Source: Gemmatimonadaceae bacterium
Lineage (GTDB): Bacteria > Gemmatimonadota > Gemmatimonadetes > Gemmatimonadales > Gemmatimonadaceae
Direction: 5' to 3'
NCBI GenBank assembly: GCA_024710705.1
Contig: JANJUF010000087.1
Coordinates: 1 to 59,304, forward strand
DNA length: 59,304 bases
Shown here: positions 1-59,304 of the stretch, one piece after another
How positions within the stretch are numbered: position 1 is the stretch's first letter
Layout: the number at the start of each line of letters is the position of its first letter
The notes under the pieces: generated by a model
What the model saw: the letters and a program-made list of their open reading frames with translations, nothing else
The model's database searches: none
Told to the model about the DNA's origin: nothing
Position numbers and translations under genes: made by a program

Positions 1-219
1 GTGCCCCTCCGCGTCGAGGATGCAGAGTTGGCTCTCGCGCTTGTGGAGATCAATCCCTATCATATCCATGGCGGCTGGCCTCCGCAGTGTGCCCCGTCGC
101 GAGACGGTGAGCACGGTAGATGGTATGGGGCAGAACCTTGCACCCCGCGATGGGCGGAGGTCCAGCCGCCGCTTCATACCAACTATGGGAGCGCTCGCAG
201 CAGAAGCACACGTTACCTC
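1..219 (+). repeat. attC-like cassette recombination site (left part possibly cut by window edge)
   Basis: Both flanks match the block at 4580-4697. They share the 'cctccgcgtcgaggatgc' start, the 'cgccgcttcat' middle and the 'cgctcgcagcagaagcacac' end, but this copy has about 100 extra bases inside. The right end 'cacacgttacc' (GTTACC at 212) resembles the acgttagc-type ends of the sites at 813, 1452 and 7597, which fits the R' box of an integron attC where recombination cuts G/TT. The arms are degenerate and the 5' box is not clear, so this is a family call from repetition in the window. Confidence 0.45.
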
Positions 220-233
220 GACGGAGACAACAT

Positions 234-680
234 CTGAGCTGGGGAAAGTGGCTGCCCATTGAGAACCGGTCTTCTCACAACGGACCGGCCGTCTACCAGA
301 TTCGCGCCGTCCAGGATCACTCGCCTCTCACCTTGGCTCGCCTGCTCGGCCCCGATCATTCGGGCGTACTCTCCATTGGCGAGACTGGAGCGTTCGAGAA
401 GCGGAGGCAGCAGTTCTGCCGCGGCCTGCGCTCTGGCGCCGGACACTCCGAAGCGAACCTCATCTGGGTCCTCGGCCGTACGACACCCGTCGACTCGTTG
501 CTCGCCGAGGCTCACCTTCAGTATCGCATTCAGGCTTGCGATTCCAAGAAGGCGGCTGTGGCGCTCGAAAAGGACATTATCTGGGCGTACGCCATGAAGT
601 TTGGGGAGGTGCCTCCATTCAACTCGTCCTTCCCAGGGCGAAGCGAGAGGATCTCCAAACATCGGCGCGCCGCGAGATAA
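234..680 (+). CDS. GIY-YIG-like cassette protein, start uncertain
   Basis: A protein of about 148 residues with a coherent, non-shadow sequence. Visible motifs are VYQIRAV, GVLSIGETG, RRQQF, GHSEANL and, near the C-terminus, FGEVPPFNSS. The VYxIRA...GVLxIGETG...RRxQF pattern resembles a degenerate GIY-YIG nuclease fold, and similar short proteins are, as I recall, common in soil integron cassettes. No ATG or GTG lies at the right place after the upstream attC-like end (212). Candidates are CTG at 234 or ATT at 258, so translation may start at a rare codon or the 5' end may be damaged. The stop (678-680) lies inside the R'' box of the next attC, as is usual for a compact cassette. A nuclease function is inferred, not shown. 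Confidence 0.55.
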   Translation: MSWGKWLPIENRSSHNGPAVYQIRAVQDHSPLTLARLLGPDHSGVLSIGETGAFEKRRQQFCRGLRSGAGHSEANLIWVLGRTTPVDSLLAEAHLQYRIQACDSKKAAVALEKDIIWAYAMKFGEVPPFNSSFPGRSERISKHRRAAR

Positions 681-813
681 CGACGCTTCCTGCCGATGAA
701 CGCAGTGCAGATGGCGGTTGTGGGGCGGCCGCCTGTGGAAGCACGGGACGGCCTAGCGGCCGCCCCACAACTGCTTCTTATTGAAGCGTTCACAGCACAA
801 GCTGACGTTAGCT
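676..813 (+). repeat. attC-like site with 16-bp perfect stem
   Basis: The site begins GATAACGACGCTT (676) and ends AAGCTGACGTTAGC (to 812). These outer arms are imperfectly complementary, as the R''/L'' and L'/R' boxes of integron attC sites are. Inside is a 16-bp perfect inverted repeat (717-732 and 756-771) around a 23-nt spacer. It sits exactly between the stop of one small ORF and the RBS region of the next. At 138 bp it is within the size range of VCR-type attC sites. It is the best-formed site in the window. Confidence 0.7.
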
Positions 814-843
814 TGACCGGCACGTCTTTCGACGGGTGGAGCA

Positions 844-1038
844 ATGAGTAGCAGACACCTCAAGCTGGCACTCACGTTCACGATCGTGACCTCGACTGCG
901 GCAGTCGTCGGCCCTCGTCTCGGCGAATGGATCACCCAGGACGACACGCTCGCATGGCAGTTGCTGCCGTGGGGACTCCTCGGCGCGTGTGGTCTAGGCT
1001 TCTACCTCTGGGCGCGTCGAGCGTCCCCACCCTCGTGA
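844..1038 (+). CDS. small membrane protein of a cassette
   Basis: A 64-residue protein with two hydrophobic stretches (roughly residues 8-24 and 42-57), a short polar loop and a basic C-terminus (WARRASPPS), so it is probably an inner-membrane protein with two helices. The ATG follows 'ggtggagca' 31 nt after the R' box of the preceding attC-like site, and the stop is 18 nt before the next GCTAACG box, so the ORF fills one cassette. I do not recognise a family. Its compact fit between two sites is the main support for its being real. Confidence 0.6.
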   Translation: MSSRHLKLALTFTIVTSTAAVVGPRLGEWITQDDTLAWQLLPWGLLGACGLGFYLWARRASPPS

Positions 1039-1056
1039 GGTGTCGGCGTGGGGCAA

Positions 1057-1452
1057 GCTAACGACGCTTGGTAACTGACAGCGGATCTTGCTCCAGTTCG
1101 GTTGACACTTCCACCTAACCACGATTCCGGAGGTGTCCGATGCCGCGGAGCGGTCCGCGCCCGATCCACAGGTACTCCAAGGAGTTCAAGCGCGCCGCGG
1201 TGCGCCTGAGCCAGGTCCCCGGGATGCAGGTGAAAACGGTGGCCACGCACGCACTCCGCGCTCGCCCACCGCTCGTCAGTTGCCTTCAAACGACGGGCAA
1301 CCTTACTCCAAGGTGTCAGCGAAAGTGGAGCAACATCCCGAACGAACGTGCGCATTGGGCTCGGCCGGACGTCCGCACTGACCTAGGCTCGGTTGCGGAC
1401 GCCCGCCAAACCATTCTTATTGGACCGCTCGCAGCACAAGCCCACGTCAGCC
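1057..1452 (+). repeat. attC-like site interrupted by an IS fragment
   Basis: The 5' box GCTAACGACGCTT (1057) is the clean partner of acgttagc ends. The matching 3' end 'ttattggaccgctcgcagcacaagcccacgtcagc' finishes near 1452 and is closely similar to the end of the site at 773-812. The roughly 395-bp span is too long for one site and contains an IS3-type transposase fragment (1140-1256). It also holds an inner hairpin, CGTCCGC (1370-1376) with GCGGACG (1395-1401). The simplest reading is one attC split by insertion and decay; two partial sites are also possible. Confidence 0.5.
1140..1256 (+). pseudogene. N-terminal fragment of an IS3-type transposase OrfA
   Basis: After the ATG at 1140 the reading RYSKEFKRAAVRLSQVPGM followed by VKTVATHAL matches the helix-turn-helix start of IS3/IS911-type OrfA proteins (YSxEFKxxAVRLxxxxGxxVxxVAxxL). 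Similarity ends after about 39 residues. The downstream frame is low-complexity and has no OrfB, so this is a remnant. An RBS-like 'ggaggtg' lies just upstream. It lies within a split attC-like site, which suggests past insertion into the cassette array. Confidence 0.6.
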
Positions 1453-1474
1453 GGACGACCTCGGATCGGGCGCC

Positions 1475-1672
1475 ATGAGCAAATCGGAGCTAAAGCTCTA
1501 CTCGGCAGTCGACGTCGAGAACGCCCGCACGAAGGCCCAAATCGTCGGCATCGTGCAAGGCGCCGGAGGCGTGATGCTACTCGGCCTTCTGTTCACCGTC
1601 ATCGGCTGGATCCCGATGCTCGCGGTGGGCGCACTCGTCGTCTTCGTCCTGGTGAAGCTGCTCTCGAGGTGA
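1475..1672 (+). CDS. small membrane protein of a cassette
   Basis: A 65-residue protein with a soluble N-terminus (about residues 1-22, charged, ELKLYSAVDVENARTKAQ) and two closely spaced hydrophobic segments (about 24-42 and 46-62) that should form a helical hairpin, ending KLLSR. The ATG lies 23 nt after the R' box ending at 1452. No family recognised. It is the last plus-strand cassette ORF before two minus-strand genes, and no attC-like 3' site is obvious after its stop, so the 3' part of this cassette may have been lost. Confidence 0.6.
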   Translation: MSKSELKLYSAVDVENARTKAQIVGIVQGAGGVMLLGLLFTVIGWIPMLAVGALVVFVLVKLLSR

Positions 1673-1720
1673 TGGCGGTCCGTCGCCGCGGCAACGCGTG
1701 GAACAGCCGAGATGGCCCGC

Positions 1721-2398
1721 TCAGCGCGGAAGCGCCACCTCACGGGCCGTGGGGAATGCCGGCGCCGGCATCGGTCCGGCGATCATGCCGTACAACCCGG
1801 CCCAGAAATCCGGTGGCCCTTCGCTGGGTTGCACGCGGTTCGTCTGCGGCGCGACGCCGCGCTTGAGGTAGGCGGCGATGGCCCAGAGGTCAGTCTCCGG
1901 CATGTGTCGGAACGCTGGCCATGGCATGGGCGGCGCGAGGTACTTCGGATTCGCCGGGAAGTTTCCCTCGCCCGGCGTGCTGGACGTGATCACGGCGTCC
2001 GGCGTCTCGCCGGGGCGCAGGCCGTAGCGCAGGGCATTGTAGATCTGGCGCTCGGTGAAGCGCCCGAGTCCCGTCTCGTTGTCGGGCGTCAGGTTCCGCG
2101 GCCAGGTCTTGAACTTCCCGCCCGGAGTGGGAATGACCGCCGGCCAGAACAGCGTGTCATCCGTCCCGGCGCGGAATCCCACCAGCCACATCGGGGCCGA
2201 CGGGTTGTCGCCACCGCCGTGGCAGTCGCCGCAGCCGTGATGGATGGCGACCGTGCGTCCATACGCGATCGTGTCGGCGGCGCTCAGGAGCCGTGGCCCA
2301 CCTGCGGTCGCGTCCGCGCTTCCCGCCGGCTGACACCCTGCGATGGCGACCACTACGACCAACGCCGCTGCGCTGATCGACCGTCCGTGCATGAACAT
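1721..2398 (-). CDS. c-type cytochrome lipoprotein
   Basis: A 225-residue secreted monohaem cytochrome c. The N-terminus is a lipoprotein signal (hydrophobic AAALVVVVAIAGC), so the protein is probably anchored in the outer leaflet or periplasm. One haem motif, CGDCH, is seen near residue 60, and a Met-containing segment (PWPAFRHMPETDLWAIAAYL) fits the C-terminal helix and axial Met of class I cytochromes. I chose ATG 2398 over an upstream ATG (2428) because a strong 'aaggggggcggg' RBS precedes it. It lies 13 nt downstream of the multicopper oxidase gene and is probably co-transcribed, so it may accept or deliver electrons for that oxidase. The partner is inferred. Confidence 0.8.
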   Translation of the reverse strand: MFMHGRSISAAALVVVVAIAGCQPAGSADATAGGPRLLSAADTIAYGRTVAIHHGCGDCHGGGDNPSAPMWLVGFRAGTDDTLFWPAVIPTPGGKFKTWPRNLTPDNETGLGRFTERQIYNALRYGLRPGETPDAVITSSTPGEGNFPANPKYLAPPMPWPAFRHMPETDLWAIAAYLKRGVAPQTNRVQPSEGPPDFWAGLYGMIAGPMPAPAFPTAREVALPR

Positions 2399-2411
2399 CC
2401 CGCCCCCCTTG

Positions 2412-3848
2412 CTAACGTTTGACCTCAAGGATGCCCATCATCCCCTGATCTTCGTGATCGAGGATGTGGCAGTGGAACATCCACTTCCCGGGGAAGTCGT
2501 CGAAGCGCACGACGAACCGCACCGTTTCCTGCCGCCGCACGTTCACGGCGTCCTTCCAACTGCGGAACGGCTCCGGCACCCCGTTGCGCTCGATCACCTG
2601 GAACTGGAACCCGTGCAGGTGAAAGGGGTGGTCCATGCCGACGACGTTCTCCACCGTCCAGATCTCCGTGGCGCCGAGCCGCGCGGTGAAGTCCACGCGC
2701 GCAAGATCGAAGTGCCGGTTGTTGATCATGCCCTGCCCGAAGGTCACCGTCCGGCGCACGGTGGCGCGGGCGGTGTCGAGGGGCGGGACGCGCCGCAGCA
2801 CCGCCGGAATGGCGACCGCCGCCGCGGCCGGAGCGCGCGAGGTCTGGATCGTGAGGATGTCGCGCGGCCGATCCCAATCGCGCGGCCGAGTTTGCGGTAT
2901 GTAGCGATCGTAGGGCAAGCTGCGCAGCACGGTGCGAGTGCCCGGGGCGCCGCCGCGCACCAGGATCTCCACGCGCTCGGAGTTCGCCACCACCAGTTCG
3001 TCTACTTCCACGGGGCGCTCGAACAGTCCTCCGTCGCTGCCCACGTGCAGGATGCGCTGGCCGGGAATCGCCAAGCGGAACACGCGCGCGGCGGCTGCGT
3101 TGATGATCCGCCACCGCTGCACCTCGCCCGGCCGGATGCTGATGGTCGGCATCTCCTGGCCATTCACGAACAGCACGTCCCCTTCCCGACCATTCTCGGC
3201 GTCGATGCGCGCCGCCATCGAGCGCGGCTCGGCGAGGTCGATCGAACCATCCGGCCGGAAGCGCTGGTCGGCGAGCACGAGGAGCCGTTCGGTGATCGCG
3301 CGCGGCAGCGGGTCATCCGGCGCCCGCACGATGATGGCCCCGTACAGCCCCTTGGCCACCTGATGTCCGGTACGATGGTGCAGGTGCGGATGGTACCAGT
3401 AGGTACCGGCCGATCCGCGGGGGACGGTCCAGCGGAAGTCGCGGCGTCCGCCGGCTGGGACGGGATGGAACGGACTGCCGTCCTGGTCCGCTGGCAAATG
3501 GATGCCGTGCCAGTGGACCGTGGTCGGCTCGGCGAGATCGTTCCGGAAATGGATGATCACGCGATCACCCTCGCGGAGCTCGAGCGTCGGTCCCGGCGAG
3601 CTGCCGTTGTACGCGAACACGTCCGTGATCTGTCCGTTGCGCAGGGCCAGCCGGGTGGCCGACGCCGTGAGCGTCACCTCGACGACGCCAGGGCGCGTGG
3701 ACTCATTGCGCAGTACCGGCGGCGCGGCAAGTTCCGTCGCAGTCTGGCGCTGCGGCAGCACGCGCAGCCCGAGACTCGTCAGGAGCAGCGCGACAAGCAC
3801 GCTGCCCCGAACGAGGCACTTCGGACATCCACGCTTCGTAGCGTGCAC
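2412..3848 (-). CDS. multicopper oxidase (three-domain, CueO/laccase-like)
   Basis: A 478-residue exported multicopper oxidase. Copper motifs are HWHGIH, WYHPHLHH, HPFHLHG and the C-terminal MFHCHILDHEDQGMMG, giving a full type 1 and trinuclear type 2/3 copper set. Such enzymes oxidise Cu(I), phenols or other metals with O2. The GTG at 3848 is the likely start: it follows a GGGAG motif and begins a short basic segment plus hydrophobic helix (VLVALLLTSLGL). The much longer upstream reading is Arg-rich shadow. It is the first gene of a two-gene minus-strand operon with the cytochrome c, inserted against the direction of the cassette array. It may be functionally related to the Cus/Cop island downstream; that link is inferred. 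Confidence 0.88.
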   Translation of the reverse strand: MHATKRGCPKCLVRGSVLVALLLTSLGLRVLPQRQTATELAAPPVLRNESTRPGVVEVTLTASATRLALRNGQITDVFAYNGSSPGPTLELREGDRVIIHFRNDLAEPTTVHWHGIHLPADQDGSPFHPVPAGGRRDFRWTVPRGSAGTYWYHPHLHHRTGHQVAKGLYGAIIVRAPDDPLPRAITERLLVLADQRFRPDGSIDLAEPRSMAARIDAENGREGDVLFVNGQEMPTISIRPGEVQRWRIINAAAARVFRLAIPGQRILHVGSDGGLFERPVEVDELVVANSERVEILVRGGAPGTRTVLRSLPYDRYIPQTRPRDWDRPRDILTIQTSRAPAAAAVAIPAVLRRVPPLDTARATVRRTVTFGQGMINNRHFDLARVDFTARLGATEIWTVENVVGMDHPFHLHGFQFQVIERNGVPEPFRSWKDAVNVRRQETVRFVVRFDDFPGKWMFHCHILDHEDQGMMGILEVKR

Positions 3849-4048
3849 GCAGACTCCCGGTGCTGATTGGGGGGAGGAGGCCGCTGATGAGCGCGGCAAA
3901 CGTGCTGCGTCCGGGCGCTGCTGTAAAGTCCTGCCCCTCCGGGGCGAGATGGCGGGCGGCCGGTCGCGCCGCCATGATTCCCGGGCCACCGACGCCACGG
4001 CCGCACACCCCCGACACCCGCCCGATCCGCCCACACGACGCCACCGAC
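3849..4048. promoter_or_regulatory. divergent intergenic region between MCO and DUF4440 genes
   Basis: These 200 bp separate two divergently transcribed starts (GTG 3848 minus, ATG 4049 plus), so promoters for both should lie here. I see no clear -35/-10 pair, operator or strong hairpin by eye. Confidence 0.3.
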
Positions 4049-4522
4049 ATGAAACCCCGTCCCTTCGCCGTGGAGCGCGCCCTGCTCCTCCTTCTCCTCG
4101 CCGCCGCCTGCGCCCGCGAAGCCGCACCGGACCCGGCCGCCGATCGACAGGCCATCGCGGCGGTGCGCGCACAGTTCGAGGCCGCGGAGAACGCCTCCGA
4201 CATCGAGCAAGTCCGCGCGGCCTTCGCCGAGGACATTCAAATGATGGCACCGAACGCGCCGGCGGCGGTGGGCATCGATAGCGCCGTCGCGCGGCTGCAG
4301 CGCACGTTCGACGCGGGCCGCCTGGCCATTCGCTACGAGAGCGAGGAGATCGTGGCCTTCGGCGACTGGGGGTTCGATCGCGGGACCTATCGCTTCACGA
4401 TGACGCCCGCGTCCGGCGCGGCTGCAAGCAGTCAGACGGGAAAGTACCTTTGGATCTCCCAGCGGCAGACGGATGGAACGTGGAAACTCAGTCGCGTCAC
4501 CTGGAACGGTAACGGCGGATAG
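4049..4522 (+). CDS. DUF4440/SnoaL-like lipoprotein
   Basis: A 157-residue protein. A lipoprotein signal (ALLLLLLAAAC, Cys near residue 22) is followed by a cystatin/NTF2-like fold of the DUF4440 or SgcJ type: AIAAVRAQFEAAENASD, then a beta-rich part ending GKYLWISQRQTDGTWKLSRVTWN. The 'W+ddGtWKi' ending is diagnostic of the family. These proteins are usually small-molecule-binding domains or ketosteroid-isomerase-like, with the specific role unknown. An in-frame upstream extension lacks an RBS; ATG 4049 begins the signal peptide. The gene is divergent from the multicopper oxidase, and the attC-like block at 4580 follows, so it may be a cassette ORF. Confidence 0.75.
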   Translation: MKPRPFAVERALLLLLLAAACAREAAPDPAADRQAIAAVRAQFEAAENASDIEQVRAAFAEDIQMMAPNAPAAVGIDSAVARLQRTFDAGRLAIRYESEEIVAFGDWGFDRGTYRFTMTPASGAAASSQTGKYLWISQRQTDGTWKLSRVTWNGNGG

Positions 4523-4579
4523 GCCGTCGCGCGGCATCCGCGGAGCTTCGTCCCGGCCACTGCGATGCCGCTCCGGGGC

Positions 4580-4697
4580 GTGCCCCTCCGCGTCGAGGAT
4601 GCCGAGCTGGCTCTCGCGCCTGTACGGAGGGGTGAGGTCCAGTCGCCGCTTCATGCCAACGAGGGAATCGCTCGCAGTAGAAGCACACAGTACACTG
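4580..4697 (+). repeat. attC-like site, second copy of the block at 1-219
   Basis: About 118 bp sharing both flanks with the block at window position 1, with 'cctccgcgtcgaggatgc' at the start and 'tcgctcgcagtagaagcacac' at the end. The terminal R' box is degenerate (agtacac). It lies between the DUF4440 gene and the signal-peptide hydrolase, which starts 24 nt later. Confidence 0.5.
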
Positions 4698-4720
4698 ACA
4701 TCCCGAGCTCGGACCTTCAC

Positions 4721-5659
4721 ATGATACGCGCTCAGATCGCAGCCGCCTTCGCTTGTGTCGTACTGCTGCTCGCACCACACGCATCGCGTGGCCAGGGCGC
4801 ACCGGCCGATTCCAGCCGCTTCGTCGATGTGCACGGCACCCGCCTCTTCGTGCGCGAAGTGGGCTCCGGTACGCCACTCGTCGTCCTTCACGGCGGCCCT
4901 GGCCTCAGTCACGACTACCTCGCACCGCAGTTGATCGCCCTTCTGGCGCAGGAGTACCGCCTCATCTTCTACGACCAGCGGGCCAGCGGCAGATCCTCAG
5001 GGCGCGAGGACACCACACGCTTGACCATGGCCCAGTTCGTGGAAGACCTCGAGCAGCTGCGCGTGACACTCGGGCTTGGAGCGATGAACCTGCTCGGGCA
5101 CTCGTTCGGGGGCCTGCTCGCGATGCAGTACGCGAGCACCTATCCGCAGTCGGTGCGCACCTTGCTTCTCCTCGACTCGTCGCCGGCGAGCTGGGCGCTG
5201 AACTTTCCGTACTTCCGGAGGACCATCGCGGAGCGTCAGGGTGAAGCGGGCCGGCGGGAGCTCGAAGCGCTCCTCGCACCCGCCGGTGCCCGCACCGACC
5301 CGGCCACGATGACTCGGTACTACCGGATGTATTTCCGGTCGTTCTTCCATGACCCGCGCCAGAGTGAGCAACTCGAGCTCGGGATCGATGCGCACTGGCT
5401 CGCCAACGTGGCCGTCACGAACGGTCGGGTGTGGGGCGACCTCGGCGAGTATGACATCCACGAACGCCTGCCTCGGATTCAAGCGCCCACGCTGATCGTC
5501 CACGGCACCTCGAGCGTCCTTTCGATGCAAGGCGCCGAGGCGATAGCCGCCCGTATCCCGCGCTCCCGCCTCATCCGACTGCAGGACGTCGGGCACTTCC
5601 CGTACATCGAGGCGCCTCTCGCGTTCAGCACTACGGTCCGCACCTTTGTCTGGCCATGA
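4721..5659 (+). CDS. secreted alpha/beta hydrolase, prolyl-iminopeptidase-like
   Basis: A 312-residue protein with a cleavable signal peptide (about residues 1-24, ending ASRGQ) and an S33-type alpha/beta hydrolase domain. Visible are the oxyanion-hole motif HGGPGLSHDY, the DQRASGRSS segment, the nucleophile elbow GHSFGG and a C-terminal catalytic His in DVGHFPYIE. Family members cleave N-terminal proline or act as general esterases; the substrate here cannot be read. ATG 4721 is chosen because it opens the signal peptide right after the attC-like site; a longer in-frame upstream reading would run through that site. A good attC-like 5' box follows the stop by about 20 nt, so it occupies one cassette. 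Confidence 0.85.
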   Translation: MIRAQIAAAFACVVLLLAPHASRGQGAPADSSRFVDVHGTRLFVREVGSGTPLVVLHGGPGLSHDYLAPQLIALLAQEYRLIFYDQRASGRSSGREDTTRLTMAQFVEDLEQLRVTLGLGAMNLLGHSFGGLLAMQYASTYPQSVRTLLLLDSSPASWALNFPYFRRTIAERQGEAGRRELEALLAPAGARTDPATMTRYYRMYFRSFFHDPRQSEQLELGIDAHWLANVAVTNGRVWGDLGEYDIHERLPRIQAPTLIVHGTSSVLSMQGAEAIAARIPRSRLIRLQDVGHFPYIEAPLAFSTTVRTFVWP

Positions 5660-5679
5660 GCACCGTGGGGTGCGCGCAG

Positions 5680-5882
5680 CGTAACGACTCCTGCAACCGT
5701 CAGCCACGCGATTGAGACGCCCGCTGCACGGCGTCATTCCGCGAGCGTCCGCTGCCATCGACGCGTTGCGATCAGTTGTGGAGGCGACAACACGGAGCGC
5801 GCCGAATCCTGTCCGGCACACCTCAACCACGCCGCCTCTCCGAGCTGCCGTAGAACGGGCCGTCGCTGAAACGGCGTTAGGG
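5680..5882 (+). repeat. attC-like site
   Basis: It starts GCGTAACGACTCC (5680) soon after a stop codon and ends GAAACGGCGTTAGGG (to 5882), 20 nt before the next start. The ends can pair (CGTAACG with the complement of CGTTAGG). At about 203 bp it is longer than the neighbouring sites and its interior has no clean stem, so it may be decayed. Confidence 0.5.
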
Positions 5883-5902
5883 GATCAATCGTAGTGCGGG
5901 AC

Positions 5903-7432
5903 ATGACCTCTCATCCGCGTGTCGTCGGCCGTCGGTTCGCCGCACTGCTTATCGCAGCAGCCATGCTCGGTGCCAGTGCAACACTCACTGCGCAGACGCC
6001 GGTCGCCGACTCGGCTCTCACTCTATGGCAGCAACGAAACAGCGCGCTCGCGACATCGGTCTTTGCGGCGACGTGGCAGACGACGCCAGCTGAGTTCCGC
6101 CGCACGTGGGACGCCGCGCTCGAGACTGAGCGCACGGCGCTCGCGCGATACCGCGACCGCCTCACCGCGAGCCAGTTCGACGAGGAACTGTTGCGCCTCC
6201 GCCTGCGGCACGCGTGGGGGCGGGTCTTGTGGCCATACTTTCACTGGCGCGAGAGCGACGCGACTGATGTGGTCCGCGACGTCGGGCTGGACACGCTCAT
6301 CCGCACGTTGCCGCTCGACGACGAGCGCTGGTGGGCGCTTCCGGAACATGGCGCGTTGAGGGGCGCGCTGGTGCACGAGCACGCGCGCACGTTGCTCGCG
6401 CGCCGCCCGGCACAGCGTAGCGGCGACGCGCAATGGCTTCGCGCCGAGTTCGCAGCGGCGCTGGAACTGTTCCGCAGCGAGTCGGTACAGCGGAGCGTCA
6501 CCACTACGATGCTCCTCACGCACCTCGACGACAACAATGAACGTGGCGTTGACTCGGTCTACGCCCAGTGGGTCGCACTTCGCCCTGACTCGGCATCGCG
6601 CCGGCGTGTCGACTCCTTGATCGCCGCCCACCACGCCGCGCGTGCTGGACATGCGGTCGACACCTATCGGCGCATCGACGGCGTACCGCTCGAGTTGCAC
6701 ATCCTGCGCCCGACCGCCGGCGACACCAGCGGCGTGCGTCCCGCGATGCTTTGGTTCCACGGCGGCTCCGGAACGTCGGGCAACTGGAGCCACTCTCCGG
6801 GCGTCGTCCGCGAGCTCAGGCGGCTCGGCCTCGTTGTCGTGAGCGTGGAGTACCGCACCGCTAACCGATTCGACGCCGGCCCGATCGAACAGGCAGATGA
6901 CGCACGCGCAGCATTCGAGTACGTCCAGCGCAATGCGGACCGCCTCCGCGTTGATCCCGATCGCATCGGCGTCGCCGGCTTCTCCTCCGGAGCGGGACTC
7001 GCTCTTTGGCTCGGCACACGCGGCCACTCCGCACATGCGCTCAACACCGAAGTCGTGGCGACCGAGCGACGGTACCCCGCGGCCGTGATCACCAGCGGCG
7101 TGTGCGTAGATCCCGCGGGCCCCAAGGAGGACGGCTACTTCCGCAAACGCGTGAGTGAGCGCGCCTCGGTGCGACTCTTCTCGCCGATTGACCTCATTGC
7201 AGCCGGTCAACCGCGCACGCTCATGATCCACGCAGCGAATGACGAGTACTGCGACTTCACCGACGCCGAGCGGTTCAGCGTGATGTCGGGCGCAGTCGGG
7301 AATGATGTGATGTTCGTGCCGGTACCCAATGCGACGCACTTCTTCGGTTTCTACGATCGATCCGGTCAGGCGCTTATGCGCAGCGCGATTGAGGACGCGC
7401 TGGCTCACTGGGGCTGGTTGCACCGCCCGTGA
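5903..7432 (+). CDS. secreted alpha/beta hydrolase (esterase) with helical N-terminal domain
   Basis: A 509-residue protein: a signal peptide (AALLIAAAMLGASATLTAQ), a helix-rich N-terminal region of about 200 residues of unknown role, then an alpha/beta hydrolase of the abhydrolase_3/prolyl-oligopeptidase type. Motifs are the HGG oxyanion hole (LWFHGGSG), the nucleophile elbow GFSSGAG, an Asp in ANDEYCDF and the His in NATHFF. It likely hydrolyses an ester outside the cytoplasm. GTG 5894 is an alternative start three codons upstream. It is one gene-cassette unit, flanked by attC-like sites at 5680-5882 and 7508-7597. Confidence 0.8.
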   Translation: MTSHPRVVGRRFAALLIAAAMLGASATLTAQTPVADSALTLWQQRNSALATSVFAATWQTTPAEFRRTWDAALETERTALARYRDRLTASQFDEELLRLRLRHAWGRVLWPYFHWRESDATDVVRDVGLDTLIRTLPLDDERWWALPEHGALRGALVHEHARTLLARRPAQRSGDAQWLRAEFAAALELFRSESVQRSVTTTMLLTHLDDNNERGVDSVYAQWVALRPDSASRRRVDSLIAAHHAARAGHAVDTYRRIDGVPLELHILRPTAGDTSGVRPAMLWFHGGSGTSGNWSHSPGVVRELRRLGLVVVSVEYRTANRFDAGPIEQADDARAAFEYVQRNADRLRVDPDRIGVAGFSSGAGLALWLGTRGHSAHALNTEVVATERRYPAAVITSGVCVDPAGPKEDGYFRKRVSERASVRLFSPIDLIAAGQPRTLMIHAANDEYCDFTDAERFSVMSGAVGNDVMFVPVPNATHFFGFYDRSGQALMRSAIEDALAHWGWLHRP

Positions 7433-7443
7433 TTCACAGTCCC

Positions 7444-7468
7444 CCGCGCCGTTTCTCAAGAGGCGCGG
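7444..7468 (+). terminator. hairpin after hydrolase stop
   Basis: CCGCGCC (7444-7450) and GGCGCGG (7462-7468) form a 7-bp perfect stem with an 11-nt loop, 11 nt after the stop codon. There is no T-run, so intrinsic termination is uncertain. Confidence 0.35.
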
Positions 7469-7507
7469 CGACAGCGCCTGCGCCTCTTGTCCGTCCATTC
7501 AGGCGCG

Positions 7508-7597
7508 GTGTAACGAAGCTTGCTGCCGACAAGCGCGGGGTGCGGTAGCGGTTGCGGCGCCTCGGCGTCATCTTCCGTGCAGAAGCACACGTCAGCT
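7508..7597 (+). repeat. attC-like site (about 90 bp)
   Basis: The 5' part is GTGTAACGAAGCTT (7508) and the 3' part is 'cagaagcacacgtcagct' (GTCAGCT at 7591). The last 20 nt closely match the ends of the sites at 1-219 and 1452. It sits between the hydrolase and the DUF3995 gene. Confidence 0.55.
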
Positions 7598-7639
7598 GGA
7601 CCTGACGCGCGGCGCTCGTCTCACCGTCCCGGAGGTCAC

Positions 7640-8044
7640 GTGCGGCTGCTTGCGGGAGTCGTCGCCAGCCTGCTTTTCTCGCTCGCCGCACTCCACGTGC
7701 TATGGACCGCTCGCGGACGATCGCCGAGTGCCGCGATCCCGTCACGCAGGGACGGGACTCCGCTGTTCCGCCCAGGTCGCGCGGTCACACTCCTGGTCGC
7801 CGTCGGCCTCACCCTCGCCGGGCTCCTCGTGCTGGCTCGCGTCGCCGCGAACGACGGCCGCTGGGTGCCAGCCGCGACGTGGGTCGTGGCCAGCGTCTTT
7901 GCCTTGAGGGCCGTTGGCGAGTTCCGGTATGTCGGGTTCTTCAAGCGCGAGCGCTCCACGACGTTCGCACGGTGGGACACGGTGCTCTTCACGCCCCTGT
8001 GCGCGGCCCTCGCGGCGGCTGTCTCCGTGGTGGCGGCCAGCTAG
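7640..8044 (+). CDS. DUF3995-type membrane protein
   Basis: A 134-residue protein with four predicted hydrophobic helices (about 3-22, 46-66, 74-92, 110-130). The signature 'vFalRavGEFRYVGFFKr...TtFARWDt..ysPLc' is typical of DUF3995 integral membrane proteins, which I recall as frequent integron cassette cargo. The function is unknown. The start is GTG 7640, 9 nt after GGAGG (7630-7634). An upstream in-frame ATG at 7520 would place the start inside the attC-like site and is rejected. The stop codon overlaps the next attC-like box. Confidence 0.8.
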   Translation: MRLLAGVVASLLFSLAALHVLWTARGRSPSAAIPSRRDGTPLFRPGRAVTLLVAVGLTLAGLLVLARVAANDGRWVPAATWVVASVFALRAVGEFRYVGFFKRERSTTFARWDTVLFTPLCAALAAAVSVVAAS

Positions 8045-8173
8045 CGGCGCTCGGTGCCGACGGCCGTGCGTCGGTAGCGGTGGCGGGACCGCCGCCCCAT
8101 TGTATGGGACGGCATCCGGCGGCCCCGCCGCCGCGAATTGTTTGAACGGACACGGCACAACCTCACGTGCTGC
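8040..8173 (+). repeat. attC-like site
   Basis: It begins 'gctagcggcgct' (a degenerate form of gctaacgacgct) overlapping the stop of the DUF3995 gene and ends 'ggcacaacctcacgtgctg'. The interior has an imperfect GC-rich stem (ggtggcggg-accgccg against cggcggccccgccgcc) around 'ccccattgtatggga'. The terminal R' box is degenerate. Confidence 0.5.
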
Positions 8174-8192
8174 CCACCTATCGAGCTTCTGA

Positions 8193-9011
8193 GTGAATCA
8201 CGAGGGCGCACTTTCTCAATTGGCCCGGATCGCACTCACTGCGGTGCTTTCCTGCATGGTCCCGGCGACAATGCCGGCGCAAGTCGTTCACTGTGCGCTG
8301 GCCAGCCAGCCGTGGCAGTACGGATTCCGCGGCGCTTGCGTACGCCAGGGCTTACCGCAAGAGCGGCCGGACTACCGGTCGGTCCTGGAGTCCGTTTGGC
8401 CCGATGACACGGTTACGGTCTTCGCTGCGCGGGACTCGAGCGGATCGTGGATCGGACACCTTGCGTCGAGCCAGCGCTCCTTTTCGTTCCAACTCGCACA
8501 GGAACACTTGCCGGACGGCAGGAAGCGCGACGTGCTCCGAAACGTCCACTCCTGGGCCGTTGTCCGGGATTGGCGCATTGCTGGAGACTCCGCGTGGTTC
8601 AGCTTTGATCCTGCGGAAGAGGCGGACCCGTCGCCCGACGATGTTCTGATCTTGGAGCGCGCGTTGGTTGCACTGGATTCCGTGAGAACCTGGGATCGCG
8701 CCGACGATCGGAACTGCGTCAACGACGCAGCTGGTCATCGCAGCCTCTACTGCCTGATCTATCGCGCAGTGGAGGAGCACATGGGCCGCTTCCATTTCCG
8801 GCAGCCGGCGCTGCAAGTTGCGCGCGCAGTCGTGCGTCGCCATTGGCGTGCACGTGTGTCAACGCACCCGCTCATGGATTTCAACAATCACTCGCAGACC
8901 ACCATGGCTGATGTCCGCCATGCACTGGAGACCGCGTTGGCCCAGGCGCGCCGCGAAGCTGCCGCAGGCAGGCAGTTCCGGGCTTCGCCGAGTATCGAGC
9001 GGCATTACTGA
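8193..9011 (+). CDS. secreted protein with C-terminal DUF6197-like region
   Basis: A 272-residue protein. GTG 8193 opens a signal peptide (ALTAVLSCMVPATMPAQ). The middle, about residues 40-150, is an unrecognised beta-rich domain (SYVLES-like start, SSGSWIGHLASSQRSF). Residues of about 155-255 resemble the DUF6197 fold: ALVALDSVRTWDRAD, then CVNDAAGHRSLYCLIYRA, then MDFNNHSQTTMADVRHALE. That order (helix with W, short Cys-containing helix, FNxxxxxTxxDVxxxL) is how I recognise it. DUF6197 proteins have no assigned function, and this match is by eye only. It is flanked by attC-like sequences. Confidence 0.6.
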   Translation: MNHEGALSQLARIALTAVLSCMVPATMPAQVVHCALASQPWQYGFRGACVRQGLPQERPDYRSVLESVWPDDTVTVFAARDSSGSWIGHLASSQRSFSFQLAQEHLPDGRKRDVLRNVHSWAVVRDWRIAGDSAWFSFDPAEEADPSPDDVLILERALVALDSVRTWDRADDRNCVNDAAGHRSLYCLIYRAVEEHMGRFHFRQPALQVARAVVRRHWRARVSTHPLMDFNNHSQTTMADVRHALETALAQARREAAAGRQFRASPSIERHY

Positions 9012-9124
9012 GGAGCTGAGGCTGACGGCGCTCGCCTCGGACGCAGCTGGCTCGCTCCACTCGCCTGCTGCATTGTTCATGGTGCGCGGCAGCTCAGCTC
9101 CGACGCGTTGGGCTGCCAACCTGG

Positions 9125-9167
9125 ACATCTGCGTCATTGACTGCCGCACAAGCCGTTGCGGCTGATC
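9125..9167 (+). repeat. degenerate attC-like 3' end
   Basis: The stretch 'cattgactgccgcacaagccgttgcggc' resembles the 3' half of neighbouring sites ('ttattgaagcgttcacagcacaagctgacgttagc'). No clean 5' partner is visible in 9012-9124, a region with no gene. It may mark the end of the cassette run or a decayed site. Confidence 0.3.
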
Positions 9168-9178
9168 CCGGAAGGAGT

Positions 9179-9931
9179 ATGGCCGACCCGGTCATTCAGC
9201 TCTCGAGTCTCTCGCGTCGCTTCGGACAGAAGACTGCGCTCGACGACGTCACGCTCTCGCTTCCGCGCGGCGTCGTCTACGGCTTGGTCGGCGCCAACGG
9301 CGCAGGGAAGACGACGATCATCCGCCACATACTCGGCCTGCTGCGCGCCGCAAGCGGAACCGTGCGCGTGTTCGGGATGGACCCCGTGGCGGAGCCGGTC
9401 GCCGTCCTGTCGCGGGTGGGTTACCTCTCGGAGGAGAACGATCTGCCGGCATGGATGTCCGTCGGCGAGCTGATCCGGTACACCCGCGCGTTCTACCCGA
9501 CCTGGGACGACGGCTACGCGGAGGAGCTGCGCCGCGCGTTCGGACTGGACCCATCGGCGCGCATCCGCGACCTGTCCAGGGGTCAGAAGGCCCGGGCCGG
9601 TCTCATCGTGGCATTGGCGCACCGTCCGGAACTGCTGGTGCTGGACGAACCATCCTCCGGCCTCGATCCAATCGTCCGACGCGACATACTCGGCGCGGTG
9701 CTCCGGACCATCGCCCACGAAGGGCGCACCGTGTTCTTCTCATCGCACCTGCTCGACGAAGTCGAGGAGGTGGCGGATCACGTGATCATCATCAGCGAAG
9801 GACGGATCCTGCTCAGCGCTCCGTTGGCCGAGGTCCGGGAGCGGCACCGTGTGGACGGAGAGTCACTGAGCCTCGACGCCGTGTTCCACGCGCTCGTAGG
9901 CACTCCGGCCTCGCCTCTCCCGCTCGGGTAG
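9179..9931 (+). CDS. ABC transporter ATP-binding subunit (ABC-2 exporter type)
   Basis: A 250-residue ATPase with all ABC motifs: Walker A GANGAGKTT (about 36-44), a Q-loop-region LSEEN segment, signature LSRGQ, Walker B LLVLDEPSSGLD and the switch His in SSHLLDE. The LSRGQ..ARAGL signature and the short length are typical of ABC-2/YtrB-like exporters of drugs, lipids or antibiotics. GGAAGGAG just upstream of ATG 9179 sets the start. The next gene, a large permease, starts 3 nt after the stop, so the two form a transporter. Confidence 0.9.
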   Translation: MADPVIQLSSLSRRFGQKTALDDVTLSLPRGVVYGLVGANGAGKTTIIRHILGLLRAASGTVRVFGMDPVAEPVAVLSRVGYLSEENDLPAWMSVGELIRYTRAFYPTWDDGYAEELRRAFGLDPSARIRDLSRGQKARAGLIVALAHRPELLVLDEPSSGLDPIVRRDILGAVLRTIAHEGRTVFFSSHLLDEVEEVADHVIIISEGRILLSAPLAEVRERHRVDGESLSLDAVFHALVGTPASPLPLG

Positions 9932-9934
9932 GCC

Positions 9935-11569
9935 GTGCGCTCCCCTGCGGCGGCCTTTGCCTGGGCGTTCGGCCGGCGGCACCGGTTCGGCTTCCTCGCG
10001 CTCGGCGCATATCTGAGCGCGCTGGGCGTCGTTCGGTTCCTCGCGTTGACGACCGAGTTGCGCCTGCCTACTGAGTGGGACGTCGGATTCGCATTTCTCG
10101 TTGTCGTGCCGGGAACGGTCGCACTCTACTGGCTCATCATCGCGTTCACCTTCGGATCCGAGGGCAACCTCGCCGGTCGGCAGTCCATCTACCCGCCGCG
10201 GCAGTACACGTTGCCGGTGACCACCACGGCGCTCACGGCGTGGCCGATGCTCTATGGCGCAGCCTGCGTTGCACTGCTGTGGCTCGCGACGCGCATCGTC
10301 GCGCCTTGGCCGGTGAACCTCCCCATCGCGGTTCCGCTGTTGTGGCCCGGGTTGCTCGGGCTCGTGCTCTTGGCGTGGACGCAGGCGATCACGTGGGCGT
10401 CGTACCCGCTGCCGGCGATGCGGGTGGTGGTCACGGTGGTCGGGCTCACGTCGGTGCAGGTGCTCTCGGTACTCGCAATCGAGTTGCAGGCAAGCGAGAC
10501 GCTGATGGTGGCCCTGCTGGCCCCGCAGCTTCCGCTCGCGTTCCTCGTGGCCCGACACGCGGTGGCGCGCGCGCGATGCGGCGCCGTCACGGATCGGAGC
10601 GCTGTGTTCGAACGGATCGGCGCGGCCCTCGCTCGACGGGGACTCAATCACAAACCCTTTGCCAACGCTGGGGCCGCTCAGTTCTGGCTGGAGTGGAAGC
10701 GGTACGGATGGTCGCTCCCCACGTTGGTCGCGATCGTTCTGCCGGTGGAGCTCCTTCTCCTCTGGGCGTCGCGGGACGCGCCGGCACTGGTCTTCACCAT
10801 TCTTGCGATCGTGGCGCTGACGCCGCCCTGCCTGGCGTCGTTCACGGCGATTGCGGTGCGAAAGTCCGGCGCGGGGGATGACTATGGCGTGAGTCCCTTC
10901 ACGGCGACGCGGCCGCTCTCCAGCGCCGCGCTGGTGGGCGCGCGCCTCAGAATGGCCGTGTGGAGCGCGGCCGCCGCATGGGTGCTGGTGATTCCGGCGG
11001 TCCCCATCGCGTTGCTGCTGTCGGATACCTGGCCGATCGTCGCCGACCGCGCCCGGGCCGTCGCCGGCGTGGTGGGTACACCGCGCGCCATCGGGTTCGG
11101 CGCGCTGGTGCTCGCCACGCTCATCCTCACGACATGGCGGCAGATGGTGCAGAGCCTCTACCTCGGGCTCACGGGGCGCACGGGGCTCATCAGGGGCAGT
11201 GGGTTGGCGATGCTGTGCGGGATCGTCGCCGTCGGACCACTGGTGGAGTGGGCGTGGACCAGCGGCGCGCGCGCATGGTTCTGGGTCGGGCTATTCTGGA
11301 CGCTCGGCATCATCGTGGCCGCACGGATGCTACTCGCGAGTTGGATTGCGATGCGGCTGCATCGCGACCGGTTGATGTCCGACCGGTCGCTCCTCGCTGG
11401 GGCGGCCCTGTGGCTTGCCGCCGTGGCGGCGGTGTACGCCGTGCTCCTGTGGCTCTTCGCGACGCCCATCATGCCGCGATTCCTGCTGCTGCTGATCGCG
11501 ACCGTCGCGGTGCCGTTCGTGCGACTCTCGGCGGCGCCGCTGGCGCTGGCGTGGAACCGTCACCGATGA
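9935..11569 (+). CDS. ABC-2 type multi-spanning permease
   Basis: A 544-residue, very hydrophobic protein with about 12-14 predicted transmembrane helices (for example VGFAFLVVVPGTVALYWLI, VVTVVGLTSVQVLSVLAI, LLLLIATVAVPFV). It starts at GTG 9935, 3 nt after the ATPase stop, and ends with a 4-nt overlap (ATGA) into the next gene. I see no individual family motif beyond the general form of exporter permeases encoded next to YtrB-like ATPases. The substrate is unknown. The coupling to a secreted esterase may mean that the three act together. Confidence 0.75.
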   Translation: MRSPAAAFAWAFGRRHRFGFLALGAYLSALGVVRFLALTTELRLPTEWDVGFAFLVVVPGTVALYWLIIAFTFGSEGNLAGRQSIYPPRQYTLPVTTTALTAWPMLYGAACVALLWLATRIVAPWPVNLPIAVPLLWPGLLGLVLLAWTQAITWASYPLPAMRVVVTVVGLTSVQVLSVLAIELQASETLMVALLAPQLPLAFLVARHAVARARCGAVTDRSAVFERIGAALARRGLNHKPFANAGAAQFWLEWKRYGWSLPTLVAIVLPVELLLLWASRDAPALVFTILAIVALTPPCLASFTAIAVRKSGAGDDYGVSPFTATRPLSSAALVGARLRMAVWSAAAAWVLVIPAVPIALLLSDTWPIVADRARAVAGVVGTPRAIGFGALVLATLILTTWRQMVQSLYLGLTGRTGLIRGSGLAMLCGIVAVGPLVEWAWTSGARAWFWVGLFWTLGIIVAARMLLASWIAMRLHRDRLMSDRSLLAGAALWLAAVAAVYAVLLWLFATPIMPRFLLLLIATVAVPFVRLSAAPLALAWNRHR

Positions 11570-12546
11570 GGGCTCTCGCAGCGGTGTGGCTCTGCATCAC
11601 GCTGCCGGGCGTCGTGGCCTTGGTGGACGGTGTGGCATTCTACGCCACGAACCGAGGCAGCGGCGTCATCGTGGTGGGAGAGGAGGCGCGTGGCTACCTG
11701 CTGCACCTGCCCCGAGACCACGACCGATCGCGGCCGACGCCGCTCGTCATCAGCCTGCACGGTGGGGGGTTGTGGGGTGCAGCGCAGCGCGACATCAGTC
11801 GTTGGAACGAAGTGGCCGACCGCGAGGGGTTCATCGTGGCGTATCCGTCGGGGGCTGGGCGTGCGTCGCCACGTTCGTGGGACACGCATCCGGGCCCCGG
11901 TCGGAGGAATGACCTCGACTTCCTCATCGCGCTGATGGATACGCTGATCGTGCAGCATAACGTGGATCCTGCCCGGGTGTATGTGAACGGACTCTCCAAC
12001 GGTGGCGGGATGACGTTCGCCCTCTCCTGCGCCGCGGCAGAGCGGGTGGCGGCGGCGGGAATCGTCGCGGGCGCACTCTTCGAGCCGTGGGGCACGTGCA
12101 TCGGGGCGCCCTCGGTTCCGGTGATTCTGTTTCACGGCACGGACGATGCCGTGGCGCCGTACGAAGGCGGAACGACGTGGGTGGCACCGTGGCCGATGCC
12201 GAACATTCCCCAGTGGGTGGGGCGCTGGGCGGAGCGGAATGCCTGCGACGCCACCCCACGAGATTCGGTGCTGTCCGCGACCGTGACCAGACGTGCGTAC
12301 TCCGCGTGTGCGGGTGGGGCCGACGTCGTGCTATACACGTTGCACGGGGACGGGCACGTGTGGCCGAGTGGCGGCGCGCTCCCGAGGTGGCTTGCGGGAA
12401 CCGATAGCCGGAGCGTTGACGCCAGCACAGTGATGTGGGAGTTCTTTCGGGAGCGGCGAATGCCCGCGGGCGCGTCAGCGACGAGCAGCATCGGAGCGGC
12501 AGCCCACCACGCGGTCGCCGCGGACGGCTCTTCGCGCCGCCGCTGA
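11566..12546 (+). CDS. secreted PHB-depolymerase/LpqC-like esterase
   Basis: A 326-residue protein with an N-terminal signal (ALAAVWLCITLPGVVALVDG) and an alpha/beta hydrolase of the LpqC/feruloyl-esterase group. Motifs are the oxyanion-hole ISLHGGG, the nucleophile elbow GLSNGG, the FHGTDD segment with the catalytic Asp and a His in GDGHVWP. The ATG at 11566 overlaps the permease stop by 4 nt, so it is translationally coupled to the exporter. The last ~70 nt may also form part of an attC-like site ending at 12563. It probably hydrolyses a polyester or aryl ester outside the cell; the substrate is unknown. Confidence 0.8.
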   Translation: MRALAAVWLCITLPGVVALVDGVAFYATNRGSGVIVVGEEARGYLLHLPRDHDRSRPTPLVISLHGGGLWGAAQRDISRWNEVADREGFIVAYPSGAGRASPRSWDTHPGPGRRNDLDFLIALMDTLIVQHNVDPARVYVNGLSNGGGMTFALSCAAAERVAAAGIVAGALFEPWGTCIGAPSVPVILFHGTDDAVAPYEGGTTWVAPWPMPNIPQWVGRWAERNACDATPRDSVLSATVTRRAYSACAGGADVVLYTLHGDGHVWPSGGALPRWLAGTDSRSVDASTVMWEFFRERRMPAGASATSSIGAAAHHAVAADGSSRRR

Positions 12547-12563
12547 ACCACAGGACGTTAGAC
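12474..12563 (+). repeat. possible attC-like site overlapping a gene end
   Basis: GTCAGCGACG (12474) could be the R''/L'' side and 'gaaccacaggacgttagac' (GTTAGAC at 12557) the R' side. The right end is a good match to the consensus, while the left end lies in the coding end of the esterase. If real, the 3.4-kb ABC operon is itself the last cassette of the array. Confidence 0.3.
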
Positions 12564-12639
12564 AGATGGCGGCCTCGCCGTCACACGCCCGCCGTCACCC
12601 ACCTGACGGATGACGGCGGGGCGATGCGGCAGGGCCGCG

Positions 12640-12894
12640 TCATCGCTGAGATGATGAGAGCTTCTGCCGACCATGCTGCCAATGCAGGTCCTCCAGCGCA
12701 CGGCCGGGCGCAATCTTCATCATGTTCATGTCGTGCGGTTCCTGCCCGTCGTTATCGAGGGCGAAGGCGTGATCCACAAGGCGAATGGTGGCGCTCGCGA
12801 CCGGCGCTCGCCGTCTGGTGGGGGCCTGCACCGCAGCCGTGATGCCCATGGCCAACATTCGGAGTCGAACGGTTCGCATTGACACGAGCTCCAC
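12640..12894 (-). pseudogene. remnant of a cupredoxin-like/metal-binding secreted protein
   Basis: On the minus strand an 84-codon frame contains RLVDHAFALDNDGQEPHDM and then MKIAPGRALEDL. This order (V-DYAF, then NDGxEPHE-xxxxLxxGKxxxDL) is what I know from small secreted blue-copper-like domains, where about 15 residues normally stand between the two halves; here they are missing. The 3' part breaks up after HWQHG. It appears to be a decayed gene with an internal deletion, just upstream of the copper island. It is the only thing I see in 12564-13028. Confidence 0.4.
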
Positions 12895-13028
12895 TGCCGA
12901 GAGCGTTCAAGGCGATCCAAGGGCAGGAAACGGTCGGCCGAGTCTGCGACGGGCTCCCACGCCACGCAAGCGTTGGATGGCGCGGGCCCCGCTTGCCCCC
13001 CACCTCCAATCGCCCCTAAGATTCATCC

Positions 13029-13442
13029 ATGGTGCGCCATCGCTTCCCCAGTCCACGGACGTTGGCCCGAACGGCGGGCGCCCTGCTGGCTGCCGTGGCC
13101 CTCCTCGGCGGCGCCGCGCCGGCCAGCGCCTGCACGCACGATGGGCCGGAGCGCGCACTCGTGGCAGCGGTGGGGCACGGCGAGCCGCTCACCATGGCGC
13201 ACAGTGCAGGGCACGGCGCTGCGCACGTCGCTCCCGGCTACCTCGCGGACGACGCCTGCGAACACTGCGACGGGGCCGCCCACAACGAATCCTGCGAGCA
13301 GCACTGCCCCGCCGCCGCTTCACTGATGGCTGCCGCGTACGCGGAGTGGGCCCCGGCGCTTGGCATCGAGCGCTTCAGCGCTCCGCCGGCCGTCCTCAGC
13401 GGCGTCCTCCGCAGCGCCGAACCACCCCCTCCTCGAGCCTGA
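13029..13442 (+). CDS. secreted His/Cys-rich protein at start of copper efflux operon
   Basis: A 137-residue protein with a signal peptide (AGALLAAVALLGGAAPASA), then a region rich in metal ligands: HDGPER, AAVGHGE, MAHSAGHGAAHV and a CEHCDGAAHNESCEQHC cluster with four Cys and three His. It reads like a periplasmic metal-binding or sensing protein (similar in layout to DUF2946-type small proteins found before cus genes). Its gene lies 78 nt before cusC-like, on the same strand. The role is inferred from composition and neighbours; no fold is recognised with certainty. Confidence 0.7.
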   Translation: MVRHRFPSPRTLARTAGALLAAVALLGGAAPASACTHDGPERALVAAVGHGEPLTMAHSAGHGAAHVAPGYLADDACEHCDGAAHNESCEQHCPAAASLMAAAYAEWAPALGIERFSAPPAVLSGVLRSAEPPPPRA

Positions 13443-13520
13443 CCTCAGGTCCGCGACCGGTCGCACCGACCGGTCGGCCGTCGCGCGTCCGCGCGAGGCC
13501 ATTTCGCACCTCGAGGTCAT

Positions 13521-14825
13521 ATGCCCTACCCATTCCGATTCGTCATCGGCCTGACGTTGCTCGTCACGGCCGTGACTCCTGTTGGCGTTCGCGCGCAGGG
13601 GGACTCCCTCTCGCTCGACCGACTCCTGCGTGACGGGGCGGCGAGCCCGCGCCTGAAGGCCGCGCGGGCCGATGCCGACGCTGCTGCGGCGCGCATGGGA
13701 CTCGTCGCGCGACTTCCCGACCCTCAGGTCCAACTCGGCTGGATGAACTACGCCGTGCCGGGCCTGCGACCGATGACGCCGCTCACGATGCGCCAGCTAC
13801 AGGTGATGCAGATGGTGCCGCTGGCGGGTCGCTGGGGCGCCTGGCGCGACGCCGCGGCGTACGGGCGCGAAGAAGGCAGGGCGCGGGAGCAGGTGGCCGT
13901 CACCGCCCTGCGCCGCCGACTGGTGGAACATTTCGTGGAACTGCGGCGACTCGACCAGGGCCTCGTCTTCGCGTTGGAGGCGCAACGACTGGCCGAGGAA
14001 CTCCAGGCGACCACGACGGCGATGCTGCGCGCGGGCGAGGGACAACAGGCGGATGTCTTGCGGGCGGAGGTCGCCGTGGCCCGGATGCGTGCGGACGTGG
14101 AGCGGATGCAGGCGATGCGTCGCGCCCGTGCGGCGCAGATCAACGCCGAGCTCGACCGCGCTGCCGATCACCCCGTGCCGGTGGCGGCGGCACTCACGCT
14201 GCCAGCGGAGTTGCCGCCGCTCGCCACGTTGGTGGACGCCGGCGAGCGCGCCCGACCGGACCTGCGCCAGGCCGACGCCGCCGCGGCACGCGCCGACGCT
14301 GAGGCGCGTGTGGCGCGCTCTGAGCGCTGGCCCGACTTGCTGGTTGGCGTGCAGGTCGCCGACGGCCGCGACCTGATGGGGACGCCGGAGCGGATGGCGA
14401 GCCTGATGCTCGGGGCGAGCGTCCCGATCTACGCCGGTAGCCGCCAGCGGGCCATGCGACTGGAGGGCGAAGCGATGCTGGCCATGGCGCAGGCCGAGCG
14501 CACGATGCTCCGCGCCGAGACGCGGGGTGAGATCGGGATGGCCCACGCCGAACTGACGCAGTCGCGCACGATCGCCGCGCTCTATCGGCAATCGGTGCTT
14601 CCCGCGGCGCAGCGCGCGCTGGAGTCGGCAATGGGCGCGTACCGCGCCGGCAGCCTCCCATTCATGGCCGTGCTGGACGCGCAGATGACCCTCGTACGCG
14701 AGCGTGAGGAGCTGCTCCGCCTCGAGGCCACGGAAGGGCTGGCGTGGGCGGCGCTCGAAGCCTTCAGCGGACAACACTTCCTTCACACCCCATCCCCGCG
14801 CGAGCGCGGAGAACGCGATGACTAA
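13521..14825 (+). CDS. TolC-family outer membrane efflux protein (CusC/CzcC-like)
   Basis: A 434-residue protein: a signal peptide (IGLTLLVTAVTPVGVRAQG), then long amphipathic helices (PRLKAARADADAAAARMG; MQAMRRARAAQINAELDRA) in two repeats, with LPDPQVQLGWMNYAVPG and the second-repeat ARSERWPDLLVGVQV giving the OEP pattern. It forms the trimeric outer-membrane channel of the tripartite exporter encoded next. Length and gene order (C, B, A) match heavy-metal RND operons. The stop overlaps the adaptor start by 8 nt. Confidence 0.9.
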   Translation: MPYPFRFVIGLTLLVTAVTPVGVRAQGDSLSLDRLLRDGAASPRLKAARADADAAAARMGLVARLPDPQVQLGWMNYAVPGLRPMTPLTMRQLQVMQMVPLAGRWGAWRDAAAYGREEGRAREQVAVTALRRRLVEHFVELRRLDQGLVFALEAQRLAEELQATTTAMLRAGEGQQADVLRAEVAVARMRADVERMQAMRRARAAQINAELDRAADHPVPVAAALTLPAELPPLATLVDAGERARPDLRQADAAAARADAEARVARSERWPDLLVGVQVADGRDLMGTPERMASLMLGASVPIYAGSRQRAMRLEGEAMLAMAQAERTMLRAETRGEIGMAHAELTQSRTIAALYRQSVLPAAQRALESAMGAYRAGSLPFMAVLDAQMTLVREREELLRLEATEGLAWAALEAFSGQHFLHTPSPRERGERDD

Positions 14826-16071
14826 GTCAGCGATGCAGGACTCACGTGAGCCCGGCGCAGCGCGCAGTGGCTGGACGCGGGCGATCGGTCCCGTTGGCAT
14901 CCTTGCCCTCGCCATCGCCGCGGCCTGGTTCTTCACGCGCGACGGCGCACCCTCGTCCGCGACGGCTGGGCACCAGCACGGCACCGCGGCCACCGACGGT
15001 CCGCAGATGTTCTCGCTGGACACCGCTGCCGCGCGACGCATTGGCGTGACCTTCGCGATCGTGGAGTCGGGCCCGCTGGCGCGCACGGTGCGGGTGCCGG
15101 GCCGCGTGACGGTGGACGAGTCGCGGCGCTCGGTGATTGCCGCCAAGGTGGAGGGGTGGGTCGAGGACGTCTTCGTGCTGGCGGCCGGTGAACCGGTGCG
15201 CGCCGGTGACCCGCTCTTCTCCGTCTACTCGCCGATGTTCGTGGCAGCACAGGAGGAGTTGCTCTTGGCCGCCCGTTTCGCGGAGGACGCGACGACGCGG
15301 GGGGAGGCCGGCGAGACGGCGGCAGAGCTCTTGCGCGCCGCACGGCGGAAGCTCGAGTTCTGGGATGTGCCGGCGTCGGAGATCGATGCCGTTCTCGCGT
15401 CGCGCCAGCTGCGTCGCGCGCTGGTGATGCGGGCGCCTCGCGACGGCATCGTGCTCGCCAAGCAGGTCGTGGCAGGGCAGCCGCTGATGCCGGGGGAGCT
15501 CGCCTTCGAGCTCGCCGATCTCTCGCAGGTGTGGATTGAGGGGGCGCTGTTCGAGTCCGATGTGGACGCCGCGAGACTCGGCGCGGCGGTGGTGGTCGAA
15601 GTGGCCTCCAGCCCGCCGCGCGAGATCACCGGCCGCGTGACCTTCGTGGCGCCGGTGGTGGATGAGGCCGCGCGCACCGTGGGCATTCGCGTGCAAGCGG
15701 CGAACCGAGACGGGCAGTTGCGTCCTGGCGCACTGGTCACCCTACGACTCGAGACGCGCAGCGCCGGCGCGGTGCTCTCGGTGCCGCGCCGCGCGGTCCT
15801 CGTCTCCGGGGCGCGAGCCCTCGTGTTTGTGCAGATGGAAGATGGGATGCTCGAACCCCGCGAGGTAACACTGGGCGTCGCCACCGACGACCGACAGGCG
15901 ATCCTCAGCGGACTCGCGGCCGGCGAGGTGGTCGTCGCGAGCGCGACCTTCCTCGTTGATGCCGAGTCCAACCTGCGCACGGCGCTGGGCGGGATGGCAG
16001 CGATGCCCGGAATGCCCAGCGCGCCCACGACGACGCCGAAGGACGACGGTCTCAACCACCTCGACCACTAG
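14818..16071 (+). CDS. RND efflux periplasmic adaptor (CusB/CzcB-like)
   Basis: A 417-residue membrane-fusion protein. An N-terminal anchor helix (GPVGILALAIAAAWFFT) is followed by a His-containing tract (AGHQHGTAATDG), the barrel-sandwich half EGWVEDVFVLAAGEPVRAGDPL, a helical hairpin (SPMFVAAQEELLLAARF), and the second lipoyl half APRDGIVLAKQVVAGQ with the beta-barrel. This is the CusB order. It links CusA-like and CusC-like proteins and may hand over metal. The start is ATG 14818, in the end of the previous gene. The C-terminal MAAMPGMPSAP tail is Met-rich, which fits copper. Confidence 0.9.
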   Translation: MTKSAMQDSREPGAARSGWTRAIGPVGILALAIAAAWFFTRDGAPSSATAGHQHGTAATDGPQMFSLDTAAARRIGVTFAIVESGPLARTVRVPGRVTVDESRRSVIAAKVEGWVEDVFVLAAGEPVRAGDPLFSVYSPMFVAAQEELLLAARFAEDATTRGEAGETAAELLRAARRKLEFWDVPASEIDAVLASRQLRRALVMRAPRDGIVLAKQVVAGQPLMPGELAFELADLSQVWIEGALFESDVDAARLGAAVVVEVASSPPREITGRVTFVAPVVDEAARTVGIRVQAANRDGQLRPGALVTLRLETRSAGAVLSVPRRAVLVSGARALVFVQMEDGMLEPREVTLGVATDDRQAILSGLAAGEVVVASATFLVDAESNLRTALGGMAAMPGMPSAPTTTPKDDGLNHLDH

Positions 16072-16079
16072 AGACGCCC

Positions 16080-19000
16080 ATGCCGACTCGCCTGATCGAG
16101 TGGTCGCTGAAGCGTCCTTTCCTGGTCGTGATGCTCACGGTGCTTGCCGCGGCCGCCGGCATTCGCGCCATCCGCCAGACGCCGCTCGACGCCCTGCCGG
16201 ACCTCAGCGATGTGCAAGTGATCGTGCAGACAACCTGGTCCGAACAGGCGCCACGCATCATCGAGGACCAAGTCACGTACCCGATTGCGGCCGAGCTCCT
16301 GCGCGTACCCGGCGCGCGCACGGTACGTGGCTATTCGTACTTCGGCATCTCGTTCGTATACGTGATCTTCGAGGATGGCACGGACCAATACTGGGCGCGG
16401 AGTCGCGTGCTCGAGACGCTGAGCGCCATCGGCGGACGGCTGCCGGAGGGCGTGACCCCCAGCCTCGGCCCCGATGCCACCGGACTGGGCTGGGTCTATC
16501 AATACGCGGTGCTCGACACCACCGGACGCTCCTCGCTGGCCGACCTGCGCACCCTGCAGGACTGGACGCTACGGTACGCCCTCACGGCGGTGCCCGGCGT
16601 GGCCGAGGTGGCGTCGATCGGTGGATTCGAACGGCAGTACCAGGTGGATGTGGATCCGACGCGTCTCCTCGGCCTCGGGATCCCCGTCACGACGGTGATG
16701 GACGCCATCCGCGAGGCCAACGCCGACGTGGGCGCGATGGTGCTCGAGCTCGGCGAGCGCGAGTTCATGGTGCGTGGGCTCGGCTATTTGCGGTCGGTGC
16801 AGGACATCGAGCAGGTCGTGCTGGGGGCCACCGCGACGGGCACTCCGATCCGTGTCCGCGACGTGGCGAGGGTCTCCGAGGGGCCGGCCGGGCGACGCGG
16901 CGTAGCCGAACTCGATGGCCGCGGCGATGCCGTGGGCGGCATCGTCGTGATGCGCAGCGGGGAGAATGCGCTGGAGACCATCGCCCGGGTCAAGGCACGA
17001 CTCGCCGAGCTGGAGCCGTCGCTGCCGCCCGGGATCGTCCTCAAGCCCGTGTACGACCGCAGTGAGTTGATCCGGCGCTCGATCGCGACCCTGCGGCAGA
17101 AGCTGGTCGAGGAAAGCCTCGTGGTGGGCCTGGTCTGCGTGATCTTCCTGCTGCATGCGAGCTCGGCCTTGGTGGCTCTCCTCACGCTGCCGATCGGGAT
17201 CCTGATCGCCTTCGTGGCGATGCGCGGCGTCGGGGTGGGTGCCGACATCATGTCGCTGGGCGGCATCGCGATCGCCATCGGCGCGATGATCGACGCGGCG
17301 ATCGTGATGATCGAGAACCTGCACAAGCACTTCGAACGCCGCGTGATGGCGATGCCCGGGGCCGACGCCGCTGCCCGCTACGTGGACACCGGCGTGCTGA
17401 GTCGCCACGAGCGCTGGGAGGTGGTGCGTGAGGCCTCGCGCGAAGTCGGCCCGGCGCTGTTCTTCTCGCTGCTCATCATCACGGTGTCGTTCCTGCCGGT
17501 CTTCGTGCTCGAGGGACAGGAAGGACGGCTCTTCCAGCCGCTCGCCTACACCAAGACCTTCGCCATGGCAGCGTCGAGCCTGCTGGCCGTGACGCTGGTG
17601 CCGGTGGCGATGGGGCTGTTCATCCGCGGCCGCATCTACCGCGAGATGGCGAACCCGGTGAACCGCTGGTTGGTCACGCTCTACCGACCCTGCATCACCT
17701 TCGTGATGCGCCACCGCTGGCCGTTGATCGCCGTCACGGCGGCGTTGGTGATCGTGTCGTGGATCCCGTGGAAACGGGTCGGCTCGGAGTTCATGCCACC
17801 GTTGGATGAGGGCTCCATCCTCTACATGCCCACGACGCTGCCGGGCCTGAGTGTGGCGGGCGCCCGCCACCTCCTGCGACTGCAAGACTCGTTGATCCTG
17901 ACCGTCCCGGAAGTCGAGACTGTCTGGGGGAAGGCCGGGCGCGCCGAGACGGCGACCGACCCTGCCGGTTTCGACATGTTCGAGACGACCATCACCCTGC
18001 GGCCCCCACGCGCCTGGCGTCCGGGGATGACGATGGAGCGGATTGTCGCCGCGCTCGACTCGGTGGTGCGTATCCCTGGCGTGACGAACTCGTGGACGAT
18101 GCCGATCCGCGCGCGCATCGACATGCTGGCGACCGGCATCCGGACCCCGGTGGGCGTGAAGGTGTTCGGCCCTGATCTCGCCGAGCTCGAGCGCATCGGC
18201 CGCGAAGTGGAGGCCGTCGTGCAGGGCGTGGCAGGCACGCGCAGCGCATTCGCCGAGCGCGCGGTGTCGGGCTATTATCTCGACATCGCCATCGACCGCG
18301 AACGGGCGGCGCGCTACGGCCTCAACGTGGGCGACGTGCAGGCGGTGATCGCGTCGGCCATCGGCGGGGTGACCGTCACGCAGACCGTCGAAGGGCGCGA
18401 GCGTTTCGGCGTGCGCGTGCGGTACCCGCAGGAACTGCGCGAGAGTCCGGAGCAACTTGCGGCCGTGCTCGTCCCGATCGGGATGGGTGGAGCGGAGCAG
18501 GTGGCGCAGATTCCGCTCGGACAGGTGGCGACCATCACGCCGGTGGCCGGCCCGATGGTCGTGCGCACCGAAGGTGCCCAACCCACCTCGTGGGTCTACG
18601 TGGACGTCGTGGGCCGTGACATCGGCGGCTATGTCGCCGAAGCGCGCGCGGCGGTCGCCGCGCAGGTGACGCTCCCGCCGGGATATCGGATCGAGTGGAG
18701 TGGGCAGTTCGAGTTCATGGAACGCGCCCGCGCAGCGATGCGGGTGGTGATTCCGACCACGGTGCTGGTGATCGCGCTGTTGCTTTACCTCAACTTCGGC
18801 CGTGTCGGCGAGACGCTGATCGTGCTGCTCTCGCTGCCCTTTGCCCTCGTGGGCGGACTGTGGTTCATCTGGCTACTGGGCTACGACTGGTCGGTGGCGG
18901 TGGCGATCGGGTTCATTGCGCTGGCCGGCGTCGCGGCCGAGACCGGTGTCGTGATGCTCATCTACCTCGACCACGCGTGGGCCGCGCGCGTCGCGAATCA

Positions 19001-19298
19001 CAGTGGCACCCCACCACTCTCGGCGCTGTACGAAGCCGTGATGGAGGGAGCGGTGGAGCGCGTGCGGCCGAAGCTGATGACGGCGGTGGCGACGATGGTG
19101 GGCCTGTTGCCGATCCTCTGGTCCGGTGGCACGGGGGCCAGCGTCATGAAGCGCATCGCCGCCCCGATGGTCGGCGGGATGGTATCGTCCACGGCGCTCA
19201 CGCTGCTGGTGATCCCGGCGGTGTGGTCGCTGTTGCAGGAGTGGCGGATTCGAGAGGGTCGGTGGCGGGACATGATCTTCAACGCGGAGGAAAGATGA
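16080..19298 (+). CDS. cusA: heavy-metal RND efflux pump CusA/CzcA-like
   Basis: A 1072-residue inner-membrane proton antiporter. Twelve helices are expected, with two large periplasmic loops. The TM4 segment GGIAIAIGAMIDAAIVMIEN is the HME-RND signature with the proton-relay Asp. EFMPPLDEGSILYMPTTLPG and MPIRARIDMLATGIRTPVGV match CusA (monovalent copper/silver) better than CzcA, including the Met residues around the binding cleft. Length matches the family (about 1045-1070). It lies 8 nt after the adaptor stop. It pumps metal from periplasm or cytoplasm through the CusBC conduit. Substrate assignment to Cu/Ag is from motif similarity. Confidence 0.92.
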   Translation: MPTRLIEWSLKRPFLVVMLTVLAAAAGIRAIRQTPLDALPDLSDVQVIVQTTWSEQAPRIIEDQVTYPIAAELLRVPGARTVRGYSYFGISFVYVIFEDGTDQYWARSRVLETLSAIGGRLPEGVTPSLGPDATGLGWVYQYAVLDTTGRSSLADLRTLQDWTLRYALTAVPGVAEVASIGGFERQYQVDVDPTRLLGLGIPVTTVMDAIREANADVGAMVLELGEREFMVRGLGYLRSVQDIEQVVLGATATGTPIRVRDVARVSEGPAGRRGVAELDGRGDAVGGIVVMRSGENALETIARVKARLAELEPSLPPGIVLKPVYDRSELIRRSIATLRQKLVEESLVVGLVCVIFLLHASSALVALLTLPIGILIAFVAMRGVGVGADIMSLGGIAIAIGAMIDAAIVMIENLHKHFERRVMAMPGADAAARYVDTGVLSRHERWEVVREASREVGPALFFSLLIITVSFLPVFVLEGQEGRLFQPLAYTKTFAMAASSLLAVTLVPVAMGLFIRGRIYREMANPVNRWLVTLYRPCITFVMRHRWPLIAVTAALVIVSWIPWKRVGSEFMPPLDEGSILYMPTTLPGLSVAGARHLLRLQDSLILTVPEVETVWGKAGRAETATDPAGFDMFETTITLRPPRAWRPGMTMERIVAALDSVVRIPGVTNSWTMPIRARIDMLATGIRTPVGVKVFGPDLAELERIGREVEAVVQGVAGTRSAFAERAVSGYYLDIAIDRERAARYGLNVGDVQAVIASAIGGVTVTQTVEGRERFGVRVRYPQELRESPEQLAAVLVPIGMGGAEQVAQIPLGQVATITPVAGPMVVRTEGAQPTSWVYVDVVGRDIGGYVAEARAAVAAQVTLPPGYRIEWSGQFEFMERARAAMRVVIPTTVLVIALLLYLNFGRVGETLIVLLSLPFALVGGLWFIWLLGYDWSVAVAIGFIALAGVAAETGVVMLIYLDHAWAARVANHSGTPPLSALYEAVMEGAVERVRPKLMTAVATMVGLLPILWSGGTGASVMKRIAAPMVGGMVSSTALTLLVIPAVWSLLQEWRIREGRWRDMIFNAEER

Positions 19299-19774
19299 TG
19301 GGACTCAAGGACGTGGCGGCGATGGCAGTGTGCGCGCTGGTGTTTCCGCTGGCACTCGAGGCACAGGCGGGGGCGGCTCGGGACCGTGCGCAGGTCGAGG
19401 CGGTGGTGCGGGCGGCGTATGCGCACAGCGAGGCTGGGAACCTCTCGGCGCTCGACACGATCTACACTGCGAACGCGACCATCATCGAGGGCGCGGGGCT
19501 GGATCGCAGCTGGGTGAACTACCGCGACCATCATCTCGCCCCGGAGCTGAAGGAGTTCAAGGATTTCCGGTATCGGCCTTCGGATATCGAGGTCACGGTG
19601 GAGGGCGACCAGGCGTGGGTGATGTTCCGCTACGCGCTCGCCGCAACGATGGGGGAGCGGACGATCGACAACGTCGGGCGCGGCACGATGATCCTGCAAC
19701 GGGTCAACGGACAGTGGCGCATCCGACATAGCCACACGAGCAGCCGGGCGCGGCGCGCGAGCGATGCGCCGTAA
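19295..19774 (+). CDS. secreted SnoaL/DUF4440-like protein
   Basis: A 159-residue protein with a signal peptide (AMAVCALVFPLALEAQ) and an NTF2-like domain: VEAVVRAAYAHSEAGNLSAL, TANATIIEGAG, then MFRYALAATMGERTIDNVGRG and the final QRVNGQWRIRHSHTS strand. ATG 19295 overlaps the pump stop by 4 nt and its own stop lies inside the next gene, so it is embedded in the copper operon. His residues in RDHHLAPEL and IRHSHTS could bind metal, but this is speculation. No enzymatic role can be read. Confidence 0.8.
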   Translation: MMGLKDVAAMAVCALVFPLALEAQAGAARDRAQVEAVVRAAYAHSEAGNLSALDTIYTANATIIEGAGLDRSWVNYRDHHLAPELKEFKDFRYRPSDIEVTVEGDQAWVMFRYALAATMGERTIDNVGRGTMILQRVNGQWRIRHSHTSSRARRASDAP

Positions 19775-21158
19775 CCCCGCGCGTGCGCTGCGGACGGGCC
19801 TCGGCGCGGCGCTCCTGCTGGCGGCAGCCGCCGCACCGGCGCTGGCGCACGGCGCGCTGCGCCGCAGCACGCCAGCCGCCGGCGCACGGGTGACAACTCC
19901 CCTCAGCACCGTGACGCTGGAGTTCACCGAGGCAGTGGAGGCACGGTTCGTGCGGATCGTGCTCCGCGACTCGGTGGGGCTCGTCATCGAGCGTCCCACC
20001 ATCGATCTCTCGGCCGACCGGAAGACCGTCACCGTTCGCGACACGGCGCTGGCCGTCTTGCGTGGTACGGTGGAACTGCACTGGACCATCACCGGAGCGG
20101 ACGGGCATCCGGTGGAGGGACGACTACGATTCTTCGTGGACGCGCCCGCGCCGATGGACAGCACGCCGCCATCGGTGGATACCAGCGCGCTCGCGCCCGA
20201 ACGGTACGGCTCTCAGCCCGTGGCTGCGGGGGGCGGGAGCTCCACGGCAGCGTGGGGGCGCGTGGACGGACCGGCAGCGTGGGTGATTCGGTGGCTGCAG
20301 TACGTCGCGCTGCTCGCTGTGGTTGGCGGATGGGCGGCGCTCGTGCTGGTGCTGCCGCGCGCACGGCAGCAGCTCGCCGTGGGGGCGACAGCCGATACGC
20401 TCGACCTCATCGAGCGCCGAACGCTGCGTGTCGGCACCGTCGCAGCGGCCACCCTGGCGGCCGCGCTCGTCCTGCGCTTTCTCGCCCAATGCTCGGCGCT
20501 CGGCGTCAGCGACGCTGCGGGGCTGCGCGACGTACTGGTGGCGACGAACGTCGGGCGGGGACTGATCGTCACGATGGTGGGAGCGCTCTTCTCGCTGACG
20601 CTGTCCCGGCAAGGTCGTGCGCCGGCGGCGGCGATCGGCGTAGCGGTGGGCCTGCTGGGGATCGGCGCGGCGGCGATGGGGCACGCGATGGCGGCGACCT
20701 CGGCGGCGGTGGCGGTCGGCACCGGAGCCCTGCACGTCATCGGCGCCGGCGCGTGGATCGGGACGTTGAGCTGGTTGGTCGTGGTGGCGCTCCCCGCATT
20801 GCGTGCCGATGGTGCGCTGCGCGCGGTCGTGGTCCGCGCGTTCAGTGCCGTCGCGCTGGTGGCCGTGGCAGTGGTCGGATTGAGTGGCGCCGCGAATGCC
20901 TGGCGCTATGTCGGGTCGTTCGACGCGCTCGTGCACTCGGACTATGGGCGGATGCTCATCGCCAAGGTGGCTGTGCTCTCAGCCGTCGCGCTCACAGGGC
21001 TGTACAACTGGCGTGCGGTGGTCCCGCGCGTGGGGAGCGTCGCCGGGGGAAGCCGGCTTCGGGCGAGTGCGGCGGTGGAACTGGTCGTGGCGCTGATCGT
21101 GCTGGCGGTGACGGCGGGGCTGGTGGTGTTGCCGCCCGTGGGGCTGAGCGGGCTCTGA
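19764..21158 (+). CDS. CopC-CopD fusion (YcnJ-like) copper protein
   Basis: A 464-residue protein. After a signal peptide, the mature N-terminus starts AHGALRRSTPAAGA, where the first His and a later His in GADGHPVEGRLRFF form the Cu(II) site of CopC domains (about residues 28-128). A linker leads to a CopD domain with about eight helices (about 165-460), including RFLAQCSAL, GHAMAATSAAVAVGTGALHV and NWRAVVPR. Such fusions take up copper or supply it to periplasmic enzymes. It starts 11 nt inside the previous gene, so the Cus efflux and Cop import genes are one operon. Export and import in one unit suggests periplasmic copper buffering. Confidence 0.9.
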   Translation: MRRNPARALRTGLGAALLLAAAAAPALAHGALRRSTPAAGARVTTPLSTVTLEFTEAVEARFVRIVLRDSVGLVIERPTIDLSADRKTVTVRDTALAVLRGTVELHWTITGADGHPVEGRLRFFVDAPAPMDSTPPSVDTSALAPERYGSQPVAAGGGSSTAAWGRVDGPAAWVIRWLQYVALLAVVGGWAALVLVLPRARQQLAVGATADTLDLIERRTLRVGTVAAATLAAALVLRFLAQCSALGVSDAAGLRDVLVATNVGRGLIVTMVGALFSLTLSRQGRAPAAAIGVAVGLLGIGAAAMGHAMAATSAAVAVGTGALHVIGAGAWIGTLSWLVVVALPALRADGALRAVVVRAFSAVALVAVAVVGLSGAANAWRYVGSFDALVHSDYGRMLIAKVAVLSAVALTGLYNWRAVVPRVGSVAGGSRLRASAAVELVVALIVLAVTAGLVVLPPVGLSGL

Positions 21159-21277
21159 GTCGCCAACGGCCGGCGCGGCGGAGGTCCGCTTGACGGCTCG
21201 GGCAATTGGCCGTATGGATACCCGGGTCCAACAGACCCTCCGAGGGCGTTCACCTCGAGGTTCCGCACGGAGGCCAC

Positions 21278-22066
21278 ATGACCGATCCCGTTGCCGCGCA
21301 GGAGTCGTTGGAAGCCGTCCTCAAGGATGAGATCATCCGGATGTATCAGGACGTCGCCGAGCATCCGCAGTCGGAGTTCCACTTCTTCCACGGGCGCGCG
21401 GCGGCCGAACTGTTTGGATATGCGCCCGAGTGGCTCGATCGGGCGCCGGTCGGTGCGCTGGAATCGTTCGCCGGAGTCGGGAATCCACATCTCCGGAGCG
21501 GGGTGCGCGAAGGCGAGACGGTCGTGGATCTCGGGAGCGGCGCCGGGCTCGATGCCATCATCGCGTCGTGGAGCGTCGGCGCGACGGGCCAGGTGATCGG
21601 CGTGGATCTGAACCCGGCCATGTGCCTGAAGGCGCAAGCCCACGCGGCAGCCTCCGGGACCAAGATGGAATGCCGTGAAGGAAGGATGGAGGCGATTCCC
21701 CTTCCCGACGCGACCGCCGACGTGGTCATTTCGAATGGTGTGATCAACCTGTCGTTCCAGAAACGGAAGGTGATCCAGGAGGTGTTCCGCGTCTTGAAGC
21801 CTGGAGGCCGCCTCTCCTTCACCGACATCGTCAGCGCGAAGCAGCTCTCCCAGTCCATCGTCAACGATCCCAAGCTCTGGGCCAGCTGAATTGGGGGTGC
21901 TCTCCTGGAAGGAGAGATGTTCAGGTTGCTGGAGGAAAGCGGCTTCACCCGCGTCCGCTCCGTCGTGGTGCCTGGGTTCCGGTTCCGGAAACAGGCGACG
22001 CAGAACTCGGCGGAAGCGTATGGAGTGAAGGCCGTGCTGTTCACGGCAATGAAACCCACCGGCTGA
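21278..22066 (+). CDS. ArsM-like SAM methyltransferase, probable selenoprotein (TGA at codon 204)
   Basis: Read straight through an in-frame TGA (21887-21889) this gives a 262-residue methyltransferase. Motifs are the SAM-binding LDLGSGAGLDAII-type segment (here VVDLGSGAGLDAI), GVDLNPAM, and the ArsM-family VVISNGVINLSFQK and EVFRVLKPGGRL. The stop-codon position is the conserved Cys of the ArsM motif xxC-IGGAL (WAS-TGA-IGGALLEGEMF); after it 58 further codons in the same frame keep family-like sequence and end at a normal TGA. No frameshift is needed. A SECIS-like hairpin follows the TGA. A good GGAGG lies before ATG 21278. The Cys of the SNCVINL motif is Gly here and no other arsenic-binding Cys is evident, so the substrate may not be arsenite. 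The DUF4395 gene follows by 37 nt. Confidence 0.75.
21890..21919 (+). promoter_or_regulatory. candidate bacterial SECIS element
   Basis: Directly after the in-frame TGA, 21900-21906 (CTCTCCT) and 21910-21916 (AGGAGAG) form seven Watson-Crick pairs around a GGA loop. Seventeen nucleotides separate the TGA from the first loop G. The accepted bacterial SECIS model asks for a stem-loop with a G in the first two loop positions about 16-37 nt after the UGA, and this fits. It would direct Sec insertion by SelB. Confidence 0.65.
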
Positions 22067-22103
22067 CAGGATCTCGGACGATCGGAGGCGCGAGGAGAAC
22101 AGC

Positions 22104-22604
22104 ATGCAGCGAATACTTTCGTCCTCGACCCGTCGCCGCCTCGACATCCAAGGCTTCGAGCGCTACGCGGATGCGGACCTCGCGCCAGTGGCGCCGTGGC
22201 TTCGATTGGCGTTCGCGCTCTGCGCCCTGATTGCCGGCATCGGCACCGTGTTCGCATCGCCGCTGCTCCTGCTCGTGCTCGTCCCGATTGCAGCGCTCGC
22301 GGCGATCCTGCCGGTGCACCCGTTTGACCTCATCTACAACCATGGTCTTCGCCGGCTGACGGGGACAGGACCGCTGCCACGGCGAGGCGCCCCGTCGCGC
22401 TTCGCCTGCGGACTGGGGGCAGTGTGGCTTGTGGCGACGGCGTGGCTGTTCGCATCCGGGTATCTGACGGCCGGCTACGTGCTCGGCGGCGTCCTGACTG
22501 CCGTCGCGGCCCTGGTCAGCACCACCGACATCTGCGTGCCGTCGCTCGTCTTTCGCAGCGTATTCGGGTTTCCACCGCGTCGAGGGACGTCCAGCGACAG
22601 GTGA
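22104..22604 (+). CDS. DUF4395 membrane protein
   Basis: A 166-residue protein with four hydrophobic helices. Family signatures are HPFDLIYNHGLRRLTGTGPLP, RFACGLGAVWL, GYVLGGVLTAV and a final TTDICVPSLVFRSVFG, the usual DUF4395 pattern including the conserved Cys near the end. The function is not known; these proteins are often encoded with redox or sulfur-handling genes. It follows the ArsM-like gene by 37 nt on the same strand, so the two are probably one operon; it may carry a thiol partner for the Sec residue (inference). Confidence 0.8.
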   Translation: MQRILSSSTRRRLDIQGFERYADADLAPVAPWLRLAFALCALIAGIGTVFASPLLLLVLVPIAALAAILPVHPFDLIYNHGLRRLTGTGPLPRRGAPSRFACGLGAVWLVATAWLFASGYLTAGYVLGGVLTAVAALVSTTDICVPSLVFRSVFGFPPRRGTSSDR

Positions 22605-22682
22605 TGGCGATCGAATCCGGTGCGGTGCGACTGCGTTCACTGACCGTCAGCGCGACACGACCAGCGTGCGCACGATCTCCCC

Positions 22683-23438
22683 TTACACCGTCGTATAGCC
22701 CCCATCGACCAGGTAGTACCCGCCCGTGATGAACGAGGCCTCGTCCGAAAGCAGGAACGCGACGAGCGACGCGACTTCAGCGGGCTGGCCAAGGCGGCCC
22801 AACGGATGCTTCGCCTTCAGTGCCTGCCGGAACTCCTCTGGCAAGCCGCCCAGGAGTGGCGTCTCGATGTACCCAGGGCCAACACTATTGATGCGGAGGC
22901 CCTTCGGCCCGTACTCAGCCGCGGCGTTGCGGGTGAGGCCCACCACGCCGTGCTTCGCCGCCGTGTAGGCGCCGTTGCCGATCGCCGCCACGGAGCCGTG
23001 GATCGACGCCATGTTGACGATGGCACTCTTGGCCGCACCGGCCTTGAGCATCTCGGGGATCTGATAGCGCATCCCGTAGAGCACGCCGTTGAGGTTGATG
23101 TCGATCACGCGCCGCCAGTCGGCGAGGTCCACTTCGCCGGCGGGTGCCGCGGCACCGCCGATACCGGCGTTGTTCACCGCGTAGTGCAGCGCGCCGTGCG
23201 CCTTCACCACCGCGGCGACCACGCGCTCGTGGTCCTCCGCCTTCGCGGTGTCGTGCTGCAGGGCGGTTGCCACGCCGCCCGCGGCGACGATCTCGCGCGC
23301 CACGCGCTGAGCCGCCTCGAGCTTGATGTCAGTCAGGACGACCTTCGCCCCGCGCGCGGCGAGGAGCTTGCCGATGGCCTCGCCGAGGCCCGATCCACCA
23401 CCCGTGATGAGGGCGACCTTGCTGTCGAATCCGTGCAT
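22683..23438 (-). CDS. SDR-family oxidoreductase
   Basis: A 251-residue classical short-chain dehydrogenase. Seen are the Rossmann GGGSGLG, the NNAG motif, the catalytic YTAAK, Ser in the MASIHGS strand, and the C-terminal GGYYLVDGGYTTV. NAD(P)-dependent oxidation or reduction of a hydroxyl or keto group; the substrate is unknown. ATG 23438 has an 'aggaggcag' RBS; the longer frame upstream has none. It is the last gene of a four-gene minus-strand set (DoxX, NADPH oxidoreductase, dioxygenase, SDR) linked to a MarR regulator. Confidence 0.88.
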   Translation of the reverse strand: MHGFDSKVALITGGGSGLGEAIGKLLAARGAKVVLTDIKLEAAQRVAREIVAAGGVATALQHDTAKAEDHERVVAAVVKAHGALHYAVNNAGIGGAAAPAGEVDLADWRRVIDINLNGVLYGMRYQIPEMLKAGAAKSAIVNMASIHGSVAAIGNGAYTAAKHGVVGLTRNAAAEYGPKGLRINSVGPGYIETPLLGGLPEEFRQALKAKHPLGRLGQPAEVASLVAFLLSDEASFITGGYYLVDGGYTTV

Positions 23439-23491
23439 ACTGCCTCCTGTGTTGACCTGCGATTGACCTACCAGATCCGCTGACGCCGCGC

Positions 23492-24430
23492 TCAGTGAGC
23501 TACGATGCGCACGCGGGTTTCCCAGGGATCCGTTGCGATGGCTTCGCCCTCCGCGGGCGCCTCCACCGTGCTGCCTTCGCGCGTCAGGCTGTCCGTGATC
23601 GCACGAACATCCGACTCCACAGGCACTCGAATCGTCCACTCAAGCAGTCGTGCCTCCGTTGCGGAGGCGGGCCGCGCCTGCGGTCCAGCCCAGAGATTCG
23701 TCCCGAGATGATGGTGGTATCCACCGGCGCCGAGGAACAGCGCACCGGGATAGCGCCAAGTCATCCGGTCGAAGCCCAGTCCTTCGGAGTAGAACGACGC
23801 CGCACGCGCGAGGTCGCCGACGTGCAGGTGCACGTGGCCGATGACCGTGCCAGCGGGCATGCCGCTCCAAGGTTCAGCTCCTGCGGCGGCCACCAGCGAC
23901 GGCACATCCACTGCATCGGTCGCCAGCATCAGCTCACGACCGATGCGCCGCCACGTTTCGCGCGGCCGATCGGCGTACACCTCGATGCCGAGCCCATCGG
24001 GATCGGTGAGGTAGAAGGCCTCACTGACCAGATGGTCGCCGGCGCCGGCGCGTACGTCGAGATCGGCCAAGTGCCGCACGAAGCGGCCGAGTGCCGCGCG
24101 ATCCGGTACGAGGATCGCGAAGTGATAGAGGCCCAGCCGTCCCCGCGGCGCCGGCGCGATGCCCTCCTTCGCCTCGAGCCGCACAAGCACCTGATCGTGC
24201 CCGTGGGCCGCGAGGGCCGTCGAACGCTCCGTGCGCTCGACGACGCGAAGTCCGAGGACGTCGACGTAGAACCCGAGGGACAGCGCGAGATCCCGTACCT
24301 GCAAGCGGACCTCACCGAGTCGCGTCGCGTCCGGCAGGCGGTATCCCTTCGGCGCCTCGCCATAGCTCCCGGGCAGGGCGAGTTGCGGCGCGGCGCTGGC
24401 GCCAAAGAGGTCCTTCGTCGTTGCTGCCAT
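23492..24430 (-). CDS. VOC-family ring-cleaving dioxygenase (CatE/MhqO-like)
   Basis: A 312-residue protein made of two glyoxalase/VOC modules (about 35-150 and 180-300). The second has GHVHLHVGDLARAASFYSEGLGF and the loop GGYHHHLGTNLWAG, and the first ends DPDGLGIEVYADRP; the His/His/Glu pattern of extradiol-type dioxygenases (CatE, MhqO) is therefore present. Such enzymes open catechols or hydroquinones using Fe(II) and O2. ATG 24430 follows 'ggaggaccc'. The order next to DoxX and MarR is that of quinone-stress operons. The substrate is inferred. Confidence 0.82.
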   Translation of the reverse strand: MAATTKDLFGASAAPQLALPGSYGEAPKGYRLPDATRLGEVRLQVRDLALSLGFYVDVLGLRVVERTERSTALAAHGHDQVLVRLEAKEGIAPAPRGRLGLYHFAILVPDRAALGRFVRHLADLDVRAGAGDHLVSEAFYLTDPDGLGIEVYADRPRETWRRIGRELMLATDAVDVPSLVAAAGAEPWSGMPAGTVIGHVHLHVGDLARAASFYSEGLGFDRMTWRYPGALFLGAGGYHHHLGTNLWAGPQARPASATEARLLEWTIRVPVESDVRAITDSLTREGSTVEAPAEGEAIATDPWETRVRIVAH

Positions 24431-24467
24431 TGGTCGGGTCCTCCATTGCACGCGTGCGTGCGTTGGT

Positions 24468-25103
24468 TCAGGCCGCGGGGCGGACGAGCCGCCACGCGGT
24501 GCCGAACCCTGAGTTCAGCCGGAACTGCAGCGTGATGCCGAGCAGGGCCATCGCCTCCAACTGCCGAGCACGATCCAGGGCGCCGACGTCAACCGCCGTC
24601 AGGCCGCCGGACGTGACGAACTCGGCCACCGTGGCCTTCGCCGCCTCGTCATCGCCGGCGATGAGGACGTCGAGCGTCTGACCGGCCACCTGCCCGGCGA
24701 CGAGCGTGCCGGCGAAGGTGGTGTTGAACGCCTTGACCAGCTTGGTGCCGGCTGGCAGTTGCTTGCGAAGTTGCTCGGCCGCCGAGCTACCGGCCGGCGT
24801 CACGAGATCGCTGTACGTGTCGTTGAGCGGGTTGGAGATGTCCACCACGATCTTGCCGTCGAGTGACGCGCCCATCTGGCCGACGATCTTGAGCGTGCCT
24901 TCGTAGGGCGTAGCCAGCACGACGATGTCGCTGCTGGCGATGGACTCGCGGACGTCAGCGGCCACGGCGACGCCGAGCTCGCTGGCGAGCGCCTGGGCCT
25001 TGCTAACGTCTTCGTCGTGTAGGGTGACGTGGTGCTTGCCCGCGAGTGCGCGGGTGGCGATTCCACGTCCCATGTTGCCGGTGCCAATGATGAGGATCTT
25101 CAT
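24468..25103 (-). CDS. NADPH-dependent F420-reductase-like oxidoreductase
   Basis: A 211-residue protein beginning ILIIGTGNMGRGIATRAL, a Rossmann motif typical of the NADP oxidoreductase/F420-dependent (COG2085) family. The segments VVLATPYEG, IVVDISNPLND, and LVKAFNTTFAGT then GDDEAAKATV follow the family order. Members reduce F420 or other low-potential acceptors with NADPH, or are of unknown redox function. It is encoded 10 nt after the DoxX gene in the MarR-linked operon, so a role in quinone or electrophile reduction is likely but not shown. Confidence 0.85.
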   Translation of the reverse strand: MKILIIGTGNMGRGIATRALAGKHHVTLHDEDVSKAQALASELGVAVAADVRESIASSDIVVLATPYEGTLKIVGQMGASLDGKIVVDISNPLNDTYSDLVTPAGSSAAEQLRKQLPAGTKLVKAFNTTFAGTLVAGQVAGQTLDVLIAGDDEAAKATVAEFVTSGGLTAVDVGALDRARQLEAMALLGITLQFRLNSGFGTAWRLVRPAA

Positions 25104-25113
25104 GGGAGTGCTC

Positions 25114-25539
25114 CTATCGGGAAGTGCGGCGTGAGGCGCGGACGGCGTCGAGCGAGTAGCGCCCACCGCCGGAGAGGGCGAGCACGGCAGCGCCGGCGAG
25201 CAGCGCGAGCGGGAACTCGATGCCGTTCGGGGCCCAGAAACCGGCCCGGATGTGCACGAAGCTGATGGCGCCGAGCATGATGACGGCGAGGCCGAATCCG
25301 GCGAGGCGTGTCATCAGGCCGGCAACGAGGGCGATGCCGGCGGCGAACTCGACGACGCCAGTGAGCGGCCCGACGAGGCCGGGCATCGGGATGCCCATGC
25401 CACCGAAGGCGCCGGTGACGCCGTCGAGGCCATAGACGAAGAGTTTCTGGGCGCCGTGGGCGGCGAAGATGCCACCGATGGCGACGCGGAGTGTGGCGAG
25501 CGCGGCATCGTGTCGGGAATCGGAGCGAGCGTGGATCAT
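25114..25539 (-). CDS. DoxX-family membrane protein
   Basis: A 141-residue four-helix membrane protein with the DoxX layout: RVAIGGIFAAHGAQKLF, then GMGIPMPGLVGPLTGVVEFAAGIALVAGL and the final GAAVLALSGGGRYSLDA. It is usually a quinone-linked subunit of redox operons and often MarR- or MhqR-controlled. It is the first gene of the minus-strand operon and starts 69 nt after the stop of the MarR gene; the gap holds a palindrome that could be the operator. Confidence 0.88.
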   Translation of the reverse strand: MIHARSDSRHDAALATLRVAIGGIFAAHGAQKLFVYGLDGVTGAFGGMGIPMPGLVGPLTGVVEFAAGIALVAGLMTRLAGFGLAVIMLGAISFVHIRAGFWAPNGIEFPLALLAGAAVLALSGGGRYSLDAVRASRRTSR

Positions 25540-25575
25540 GGTGGGGGTCCTCTTGGTGTAGGTGTTGTGCGACTC

Positions 25576-25587
25576 AGTGTTATAACT
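25576..25587. promoter_or_regulatory. palindrome, possible MarR operator
   Basis: The sequence AGTGTTATAACT holds the perfect 8-nt palindrome GTTATAAC (25579-25586), in the 69-bp gap between the MarR stop and the DoxX start. It shares GTGTTAT with the palindrome at 26083-26096 upstream of the MarR gene itself, suggesting a common binding site. Confidence 0.45.
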
Positions 25588-25608
25588 CGTACTTGGGCAA
25601 AAAAGTTC

Positions 25609-26070
25609 CTACTGTCGGGCCAGGGCGAGCAGGTCGATGAGGGACTTCAACTGCTTCGCATCGAGGTGCCCGAGCTGCCGTTCGTGTTCCGCCGCCATCG
25701 GCGCATCGAGCGCGTTCACGAGCTTGCGCCCCTTGGCGGTCAATGTGGTGTTCACCTCGCGGCGGTCGGTCGTGCTGCGGGTGCGTTCGATCAGCCCGGC
25801 GGTCTCCATGCGGTCGAGCAGGCGGGAGACGTCCGGCATGCGATCCACCAGCCGATCGCGGATCTCATTGCGGCAGAGTCCCTTGGCCTCGGCCCCGCGC
25901 AACACGCGCAGCACGTTGTACTGCGTGAGCGTGAGGCCGTGCGGTTTGAGCAGGTGCTCGATGCCTTCGCGCAGCACGGCTTCCGTGCGGGCGACGCTCA
26001 GGAAGGCCTCGTGGGCGAGGCTCCCGAACGGTTTCTGCTGGCGGAGTTCGTGGCGGAGGTTGGGGGTCAT
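25609..26070 (-). CDS. MarR-family transcriptional regulator
   Basis: A 153-residue winged-helix repressor. The helix-turn-helix (LTLTQYNVLRVLRGAEAKG, then RNEIRDRLVDRMPDVSRLLDRME) and the beta-wing (GLIERTRSTTDRREVNTTLT) are visible. The length fits MhqR or OhrR-type factors. No Cys is seen in the usual OhrR sensing position, so direct ligand sensing is more likely than peroxide sensing. It lies upstream, same strand, of the DoxX/oxidoreductase/dioxygenase/SDR genes and both gaps hold similar palindromes, so autorepression with control of the operon is likely. Confidence 0.88.
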   Translation of the reverse strand: MTPNLRHELRQQKPFGSLAHEAFLSVARTEAVLREGIEHLLKPHGLTLTQYNVLRVLRGAEAKGLCRNEIRDRLVDRMPDVSRLLDRMETAGLIERTRSTTDRREVNTTLTAKGRKLVNALDAPMAAEHERQLGHLDAKQLKSLIDLLALARQ

Positions 26071-26082
26071 GGAAGGAAGTTA

Positions 26083-26096
26083 GGTGTTATCACACC
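26083..26096. promoter_or_regulatory. palindrome upstream of MarR gene
   Basis: GGTGTTATCACACC is GGTGT-N4-ACACC, twelve bases before the MarR start (26070, minus strand). It is a candidate autoregulatory operator and resembles the one at 25576. The rest of 26097-26276 shows nothing clear. Confidence 0.5.
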
Positions 26097-26276
26097 GAAT
26101 GTCAACCCCCCGCTGCCAGGCCCCTGTAAGGTCTGGGCGGGCACTCGCGCACATCCGTTCACGGTCCAGTACTGCAGCGCGCGTGCGCCCGCTGTGGCCG
26201 GCCTGCCCCGCGCCCTGTCGAACCGAGCGACCGGGCGCCCATATTGGGACTTCCCCCACTTGCCGGCGGTCCGTGC

Positions 26277-28424
26277 ATGATCGGTAGCACAGTCTCCCAC
26301 TACGAGATCCTCGAAAAGATCGGCGAGGGTGGGATGGGGGTCGTGTACCGGGCCCGGGACACGCGCCTCAATCGGTTCGTCGCGCTCAAGTTCCTCCCGC
26401 CTCCCGTTGGCTACGCGACAGACGCGCGCGTTCGGTTCGTCACCGAGGCGCGCGCCGCGTCCGCCCTGAACCATCCCAACGTCGCCACCGTGTACGATAT
26501 CGGGGACACCGAGACGAGTTCCTTCATCGCGATGGAGCTGGTGGATGGCGAGTCGCTCCGGGCGCGCCTCGGGCGGGACCGTCTCGGGATACCCGAGGTC
26601 ATCTCGCTCGGCGCTCAGGTCGCCGACGGACTGCACGCCGCGCACAGCAAGGGGATCGTGCACCGGGACGTCAAGCCCGACAACCTGCTCCTGACCCGCG
26701 ACGGTGGGATCAAGATCACCGACTTCGGGATCGCCAAGCTCGAGGGCAACCACGCCAAGGTCACGCACACCGGGACCACGCTCGGGACGCTGGCCTACAT
26801 GTCGCCCGAGCAAGTGTTGGCGGACAACGTGGACCACCGCAGCGACCTGTGGTCGCTTGGCATCGTGCTCTACGAGATGCTGGCCGGGGTGACGCCGTTC
26901 ACGCGTGACCGCGAGGCGGCGATCCTCTATGAGATCCTCAGCGAGGACGTGCCGCCGCTCGAGGCCCACCGCCACGACGTCCCGCCGCGCCTACGCGAGA
27001 TCGTCATGCGGCTGCTGCAGAAGGAGCCGGGTCGACGGCCCGTGTCGGCGCAGGAGGTCGCCGAGCATCTCCGCGGTGCCACCGCCGCGACGGTCGCCGC
27101 GGCGGTGGCGGCACCAGCGCCCGCCAAGTCCATCGCCGTGCTGTACTTCGAGAACATGAGCTCGGATCGCGAGAGCGATTACGTCTGCGCCGGCATCACG
27201 GAGGACATCATCACCGACCTCTCGAAGGTGCGCGAACTGCGCGTGGTCTCGCGCACCGACATGCTGCCGTTCCGGAACAAGGAGATCAACATCCGGCAGG
27301 TCGCCGAGGCGCTGCGGGTGAACTACGTGCTCGAAGGGAGCGTGCGGAAGGCAGGGAACCGGATCCGCATCACGGCCCAGCTGATCAACGCGCAGGACGG
27401 CTTCCACCTCTGGGCCGACCGCTTCGACGGCCTGCTGGACGACATCTTCGACCTGCAGAACGAGGTGGCACGCCGCATCGCCGAGGCGCTGAAGGTGTCG
27501 CTGACGCAGACCGAGGAGGCCTCGCTGGCCAAGAAGCCGACCGACGACCTGCGCGCCTACGACCTCTACCTCCGCGGGCGGGAGCTCCTCCTCCGCCGCG
27601 GAAAGCGGAACACCGAGACGGCGCTGCGGATGTTCGAGGCGGCGCTGGACATGGACCGCAACTTCGCCCGGGCCTATGCCGCGCTGGCGGAGGCCTGCAC
27701 GTACATGTACGAGTGGTACGACGGGAACGCAGCCTGGCTTGCGCGCGCGATCGAGATGAACGAGCAGGCGCTGCTGCGCGACGCTGCGTCGGTGGACGCC
27801 CGGTTCGGCATCGCCATGGTGTACTACCATCAGGAGCGCTGGCTCGAGGCGAGGCGCGCGCTCGAGCGGGTTCTCGACGCCGACCCGCAGCACCTGCCCT
27901 CACGGATCCGGCTGGGCATGCTCATCGAGCGTGAAGCGGGCGGCGACCTCGCGGAGGCGGTGCGCCGCTACCGCGAGGCGGCTGACCTGCGGCCGCATGA
28001 CGACGAGCCGTGGCGACGGCTCGCCGCCGTCCACAAGCGGCTCGGCGACACCGACGCATCGCGCGACGCCGCAATCAAGGTCATCGAGATCACGTCCATG
28101 CGGCTCGAGGCCAGCCTGGACGACGTGGTGCTGCTCGCCCGGCTCGCGGAGGCCTACGCGCAGTTCGGCGGCCGAGAGGAGACGCACGCCGTGCTGCGGC
28201 GCGTCATGGAGCTGGACCCCACCGATGGCCTCGTCCTCTACCACCTCGCCAGCGCCGAGGCCATCCTCGGGGAAACGGGTCCGGCCCTGATGATGCTCCG
28301 GCGCGCTTTCGACTGCGGGTTCCGCGGCGTGGTGCAGGCGGCGAAGATGGACGGGACCTTCGAGCCGCTCGCCGGTCATCCCGAGTTCGTCCGTCTTGTT
28401 GCCGAGATGGAGTCCGGGCGTTAA
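26277..28424 (+). CDS. Ser/Thr protein kinase fused to a TolB-like domain and TPRs
   Basis: A 715-residue cytosolic regulator. The N-terminal kinase (about 8-270) has GEGGMGVVYRARD, the VALKF lysine, HRDVKPDN (His129, Asp131), DFG and MSPEQ. It is followed by a TolB/FlgO-like domain (about 282-410: IAVLYFENMSSDRESDYV, then YVLEGSVRKAGNRIRITAQL and FHLWADRFD) also found in adenylate-cyclase-like proteins. Then TPR-type helices (about 430-700; YEWYDGNAAWLARAIEMNEQ). No transmembrane helix is seen between kinase and TPRs, unlike many Hanks kinases. Substrates are unknown. The combination is common in Acidobacteria and Gemmatimonadota. The start is ATG 26277; longer in-frame options lie outside the kinase. 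Confidence 0.92.
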   Translation: MIGSTVSHYEILEKIGEGGMGVVYRARDTRLNRFVALKFLPPPVGYATDARVRFVTEARAASALNHPNVATVYDIGDTETSSFIAMELVDGESLRARLGRDRLGIPEVISLGAQVADGLHAAHSKGIVHRDVKPDNLLLTRDGGIKITDFGIAKLEGNHAKVTHTGTTLGTLAYMSPEQVLADNVDHRSDLWSLGIVLYEMLAGVTPFTRDREAAILYEILSEDVPPLEAHRHDVPPRLREIVMRLLQKEPGRRPVSAQEVAEHLRGATAATVAAAVAAPAPAKSIAVLYFENMSSDRESDYVCAGITEDIITDLSKVRELRVVSRTDMLPFRNKEINIRQVAEALRVNYVLEGSVRKAGNRIRITAQLINAQDGFHLWADRFDGLLDDIFDLQNEVARRIAEALKVSLTQTEEASLAKKPTDDLRAYDLYLRGRELLLRRGKRNTETALRMFEAALDMDRNFARAYAALAEACTYMYEWYDGNAAWLARAIEMNEQALLRDAASVDARFGIAMVYYHQERWLEARRALERVLDADPQHLPSRIRLGMLIEREAGGDLAEAVRRYREAADLRPHDDEPWRRLAAVHKRLGDTDASRDAAIKVIEITSMRLEASLDDVVLLARLAEAYAQFGGREETHAVLRRVMELDPTDGLVLYHLASAEAILGETGPALMMLRRAFDCGFRGVVQAAKMDGTFEPLAGHPEFVRLVAEMESGR

Positions 28425-28460
28425 CGTCGCATCGTCCCGTGACCACATGAGGTCCCCGTA

Positions 28461-28748
28461 ATGCCAAAGTATGTGATCGAGCGCCTGATTCCCGGGGCCG
28501 GCAAGCTCTCCCCTGAGGAGCTTCGCTCCATCTCGCAGCGATCCTGCGATGTCCTCAATGAGCTCGGGCCGCAGATCACCTGGGTGCAGAGCTACGTCAC
28601 CGACAACAAGTTGTTCTGCGTGTACATCGCGCCGAACGAGGAGATGGTGCGGGAGCACGCGAAGCGCGGAGGATTCCCGGCGAACCACATCTCCCAGGTG
28701 GCGACGTTGATCGATCCCACGACGGCGGAGCCGACGGCGGTGCGCTGA
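28461..28748 (+). CDS. DUF4242 (SCO4226-like nickel-binding) protein
   Basis: A 95-residue protein with the DUF4242 pattern: KYVIERLIPGAGKLSPEEL, then VTDNKLFCVYIAPNEEMVREHAKRGGFPANHI. It is a small ferredoxin-like (dimeric alpha/beta-barrel) domain; the family includes a Streptomyces nickel-binding protein. The function here is unknown. It starts 36 nt after the kinase gene and may be co-transcribed. Confidence 0.85.
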   Translation: MPKYVIERLIPGAGKLSPEELRSISQRSCDVLNELGPQITWVQSYVTDNKLFCVYIAPNEEMVREHAKRGGFPANHISQVATLIDPTTAEPTAVR

Positions 28749-28764
28749 ACCCAGGCGCGCGTGC

Positions 28765-28980
28765 GTGGGCGCTGACGCTTCGCCCGCGACGGCCGACACG
28801 TCCGAGGACGTGAAGCGGCGACTTGACCAACCCTTGTTCGCGACCAGGGGCCCCGAGAAGTGGACGGGGCTCGGGCTCTCGATTGTGGCGCCGATTGGTG
28901 AGCGCGGCGGCGGCCACAGCGCCGTGCACTCGACCGTGGGCTCCAGAACGACGTTTGCGACCAACCCTCCGCACGCGTGA
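28765..28980 (+). pseudogene. C-terminal fragment of a histidine kinase ATPase domain
   Basis: A 71-codon frame reads VKRRLDQPLFATRGPEKWTG, GLSIVAPIGERGGGHSAVHS and TVGSRTTFATNPP. This is a damaged copy of the G1/G2-box end of a HATPase domain (compare the intact gene just downstream: [39 protein letters not shown]). The H, N and D boxes and the first half of the kinase are missing and key residues are altered. It probably descends from a duplicate or from an ancestral kinase truncated upstream. The ATG may not be a true start. Confidence 0.65.
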
Positions 28981-29046
28981 AGCCGCGCGGGATGCGTCGC
29001 CGGAGCTCTGGCCAAGGGGCTGGTGCTGACGCTCACGCAGGTTCTG

Positions 29047-29061
29047 TGGCACGATTGTTGC
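29047..29061 (+). promoter_or_regulatory. sigma-54-type -24/-12 promoter
   Basis: TGGCACGATTGTTGC has GG and GC separated by exactly ten bases, with the full TGGCACG and TTGC boxes of sigma-54 promoters. The predicted start of transcription near 29073 leaves a 55-nt leader before ATG 29128. It lies in otherwise non-coding sequence. Confidence 0.6.
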
Positions 29062-29127
29062 GAATATCGGGACCGAGGTGCTACTCTTTCGACGGGGAAA
29101 CGCTCCCGATACGTACGAGGGTTGACC

Positions 29128-30663
29128 ATGTCCGACTTCGCCGCTGGCCCGCAGTCACCCAACAGGGCCCCCGCCCCCCTCGACGACGCAGTCTGCCGGC
29201 GCACCCTCGACCGCCTGCTCGAGGGCTGTCAAATCATCGGCCGTGACTATCGCTACCTGTACGTCAACGACGCCGTCGTGCGGCACGGCCGCCAACCGCG
29301 CGAAGCGCTGTTGGGACGCACGATGATGGAGGCCTATCCCGGCATCGAGCGCACGGAAATCTTCGGCGCCATCACGCGTGTGATCAACGGCGGCGACGCC
29401 GAGACGGTGACGAACCAATTCACATTTCCGGATGGGCAGACGGGATGGTTCGAGCTCAGCGTGCAGCCGACTCCCGAGGGGGCATTCATCCTGTCCATCG
29501 ATGTGACCGAGCGCGTACGGATCCAGCGCATCTCAAATCGCAGCCAACGCCTCGAGTCCCTCGGCACGCTGGCGAGCGGCGTCGCGCACGACTTGAACAA
29601 TGCCCTCGCTCCCGTCCTGCTGACCACGGAGATGCTCCGTCTGGAGTCCGGCGCGAACGACGAGGCGTTGGCCGTAATCCAGGAGAGCGCGAGGCGAGCG
29701 GTCGACCTGATTCGCCAGCTGCTGGTCTTTGCCCGGGGCGGCGACGGACAGCGCGTCCCGGTGTCAATCGCCGAGGTCCTACAGGAACTCGAGCGAATGA
29801 TGCGGGGCACCTTCCCGAGGGGAATCACGACTGAGCTGCGAGTGGCGGAGGAGCTCCCCGAACTGCGTGGGGATCCAACGCAGATCCACCAGGTGCTGCT
29901 GAACCTCTGCGTGAACGCCCGCGACGCCATGGCCGACGGTGGACACCTGATCGTGGACGCCGATGTGATGGATGTGGACGAGACCTACGCAAGTTCGGTG
30001 GTGGATGGACGCGTCGGCCGCTTCGTCACGGTGGCCGTCCGCGACACGGGGGTTGGGATCCCCGCCGATGTCCTCGATCGAATCTTCGAGCCGTTCTTCA
30101 CGACCAAGGGCGCGGACCATGGGACCGGTCTCGGACTGTCCACCTCGCTCGGCATTGTCCGAAGCCATCACGGCTTTGTACACGTGTACTCGGAGGTCGG
30201 CCACGGGACGACATTCCGAGTGTTCCTGCCGGTGGCCGAGGAGACGAGCGCAGCGCTCGTGCCCGCGGCCGCGGCCGGACTCGCGGGGGCCGGGCGCGGC
30301 GTGCTCGTCGTGGACGATGATTCGCGCGTGCGCCAAGCCGCCCAGACGGTGCTCGCTTCACTCGGCTTCGAGGTCTACACGGCCAGCGATGGTGCTGACG
30401 GGCTGATGCGTGTGGCGGAGCATCACGACCGGATCCACGCCATCATCCTCGACCTGCAGATGCCGCGGATGGACGGCCCGACGTTCCTAGCACAGATGCG
30501 CCGGGTGATGCCGGACGTGCCCGTGGTCGTTGCCAGCGGACACCTGCACAATATCGAGCGCACTGCGGGTTTCGCGGCGGCGGCACGCCTGGCGAAGCCC
30601 TTCACGCAGGCGGATCTGGTGCGGGCGCTGCGGGAGGCGCTCGAGCGGCCGCCGCGGGCGTGA
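29128..30663 (+). CDS. hybrid histidine kinase (PAS, HisKA, HATPase, receiver)
   Basis: A 511-residue soluble sensor. A PAS-type domain (about 20-125; [35 protein letters not shown]) precedes the H-box [10 protein letters not shown] with phospho-acceptor His154, the N-box [21 protein letters not shown], the [14 protein letters not shown]-box, and a C-terminal receiver (about 390-505; DDD start, Asp442 in [11 protein letters not shown], Lys in LAKPFTQ). No transmembrane segment, so it senses a cytosolic cue via PAS. It lacks an output domain; phosphate likely passes to another regulator. ATG 29128 is preferred over 29023 because the latter would place the sigma-54 promoter inside the gene. Confidence 0.88.
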
Positions 30664-30684
30664 TGCGCTGCGCCGCGTGGGGCG

Positions 30685-30798
30685 AAGCTCGCCGGCGAGC
30701 CGTTCCGTGGAATTGCCCCGGTGGATCACGAGTTGCTCAGTGACATCTTCCGCGGGATGGCGGTGACGGGGCACGAGGTGCGCACGCTGCCCCCGTGA
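30685..30798 (+). pseudogene. possible short gene remnant
   Basis: The frame KLAGEPFRGIAPVDHELLSD followed by IFRGMAVTGHEVRTLPP, ending at TGA 30798, has protein-like composition but no start codon. It may be the tail of a lost gene. I recognise no family. The rest of 30799-30822 is a short convergent gap. Confidence 0.25.
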
Positions 30799-30822
30799 CG
30801 CCGCGGCAAGATCGGCGTGTCG

Positions 30823-31548
30823 CTACCGGCCGCCGCGTCCTCGGGAGAGCGCCACAATCTCCGGCGGCACGCCACCCCGCTGCGCCTCCGCCACCCAATC
30901 GAAGTCCGCGTCCCAGGCATCCCCACCGAACAGGATGAAGGCACCTGGCGGAATCGCGCCGAGCGCATTGCAGGGCGCGGCGCGGGCCTGCTGGCCCGGC
31001 GGACGATCGTGGATCCACACGCGACACTGCCCTGCCGGCGGGTAGTGCCCGGGCGGCACGAACAACATCCGACGTCCGGCGACGCGTACAGTGTCCGAGC
31101 GGAAGACCGTGTCGCGCACGGTCATCCGAACCGTGTCGCGGACGATCACCCGAATGGTGTCGCGAACGATCACCTGCACCGTGTCCACGCGCGAAGGTTG
31201 GCCCGTCGGAACACCGGTGGGCACGCCCGTCGGTCGCGGCGGCAGGGCAGTGCGGCGAACCGCCGTGTCGGTCGCGGCGATGCGCAGTGTATCCACGCGC
31301 ACGATGGTCCTCGTGCCCCCGCGCCACAGTGTATCGAGACGAACCACCGTATCCACACGCCAGGTGGTGTCAAAGTGGAACGTGACGCGCACATCCCGTC
31401 CGTCGCTGCGTCCGCGCAGCGTGTCCATCGGCGTATAGCCAGTGGCCGGACGCGGCACGATCACGTAGGTGCGCCGGCAAGCCGATGCACCGAGCGACGC
31501 CGCGAGGAGAACGCCGAAGACGACGGCGCGCGAGTTGAGTGTGCTCAT
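30823..31548 (-). CDS. lipoprotein with RVDT/RDTV repeats and PPGHYPP domain
   Basis: A 241-residue protein with a lipoprotein signal (VLLAASLGASAC). A repetitive region from about 55-155 carries many spaced V-D-T and R-D-T-V units (RVDTVVRLDTLWRG, RDTIRVIVRDTVRMTVRD, TVFRSDTVRV), probably beta-strand repeats. A short C-terminal domain (about 165-210) has PPGHYPPAGQCRVWI and RPPGQQARAAPC, a pattern of small secreted proteins of unknown role that I associate with Gemmatimonadota. No enzymatic motif. It stands alone on the minus strand, 25 nt downstream of the SGNH gene, possibly in one transcript with it. Confidence 0.75.
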   Translation of the reverse strand: MSTLNSRAVVFGVLLAASLGASACRRTYVIVPRPATGYTPMDTLRGRSDGRDVRVTFHFDTTWRVDTVVRLDTLWRGGTRTIVRVDTLRIAATDTAVRRTALPPRPTGVPTGVPTGQPSRVDTVQVIVRDTIRVIVRDTVRMTVRDTVFRSDTVRVAGRRMLFVPPGHYPPAGQCRVWIHDRPPGQQARAAPCNALGAIPPGAFILFGGDAWDADFDWVAEAQRGGVPPEIVALSRGRGGR

Positions 31549-31573
31549 AAAGCCTCCGCTTCACCAGAGACGA

Positions 31574-32887
31574 CTATCGGGGCGAGTTCGTCTCACCGCG
31601 AGGCCAGACGGCAGCGAGCGGGGCGGCCAGTCGCCCCCCGACGTACTCGCCCACGTGCACGTTGCCAGCATCGTTCAAGTGTGTGTCGTTCGGCAGGAAC
31701 CACTCTCCCCGCTCCGCCAGGGCCTCCGACGTCATCACGAGCAGGTCCGCCGGCAGGGAGGCGAGCCAGGCATCCAGGCGCCCGAGGTCGTACGGAGCCG
31801 CCGGCGCATCGGCACCGACGGCCGCGCGGAGGACCGGATCCACCACGAGCGGGTCGGCGTGCACCACCACCGCGAACGGCACGCCCAAGGCAGCGGCCGT
31901 CTCGCGCATTCTGTGGAGCGCCGCGTGCACGTGCTCGAGCGGCAACGAGTCCCGCCGCGCGCCGTACGTCAGCTCGAGCCGCTCGCGCATCGTGGCGATG
32001 TACGTCTGCCGAAGCGCACCGCCGCCACCCCCCGGTGCGGCGATCGCGGCGCCCGCGTTGAGCATCGTGCGGCCGACGAGCGCGTAGCGGACCGTGCGGC
32101 TGTTCACGGGATGCAGCATCCGCAAGGACGTCGAGACGGGAAATCGTCCCGGCACGCCAGCCACGATGCGACGCTCGGTGCCCGGCAGGTTGTCGGTGAT
32201 GTCGTTGCCGACATACAGGTTGAACACGACGGCGTCGAAGGAGAATCCGACAGTGCGCAGGTGCGCCAACAGCTGCAGCGCGTCGAAGGGACCGTAGCCC
32301 GCCACGCCGGCATTCATCACCTCCACTGGTCGGCCGAGCACCCGGGCGATCGTGCGTTCGGCGACCTTGGGATAGTTGTGCTCAAGCGCACTCGCGCTAC
32401 CCTCGGTATACGAGTCCCCGAGGAACAGCAGTCGCGGGACGGACGGCGCCAACGCATACCGTTCGCCGAATCGCGCGGCGAACATCGCCTCCGGCGTGGA
32501 GGGTGTGCCCCGGTCGCCGTGCTTGCGGAGCCACACCCAGCCGTCGGTGGACTTCGTCTCATAGTAGGGGCCGCCCAGCACTGCCGTGGGACTGCGGCTC
32601 ACGAGCGTGATGTCCACGAGGGACACAATCGCTTCAACCAGCACCAGCATCCCGATGCCCGTGGTGGCGGCCCGCGCCCATCGCCAGTCGCGTTGCCACC
32701 ACCACTCGGCGCCAAGCGCCAGGGCCAGGGCCACGCTGCCGGCGAGCGCCAGCCCGGAGAACAGCGCCATGGCGCGGACGCCGGTGTTGAAGAGCGGGTA
32801 TTGCAGCGCGCCCATGTGGTCCTGCGCCACGATCGCCGCCGCCACCCCCACGAGCAGCACGACGGCCAGCGCGCGCCCGATCTTCAT
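31574..32887 (-). CDS. membrane-anchored SGNH/GDSL hydrolase (AlgX-like)
   Basis: A 437-residue protein with two or three N-terminal hydrophobic helices (about 6-23, 36-58, 70-90) and a periplasmic SGNH domain: block I FLGDSYTEGS, block II Gly in AGVAGYGP, block III GNDITDN, and the DxxH of block V in NDTHLNDAG. These enzymes transfer or remove acetyl groups on polysaccharides. ATG 32887 overlaps the stop of the preceding O-antigen-ligase-like gene by 4 nt. The pair suggests surface polysaccharide modification; the substrate is unknown. Confidence 0.82.
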   Translation of the reverse strand: MKIGRALAVVLLVGVAAAIVAQDHMGALQYPLFNTGVRAMALFSGLALAGSVALALALGAEWWWQRDWRWARAATTGIGMLVLVEAIVSLVDITLVSRSPTAVLGGPYYETKSTDGWVWLRKHGDRGTPSTPEAMFAARFGERYALAPSVPRLLFLGDSYTEGSASALEHNYPKVAERTIARVLGRPVEVMNAGVAGYGPFDALQLLAHLRTVGFSFDAVVFNLYVGNDITDNLPGTERRIVAGVPGRFPVSTSLRMLHPVNSRTVRYALVGRTMLNAGAAIAAPGGGGGALRQTYIATMRERLELTYGARRDSLPLEHVHAALHRMRETAAALGVPFAVVVHADPLVVDPVLRAAVGADAPAAPYDLGRLDAWLASLPADLLVMTSEALAERGEWFLPNDTHLNDAGNVHVGEYVGGRLAAPLAAVWPRGETNSPR

Positions 32888-34122
32888 CGCGCCATCGCCG
32901 TGACGCGCGCCCAGAGCACCCAGAGCGGCAGCATCAACAAAGGCATCAACAGCAGGTTGCCGAACAGACTGGCGACCACGACCGAGATCGTCGCCGCCCA
33001 GGCCCCGACCGCGAAGGCGCGTCGCTCCGCCGTTTGCTCGGCCGATCGCCACGTTCGGCGCGCCGCGACACCGACCGCGCCGAGCATGCCGAGGTAGGCC
33101 GTGAGCCCGAGCAGTCCCGTGAGCACGGCAATGAACAGCAGACCGCCGTCCATTGAGATCTCGGCGCCGCCGAGGGTTTCCCATCCGTACGCGCGTTGCG
33201 CGGGTCCGGCCGCGTTGAACCCGACGCCCAGCACCGGATAGTCGCGCACCATGATCCACCCGCGCAGCCAGGGCACGAGGCGCTGCAGCGCCGACGCGTC
33301 CACCTGCAGCTTGTTGAACCGATCGGCGAACCAGATCACCGCGGGAATGGCCGGCGCGAGCAGGATGGCCCCGCCGATCGCGACGCGGCGCAGCGACGGC
33401 CGCACGCCACGGGCGATGACGAGCACCGCGATGCCAGCGAGCAGTCCCAGCACCGCCGAGCGCGAGAGCGTGAGGATGAGTGCGGTGGTGAGCAGCAGCA
33501 GCACGCCGCGATGGTCGCGCAGTCCTTCATTCTCCCGCGCCAGCCGCATCAGCAGCACCATCGCGATCAGTGCGCCCGCGTGGTTGGGATCGAAGATCGT
33601 GCTGACCAGCCGCCGTCCCTGCATGTCCCACTCGAGTCCGGTCCATCCGCTCGCCTGCATCGCGAAGTTGGGCAGGAAGGCCGACTGGAGGATCCCGAAC
33701 GCGGCCACGGCAATCAGCACCCGCTCGAACAACCGCCAGGCATCGCCGGCGGCCGCCTCCGGCTCGGGGTCGCTCACGAGGAGCACGAACCACCCAGCGT
33801 AGAGAATCCAGCGCAGGAGAAACGCCGCTGCGCCGAAGAGTTCGCCGCCACCCAGGCCCCACTTCGGGATCGCCGCCCCGAGTGACGCGATGGCGACCAC
33901 CACGAAGAGCAGAGCCCACCGCGAGACCTGGTCGAGCGGCCATCGCCGGCGCCCGCTGATGAGCGTGAGCGCCAAGAGCAGCCAGAGCGGGATCAGCGTC
34001 AGGTCAAGCAGTGTGAGGGCGGCGCCGCGACCGCCGATCGCCGTGCCCGGGATGCGACCGAGCTGGGCGACGAGCAGTCCGACGGCTGCCGCCGCGACGA
34101 GCGAGCGCGTGCCGAGTCGCAC
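32884..34122 (-). CDS. O-antigen ligase-like (Wzy/WaaL) membrane protein
   Basis: A 412-residue polytopic protein (about 10-12 helices). The central periplasmic loop (about 255-290) holds RLVPWLRGWIMVRDYPVLGVGFN, which is the Wzy_C/WaaL pattern ('W..a..m..dhPl.GvG.n'). It joins or polymerises glycan chains from a polyprenyl carrier. It starts at GTG 34122 and overlaps the SGNH hydrolase start. No other polysaccharide genes are nearby, so the substrate is unknown. Confidence 0.82.
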   Translation of the reverse strand: MRLGTRSLVAAAAVGLLVAQLGRIPGTAIGGRGAALTLLDLTLIPLWLLLALTLISGRRRWPLDQVSRWALLFVVVAIASLGAAIPKWGLGGGELFGAAAFLLRWILYAGWFVLLVSDPEPEAAAGDAWRLFERVLIAVAAFGILQSAFLPNFAMQASGWTGLEWDMQGRRLVSTIFDPNHAGALIAMVLLMRLARENEGLRDHRGVLLLLTTALILTLSRSAVLGLLAGIAVLVIARGVRPSLRRVAIGGAILLAPAIPAVIWFADRFNKLQVDASALQRLVPWLRGWIMVRDYPVLGVGFNAAGPAQRAYGWETLGGAEISMDGGLLFIAVLTGLLGLTAYLGMLGAVGVAARRTWRSAEQTAERRAFAVGAWAATISVVVASLFGNLLLMPLLMLPLWVLWARVTAMAR

Positions 34123-34228
34123 TACGTCGCGCTCGAGCTGGAATGCATTGGCCCCACGACCCCGACGGACATGCCGGAAAACTTATCGAGCGGCGATTCC
34201 CTTGGGATGAGGAGCGCCGCGACCGCGG

Positions 34229-34732
34229 TCAGCCGATCGCGCGCCCGGTGCCACGCAGGGGCTTCGCCTGGGTCTTCGCGTCGGCGAGCGGGCAGAGCCG
34301 CCGCTGCGCCGCATGCTCCTCCTCGAGCGTCAGTCCCAACAGCATCTCGACCGCCTCCTCGCCGAGTTCGTGAGCCAGCTCCACGCAGACGCGATAGGCG
34401 GTGATCTGGTAGCGCTCAAGGCGATCCGCCACGTCGGTCAGCGCGGCGTCGCGCCGGCGTGGCTGCTTTGCCCGTTCCGAGCCCTCGACGAGCAGCGCCT
34501 CCACGACATCGCAGTGCCGAACCTTTGCTTCCGCACCGAGGATCGAGAAGCATTCCTCGAGACGAAGGACGTGGGTGAGGGTCTGCCCGAGGTGCTCCCG
34601 GAGTGCGGCCACCAGCTTGGGCGGCACCGCTGCGTTCACCAGCATTGGAAGCCCAATGAGGAGGTGCTGCTCGGCCGCGTAGAGATCCTGCAGTTCGTGG
34701 ACAAGCCGTGCGCGCGCGGGATGTATCGTCAT
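34229..34732 (-). CDS. DUF892 (YciE/YciF-like) protein
   Basis: A 167-residue, all-helical protein. It opens LVHELQDLYAAEQHLLIGLP, has REHLGQTLTHVLRLEECF, and later HELGEEAVEMLLGLTLEEEH, which are DUF892 signatures with conserved Glu and His that form a ferritin-like di-iron site. Such proteins are stress-linked and their function is little known. It is divergent from the HMG-CoA reductase operon. Confidence 0.85.
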   Translation of the reverse strand: MTIHPARARLVHELQDLYAAEQHLLIGLPMLVNAAVPPKLVAALREHLGQTLTHVLRLEECFSILGAEAKVRHCDVVEALLVEGSERAKQPRRRDAALTDVADRLERYQITAYRVCVELAHELGEEAVEMLLGLTLEEEHAAQRRLCPLADAKTQAKPLRGTGRAIG

Positions 34733-34917
34733 GGTGCGTCGCTCGGGCTCGGGGCGGTCACGCGGGGTGTGTGGAGGTTACCGGGACGGTGCGGCGCGCT
34801 GTATCGCCCCTTCGGGCTACGCGAGAGGGATGAGACCCCCCCGCCCTAGGTCAGGCGCCGGGATGGGCCTCCCTCCGAGTGGCGAGGGCCCTTCGTCCCC
34901 CCCATACTTTCGCCACC
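34733..34917. promoter_or_regulatory. divergent intergenic region before the HMGR operon
   Basis: 185 bp between the DUF892 start (34732, minus) and the HMGR start (34918, plus); promoters for both must lie here. No clear -35/-10 boxes or operator can be read. Confidence 0.3.
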
Positions 34918-36204
34918 ATGCCCATCTCCTACGACCGCGCCCGCGAGCTCGCCCAACGCCTCCGCCGCGGACTCTCGCTCGAGGTCCTGAAGGACCGGCT
35001 CGCCTCGCGTGACCCCGAGGTGCACCCCACGCCCCCGCGCGTGCCCGGCCAAGGGGAATGGAGCGCCGAGGCCCGTGCGACCCGCCTCGCCTTCCTCGAG
35101 CAACGCGCCGGCGAGCTCCCCCAGCTCGGCGGGCGCGGCGAGCCCGTGGATGCGGCAGGGCTCAAGGGCAACATCGAGAACTTCATCGGGATGACGCAGA
35201 TCCCCACTGGCGTGATCGGTCCGCTGCGCATCAACGGGCTCCACGCGTCGGGCGACTACTACGTGCCGTTGGCGACTTCCGAAGGGGCCTTGGTGGCGAG
35301 CTTCGACCGCGGCGCGCGACTCCTCACCTCGGCCGGTGGCGTGGCGACCCTGGTGACGACCGAGCAGGTCCAACGGGCGCCGGGGTTCGTGTTCACGTCC
35401 ATCGCCGAAGCGGCACTCTTCGCGGCCTGGTCGGTGGAGCAGTTCGAGCGTTGCCGCGAAGTGGCATCCACGGCCACCAAGCACGGCCAGCTGGTGGATA
35501 TGCAGACGCATATCGAGGCCAATCACGTGTACCTGATCTTCGCCTACTACACCGGCGATGCCGCGGGGCAGAACATGGTGACGTTCTGCACGGCCGCCGT
35601 CTGCGCGGATATCCTCGAGCGTACGCCGATCAAGCCAGTCACGTGGTTCCTCGAAGCGAACATGTCGGGCGACAAGAAGGCGACGGCGCTGAGCTTCATC
35701 ACCACCCGCGGGCGCAATGCCACCGCCGAGGTGCGGCTGCCGGCAGCGTTGGTGGAACGCCGACTGCACACCACGCCCGAACGCATGGCGCAGTACTGGC
35801 GCATGAGCTTCATCGGCGGGGTGCAGAGCGGATCCATCGGCGTCAGCGGGCACATCTCGAACGGGATCGCCGCGCTCTTCCTCGCCACCGGGCAGGACGT
35901 GGCCTGCGTGAGCGAGGCCAGCGTGGGCATCACGCGGATGGAGGTGGAAGCCGACGGCTCGCTCTACGCGGCCGTCAGCCTCCCCAACCTCATCGTCGGC
36001 ACGGTGGGTGGCGGAACGAAGCTCCCCACCGCGGCGGAATGCCTGCGCATCCTCGACTGCGTGGGCAACGACCGGGCGTCGCGCCTGGCTGAGATCTGCG
36101 CGGCGGTGGCACTGGCGGGCGAGCTCTCGATCGTCGGCGCGCTCTGCGCCGGCGACTTCGCGCGCGCGCACGCGATGCTGGGCCGCGGCAAGTCCGCCAA
36201 ATGA
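34918..36204 (+). CDS. HMG-CoA reductase (class I-like)
   Basis: A 428-residue enzyme that reduces HMG-CoA to mevalonate with two NAD(P)H. Seen are ENFIGMTQIPTGVIGPL (class I 'ENxIG..P.GvaGPL'), the catalytic Glu in ATSEGALVAS, the catalytic Lys in MSGDKKATAL, the Asp in TGQDVACVSE, and a C-terminal His in FARAHAMLGRG. The GSIGVSGH and VGTVGGGTKL nucleotide-binding segments are present. It lacks the eukaryotic membrane anchor. ATG 34918 has only a weak leader but starts the conserved part. It is first of five coupled genes; no HMG-CoA synthase or mevalonate kinase is in the window, so a full mevalonate pathway cannot be shown here. Confidence 0.9.
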   Translation: MPISYDRARELAQRLRRGLSLEVLKDRLASRDPEVHPTPPRVPGQGEWSAEARATRLAFLEQRAGELPQLGGRGEPVDAAGLKGNIENFIGMTQIPTGVIGPLRINGLHASGDYYVPLATSEGALVASFDRGARLLTSAGGVATLVTTEQVQRAPGFVFTSIAEAALFAAWSVEQFERCREVASTATKHGQLVDMQTHIEANHVYLIFAYYTGDAAGQNMVTFCTAAVCADILERTPIKPVTWFLEANMSGDKKATALSFITTRGRNATAEVRLPAALVERRLHTTPERMAQYWRMSFIGGVQSGSIGVSGHISNGIAALFLATGQDVACVSEASVGITRMEVEADGSLYAAVSLPNLIVGTVGGGTKLPTAAECLRILDCVGNDRASRLAEICAAVALAGELSIVGALCAGDFARAHAMLGRGKSAK

Positions 36205-37142
36205 GCGACGCTCTCGCAGGACGTGCGTCGCTGCTCCGACGCCTCGCGACCTACCAACGCGAACGATTCCCGCTGGCCGCCTATCTCCCGCTGATCGCGA
36301 TCGCCGCGACGGCTGGCGTGGCGTGGTCGCGTGCGGCCCGCGGTGCCGAGGGATTCGTCAGTGGCGGGCGCTGGGGCACGGGCGCGTTCACGATGCTGGT
36401 GGCCTTCTTCCTCCTGCGCGTGGCCGACGAGCACAAGGACGCTGCGCTCGACCGCGTGGCGCGCCCGGAACTTCCGGTGCCCCGTGGCCTCATCACGCTG
36501 GCCGAACTGCGATGGGTGGGTGCGACGCTCGCCGCTGTGGTGATCGCACTCAATGCCTGGGTGGCACCGCAACTGCTGCTGCCGCTCGGCATCGTCGCCG
36601 TCTGGGGTGCGTTGATGACGAAGGAGTTCTTTGTGGCCGAGTGGCTCCGCGCGCGGCACGGCATCTACCTGCTGAGCCATATGGTGGTGATGTCGCTCAT
36701 CCTGCTCTATGCGAGCGCGGTGGACTGGCTGGCCGACGGCGCAGCGGCGCCACCCTTCATCGCGGTGTTCCTCGCAGCCACGTACGCCAACGGACTCGTC
36801 CTTGAGATCGGTCGCAAGCTGCGCGAGCCGGCCGCGGAGCGCCCGCAGGTGGAGACCTACTCGGCGATCTGGGGGCTCGGCCCCGCGCGCCAGATCTGGC
36901 TCGCCACGCTGGTCCTGGCCGCAGCACTCACCGCCTGGGCGATGACGGTTGCCGGCCTCTCGGCGATGCTGAGTTATTCGATTGGCGTCGTCGCCGTGAT
37001 CCTGCTCGCGATACCCTCGCGCGCGTTGGCGGCAGGAGAGCCGGGGAGTGGCAAGCGGATTGAGACCGTGAGTGGCGTGTGGAATCTCCTCGCCTACCTC
37101 TTGCTCGCCCTGCCGTGGGCGCTGCGGCTGCTCAACCGATGA
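36201..37142 (+). CDS. UbiA-family prenyltransferase
   Basis: A 313-residue membrane protein with eight or nine helices. The first Asp-rich motif appears as FLLRVADEHKDAALDRVARP followed by ELPVPRG, a divergent NDxxDxxxD, with the second as EIGRKLREPAAERPQVETYS. Both are near the expected positions for Mg-prenyl-diphosphate binding. It would join an isoprenoid chain to an aromatic or other acceptor; the divergence of motif 1 (ADEHKDA) leaves the acceptor open. ATG 36201 overlaps the HMGR stop by 4 nt, giving translational coupling. Confidence 0.85.
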   Translation: MSDALAGRASLLRRLATYQRERFPLAAYLPLIAIAATAGVAWSRAARGAEGFVSGGRWGTGAFTMLVAFFLLRVADEHKDAALDRVARPELPVPRGLITLAELRWVGATLAAVVIALNAWVAPQLLLPLGIVAVWGALMTKEFFVAEWLRARHGIYLLSHMVVMSLILLYASAVDWLADGAAAPPFIAVFLAATYANGLVLEIGRKLREPAAERPQVETYSAIWGLGPARQIWLATLVLAAALTAWAMTVAGLSAMLSYSIGVVAVILLAIPSRALAAGEPGSGKRIETVSGVWNLLAYLLLALPWALRLLNR

Positions 37143-39778
37143 GCGCGCTCGCTGGCAAGAAGCTCGGCGGGAAGGCCTCCAATCTGCTGCGGGTGGCGGA
37201 GGCCAAACTCCCCGTGCCGCGCTGGTTTGCGATTCCCGCCGAGGTGCACGAACGCCTCGTGCTCGCCGGATCCACGGCAACGGACGCCGAGCAGGCGGAG
37301 CGCCGGCAGCAGGAGGTCCTCACGATGGAGATTCCGTCGGATCTGCGCGAGGCGGTCCAGCGCGAGCTCGGGCGCCTGCGGCTCCACGGCCAGTCCCTCG
37401 CCGTGCGTTCGTCCGCAACTATAGAAGACGGTGCCTCGGCGTCGTTCGCCGGACAGTTCGAGACCGTGCTGGGCGTGGTGGCCACCGCTGCGGATGACGC
37501 AAAGCTCTGGGACGCCATCCGCCGCGTGTGGGCGTCGGCGTTCGGACTCCGCGCGCTCGCGTACGCCGGCGGCAGCAGTCTCGCCCCGCCGCCACCGATG
37601 GCGGTGCTCATCCAAGAGCTCGTGGATGCGCGCGCGGCTGGCGTGGTGTTCTCGATCGATCCCGTGAGCGGCGACACCGACACGGCCGTGGTGAGCGCCG
37701 TGATCGGACTCGGCGAGGAGCTGGTGTCCGGCGAGCAGGACGCCGACACCTGGCGCGTCGTCGGCAGCGGCTCGCGCGCGAAGGTGACGACCACCATCGC
37801 CGAGAAGACGCACGCACTGCTGCGCACGGCCGAAGGTGGCACCGCGCGCGTCGCCCTCACCGAGGCGCAGCGGCGCGCACCGGCGCTCTCCGACGCCGAG
37901 GCCTTGGCCGTCGCCGAGGCGGCGCGCGCGCTGGCGAGTGCGCTCGGCCGCCCGCAGGACGTGGAGTGGGCCATCTCCCGCGGTGACAACCGACTGCTGA
38001 TCCTGCAGGCGCGTCCGGTGACGGCCGCCGGGGTGCGCTCCCCTGCCGGCGAACTCCGCGTCTGGGACAACAGCAACATCATCGAGAGCTACGGCGGCCT
38101 CACGTCGCCGCTCACGTTCAGCTTCGCGCGCAGCGTCTATGAGGACGTGTACATCCAGTTCTGCCGCATCTCAGGCGTCACGGACGCGCTGATCGCCGAC
38201 CAGCGACACGTGTTCGCCCACATGCTCGGGCTGATTCGCGGGCGCGTGTACTACAACCTGCTGAACTGGTACCGCCTGCTGGCGATGCTGCCGGGCTACG
38301 CCTTCAACCGCGACTTCATGGAGCGGATGATGGGCGTGCGCGAGAAGCTCGCCGAGCCGCCCGATCCCCCGCCGGCGGCGAACCGCTGGGTGGACCTCAG
38401 CCGGCTGGTGCGCACGGTGGTGCGGTTGACGCTGGCCAACCGTGCGCTGGCCAAGGAGGTTCCGGCCTTCCACGCGCGCGTGGCGGCGGCGCTCGACCCG
38501 CTCGCCGGCGAGGATCTCTCGGCGCGGCAGCCGGAAGAGCTGCTGCGGCTGTACCGCCGGCTCGAGGACCGGCTGCTGCGCCATTGGCAACCGCCGCTGG
38601 TGAACGACTTCTTCGCGATGATCTGGTTCGGCGTGCTCGGGCGCTTGGTGCAGAAGTGGCTGCCCCAGGAGCCACCGACGCTCGTGAACGACCTGCTCTG
38701 CGGCGAGGGCGGCATCGTATCCACCGAGCCGGCGCGGCGGGTGATGGCGTTGGCCCGCGTGGTCCGCGAGCGGCCGGAACTGGTGGCGATGTTCGACTCC
38801 GAGCCGGACAACGCGGCGCTGGCGGCGCGCATCGCCGCCGAGGACGCCGCGCTGCCGCTACGCCTCGAGCTTGAGGACTACCTGCGCCGCTTCGGCGACC
38901 GCTGCATGAGCGAGCTCAAGCTTGAGACGGTGACGCCGTCGGAAGATCCGGCGTGGGTCGTGATGATGATCCGCGCCTACGTGGCCGGCGGGGCGATCGA
39001 TCCCGAGGCCGGGCACGCGCGCGAGCAGGCCATTCGCGCCGCCGCCGAGACACGCGTGGCCGCCGGGCTCAGCGGCCTTCGCGAGTGGGCCTTCCGGCGC
39101 GTGCTCGCCAGCGCACGCGTCCGCATCCGCGACCGCGAGAATCTCCGCTTCGAACGCACGCGCGTGTTCGGCGTGGTGCGTCGCATCTTCGTGGCATTCG
39201 GCAAGCAGCTCGCCGCGGCCGGTCGGCTCGACGACGCCCGCGACATCTTCTGGCTCACGCGCGACGAGGTCTTCGGCGAGGTGGAAGGCACGGCGCCCAC
39301 GCACGACCTGCGGGCGATTGTCGCCCTGCGGCGCGCCGAGTATGCGCGCTACGAGGCCGAGCCGGCGCCACCCGACCGCTTCACGACGCGTGGGATGCCG
39401 GGCAACTCCATTCCCACGTCCGCAAGCGCGGCGCTCGGCGATGGGGAGAACCTCCAAGGCATCGGCTGCTGCCCCGGCATCGTGCGGGCACCGGTGCGCG
39501 TGGTGCTTGATCCCTCGCAGGCCGGCGACCTGCGCGGACGCATCCTCGTGGCCGAGCGCACCGATCCGGGGTGGACGCTGCTCTTCCCCACCTCGTCGGG
39601 CCTGCTGGTGCAGCGCGGCAGTCTCCTCAGTCACTCGGCGATCGTTGCCCGCGAGATGGGCATTCCCTGCGTCGTCGCCATTCCCGGCTTGCTCGACACG
39701 CTCGTGGACGGGGAGATGGTAGAGATGGATGGCACTACTGGCATGGTGCGGCGCCTCGGCGCCGAGGCTGCCGCGTGA
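37139..39778 (+). CDS. PEP-synthase/rifampin-phosphotransferase-like dikinase of unknown substrate
   Basis: An 879-residue protein in three parts. An ATP-grasp PPDK_N-like domain (about 1-305) with KLGGKASNLLRVAEA, AVRSSATIEDGASASFAGQF and EWAISRGDNRLLILQARPV. A middle part (about 310-730) unlike the PEP-binding TIM barrel, with YYNLLNWYRLLAMLPGYAF. A C-terminal swivelling phospho-His domain: GIVRAPVRVVLDP, VQRGSLLSHSAIVAREMGIP with His832. Length and order match rifampin phosphotransferases (RPH), which move the beta-phosphate of ATP to a small molecule. Here it is coupled to HMGR and UbiA genes, so an isoprenoid or alcohol acceptor is a plausible, unproven substrate. Confidence 0.82.
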   Translation: MSALAGKKLGGKASNLLRVAEAKLPVPRWFAIPAEVHERLVLAGSTATDAEQAERRQQEVLTMEIPSDLREAVQRELGRLRLHGQSLAVRSSATIEDGASASFAGQFETVLGVVATAADDAKLWDAIRRVWASAFGLRALAYAGGSSLAPPPPMAVLIQELVDARAAGVVFSIDPVSGDTDTAVVSAVIGLGEELVSGEQDADTWRVVGSGSRAKVTTTIAEKTHALLRTAEGGTARVALTEAQRRAPALSDAEALAVAEAARALASALGRPQDVEWAISRGDNRLLILQARPVTAAGVRSPAGELRVWDNSNIIESYGGLTSPLTFSFARSVYEDVYIQFCRISGVTDALIADQRHVFAHMLGLIRGRVYYNLLNWYRLLAMLPGYAFNRDFMERMMGVREKLAEPPDPPPAANRWVDLSRLVRTVVRLTLANRALAKEVPAFHARVAAALDPLAGEDLSARQPEELLRLYRRLEDRLLRHWQPPLVNDFFAMIWFGVLGRLVQKWLPQEPPTLVNDLLCGEGGIVSTEPARRVMALARVVRERPELVAMFDSEPDNAALAARIAAEDAALPLRLELEDYLRRFGDRCMSELKLETVTPSEDPAWVVMMIRAYVAGGAIDPEAGHAREQAIRAAAETRVAAGLSGLREWAFRRVLASARVRIRDRENLRFERTRVFGVVRRIFVAFGKQLAAAGRLDDARDIFWLTRDEVFGEVEGTAPTHDLRAIVALRRAEYARYEAEPAPPDRFTTRGMPGNSIPTSASAALGDGENLQGIGCCPGIVRAPVRVVLDPSQAGDLRGRILVAERTDPGWTLLFPTSSGLLVQRGSLLSHSAIVAREMGIPCVVAIPGLLDTLVDGEMVEMDGTTGMVRRLGAEAAA

Positions 39779-40911
39779 GCGCGCACGTGGTCGCGCGGAT
39801 GCCGGCGCGGGCGGCCAGCGGCTCGGAGATCGGTGCGCGGGCCAAGTTCGACTTCCTGCGTTATGCGAGTGTGTGGGAGGATTCCGACATCCTTTGCGAT
39901 GCGCTGCGGCCGAGCGTGGCGGGCGGCCGCATCCTCTCGATCGCCTCGGCTGGCGACAACGCACTGGCGTTGCTGACGCTGGATCCCGCCGAGGTGGTGA
40001 CGGTGGACCTGAGCGAGCCGCAACTGGCGGCGGTGGAGCTGCGGGTTGTCGCCTTCCGCGAGCTCGACCGCGCGGCGTTGCTGGCCTTTCTCGGCATCAC
40101 GCCATCGAATGAGCGCGCCCGCACCTACGATGCAATCCGCGGCGCCCTCAGCGAGCGTGCGCGCACGTTCTGGGATCTCAACCCCGATGCCATCGCCCTC
40201 GGCGCGGCACACGCCGGGAAGTTCGAGCGTTTCTTCGGCATCTTCCGGCGCTTCGTGCTGCCGATCGTGCACGGACGGAGCCGGGTGCAGGCGCTGCTTG
40301 AGCCGCGTGACGCCGCTGGGCGCGAGCGGTTCTACGACGAGCGTTGGGACTCGTGGCGCTGGCGCCTCATCTTTCGCCTGTTCTTCAGCCGCTTCGTGAT
40401 GGGGCGTCTTGGGCGCGATCCCGAGTTCTTCGCGCACGTGGAAGGCAGCGTCGGCGAGCGGATCCTGTCACGAACCCGGCACGCGCTCACCGCGATCGAG
40501 ACGCATACCAACCCGTACCTCACATACATCCTGACCGGCAACTTCGCGGAGGGCGCGCTTCCGACGTATCTGCGCGCCGAGCACTACGCCACGATCCGGG
40601 ACCGCGTGGACCGCGTCACCTTGCTCCACGCGCCTGCCGAGCGTGCGCCGGGTCGCTTCGACGGATTCAATCTCTCGGACATCTTCGAGTATATGAGTCC
40701 GGCGGGCCACGCCGGCGCCTACCGCGCGCTGGCGGCGCTGGCGCGGCCGGGCGCGCGCATCGCCTACTGGAACCTCCTCGCGCCGCGTGGCATCCCCGAT
40801 GCGCTCAGCGACGGCGTGGTCGCCCTGCGTGAGCTGGCCGACGCCCTGCACCACCGCGACCGCGCGTGGTTCTACGGGGCCTTCCACGTGGATGAGGTGC
40901 GCGGCGCATGA
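39775..40911 (+). CDS. DUF3419 (BtaA-like aminocarboxypropyl transferase) protein
   Basis: A 378-residue protein. The SAM-binding region ILSIASAGDNALALLTLDPA then VVTVDLSEPQLAAVELR, the early KFDFLRYASVWEDSD, and later SRTRHALTAIETHTNPYLTY and GFNLSDIFEYMS are the DUF3419 pattern. The family includes BtaA, which adds the 3-amino-3-carboxypropyl group of SAM to diacylglycerol on the way to betaine lipids. No BtaB-like methyltransferase is seen. GTG 39775 overlaps the previous stop by 4 nt. A lipid alcohol acceptor derived from the same operon is possible but not shown. Confidence 0.85.
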   Translation: MSAHVVARMPARAASGSEIGARAKFDFLRYASVWEDSDILCDALRPSVAGGRILSIASAGDNALALLTLDPAEVVTVDLSEPQLAAVELRVVAFRELDRAALLAFLGITPSNERARTYDAIRGALSERARTFWDLNPDAIALGAAHAGKFERFFGIFRRFVLPIVHGRSRVQALLEPRDAAGRERFYDERWDSWRWRLIFRLFFSRFVMGRLGRDPEFFAHVEGSVGERILSRTRHALTAIETHTNPYLTYILTGNFAEGALPTYLRAEHYATIRDRVDRVTLLHAPAERAPGRFDGFNLSDIFEYMSPAGHAGAYRALAALARPGARIAYWNLLAPRGIPDALSDGVVALRELADALHHRDRAWFYGAFHVDEVRGA

Positions 40912-42329
40912 GCGCTGCCCTCGTCACCGAGCTCACGCGCGCGGCGCTGATCGGCGCGGCGTTCATCGCGCTGTTCGTGGCCGCCGAGCTGTGGCGGAAG
41001 CTCGGCGCCCCGCCGGTGGAGTGGACGCGCAAGCTCGTCCACTTCGGCGGCGGCGTGATCGCGGCGCTCTTCCCCTGGCTCATCACCAGCCATTGGACCG
41101 TCCTCGCGCTCGGCGCCGCCTTCCTCGGCATCCTCTGGGGCACGAGGCGGCTCGGACTGTTGCAGAGCGTGCACGGCGTGGCGCGGAGGTCAGAGGGCGG
41201 CATCTACTTCCCCATCGCGATCTATGTCGTGTTCCTACTCGGCTCCGGTCGGCCGGTGGCGTACTTCATCTCGGTGCTCGTGCTGGTGGTGGCCGACGCG
41301 GCGGCGGCCGTGCTCGGCTCGGCCTACGGTCGCCTCACCTACGATGTCGAGCGCGACAAGCGTAGCCTCGAAGGCTCCACCGTCTTCTTCGTGGCGACCT
41401 TCCTGATCGTCCATCTCTCGCTGCTGCTGTTGACGGACATTGACCGCACGCTGAGCGTGCTCGCCGCCCTGCAGATCGCCCTCATCGTCACGCTGTTCGA
41501 GGCCATCAGCATCGAGGGGAACGACAACCTCCTCGTGCCGCTGGCCACCTACTTCCTGCTCTTCAAGCTCACGCAGCAGATGCCGGAGACGCTGCAACTC
41601 CAGCTGGTGGCGCAGTTGGTGATCATCTCCATCATCGGGTTGATGGCGTGGCGGATTCCCTTCGTGACCGGCAGTGGGGCGGCAGCACTCACGCTGTTCG
41701 TGTACGGCGCATACTCGCTTGGCGATCCCGAATGGGTGGTGGGGCCCACGGTGGGCATCGCGGCCTTCGGCCTGCTCTTTGCGCGGCGCATCGAGGACTT
41801 CCGCGCCTCGAACCCCAAGTACCAGGTCATCGCGGCGTTCTACATCTGCATCGTCCCAACGCTGCTGCTCCTGGCGAACAACATCTTCAAGACGATTCTG
41901 CTGCGCCCGGAGTGGTTGGCCGTTGGCGATCCGTTCTATCCGGTGTTCCTGGGGGCCTGCGCCGCGCAGCTGGCGATCGCGGCGTGGAACCTCGAGCCGA
42001 CGGCTGGCGGCAGTGCGCTCGGGATGCCGGGATGGAACGCCGAGTCCAGCGCGCGGCCGCCGCACGAGTGGTCGCTGGCGGTTGGCTTCGCGTTCGCGGC
42101 GCTGGTCGTGGTGATCGGTCCCGGGGCCTACGCGAAGGGGATTGGGTGGCCCTCGATCGCTGTTGCCGCGTCGGTGGCCCTGCTCGGGCCCGCGATCTAC
42201 CACGGCGCGCGGCATCTCGCGTGGTGGCCCAAGCATCCGCCCTGGAACATCCGTCTCGCGATGGCGAGCGTGGCGCTGGGGAGTGCGACGGTGCTGGCGG
42301 CGCTGCTGCCCGCGCTCGCGCGGCGCTGA
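40908..42329 (+). CDS. phytol/dolichol-kinase-like membrane protein with extra C-terminal helices
   Basis: A 473-residue polytopic protein. The N-terminal half (about 1-220) has WRKLGAPPVEWTRKLVHFGG, EGGIYFPIAIY and the catalytic pattern VADAAAAVLGSAYGRLTYDV-ERDKRSLEGST, which is the ADxxA..GxxxG...KSLEGS motif of CTP-dependent polyprenol/phytol kinases and CDP-DAG synthases. The other half (about 230-470) has seven more hydrophobic helices not seen in VTE5/VTE6 and is unassigned. ATG 40908 overlaps the DUF3419 stop by 4 nt. It likely phosphorylates an isoprenoid alcohol. Confidence 0.82.
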   Translation: MSAALVTELTRAALIGAAFIALFVAAELWRKLGAPPVEWTRKLVHFGGGVIAALFPWLITSHWTVLALGAAFLGILWGTRRLGLLQSVHGVARRSEGGIYFPIAIYVVFLLGSGRPVAYFISVLVLVVADAAAAVLGSAYGRLTYDVERDKRSLEGSTVFFVATFLIVHLSLLLLTDIDRTLSVLAALQIALIVTLFEAISIEGNDNLLVPLATYFLLFKLTQQMPETLQLQLVAQLVIISIIGLMAWRIPFVTGSGAAALTLFVYGAYSLGDPEWVVGPTVGIAAFGLLFARRIEDFRASNPKYQVIAAFYICIVPTLLLLANNIFKTILLRPEWLAVGDPFYPVFLGACAAQLAIAAWNLEPTAGGSALGMPGWNAESSARPPHEWSLAVGFAFAALVVVIGPGAYAKGIGWPSIAVAASVALLGPAIYHGARHLAWWPKHPPWNIRLAMASVALGSATVLAALLPALARR

Positions 42330-42333
42330 GCGA

Positions 42334-43917
42334 TCAGCCGAGCAGGGCCCGCAGCGTCTCGGTGTCGGTCTTGGAGGCGTGCCGCGGGTCCCGCGGGATG
42401 TGTTCCACGCGCCGGAACTCATCCACCGGATGCGGTGCCACCCGCGCGATGATCTCGGCGCGCGAGTCCGCATCCAGTGCAGTGGGCGATTCCACGACCA
42501 ACACCGCACGCTGGCGGCCCGGCTCGCCCACGCCGAGGTAGGCCGCGTGGCGCACCAAGGCGTGCGTGAGCGCCCGGGTCTCCGCCGGCAGCCCCCACCA
42601 GACGCCATCCTCGCGCCGCACGCGCTCGCGCACGCGGCCCAACAACCAGAGGCGTCCGTCCGCGTCAAGGCGCCCCCCATCGCCCGTGCGGTGCCATACC
42701 CGCGTTCCATCGCGCAGCTTCGCCGCGCGTTCGGCGGCTGGGTCATTCAGGTAGCCACGAAGCACGTGGTCACCCGCCACGACGATCTCGCCGGTCTCGC
42801 CGCGCGGCACTGCCAGCGCGGCGATGCCGCCCGCGGGCAGATCCACCACACCATCCTCGGCGCGGATGATGCGCACCGTGGCCTGCGGAACGGGCGGCCC
42901 GACACAGATACCGCCGCCCGCCTCTCCTTCCGGGCGATCGTCGCGGGCCGCGAGCAGGGCACGCATGGCGATCCCGGAGATGGGTTCGGCCTCGGTGCTG
43001 CCGTACACCACGTGCGCCTCGCCCTCCACGTTCGCGACCAATCGCGTCGCCAATGGAGGTAGCACTGGCGCGCCACCGGTGAAGAGCGCCCGCACCGGAA
43101 TCTTCTGGCCGGTGACTTCGGCGTGGCTGACCAACCGTTCGTAGAAGGCAGGCGATCCAGTGGTCGTCGTCACACGCTCGGCGACAAGCTGTGCCCAGAC
43201 CCGTGCCGGATCGATGTCGGCCGGCCGGCGCGGATCGAAATCGGGAATCACGCTCGGCACGCCGAGCGCGAGATTGTTGAGCACGAAGATGGGCAGCGTC
43301 GGCATGTCCACATCGTCTTCGCGGAGACCGAGGTGCGCGGCCAGCGCCTCGTGCTGGGCCCAGAGGAAGCCGTGCGTGCGCACGGCAGCCTTGGGCGCAC
43401 CGGTGCTGCCGGTGGTGAACGTGATGAGCGCCGGCGCGTCGGCGGTGGCGACGCAAGCGCCGTCGGGTGGCGCCGAGCGAAGGGCGCGTCCGCCGACCAC
43501 GAAATGGTGTTCGATGCCGCGCAGGGCCGGCGAGAGGAGCCGCAGCATCTGCGCCTTCCACGACCCGACGAAGGCCTTCGGTGCGGCCATGCGCACGGCG
43601 GCGTCCAGGCGTTTCCGATCGGCCCAGGCGTCCACGAATACGGCCGTGCCACCGGCGTGGAGCACGCCCAGCATGGCCGCATAGAGTTCGGCGGACATCG
43701 GCACGAAGATGAGCACGCAGTCGCCCGGCCCCACCCCGTGCGCCCGGAGTGAGGCGCCCATGCTGCCGACGCGCGCGGCGAGCTCGCCGAAGCTCGTGCG
43801 CCGGGCCTTTCCGCCGCGGTACTCGACGATCGCTGGCCGCTCGGGATGCAACGCGGCGCGAGTGAGCAGTCGCGCCGCGATGTTCGCGTCCGTCGCTGGC
43901 GTCACGGGGACATCCAC
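42334..43917 (-). CDS. OleC-like AMP-dependent ligase
   Basis: A 527-residue adenylate-forming enzyme. P-loop-type LITFTTGSTGAPKAAVRTHG, the acyl-adenylate motif YGSTEAEPISG, the TGD motif (WHRTGDGGRLDADGRLW), and the terminal Lys (SKTDTETLRAL) are all present. The VIPDFDPRRPADIDPARVW stretch and short C-terminus resemble OleC (beta-lactone synthetase) and related AMP-ligases rather than CoA ligases with long C-terminal domains. It overlaps the GNAT gene by 16 nt and is convergent, four bases apart, with the phytol-kinase-like gene. It may activate a fatty or beta-hydroxy acid for the same product. Confidence 0.82.
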   Translation of the reverse strand: MDVPVTPATDANIAARLLTRAALHPERPAIVEYRGGKARRTSFGELAARVGSMGASLRAHGVGPGDCVLIFVPMSAELYAAMLGVLHAGGTAVFVDAWADRKRLDAAVRMAAPKAFVGSWKAQMLRLLSPALRGIEHHFVVGGRALRSAPPDGACVATADAPALITFTTGSTGAPKAAVRTHGFLWAQHEALAAHLGLREDDVDMPTLPIFVLNNLALGVPSVIPDFDPRRPADIDPARVWAQLVAERVTTTTGSPAFYERLVSHAEVTGQKIPVRALFTGGAPVLPPLATRLVANVEGEAHVVYGSTEAEPISGIAMRALLAARDDRPEGEAGGGICVGPPVPQATVRIIRAEDGVVDLPAGGIAALAVPRGETGEIVVAGDHVLRGYLNDPAAERAAKLRDGTRVWHRTGDGGRLDADGRLWLLGRVRERVRREDGVWWGLPAETRALTHALVRHAAYLGVGEPGRQRAVLVVESPTALDADSRAEIIARVAPHPVDEFRRVEHIPRDPRHASKTDTETLRALLG

Positions 43918-44900
43918 TCGAACAACGCGTAGCGCCGGAAGCGTGTGGTGGTACGTTCGGACATTCGCTTCGAGGCGTTGCTCAGGTGCATCAGCGCATG
44001 GATCACGGCGCGGTGCCCCTTGGCCACGGCGAGGCTGCGCGTGCGGTCCATCAGGAGACTGCCGAGCCCGACGCCACGAAGCGAGGGCTTGGTGACGAGC
44101 GTCTTGAGCACCACGCGACCCGGCGTGCCGGCGGCGGCTCCGAGCGGGTCCAGGAAGGCGAACGAGAATCCCACCAACGCGCCCGAGGCATCGCGGGCGA
44201 GCTCCACGAGCTCCGGATCGATGATCGGCCGCAGCGGCGTGTACATCGCAACGAAGGCGTCGCGGGCGATCGGGCGGTAGAAGGGATTGTCGCCGAACGA
44301 CTCGAGACTCAGCGCATGGATCTCGGCGAGCGATTCCTCGAATCGGTCGAGCGCGAGGGCTTCGATGCGGATGCCTGCCGCGGCGACTTTCAGGGCGGCG
44401 GCCTCCGCCTTCGGATCGACGATGGAGAGATCGCGCTGGATGCGACTCTCATACTCGACCGTCGGCCCGAATCCGGCAGCGGCGAAGTGCTCGAGGTACT
44501 CCGGCGGATTCACCGGCTCGCTCAAGTACGGCGGCTCGTTCCGCTCGTCCGGCGTTTCTGGCGGCAACGCCAGTCGGTACCGCGCCCAAGTGCTGCCGTT
44601 CATCGGGCCCAGCACACGCACGGCACCGTCGGCCTTGAGTGCAGCCGCCGCCGCACGGAGCAGTGTCGCGCCGCCCTCAGCGTCGCGCGCACCGTAGTGG
44701 CCAAGCACGCCGCTCAGTCCCGGGGCGTCGTGTAGGTCATCGAAGCGATACGTCGCGAGCCCAGCCACGACCGCGGCGCCGCGGCGCGCCACCCAACACT
44801 CGGCGCCCGCAGCCAGTGGCTCCTTCTGCTTGAGCGCGATCAGGAATCCGTCCAGGTCCTCGGCACGTGCCGCGCGCTCGACCTGCAACGCCGGGCTCAC
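43902..44900 (-). CDS. GNAT-family acetyltransferase
   Basis: A 332-residue protein with two GNAT-like lobes. The first (about 1-150) has GAECWVARRGAAVVAGLATY; the second (about 170-320) has LVTKPSLRGVGLGSLLMDR, which is the Q/RxxGxG/A acetyl-CoA motif, and HALMHLSNASKRMSE. Family members of this length include lipid- or peptidoglycan-modifying N-acyltransferases. The start is GTG 44900, overlapping the MMPL stop by 4 nt. It probably acts on the product of the cluster; the acceptor is unknown. Confidence 0.78.
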   Translation of the reverse strand: MSPALQVERAARAEDLDGFLIALKQKEPLAAGAECWVARRGAAVVAGLATYRFDDLHDAPGLSGVLGHYGARDAEGGATLLRAAAAALKADGAVRVLGPMNGSTWARYRLALPPETPDERNEPPYLSEPVNPPEYLEHFAAAGFGPTVEYESRIQRDLSIVDPKAEAAALKVAAAGIRIEALALDRFEESLAEIHALSLESFGDNPFYRPIARDAFVAMYTPLRPIIDPELVELARDASGALVGFSFAFLDPLGAAAGTPGRVVLKTLVTKPSLRGVGLGSLLMDRTRSLAVAKGHRAVIHALMHLSNASKRMSERTTTRFRRYALFEWMSP

Positions 44901-46945
44901 GTGGCGCGCCCCGCGTTCCGCGGTACGAGCAGTAGCGGCAGCAGCAGCAGGTCCGCAGCCAGCGCGCCCAGCACCGCGACCGTCGTCACCAACCCGAACG
45001 ACGCCACCGACGCCGACCCTGAGGTGATCATCACGCCGAATCCTAGCGCGAGCACCGCCGTGGTGAGAAGCACCGCGCGTCCGGAAACCACGGCCGTGCG
45101 TCGCATCGCTTCCGGCGGCGCGAATCCCGCGGCGCGCTCGCGCTGGAACTGCACCAGCAGGTGGATGCTGTCGTCCACCGCGAGGCCGAGCACGATGGCG
45201 CCGACCGTCGCCGTGCCGATGTCGAGCGGGATACCGAACCATCCCATCACGCCGAACACCAGCAGGACCGGAAAGAGGTTGGCCGGAAGGGCCGCGAGCG
45301 TAAGCCGCACCGAGCGCATGAGGGCGCCGAGGATCGTGAAGACGAGCAGGAACGCGATGCCGAGCCCGGTGATGGTGCTGCGCACCGTGTAGTCGGTGAT
45401 TCGCACATAGAGCGGCAGGTAGCCACTCGCCTCCACGCGGGCGCCAGGCATCTCCACCGCGGCGAGCGCGACGATGGCGGTGGAGGTCGTGTCGAATCCC
45501 GCCGCGCTCATCATCGGCACGAAGGCCGTGGCACGCGCGCCGGCGATGACCACGCGGTCCACTTCGGGGCGTGCCAGCACGGCAGCGCGCCAGCGCTCGC
45601 GGGCCACGCTCGCCGCAGCCGAATCCGCCGCAGCGTCCTGCACCACGAATTCCAGCGGCGTGTAGTTGCCTAGCCGCGACTCAATCCACCGACTGTCCTC
45701 GCGCACCGCGTGGTCGGAGGGAAGCATCCCGATGGTGAGCGTGTCCACCCGGATGCGCGTCACGCCGACGGAGAGCACCGCGATCGCTGCCACCCAGAGC
45801 ACGGTCGCGCCGATGCGGTGCCGCTGGAGCGCGTCCATCAGTCCGCCCACACGCACGCCCACGCGTCCACCGGAACCGGGTGCTGCCAAGCCAACCGCCG
45901 GCGGCGCGCGCAGCACCATCAGTGCCGTTCCGGCCACCATCACCACCACCCACGCGATGAGCATCCCAATCGCCGCGAAGGCGCCGAAGTCCCGCACGAC
46001 CGCCAGCTTCGACGTCATGAGCGCGAGGAACCCCACCGCCGTCGTCAACGACGTATAGAAGCAGGGCACGGCCACTGAGGCCGCGCGTTCGGCCACCACA
46101 TCCAGCCAGCTGCGCGAGCCGGCGTCCTGCGCCCAGGCCTCGTCCATGTGCGCAATCATATGAATGGCGTCGGCGAGGGCGATCACCAGCACCAGCGTCG
46201 GCAATCCGGCCGTCACCATCGTGAGGGGACGGCCGGCCAGCGCCAGCGGGCCGAGCGAAGCCAGCGCCGCCACCAGCGCCGGCGCGAGCGCCACGCCCAC
46301 CGTGCCCCAGCGTCCCAGCGCCACCCGCAGCACCGTCACCATCAGCAGCAGCGCCAGCATCAGGAAGAGGCCCGTGTCCCGCAGCGTCTGCCGGTTGAGT
46401 TCCTCGTAGAGCACGCCGGTGCCGGCGTAGCGAAGGCGGCGACCACTGGCGCCGAGCGTTTCGGATGCGGCCGCGCGCACCGCGTCGAGCAACGCGCCGC
46501 GCACGAGGTCGATGTCTTCCCGTGCGGTCACGCGGGCGACGAGCGCGAGCGTGCGACCGTCGGCGGACGCCAGTCCCGACTGCGCGAGCAGCGCCGGTGT
46601 GGCTCCAGGAATCTCTCCCGCCGCAATCACCTCGGCGATGTCATCCATCGCACGCAGCTTGGTGGCGAGTGCGCGCTGTGCCGCCGCCTCTGCCGGCGTC
46701 CAACCTGACGGCGCTTCGTAGGCGATGACGATGGCTTCGTCGTTGCCGAAGGTCGCGAGAAAGTCACGATAGGCCACCAGCGCCGGATCGTCGTCCACGA
46801 ACCAGACGCTGAGGCTGTTGTCGGGGCGAAGGCCGGCGCCGGCGATGAACAGCGGTGCGAGGGCGAGCAGGAGCCCAACCAGCGCCAGGCGCGGGCGGCG
46901 GGCGATGGCGCCGGCGACAGCAACAAGCGAGCGGCGACCGATCAC
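44897..46945 (-). CDS. MMPL/RND-family lipid transporter (HpnN-like)
   Basis: A 682-residue inner-membrane protein. Helix 1 (LALVGLLLALAPLFIAG) is followed by a periplasmic domain, a block of five helices (VIALADAIHMIAHMDEAW with Asp typical of MMPL TM4), a second periplasmic loop and a final block (VGAIVLGLAVDDSIHLLVQF). It is half the size of AcrB, as MmpL and HpnN proteins are. Such pumps export lipids such as hopanoids or trehalose glycolipids. It is the first gene of the minus-strand three-gene operon and fits as the exporter of the cluster product. The cargo is inferred. Confidence 0.85.
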   Translation of the reverse strand: MIGRRSLVAVAGAIARRPRLALVGLLLALAPLFIAGAGLRPDNSLSVWFVDDDPALVAYRDFLATFGNDEAIVIAYEAPSGWTPAEAAAQRALATKLRAMDDIAEVIAAGEIPGATPALLAQSGLASADGRTLALVARVTAREDIDLVRGALLDAVRAAASETLGASGRRLRYAGTGVLYEELNRQTLRDTGLFLMLALLLMVTVLRVALGRWGTVGVALAPALVAALASLGPLALAGRPLTMVTAGLPTLVLVIALADAIHMIAHMDEAWAQDAGSRSWLDVVAERAASVAVPCFYTSLTTAVGFLALMTSKLAVVRDFGAFAAIGMLIAWVVVMVAGTALMVLRAPPAVGLAAPGSGGRVGVRVGGLMDALQRHRIGATVLWVAAIAVLSVGVTRIRVDTLTIGMLPSDHAVREDSRWIESRLGNYTPLEFVVQDAAADSAAASVARERWRAAVLARPEVDRVVIAGARATAFVPMMSAAGFDTTSTAIVALAAVEMPGARVEASGYLPLYVRITDYTVRSTITGLGIAFLLVFTILGALMRSVRLTLAALPANLFPVLLVFGVMGWFGIPLDIGTATVGAIVLGLAVDDSIHLLVQFQRERAAGFAPPEAMRRTAVVSGRAVLLTTAVLALGFGVMITSGSASVASFGLVTTVAVLGALAADLLLLPLLLVPRNAGRAT

Positions 46946-47019
46946 GGGGCCTCAGGGGGGAGTTTGTGCCCCGACGATATCGCCCGACAGAGGATGGGGG
47001 AAGGGCGTGCCTAGGTCGG

Positions 47020-47526
47020 CTACAGCGTCCCGCACCGCCACGCCGCCTCGGTCGCCGCGTAGCCCACCCGTGGCAGGATCTGCTCGGCGGCAAGTACGAT
47101 CCCCCAGAACAACGAGATGAGCGCAACGGTGTGGGCAACGGCATAGTGATGCCGCCACGACGCGAGCGCGGCCCAGCCGCTCGTGACCATCTGCGCCCCG
47201 ACGGCACCGAGATAGAGCCCGAGGCGCCAGTCGCAGGGATATGGATAGGGCCACTGCGTCAGGGCCGCCCCAAGCCCGACGGCAGCAAGCGCGATGAGCC
47301 ACGTGAGGGCCCGATCGATGCGCGCTCCCTGTGCCTGCAGCCCCGGCACGGTGCTCTCCGTCAAGTCGAACGACCGGTGGCCCGACGTCGTGCGCGGCGA
47401 CGTCGTTGACGCGGCCGCTCCGTCCTCGCCGCGGAGGAAGGGATCACCCTGCGGAACCTGCTTCAGGAGCTTCTCGATCTCGAGTCCGAACGTCGGCCTG
47501 CGACCGCGTTGCTGCTCGTTCGCCAT
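47020..47526 (-). CDS. small membrane protein, unknown
   Basis: A 168-residue protein with a polar, disordered N-terminus (about 1-65; KLLKQVPQGDPFLRGEDGAA) and three or four hydrophobic helices (ALTWLIALAAVGLGAALT, YLGAVGAQMVTSGWAALA, AHTVALISLFWGIVLAAE). No family recognised. ATG 47526 is chosen because the first 12 residues of the longer reading (from 47559) lack a leader. Nothing nearby suggests its role. Confidence 0.65.
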   Translation of the reverse strand: MANEQQRGRRPTFGLEIEKLLKQVPQGDPFLRGEDGAAASTTSPRTTSGHRSFDLTESTVPGLQAQGARIDRALTWLIALAAVGLGAALTQWPYPYPCDWRLGLYLGAVGAQMVTSGWAALASWRHHYAVAHTVALISLFWGIVLAAEQILPRVGYAATEAAWRCGTL

Positions 47527-47841
47527 ACGTCCTCCGCGACTGTCATGCCTTGCCGGCACACTCCATATCCGCCGTCACGACGACAGAGTGCGGCAGACGA
47601 CACCGGGGCGCCCGAAAGACCGTCACAGCGTGATAGTGGTCACTCCAGCACCCCGGGGGCCGTCCATTCCCCGCGCGGTGACGCTGGCGAACAGGAGTTC
47701 CGGAGGGGCAACGGTCCCCCGACAACACCGTCGCGGGAAGTTGGTGCCTCGACGCAGACGGTGCTGGTGTGTTGTACCCTCGGACTGCCTATTAGTGGGG
47801 TCCCTGCCGGCAACGCGTGACGTACACACCGGAGGAGGTTG
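47527..47841. promoter_or_regulatory. divergent intergenic region with a CRP/FNR-like palindrome
   Basis: 315 bp with no ORF I trust. GTGATAGTGGTCAC (47630-47643) is a GTGA-N6-TCAC palindrome with the spacing of CRP/FNR-family sites, and the flanks (C, T) are not the full TGTGA/TCACA. It could regulate the amidohydrolase downstream or the membrane protein upstream. Confidence 0.35.
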
Positions 47842-48792
47842 ATGCGAGCGCTGCAACTTCCAGTGCTATTGCTGGCGACCGTGAGCCCTGCGCTCAGCGC
47901 ACAGACGGAGCCCCACCGTCCGCCGCCAAGCATCGACGTGCACTGGCACTCGACGCTGTCGCCGAGCGACGTGCGGCGCGCCGAAGCCGTCAACAGCCGC
48001 CGCGCCGCCTTCGCCGCATTGGATTCCATGAACGTCCGCCTGCTGATCGTGAACGGGGTCCCCGACGCCATTGCGGTCTGGCGTGACGAGTATCCTGACC
48101 GCGTGATCGCTGGACTGCTCTTCCCCTGCGAGAACGGCATCGCGCCCAACGGAGGGCGGCCGTGTTACGCCGACGGAGCCGTGTGGCCGGACACCGCGTG
48201 GCTGCGCGAGGAGCTCCGCGCGAAGCGAATCGGCTTCCTCGGTGAGGTGACGGCGCAGTACCTCGGCATCGCATCCAACGACGCGCGGCTGGATCCGTAC
48301 TACGCGTTGGCGCTGGAGTACGACGTACCGGTCGCGATCCACCTGGGACTGGGCCCTCCGGGTGCCGCCTACCCGTCCAGTCCGGTGGGCGTGAAGTCGC
48401 CGAACTTCCGGGCGAGTGCCGGCAGTCCGCTTCTGCTGGAGGACGCACTGCTCCGGCACCGCGGCCTGCGTGTGTGGATCATGCACGCGGGATGGCCCCT
48501 CATCGACGAGACGATCTACATGCTCTACCAGCACCCCCAGGTGTACGTAGACGTCGGCGTGCTCCACGGTGCCGTACCCCGGCCGGCGTACCGCGACGCG
48601 GTTCGCCGCATCGTCGAGGCCGGCTATGCCAATCGCATCATGCTCGGCTCAGACAGCGGCGTGAACGCGTTCCGCCGCGCACTGAGCACGCTCGAGGAGA
48701 TGGAGTTCCTTACACCAGAGCAGCGGGAGAACATCCGCTGCCGGAATGCCGCACGATTCTTCCGTCTCGATTCGTTGCGGGTCTGCGGGTAG
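47842..48792 (+). CDS. secreted amidohydrolase-family (amidohydrolase_2) protein
   Basis: A 316-residue protein with a signal peptide (LPVLLLATVSPALSAQ) and a TIM-barrel amidohydrolase: the HWHS metal motif (residues about 32-35), a His in VAIHLGLGPP, a second His in IMHAGWPLIDE, and a catalytic Asp in LGSDSG. It resembles the COG2159 group that includes aminocarboxymuconate decarboxylases. Being exported is unusual for that group. RBS GGAGGAGG precedes ATG 47842 closely. Confidence 0.8.
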   Translation: MRALQLPVLLLATVSPALSAQTEPHRPPPSIDVHWHSTLSPSDVRRAEAVNSRRAAFAALDSMNVRLLIVNGVPDAIAVWRDEYPDRVIAGLLFPCENGIAPNGGRPCYADGAVWPDTAWLREELRAKRIGFLGEVTAQYLGIASNDARLDPYYALALEYDVPVAIHLGLGPPGAAYPSSPVGVKSPNFRASAGSPLLLEDALLRHRGLRVWIMHAGWPLIDETIYMLYQHPQVYVDVGVLHGAVPRPAYRDAVRRIVEAGYANRIMLGSDSGVNAFRRALSTLEEMEFLTPEQRENIRCRNAARFFRLDSLRVCG

Positions 48793-48803
48793 CCCTCCCA
48801 GCC

Positions 48804-49325
48804 TCACTCCAGCGCCGGCTCCCACGCCTCCTTCCCCCCGGGCTGCACGTGCGGATGCGCCTCCAGCAAGCGCACGCAGGCATTCCATCGCAGGATCGCC
48901 TCGTCGTTGCCCGCCGCCCGCAGCCGCTCCGCCTCGGCATACGCATCGAAGGCGCGATCCACCCACTCCCAGGCCATCTGCTCCCCGCGCGGCACGTTGC
49001 GCGCCAGGATGCCCTTGGCCCAGCGCTCGCACACGATCCCGCGGTAGTACGCGCGCTTGTACGGGTCGCTGAGCCGCGCCACCGCGCCCTCGGCGCGCTT
49101 CAGGTCCTCGGCGTGGCCCGCCCCGAACTGGTCGGTGATGGCCAGCACGTGCATCACGAATGCTTCCACGTTCTCCGGCTCCACCGCCAGCACATCCAGG
49201 CAGATGCTCTCGGCCGCCGCCGAATCGTTGAGCACGCGATAGCGATGCGCCTTCTGCAGCGCCGCCGCCACGCCCTCGCGGGTGATGCGCTTCAGTGCGC
49301 GGACCGTCGGTGCGGTGTCGTTCAT
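48804..49325 (-). CDS. hypothetical helical (TPR-like) protein
   Basis: A 173-residue soluble protein, nearly all helical (EGVAAALQKAHRYRVLNDSA, PENVEAFVMHVLAITDQFGA, VDRAFDAYAEAERLRAAGND). The spacing of the helices resembles TPR repeats, but I cannot place a family. ATG 49325 overlaps the sdhB stop by 4 nt, so it is coupled to succinate dehydrogenase and may assist assembly; this is inferred from position only. Confidence 0.65.
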   Translation of the reverse strand: MNDTAPTVRALKRITREGVAAALQKAHRYRVLNDSAAAESICLDVLAVEPENVEAFVMHVLAITDQFGAGHAEDLKRAEGAVARLSDPYKRAYYRGIVCERWAKGILARNVPRGEQMAWEWVDRAFDAYAEAERLRAAGNDEAILRWNACVRLLEAHPHVQPGGKEAWEPALE

Positions 49326-50068
49326 GGCTTCCTCCGGAAGAGCTTGACCAGCTTCATCACCGGGTCGTAGAACTCGTCCACCACGCGCTCCTTGAGCGGG
49401 ATGATGGCGTTGTCGGTGATGGTGATGTGCTCGGGGCAGACCGCGGTGCAGCACTTGGTGATGTTGCAGTAGCCAATGCCCTGCGTCTCCTTGAGTTCGT
49501 GCACCCGGTCCTCGACGTCCAGCGGATGCATCTCCAAGGCGGCGCTGTGCACGAAGAACCGCGGCCCGATGAACTCATCGTGCTTGTGATGGTCGCGCAG
49601 CACGTGGCAGACGTCCTGGCACAGGAAGCACTCGATGCACTTCCGGAACTCCTGGACCCGATCCACGTCCTCCTGCTGCATCCGCCACGTACCATCGGGC
49701 GCATCGGGGGCACGCGGCTTGAAGGGTTTGACCTTCTTCTTGACCTCGAAGTTCCAACTCACGTCGGTGACGAGGTCGCGCACGTGCGGGAAGGCGCGCA
49801 TCGGCTCCACGGTCACGGCCTCACCGGCCGGCAGCTCGTCCATGCGCGTCATGCACATCAGCCGCGGCTTGCCGTTGATCTCGGCCGAGCAGGAGCCGCA
49901 CTTGCCGGCCTTGCAGTTCCAGCGCACGGCCAGGTCGCCCGCCGACTCGGCCTGGATCTGGTGCATGGCGTCGAGCACGACCATCCCCTCGCCGACCTCG
50001 GTGCGATAGTCGGCGAAGTCGCCCTTGCCCCGCTCCCCGCGCCACACCCGAAACGTCGTTTCGCCCAT
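49322..50068 (-). CDS. sdhB: succinate dehydrogenase/fumarate reductase iron-sulfur subunit
   Basis: A 248-residue protein with an N-terminal [2Fe-2S] domain (CKAGKCGSCSAEINGKPRLM, then the fourth Cys in MCMT) and a C-terminal dicluster domain: CIECFLCQDVC and CTAVCPEHI. It passes electrons from the flavoprotein to the membrane quinone site. Length and motifs match SdhB of the B-type enzymes. It starts 37 nt after the sdhA stop. Confidence 0.93.
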   Translation of the reverse strand: MGETTFRVWRGERGKGDFADYRTEVGEGMVVLDAMHQIQAESAGDLAVRWNCKAGKCGSCSAEINGKPRLMCMTRMDELPAGEAVTVEPMRAFPHVRDLVTDVSWNFEVKKKVKPFKPRAPDAPDGTWRMQQEDVDRVQEFRKCIECFLCQDVCHVLRDHHKHDEFIGPRFFVHSAALEMHPLDVEDRVHELKETQGIGYCNITKCCTAVCPEHITITDNAIIPLKERVVDEFYDPVMKLVKLFRRKP

Positions 50069-50105
50069 CCCCCTCTCCCGAAGAGGTTAGTCCGCCAAGC
50101 GCGCG

Positions 50106-51932
50106 TCAGGCCTTCTGCGCTTCGATGATGTCCTTCAGGTACTGCGGCATCGCCGGAATCGGACGCCGCTCCATCTGCATCTCCCCGCCACCGCCTTTCC
50201 GCAACACGATGTTGAACGCGCCAGCCGCTGGATCCTTGTCCGGGTAGTCGTCGCGGAAGTGGCCGCCACGCGATTCCTTCCGGTCAATGGCGGCGCGCGT
50301 CACCGCCTCGGCCACCGAGAGCAGGTGCTCGAGATCAATGGCCGTGTGCCACCCCGGGTTGTACTCGCGATTGCCATACACGCCCACGCGTTTGGCCCGC
50401 TCGCGCAGCGCCGCGATGCCCGTGAGGGCGCGCGACATCTCTTCTTCCACGCGCACGATGCCGACCAACTCCTGCATCATCTTCTGGAGATCGTGCTGGA
50501 TGGCATAGGGCGACTCAGCGCCGGCCGAGGCCCCGCGATCGAACGGCGCGAGCGCCACACGGATGGCCTCGGTCGCCGCGCTCTCGCTCGACGCCGCACC
50601 GCCGCGCTTCGTCGCCGCGAAGTCAGCCGCATGCTCGCCGGCCCGTCGCCCGAACACGAGCAGGTCCGACAGTGAGTTCCCGCCAAGCCGATTCGCGCCG
50701 TGCAAGCCTGCCGCGCACTCGCCGGCCGCGAACAACCCCGGCACGGTGGACATCTGTGAATCACCGTCCACGCGGATGCCACCCATCACGTAGTGCGTGG
50801 TCGGCCCCACCTCCATCGGCACCTTGGTGATGTCGATGTTGGCCAGCTGCATGAACTGGTGGTACATGGACGGCAGCTTGCGCTTGATGTGCTCCTCGGC
50901 CTTGGGGATGCGCTCCTTGATCCAGGCGATATCGAGGTACACCCCGCCGTGTGGGCTGCCCCGCCCCTCGCGCACCTCGCGCTGGATGCAGCGCGCCACA
51001 TGGTCACGGGTGAGCAACTCGGGTGAGCGGCGCGCCGTCTTGTCGCCCTGGGTGTAGCGCCAGCCTTCCTCTTCGTTGTCGGCGGTCTGGTTCTTGTAGT
51101 TGTCGGGGATGTCGTCGAACATGAAGCGCTTGCCGAGCGAGTTGCGCAGCACGCCACCCTCGCCGCGCACGCCTTCGGTGACGAGGATGCCCATCACGCT
51201 CGGCGGCCACACCATCCCCGTGGGATGGAACTGCACGAACTCCATGTCCATCAATTCCGCACCGGCAGCGTAGGCCAACGAGTGGCCGTCTCCCGTGTAC
51301 TCCCAGCTATTGCTCGTCACGCTGAACGCGCGGCCGATGCCGCCGGTGGCCAGCACCACCGCGCCGGCGGCGAAGAGCCGGAAGCGTCCGCGCTCACGGT
51401 CGTAGGCCAGCGCGCCGCACACCCGATCGCCGTCCTTGAGCAACTGGACGATCGTCACTTCCATATGGACGTCGATCCCCTTGTGGATCGCGTGGTCCTG
51501 GAGCGTGCGGATCATCTCGAGCCCGGTGCGGTCACCCACGTGGGCGAGGCGCGGATAGCGGTGCCCACCGAAGTTGCGCTGCAGGATGCGGCCGTCGGGC
51601 GTGCGATCGAATACCGCTCCCCAGGCCTCGAGCTCGCGCACGCGGTCCGGCGCTTCCTTGGCGTGCAGCTCGGCCATGCGCCAGTTGTTCACGTACTGCC
51701 CGCCGCGCATGGTGTCGGCGAAATGCACCTGCCAGTTGTCGCGGTCGTCCACGTGGCCCATCGCTGCGGCCACGCCACCCTCGGCCATCACCGTGTGGGC
51801 CTTGCCGAGCAGTGATTTGCAGACGAGTCCCACGCGCGCGCCGCGCTCGGCGGCAGCGATGGCCGCGCGCAGTCCTGCCCCACCGGCGCCGATCACGAGC
51901 ACATCGTGCTCGTAGCGTTCGTATTCAGCCAT
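50106..51932 (-). CDS. sdhA: succinate dehydrogenase flavoprotein subunit
   Basis: A 608-residue enzyme. The FAD-binding Rossmann motif VIGAGGAGLRAAIAA, the HTVMAEGG motif with the His that attaches FAD, the active-site HPTG, RGEGGVLRNS, and the late GANRLGGNSLSDLLVFG are all clear. It oxidises succinate to fumarate. ATG 51932 is right after the sdhC stop (2 nt). A longer upstream reading is a shadow. Confidence 0.95.
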   Translation of the reverse strand: MAEYERYEHDVLVIGAGGAGLRAAIAAAERGARVGLVCKSLLGKAHTVMAEGGVAAAMGHVDDRDNWQVHFADTMRGGQYVNNWRMAELHAKEAPDRVRELEAWGAVFDRTPDGRILQRNFGGHRYPRLAHVGDRTGLEMIRTLQDHAIHKGIDVHMEVTIVQLLKDGDRVCGALAYDRERGRFRLFAAGAVVLATGGIGRAFSVTSNSWEYTGDGHSLAYAAGAELMDMEFVQFHPTGMVWPPSVMGILVTEGVRGEGGVLRNSLGKRFMFDDIPDNYKNQTADNEEEGWRYTQGDKTARRSPELLTRDHVARCIQREVREGRGSPHGGVYLDIAWIKERIPKAEEHIKRKLPSMYHQFMQLANIDITKVPMEVGPTTHYVMGGIRVDGDSQMSTVPGLFAAGECAAGLHGANRLGGNSLSDLLVFGRRAGEHAADFAATKRGGAASSESAATEAIRVALAPFDRGASAGAESPYAIQHDLQKMMQELVGIVRVEEEMSRALTGIAALRERAKRVGVYGNREYNPGWHTAIDLEHLLSVAEAVTRAAIDRKESRGGHFRDDYPDKDPAAGAFNIVLRKGGGGEMQMERRPIPAMPQYLKDIIEAQKA

Positions 51933-51934
51933 CG

Positions 51935-52711
51935 CTAGAAGATCCTGAGGTCGGTGAAGACCCCGGTGGCGCAGAGTCGGATGTAGGCGTCGGTGAGCGC
52001 CACCGAGAACAGCGAGGTCCAGGCCCACTTGGCGTGGCCGCGATTGCAGGCGCTCGACACGTTGTAGAGTTGGCGGCGCACCGGCGCACCGGAGATGCGG
52101 TCGAGCATGCCGCCGACCACGTGGCGCATGGAGTGGCAGCCAAGCGTGTAACCCGTGAGCAGCACGACGTTCAGTGTCATCACCACTGTGCCGACGCCGA
52201 TGCCGAACTCCACGCCGCCGGCGCCCTCGAACCACATCGCCTTCCACACGTCCCACCAGAGGAAGAACAGGAAGATGAAGGCCAGCAACAGGCCGTAGCG
52301 ATGCAAGTTCTGCAGGATCAGCGGAAAGGAGTTCTCGCCGAGGTAGGTCTTGCGCGGTTCACCGACGGCGCAGGCCGGAGGATCCGCCCAAAAAGCCTTG
52401 TAGTACGACCCGCGATAGTAGTAGCAGGTCATGCGGAACGTGGCTGGGATCGGCAGGATGATCAGCGCCGGCGAGAACGGCAGCCAGCCGGGCCACCACA
52501 GCGGCTTGGGGCCGAACCAGGCGTGCGGGGAGTCGCCCCACAGTTCCGGCGCGTAGAACGGCGAGAGGTACGGCCCGAACGTGTAGTTCGCGTTCTGGAA
52601 CGCGGCCCACGTGGCGTACACGATGAACGCCGAGAGGATGAGGACGATCGGGATGTTGGGGAGCCACCAGGCATCTCGACGGAGGGTCTCGCCGAACTTG
52701 CGCTGGTCCAT
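51935..52711 (-). CDS. sdhC: succinate dehydrogenase cytochrome b subunit (membrane anchor)
   Basis: A 258-residue protein with five probable helices (IPIVLILSAFIVYATWAAF, WLPFSPALIILPIPATF, YGLLLAFIFLFFLWWDVWKA, GVGTVVMTLNVVLLTGYTLGCH, WAWTSLFSVALTDAYIRLC) and conserved His residues (LHRYGLL, GCHSMRHVVGG) that may bind haem b. It anchors SdhAB and reduces quinone. I chose ATG 52711 because it leaves 154 bp for divergent promoters; an in-frame ATG at 52867 would overlap the start of the opposite gene and adds 52 Arg-rich residues with no domain sign. Confidence 0.85.
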   Translation of the reverse strand: MDQRKFGETLRRDAWWLPNIPIVLILSAFIVYATWAAFQNANYTFGPYLSPFYAPELWGDSPHAWFGPKPLWWPGWLPFSPALIILPIPATFRMTCYYYRGSYYKAFWADPPACAVGEPRKTYLGENSFPLILQNLHRYGLLLAFIFLFFLWWDVWKAMWFEGAGGVEFGIGVGTVVMTLNVVLLTGYTLGCHSMRHVVGGMLDRISGAPVRRQLYNVSSACNRGHAKWAWTSLFSVALTDAYIRLCATGVFTDLRIF

Positions 52712-52865
52712 CACCGGCAGCGAACGATGCACTGGGGGGAGCCTCCGGTCGCGGTCGCCCCAATACTGGGGCGCGAAGACGGAGGGCGCTAGACGCGCCG
52801 TGGCCTGAGGTAGCCACGTCGCCGAGGCAGCGACATCTTCCCGCTCTCGCCTTCTCCGGGATTCC
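52712..52865. promoter_or_regulatory. divergent promoter region between sdhC and the M1 peptidase
   Basis: 154 bp between two divergent starts; no clear promoter boxes seen by eye. Confidence 0.3.
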
Positions 52866-55511
52866 ATGCACCGCCGTTCCCTGAAACCATTCGCGCTCTC
52901 ACCCCTCGCGCTCTCACCCCTCGCGTCCTCACCCCTCGCGTCCTCGCTCCTCGCCTTCTCGCTCCTCGCTACTTCGTCCTGCGACCGCGTCCTGCACTCG
53001 CCAGATCCCGCCCCCGGCGTGCCCCTCGCCCTCGCCGAGCACCGCGCGCGCGTCATCTCCGACCTGCGCTACGCCGTCACGTTCGACATTCCGGCCGCGA
53101 AGGATTCCAGCGTCACGGGCGAGGTGACCGCGCGCTTCGCCCTCAGTGATGCCTCCGAACCGCTGGTGCTCGACTTCCGCGCGCCCGCCGACCACGTCCT
53201 CGACGTCCAGCTCAACGGCGCGCCCGTGGCGTACCGCGTGGTCCCCGACCACATCGTGATTCCCGCCGCCGCGCTGTCGCGCGGCGAGCAGGCCGTGTCC
53301 CTGAAGTTCCGGAGCTCGGACGCCGCCCTGAACCGCAACGACGAGTTCCTCTACGCACTGTTCGTGCCCGACCGCGCCTCCACCGCATTCCCGGTGTTCG
53401 AGCAGCCCGATCTGAAGGCGCGCTTCACCGTCACGTTGCGCATCCCTGCCGCGTGGAAGGCGGTGAGCAACGGGCGACTGAGCAGCCGCGACAGCAGCGA
53501 CGCCGCGCGTCACGTGGTGGGCTTCGCCGAGTCGGAACCCATCAGCACCTACCTGATGGCATTCGCTGCCGGCGTGTTCCAAGAGGAGCGCGCCGTCCGC
53601 AATGGCCGCGCCTTCACGATGTACCATCGCGAGACCGACGCCGCGAAGGTGCGTCGCAACGTCCCCGCGATCTTCGACCTGCACGCCGCCGCGCTGGCCT
53701 GGCTGGAGGACTACACCGGCATCCCCTACCCCTTCGGCAAGTTCGACTTCGTGGCCGTCCCGGCCTTTCAGTTCGGCGGCATGGAACATCCCGGCGCGAT
53801 CTGGTATCGCGCCGACGCACTGTTCCTCGATGAGACCGCCAGCCGCAACCAGGAACTGGGGCGCGCCAGCCTGATTGCCCACGAGACGGCGCACATGTGG
53901 TTCGGCGACCTCGTCACCATGCGCTGGTTCAACGACGTATGGATGAAGGAAGTGTTCGCGAACTTCATGGCCGCGAAGATCGTCGGGCCGAGTTTCCCCG
54001 ACATTGACCTGCGGCTGCGGTTCTTCCAGGCGCATCACCCCACCGCCTACGGCATCGACCGCACGCTCGGCGCGAATCCCATCCGCCAGCCGCTCGAGAA
54101 TCTCCGCGAGGCGGGCTCGCTCTACGGCGGCATCATCTACCAGAAGGCCCCGATCGTGATGCAGCAGTTGGAGACGCTCGTCGGCGAACCTACGTTCCGG
54201 CAAGGCCTGCAGGCGTACCTCGCGCGCTTCCAGTTCGCGAACGCCACCTGGCCAGACCTCATCGACATCCTCGACGCCCTGAGCGATGACGACCTCGCGG
54301 CCTGGAGCCGCGTGTGGGTGGAGGAGCCGGGGCGTCCGACGATGGCGGCACGCGTGCAGGACTCGGCGCTCGTCCTCACCCAGCGCGACACCTGGCCGCG
54401 ACGCGCCCTGCGCTGGCCGCAGCTGACCACCGTCGCGCTGGGTGTGGGTGACTCCGTCGTATTGGTGCGCGCCCAACTGCGCGGCGACTCCGCCCGTGCG
54501 CGGCTACCCGATGGCGCGGCGACTCCGACCTTCGTGCTTGGCGGCGTCGATGGCGTGAGTTACGGACGTTTCGTGCTGGATTCCGGCTCCCGCGCCGCGC
54601 TGCTCAGCCGCGTGCACGGTCTCCGCGATGCGACCCAGCGGGCCGTCGCGTGGCAGACCCTCTACGAGGAGATGCTCGACGGCGCGCTGGCGCCAGCCGC
54701 GCTGCTGGATGCGGCGCTCGTCGGCATCCGCGAGGACAGCAACGAGTTCGTGAACACGCAGGTGCTCGGGCTCGCGCGCGGCATCTACTGGCGCTTCCTG
54801 AGCGCAGCGGACCGTCGCGCACGCGCGCCCGAAATGGAACGCGTGCTCTGGGAGGCCCTCGAGCGCGCCGCGGCACCGGGACGGAAGGGGACCTACTTTG
54901 GCGCCTTGGTCTCGGTTACGCTCACCGAAGAGTCCACGCGCCGACTCGAACGGATCTGGCGGAAGGAGGAAACCCCGCGTGGACTTCCGCTCTCGGAACA
55001 GCAGTACACGAACCTGGCCGAGGCGTTGGCAATTCGCACCGTGCCCAACACGGCGGCCATCCTCGACGAGCAGGAGGCGCGCATCACCAACCCCGACCGC
55101 AAGGCCCGCTTCCGGTTCATCCGCCCGGCCCTCAGCGCCGACCACGCCGAACGGGCGCGGCTGTTCGAGACGTTCAAGGCCGTGGAGAACCGCCGTCGCG
55201 AGTCCTGGGTGCTCGACGCCGTGGGGCTGATGAACCATCCGCTGCGCGCGGACGAGGCACTGCCGGAGCTGCGCGCGAGCCTCGCGCTGGTGGCGGAGAT
55301 CCAGCGCACGGGGGACATCTTCTTCCCGCTGCGCTGGATGAACGCCGTGCTCGACGGGCATCAGTCGGTGGCGGCGGCCGAGGAGGTCGCGCGGGCGATC
55401 GAGTACCTTCCACGTGATCTACCGCGCCTGCGCGGCAAGATGCTCCAGGCAGGCGACGGGCTCTTCCGCGCGGCACGGGTCGTCCATCAGTGGGATCGCC
55501 AGGTACCCTGA
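52866..55511 (+). CDS. M1-family zinc aminopeptidase lipoprotein
   Basis: An 881-residue protein. A lipoprotein-type signal (built from 5-residue repeats, ending LLATSSC) precedes the beta-saddle N-domain. The catalytic domain has the GGMEHPG exopeptidase motif (normally GxMEN) and zinc motif HETAH (His339, Glu340, His343) with Glu362 in WMKEVFANF. A helical C-domain (about 560-880) is present. It trims N-terminal residues of peptides outside the cytoplasm. The GMEN-to-GMEH change may alter amino-end binding. Divergent from sdhCAB. Confidence 0.9.
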   Translation: MHRRSLKPFALSPLALSPLASSPLASSLLAFSLLATSSCDRVLHSPDPAPGVPLALAEHRARVISDLRYAVTFDIPAAKDSSVTGEVTARFALSDASEPLVLDFRAPADHVLDVQLNGAPVAYRVVPDHIVIPAAALSRGEQAVSLKFRSSDAALNRNDEFLYALFVPDRASTAFPVFEQPDLKARFTVTLRIPAAWKAVSNGRLSSRDSSDAARHVVGFAESEPISTYLMAFAAGVFQEERAVRNGRAFTMYHRETDAAKVRRNVPAIFDLHAAALAWLEDYTGIPYPFGKFDFVAVPAFQFGGMEHPGAIWYRADALFLDETASRNQELGRASLIAHETAHMWFGDLVTMRWFNDVWMKEVFANFMAAKIVGPSFPDIDLRLRFFQAHHPTAYGIDRTLGANPIRQPLENLREAGSLYGGIIYQKAPIVMQQLETLVGEPTFRQGLQAYLARFQFANATWPDLIDILDALSDDDLAAWSRVWVEEPGRPTMAARVQDSALVLTQRDTWPRRALRWPQLTTVALGVGDSVVLVRAQLRGDSARARLPDGAATPTFVLGGVDGVSYGRFVLDSGSRAALLSRVHGLRDATQRAVAWQTLYEEMLDGALAPAALLDAALVGIREDSNEFVNTQVLGLARGIYWRFLSAADRRARAPEMERVLWEALERAAAPGRKGTYFGALVSVTLTEESTRRLERIWRKEETPRGLPLSEQQYTNLAEALAIRTVPNTAAILDEQEARITNPDRKARFRFIRPALSADHAERARLFETFKAVENRRRESWVLDAVGLMNHPLRADEALPELRASLALVAEIQRTGDIFFPLRWMNAVLDGHQSVAAAEEVARAIEYLPRDLPRLRGKMLQAGDGLFRAARVVHQWDRQVP
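52891..52965 (+). repeat. five tandem 15-bp repeats in the signal peptide coding region
   Basis: Units at 52891, 52906, 52921, 52936 and 52951, consensus tcgcg(c/t)(t/c)ctcacccc with gradual divergence. In frame they code for repeats of A-L/S-S-P-L, forming the hydrophobic core of the signal peptide, so the core was probably built by slippage. Confidence 0.85.
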
Positions 55512-55512
55512 G

Positions 55513-56967
<1,455 letters not shown>

Positions 56968-56974
56968 CGCACCG

Positions 56975-58402
56975 ATGCCCAGCGACCTCTCCCGTCGCGA
57001 CCTGCTCCGCGCCGTCGCCGCCGCCAGCGCGGTTCCCTGGATGCGCTCCACCGAACTGCTCATCCGCAACGGCCGCGTGGTGAACGCCGACGGCATCGTC
57101 GACGCCGACGTCCGCATCATCGGCGAGCGCATCGCCGAGATCGGCCGTGCCCTCACGCCGGGCCCACTGGCCCGCGTCATCGACGCCCGCGGACTGCTCC
57201 TGATGCCCGGTGGCGTGGATCCGCACACGCATCTCCACGGTGGATTCGCCGACGACCTCGCCAGCGGTTCCATGGCCGCCCTCGCCGGCGGCATCACCAC
57301 CGTCGGCACCTTCTCCTTCCCGGCGCGCGAGGAATCGCTCTCCGCTGCCATTGATCGCACCGAGGAGCTGGTCCGCCGCGATGCCATCGCCGACGTCATC
57401 CTCCACTCGGCGTTCTGGCCGCTCTCCGCGGAGCGCATCGCCGCGATCCCCACGCTCGCGGCGCGCGGCCAGCCGAGCGTGAAGTACTACATGATGCGCC
57501 CCGACTTCGCGGCGCAGATGGACCTCGTGGTCCGCGCACTCGAGGTCGCGCGCGATGCGGGCGTCGTGACGATGCTGCATTGCGAGGACGCCGCACTGCT
57601 CGGCGCCGCGGTACGACGCCTCACCGCCGCCGGCCGCACCGGGCTCGAGCACTACCCCGAGTCGCGACCCGTCATCGCCGAGGTCGTCGCCACGCAGCAG
57701 GCGGCGGCACTCGCCGAGGACACGCGCGCGCCGATCTATCTCGTGCACATGTCCTCGGCCCGTGCGCTCGAAGCCTGCCGTGGTGCACGCGCAGCCGGAC
57801 TGCCGATCTTCCTCGAAACGCGACCCCTCTTCATCCATCTCGACGAATCGAGGCTCCGCGGACCAGACCATCGGCTCTACGTGGGGCAGCCACCGCTGCG
57901 CCCGCGCCCCGACGTGGAGGCCATGTTCCGCGGCTTGATTGACGGCAGCGTGGATGTGCTCGCCACCGACCACGCACCCTGGACGCGCGAACAGAAGCTC
58001 GATCCCGCCCTCAGCATCGCGCGCGTGCGCCCGGGGGCGAGTGACCTCCAGTTCATGCTGCCGATGTACTTCTCGGAAGGCGTCGGACAGCGCGGGCTCA
58101 GCCTCGAGCGCTTCGTCGCCACCAGCTCCACCAATGCCGCACGCATTTTCGGGCTGTATCCGCAGAAGGGCGCCATCCGCGTCGGCTCGGACGCCGACAT
58201 CGCCATCTGGGATCCGCAACGCCGCGCTCTGGTGCGCACCGCCGACGACCACTCCCGGTCCGACTATTCGCCGTACGAAGGATGGACGGTGACGGGCTGG
58301 CCGACGACTGTCATCCGGCGAGGGGAGGTCGTGGTGGAATCGGGGCGCTTGGTCGGTCAGGCGGGGTCGGGGCAGCTCGCGTCACGTCAACCGCGGTTGT
58401 GA
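56975..58402 (+). CDS. dihydropyrimidinase/dihydroorotase-like amidohydrolase
   Basis: A 475-residue protein: a Tat-like start (SRRDLLRAVAAASAVP), then a cyclic amidohydrolase domain. The metal motif DPHTHLH, the carboxylated Lys in SVKYYMM, His in MLHCEDAALL and YLVHMSSA, and Asp in ATDHAPW all match hydantoinase/dihydropyrimidinase. It hydrolyses a cyclic ureide or amide. Exported or Tat-type placement is unusual for this family. It lies 7 nt after the multicopper oxidase. Confidence 0.85.
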   Translation: MPSDLSRRDLLRAVAAASAVPWMRSTELLIRNGRVVNADGIVDADVRIIGERIAEIGRALTPGPLARVIDARGLLLMPGGVDPHTHLHGGFADDLASGSMAALAGGITTVGTFSFPAREESLSAAIDRTEELVRRDAIADVILHSAFWPLSAERIAAIPTLAARGQPSVKYYMMRPDFAAQMDLVVRALEVARDAGVVTMLHCEDAALLGAAVRRLTAAGRTGLEHYPESRPVIAEVVATQQAAALAEDTRAPIYLVHMSSARALEACRGARAAGLPIFLETRPLFIHLDESRLRGPDHRLYVGQPPLRPRPDVEAMFRGLIDGSVDVLATDHAPWTREQKLDPALSIARVRPGASDLQFMLPMYFSEGVGQRGLSLERFVATSSTNAARIFGLYPQKGAIRVGSDADIAIWDPQRRALVRTADDHSRSDYSPYEGWTVTGWPTTVIRRGEVVVESGRLVGQAGSGQLASRQPRL

Positions 58403-58410
58403 GGAGCGCG

Positions 58411-58566
58411 ATGTCAAAGAAGCGGAAACACCCCATTCCGGATTTCTCATCCAAGCGTGCCAAGACCACGCCTACGGGACGTTCGCCAGCGCCTCCGCGC
58501 CCGAACGCCGTGCAGTCGGTGAAGCCGCAATCCACCTCGGCCAAATCTGGACGCCGAGGGAGCTAG
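58411..58566 (+). CDS. small basic protein, unknown
   Basis: A 51-residue, Lys/Arg/Pro/Ser-rich protein (KKRKHPIPDFSSKRAKTT, ending KSGRRGS). 'gtgaggagcg' precedes ATG 58411, 8 nt after the previous stop. Low complexity suggests a disordered, perhaps nucleic-acid-binding protein. I recall similar short proteins in related genomes, but this cannot be checked here. Confidence 0.6.
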   Translation: MSKKRKHPIPDFSSKRAKTTPTGRSPAPPRPNAVQSVKPQSTSAKSGRRGS

Positions 58567-58720
58567 GAACCGCCCCGAACAGAACCCGACTGTCGCACTT
58601 CGCTACACCCGGTCCGAAATCGAACATTCAGGGAGAAAACACCTTGCGCAGTACATAGTTGGGGCGGACCTTTCCCCGGCCACAAAGCGCCATTTCCCGG
58701 TGCCTGGCGCTCTCCCTGCA

Positions 58721-59304
58721 ATGACCGACGAAACTCCCTCCGCCTCCGCGCCAGCTTCCGAACCGAAGACCGAGACGCCGCGTGAGCTGCGCGCCGATCC
58801 GGCGATGGCCAAACTCGCCGAGGCGACGAAGGGTGAGTACCGCGTCGAACGCGAACTCGGTCGCGGTGGCATGGCCACGGTCTATCTCGCGCACGACATC
58901 TCGCTTGATCGCAAGGTCGCGATCAAGGTGATGGGCGCAGATCTCCTCGCGGCCGGCGACGTCCTCGTGGACCGCTTTCTCCGCGAGGCGCGCACCGGCG
59001 CGCGGCTGAACCATCCGCACATCATCCCCGTCTACGCGATTCGCCAGACGCCGGACCTGATCTTCTTCGTGATGAAGTTCATCGACGGCAAGCCGCTCGA
59101 TGACGTCATCCGCGGATTCGGCCAGTTGCCCATTCCCCTCGCCGCGCGGGTGATCGCCCAGGTCGCCGACGCCCTCGCCTACGCGCATCGCAATGGCATC
59201 GTCCACCGGGACATCAAGCCCGGCAACGTGATGCTCGACAAGGAAGGCTGGGTGGTGCTCACCGACCTTGGCATCGCCAAGGTGCAGGAAGCATCGATGC
59301 TCAC
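58721..59304 (+). CDS. Ser/Thr protein kinase, 3' end outside the window
   Basis: The first 194 residues of a Hanks-type kinase: a disordered N-terminus (about 1-35), then ELGRGGMATVYLAHD, the VAIKV Lys, HRDIKPGN (normally KPxN) and TDLGIAK in place of the usual DFG (DLG). The DLG change is common in bacterial kinases and usually allows activity. The gene continues beyond 59304. Confidence 0.85.
   Translation, partial: MTDETPSASAPASEPKTETPRELRADPAMAKLAEATKGEYRVERELGRGGMATVYLAHDISLDRKVAIKVMGADLLAAGDVLVDRFLREARTGARLNHPHIIPVYAIRQTPDLIFFVMKFIDGKPLDDVIRGFGQLPIPLAARVIAQVADALAYAHRNGIVHRDIKPGNVMLDKEGWVVLTDLGIAKVQEASML

Follow-up and report, generated by a model that had tools for sequence, protein, structure and literature searches.

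UbiA prenyltransferases, among them DGGGP synthase and chlorophyll synthase, are a membrane family characterized by two Asp-rich motifs. BtaA, a member of the DUF3419 family, acts with BtaB in the synthesis of the betaine lipid DGTS, while Rph, PEP synthase-like enzymes, PigC and RedH combine an ATP-binding N-terminal domain with a phospho-His C-terminal domain, and OleC and PRK09274 ligases possess the AMP-binding fold. In the human HMG-CoA reductase (HMGR), K735 forms a salt bridge to the HMG carboxylate (PMC9500038). An HMGR adjoining a GHMP kinase (PMC12419801) represents another context.

Relatives of several of these proteins are encoded side by side in the window considered here, that is, the whole stretch of 59,304 nt from a Gemmatimonadaceae bacterium (contig JANJUF010000087.1). 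With moderate confidence, we take seven of the genes (A–G) to be one biosynthetic unit. Its product, a small molecule that has not been described, is most likely a membrane-associated lipid or isoprenoid conjugate that is N-acylated and carries an amino-acid head group. The enzymes all belong to known superfamilies, and the novelty lies in the combination of genes, the putative pathway and the altered HMGR. An earlier note on this DNA knew of no described pathway with this set, and our searches of the open-access literature for the gene set or its parts, for HMGR residues and for GNAT/ceramide likewise pointed to no paper describing the set; PMC2922099 offered nothing relevant.

Locus architecture and conservation

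Eight uninterrupted ORFs (A–H) occupy positions 34918-46945 of the window (Table 1). Genes A to E lie on the + strand, each sharing 4 nt with the next, and F, G and H lie on the - strand with overlaps of 16 nt (F/G) and 4 nt (G/H); the two groups converge with a 4-nt gap (E stop 42329, F end 42334). The ORF coordinates bear out the gene number, overlaps and gap that had been reported for the locus. Among the loci seen, only L010-L012 share this convergent arrangement; in most of the others G and F come after E with no change of strand. A promoter and terminator scan found none and was uninformative.

Table 1. Genes of the locus, with their positions in the window and the basis of each assignment
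Gene	Product	Position	Strand	Basis
A	HMG-CoA-reductase-family protein, 428 aa	34918..36204	+	HMG-CoA_red (PF00368), 369.6 bits, 2.2e-110; PDB alignments; residue table
B	UbiA-like membrane transferase, 313 aa	36201..37142	+	weak UbiA match; nearest solved relative 6m31
C	PPDK-type dikinase/ligase-like protein, 879 aa	37139..39778	+	PPDK_N (PF01326) 8-298; PEP-utilizers (PF00391) 800-868
D	DUF3419 protein, BtaA superfamily, 378 aa	39775..40911	+	DUF3419 (PF11899), 197.9 bits, 3.9e-58
E	polytopic membrane protein, 473 aa	40908..42329	+	alignment of members; no Pfam family
F	AMP-forming acyl ligase, PRK09274/OleC-like, 527 aa	42334..43917	-	AMP-binding (PF00501), 178.3 bits, 2.6e-52
G	tandem-GNAT N-acyltransferase, 332 aa	43902..44900	-	PF00583; predicted model; Foldseek
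H	MMPL/RND-type membrane protein, 682 aa	44897..46945	-	MMPL (PF03176), 57.2 bits

All seven of the genes A–G were present in 67 of the 80 loci found with D and, where flanking DNA was sufficient, in 54 of 59, a degree of conservation that excludes chance. The loci were picked for their likeness to D, with 80 retained out of 117 relatives, so these figures measure conservation among close relatives of D; many of the records are MAGs by title, so that single absences mean little. At the genome level, 200 genomes from the phylum were examined; A (at least 49% identity) and D (at least 50% identity) were each detected in 17, with 16 genomes common to both (Fisher 1.7e-21), and in 12 of these 16 the two genes share a contig, no further than about 6 kb apart. 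The gene order is shuffled in L013, L014, L016, L031, L032 and L045, with the genes still clustered. These observations support A–G as a functional unit. The refuting condition suggested for the locus, a rare co-occurrence of its genes, was put to the test, and the outcome for the seven genes was the opposite. The eighth gene, proposed earlier as the exporter of an eight-gene system, lies outside the conserved unit: within the flanking DNA covered, tblastn matched H in just two of the 80 loci (L013 and L014), and weakly, and both the MMPL protein as a component and export as a function of the unit were dropped on this ground.

By record title, carriers of the cluster include culturable Rhodobacteraceae (Ruegeria, Roseovarius, Sulfitobacter, Yoonia), Bartonella apihabitans and Planctomycetota, and span at least nine phyla; if our reading is right, a pathway distributed this widely, including among culturable strains, yields an unknown molecule. 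Within the window's own genus D is sporadic (3 of 17 genomes, the window's own genome counted). When the insertion site was compared in 11 same-genus genomes, the upstream O-antigen ligase was recovered in 2/11 and the downstream amidohydrolase in 0/11, and no shared neighbours emerged. Plasmid records matching D numbered 14; among the four that were examined, one of which (Sinorhizobium K101) carries no annotation to judge by, the cluster was seen only in Roseinatronobacter sp. S2.

The HMGR-family protein and mevalonate supply

Protein A has the fold of HMGR (class I/archaeal type) and keeps its catalytic residues (E87, K253, D327 and H418) together with the equivalents of human R590, N755 and D690, whereas its score lies below the TIGR00533 equivalog cut-off (322.3 vs 441.8 bits) and its pocket is altered. 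The equivalent of human S684 is E246 in the window protein and that of K735 is M296; the first of these columns holds Glu or Asp, and the second a residue other than Lys, in 71/71 aligned A sequences. The residue preceding M296 is Arg in 50 of the 71 sequences and Lys in 3 more, and this Arg might serve as a stand-in for K735. Both Ser and Lys are kept in two HMGRs outside the cluster (L131, L141) and in 6hr7. The two Ser/Lys HMGRs were nested among the Glu-type ones in a small tree, one row of which is a useless 16-aa fragment, so that the Glu type may not form one clade. Judged by the aligned residues, A is probably a neofunctionalised HMGR-family reductase with a changed substrate, which would mean that the HMGR fold, so far associated with a single reaction, has been put to another use.

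The earlier note had tied A to mevalonate formation, a reading in which A would serve isoprenoid supply and B to E would build a lipid from the isoprenoid. The PF00368 match and the retained catalytic residues fit such a role, HMG-CoA is obtainable in principle from leucine breakdown, and some match to a mevalonate kinase model was obtained in 27 of the 38 cluster genomes, only 2 of them over the cut-off. However, weak, below-cut-off mevalonate kinase matches turn up in control genomes too, and HMG-CoA synthase was found in 1/38 cluster genomes, whereas IspH of the MEP pathway was found in 32/38. The sole genome with HMG-CoA synthase (G070) carries a second HMGR, that of L131, with Ser and Lys. 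On the two enzyme counts and the change of the HMG-carboxylate-binding residues throughout A, mevalonate supply by A was rejected, and the sub-threshold equivalog score likewise speaks against it; we regard this reading as very unlikely. If our reading is right, an HMGR annotation in an MEP-pathway bacterium offers no sound basis for inferring a mevalonate pathway. One further genome (G073, locus L027) seems to hold a cluster without A: the only HMGR found there is distant, with a pocket that is not alignable, its mevalonate kinase scores over the cut-off, and IspH was looked for in it and not found.

The remaining proteins of the unit

The window sequence of B scores 17.2 bits against UbiA (PF01040), below the Pfam cut-off of 34.2, and 24/24 aligned members match UbiA at E<=1 (best 6.2e-14). 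Its matches include both chlorophyll synthase and DGGGP synthase, an ether-lipid prenyltransferase that is also its nearest solved relative (E=1e-4). The first Asp motif is kept as D76/D80/D84, but the region of the second reads E202..R205 K206, an E..RK pattern present in all 24 aligned sequences, and prenyl transfer by B is not secure because the usual second Asp motif is absent.

In the second membrane protein, E, the N-terminal ~240 aa are conserved and the C-terminal half is variable or missing among members. Its conserved motifs resemble those of CTP-dependent polyprenol/diacylglycerol kinases. No relevant Pfam or NCBIfam family was returned for the 23 members searched, and Foldseek with the AlphaFold model (pLDDT 81) gave no PDB match at E<=0.001; the label 'phytol/dolichol-kinase-like' given to E before reflects these motifs and is confirmed by neither library nor fold search. 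A fusion of two phytol-pathway kinases, VTE5 plus VTE6/DUF92, was also considered for E and is not supported, as only 1/23 members touched DUF92 (E=0.023). The polyprenol-kinase-like motifs and the two UbiA-family matches of B would suit prenyl-alcohol salvage, in which E and C would phosphorylate a prenol as far as its diphosphate and B would join this to the ring of a quinone or pigment, with A, D, F and G tailoring the product. Such salvage, however, could do without A, D and G, its carriers include lineages not known as phototrophs (Bartonella and Planctomycetota, by record title), and a prenol-kinase assignment for E finds no backing in the libraries; we regard this reading, too, as very unlikely.

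C consists of an N-terminal ATP domain, a central domain and a C-terminal phospho-His domain, whose H832 recurs in at least 95% of the 77 sequences compared. It shares the two outer domains with Rph, PEP synthase-like proteins, PigC and RedH, but falls under every cut-off shown, both for PRK06241.2-2 (806.5 bits vs 883) and for the named enzymes (Rph 288.2/999, PigC 311.3/1300, RedH 355.3/1350); its scores against generic PEP-synthase-like models exceed its PigC score.

D belongs to the same family as BtaA and is a probable SAM 3-amino-3-carboxypropyltransferase. It has WED and glycine-rich positions in common with a DUF3419 protein of Rhizobium leguminosarum, which adjoins a SAM methyltransferase and is taken with it for a BtaA-BtaB pair; yet the two proteins are 25.8% identical and fall on opposite sides of a split with support 1.000. 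D differs from the betaine-lipid system further in that the families widespread in the 38 cluster loci included no methyltransferase and that six other enzymes accompany it.

The models that best match F are those of PRK09274 (396.9 vs 478 bits) and OleC, and with the two OleC models its scores of 262.3 and 193.4 bits stay far below the respective cut-offs of 900 and 850. The widespread families of the 38 loci included no extra one of the kind of the OleC partners OleA, OleB and OleD. G exceeds the GNAT cut-off (26.3 vs 20.7 bits), and its predicted model (pLDDT 95) retrieved tandem GNATs in Foldseek (7q3a at 4.7e-13), including MAB_4324, mycothiol synthase, a clavulanic-acid-pathway GNAT and an MprF domain. 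By domain and fold, G is a tandem GNAT N-acyltransferase.

Candidate product and pathway

We infer the product and the order of steps from these assignments. E and C would phosphorylate or activate a lipid alcohol, which B would couple to an acceptor; D would transfer a 3-amino-3-carboxypropyl group from SAM, F would turn a carboxylate into an acyl-adenylate or thioester, and G would acylate an amine. A, as a putative NADPH-dependent four-electron reductase, would convert a thioester other than HMG-CoA to the alcohol, and its substrate may be an amino-acyl thioester held by E246. Lipid-type chemistry is plausible because D falls in the betaine-lipid-synthase family, B has an ether-lipid prenyltransferase as its nearest solved relative, G is a tandem GNAT, and the variant locus L138 combines a member of DUF3419 and an HMGR of the E246 type with DAGK_cat (diacylglycerol kinase) and CTP_transf_1. 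The amino-lipid biosynthesis proposed before survives as a functional unit with plausible lipid-type chemistry, and loses mevalonate formation and export. A more specific version, which we consider improbable, would make the cluster a new kind of lipid headgroup pathway: D would form a homoserine-type (aminocarboxypropyl) ether, F would activate its carboxylate, A, as a class of HMGR-fold enzyme not recognised before, would reduce the aminoacyl thioester to a homoserinol-type amino alcohol with Glu246 holding the alpha-ammonium, and G would N-acylate the product to a sphingolipid-like amide lipid without sphingolipid enzymes.

Possible, if on the unlikely side, is that A–G make, in place of a lipid, a specialised metabolite that is soluble or secreted, such as a signal, pigment or metallophore, with D placing the aminocarboxypropyl group on a small molecule, C ligating two halves in the manner of PigC/RedH, F and G capping and B prenylating. 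The sub-threshold RedH and PigC matches of C (355 and 311 bits) and the patchiness of D within the genus are consistent with this, and an activation-acylation pair such as F/G would fit. A core with two membrane proteins (B and E), the betaine-lipid-synthase superfamily of D, the lipid kinase and CTP_transf_1 at L138 and the better scores of C with generic PEP-synthase-like models than with PigC speak against it. Against a lipid product, in turn, stands the likeness of C to the prodigiosin ligases as well, which make a pigment.

Gene layout and conservation of the cluster

All eight ORFs of the earlier note are present in the window sequence, together with the 4-nt overlaps that chain A through E and join G to H, the 16-nt overlap of F and G, and the 4-nt gap between the operons. 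Pfam assigned a family to each of the eight proteins except E, for which its search returned no match. None reached a curated NCBIfam cut-off among the matches listed (for F, the best 25 of 99), so none of the eight is filed as a named enzyme. The source assembly (3.0 Mb, 137 contigs) is 87.6% complete.

Window features and DUF3419 loci elsewhere
Feature	Coordinates	Content
A (HMGR-like, +)		Pfam HMG-CoA_red
B (UbiA-like, +)		Pfam UbiA, under cut-off for the window protein
C (PPDK/RPH-like, +)		Pfam PPDK_N + PEP-utilizers
D (+)		Pfam DUF3419
E (membrane protein, +)		
F (AMP-ligase, -)		Pfam AMP-binding
G (tandem GNAT, -)		Pfam GNAT
H (exporter, -)		Pfam MMPL
Window region	16080-21158	AcrB-type RND transporter, then CopC-CopD protein
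Just upstream of cluster	31574-34732	GDSL-like, O-antigen-ligase-like and DUF892 proteins; link to cluster not found
Downstream of cluster	52866-58402	Row of M1 peptidase, multicopper oxidase, amidohydrolase
Variant cluster of genome G240	L138:6140-14967	DAGK_cat, CTP_transf_1, DUF3419, E246-type HMGR, FtsX/MacB-type permease, ornithine/DAP-type decarboxylase, GNAT, 251-aa membrane protein
Variant locus of genome G059	L095:8093-15843	DUF3419 beside DAGK_cat, GNAT-like match, PLP decarboxylase fused to class II aldolase domain, permease-like ORF (by eye)
Rhizobium plasmid pMK-2 (CP041205)	L100:1886-8224	DUF3419 (28% to D) amid ketoacyl-ACP synthase III, NAD(P)-dependent oxidoreductase, MBL-fold hydrolase, CoF synthetase (annotations)

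A to G form a conserved unit with assigned families and retained catalytic residues. Loci were collected from genome contigs with D as query (the best 80 of 117 relatives), and gene presence was scored by tblastn with the eight window proteins. All seven genes were found at 67/80 D loci and, where the flanks extended at least 6 kb upstream and at least 4.5 kb downstream of D, at 54 of 59, the opposite of the rare co-occurrence that the earlier note had named as evidence against it. The five long-flank exceptions carried BCDE (L015), ADE (L017), all but A (L027), all with E undetected (L045) and BCD (L087). Export by the MMPL protein, proposed as part of the system, is not supported, as H lies outside the conserved unit: in the fetched flanks it was matched by tblastn at only two of the 80 loci (L013 and L014), both weakly. 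Because H overlaps G by 4 nt, the two may nevertheless be co-expressed in the window.

By record title, the full set occurs in Gemmatimonadota, Planctomycetota, Acidobacteria, Verrucomicrobia, Lentisphaerae, Bacteroidetes, Eremiobacterota, a Sulfurimonadaceae MAG and Proteobacteria; L027, from an anaerolinealean, and L045, from a MAG labelled cyanobacterial, have six of the seven genes. The commonest arrangement is A-B-C-D-E-G-F on a single strand; the convergent layout of the window recurs in L010-L012, and L013/L014, L016, L031, L032 and L045 retain clustering with a reshuffled order. An all-against-all comparison of ORFs of at least 90 aa from 38 chosen loci gave no further widespread family among the 45 largest listed: the remaining large families resemble, as judged by eye, antisense or shadow frames belonging to A-G. 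After these comes an ABC-transporter-like frame, present at 7/38 loci. Pairwise distances of the seven proteins correlate at 0.91-0.96 (64 sequences), to which shared host descent contributes. A circular plasmid record of 137 kb from Roseinatronobacter sp. S2 (NZ_CP121116) carries the cluster, with the HMGR cut at the record's end; the cluster can thus be plasmid-borne.

Co-occurrence was also counted genome-wide, regardless of contig, in 200 genomes of the phylum (at least 90% completeness requested; the window's own genome included), with identity thresholds of at least 49% for A and 50% for D, which were set after the lists had been seen, at a gap present in both. A and D each occurred in 17 genomes and together in 16 (Fisher 1.7e-21), G104 having only A and G032 only D. 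In 12 of the 16 they share a contig, about 6 kb or less apart; in G160, G227, G235 and G205, whose assemblies are fragmented, they lie on separate contigs. Sub-threshold matches (A at 38-43% in eight genomes, D at 32-38% in six) coincided only in G240. The distribution of the cluster is sporadic, since only 3/17 genomes of the window's genus, its own counted, hold D.

Proteins B to G and the possible lipid context of DUF3419

Of the solved structures, digeranylgeranylglyceryl phosphate synthase lies nearest to a 24-sequence profile of B (1e-4), followed by chlorophyll synthase (6e-4). D76, E77, K79, D80, D84, E202, R205 and K206 are invariant in that alignment; the second motif of UbiA-type enzymes is usually Asp-rich. 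C has two Pfam domains with a conserved phospho-histidine, H832, and its nearest models (PEP-synthase-like, RedH, PigC, Rph) all score under cut-off. For E, the 16 invariant residues all lie in the N-terminal 211 aa, and L027, L031 and L094 keep only this N-terminal half; its motifs presumably resemble those of CTP-dependent polyprenol/diacylglycerol kinases. The predicted model of E (pLDDT 81) had no PDB match at E<=0.001. F is best matched by PRK09274-like and then OleC-like models, and G is confidently modelled (pLDDT 95) as a tandem GNAT fold. The adjacency of G and F in most loci suggests acyl activation followed by N-acylation.

No solved homologue of D was found at E<=1. A split with support of 1.000 separates D from a Rhizobium DUF3419 protein (L143) and four other DUF3419 proteins. 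L143 adjoins a SAM methyltransferase, and we take the two for a BtaA-BtaB pair; this putative BtaA shares the WED and glycine-rich positions with D, to which it is 25.8% identical. The strongest hint of lipid-related core chemistry is that DUF3419 recurs with lipid enzymes at L138 and L095, though these are just two loci. The 251-aa membrane protein of L138 had no Pfam match and carries what we take to be a CDP-alcohol-transferase-like motif; no HMGR-like gene was seen at L095. The run at L100 is possibly another undescribed DUF3419 pathway. That A-G would lead to a lipid-type product, with A repurposed, seems to us an even bet. Searches of an open-access collection for the gene set or its parts gave no paper that describes the set, judged by titles and abstract openings, which is not proof of novelty; the term DUF3419 occurs in four papers of that collection.

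Residues and pathway context of the HMGR-like protein A

The structure nearest to A is HMG-CoA reductase 6hr7 (9.1e-88), followed by 8ecg, 7uli, 2q1l and 1dq8 (about 1e-46 to 1e-48). Of 71 aligned A sequences (the window's and those of 70 loci), at least 70 retain the residues corresponding to human E559, K691, D767, H866 and R590; one sequence is gapped at E559, and L045, whose frame seems broken, departs at D767 and H866. The HMGR frame of this cyanobacterial-labelled MAG (L045/L136) appears broken or misassembled. The S684 column holds 68 Glu and 3 Asp, and that of K735 (window M296) 40 V, 17 M, 11 I, 2 L and 1 T. PMC3875450 places S684 within the substrate pocket and K735 among the inhibitor contacts, and PMC9500038 assigns K735 the salt bridge to the carboxylate. 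Ser and Lys occupy these columns in the control HMGRs, namely the second HMGR of G070 (L131) and that of G114 (L141), and in 6hr7 (by its alignment with A); the L138 HMGR (motif LESNLSHDKK) has Glu at the K735 and Gln at the H752 column. We infer that A would reduce a thioester other than HMG-CoA. Counting against a change of substrate, position 295, beside M296, is Arg in 50/71 and Lys in 3/71 sequences and could partly replace K735. In a small tree L131 and L141 fall among the Glu-type HMGRs, which are therefore not established as a single clade.

The pathway census covered 38 cluster-bearing genomes (32 via diversity-picked loci of the 80, plus six further relatives) and 14 controls. HMGR (PF00368) was found in 38/38 carriers and 5/14 controls, HMG-CoA synthase (PF08540) in one carrier (G070) and 4/14 controls, and IspH in 32/38 and 9/14. 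Mevalonate kinase matched at any strength in 27/38 carriers, over cut-off in two (G070, G073), and in 13/14 controls, five over cut-off. Failure to find HMG-CoA synthase in 37/38 is a pattern, though several genomes are incomplete and single absences mean little. With the S684 and K735 equivalents changed, HMG-CoA synthase in 1/38 and IspH in 32/38, these data speak against mevalonate formation, the role first proposed for A, and we are fairly confident that A does not serve the mevalonate pathway.

A is missing from the long cluster contig in L015, L027, L087 and L093, and the genomes of three of these loci have an E246-type HMGR elsewhere (L132, L135, L133). In G073, the genome of L027, the sole HMGR found is distant (33% identity over 120 residues), mevalonate kinase is present and IspH was not found. 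The E246-type HMGRs at L132, L133 and L140 (LESNFATDKK), outside the seven-gene cluster, have weak AMP-ligase matches nearby.
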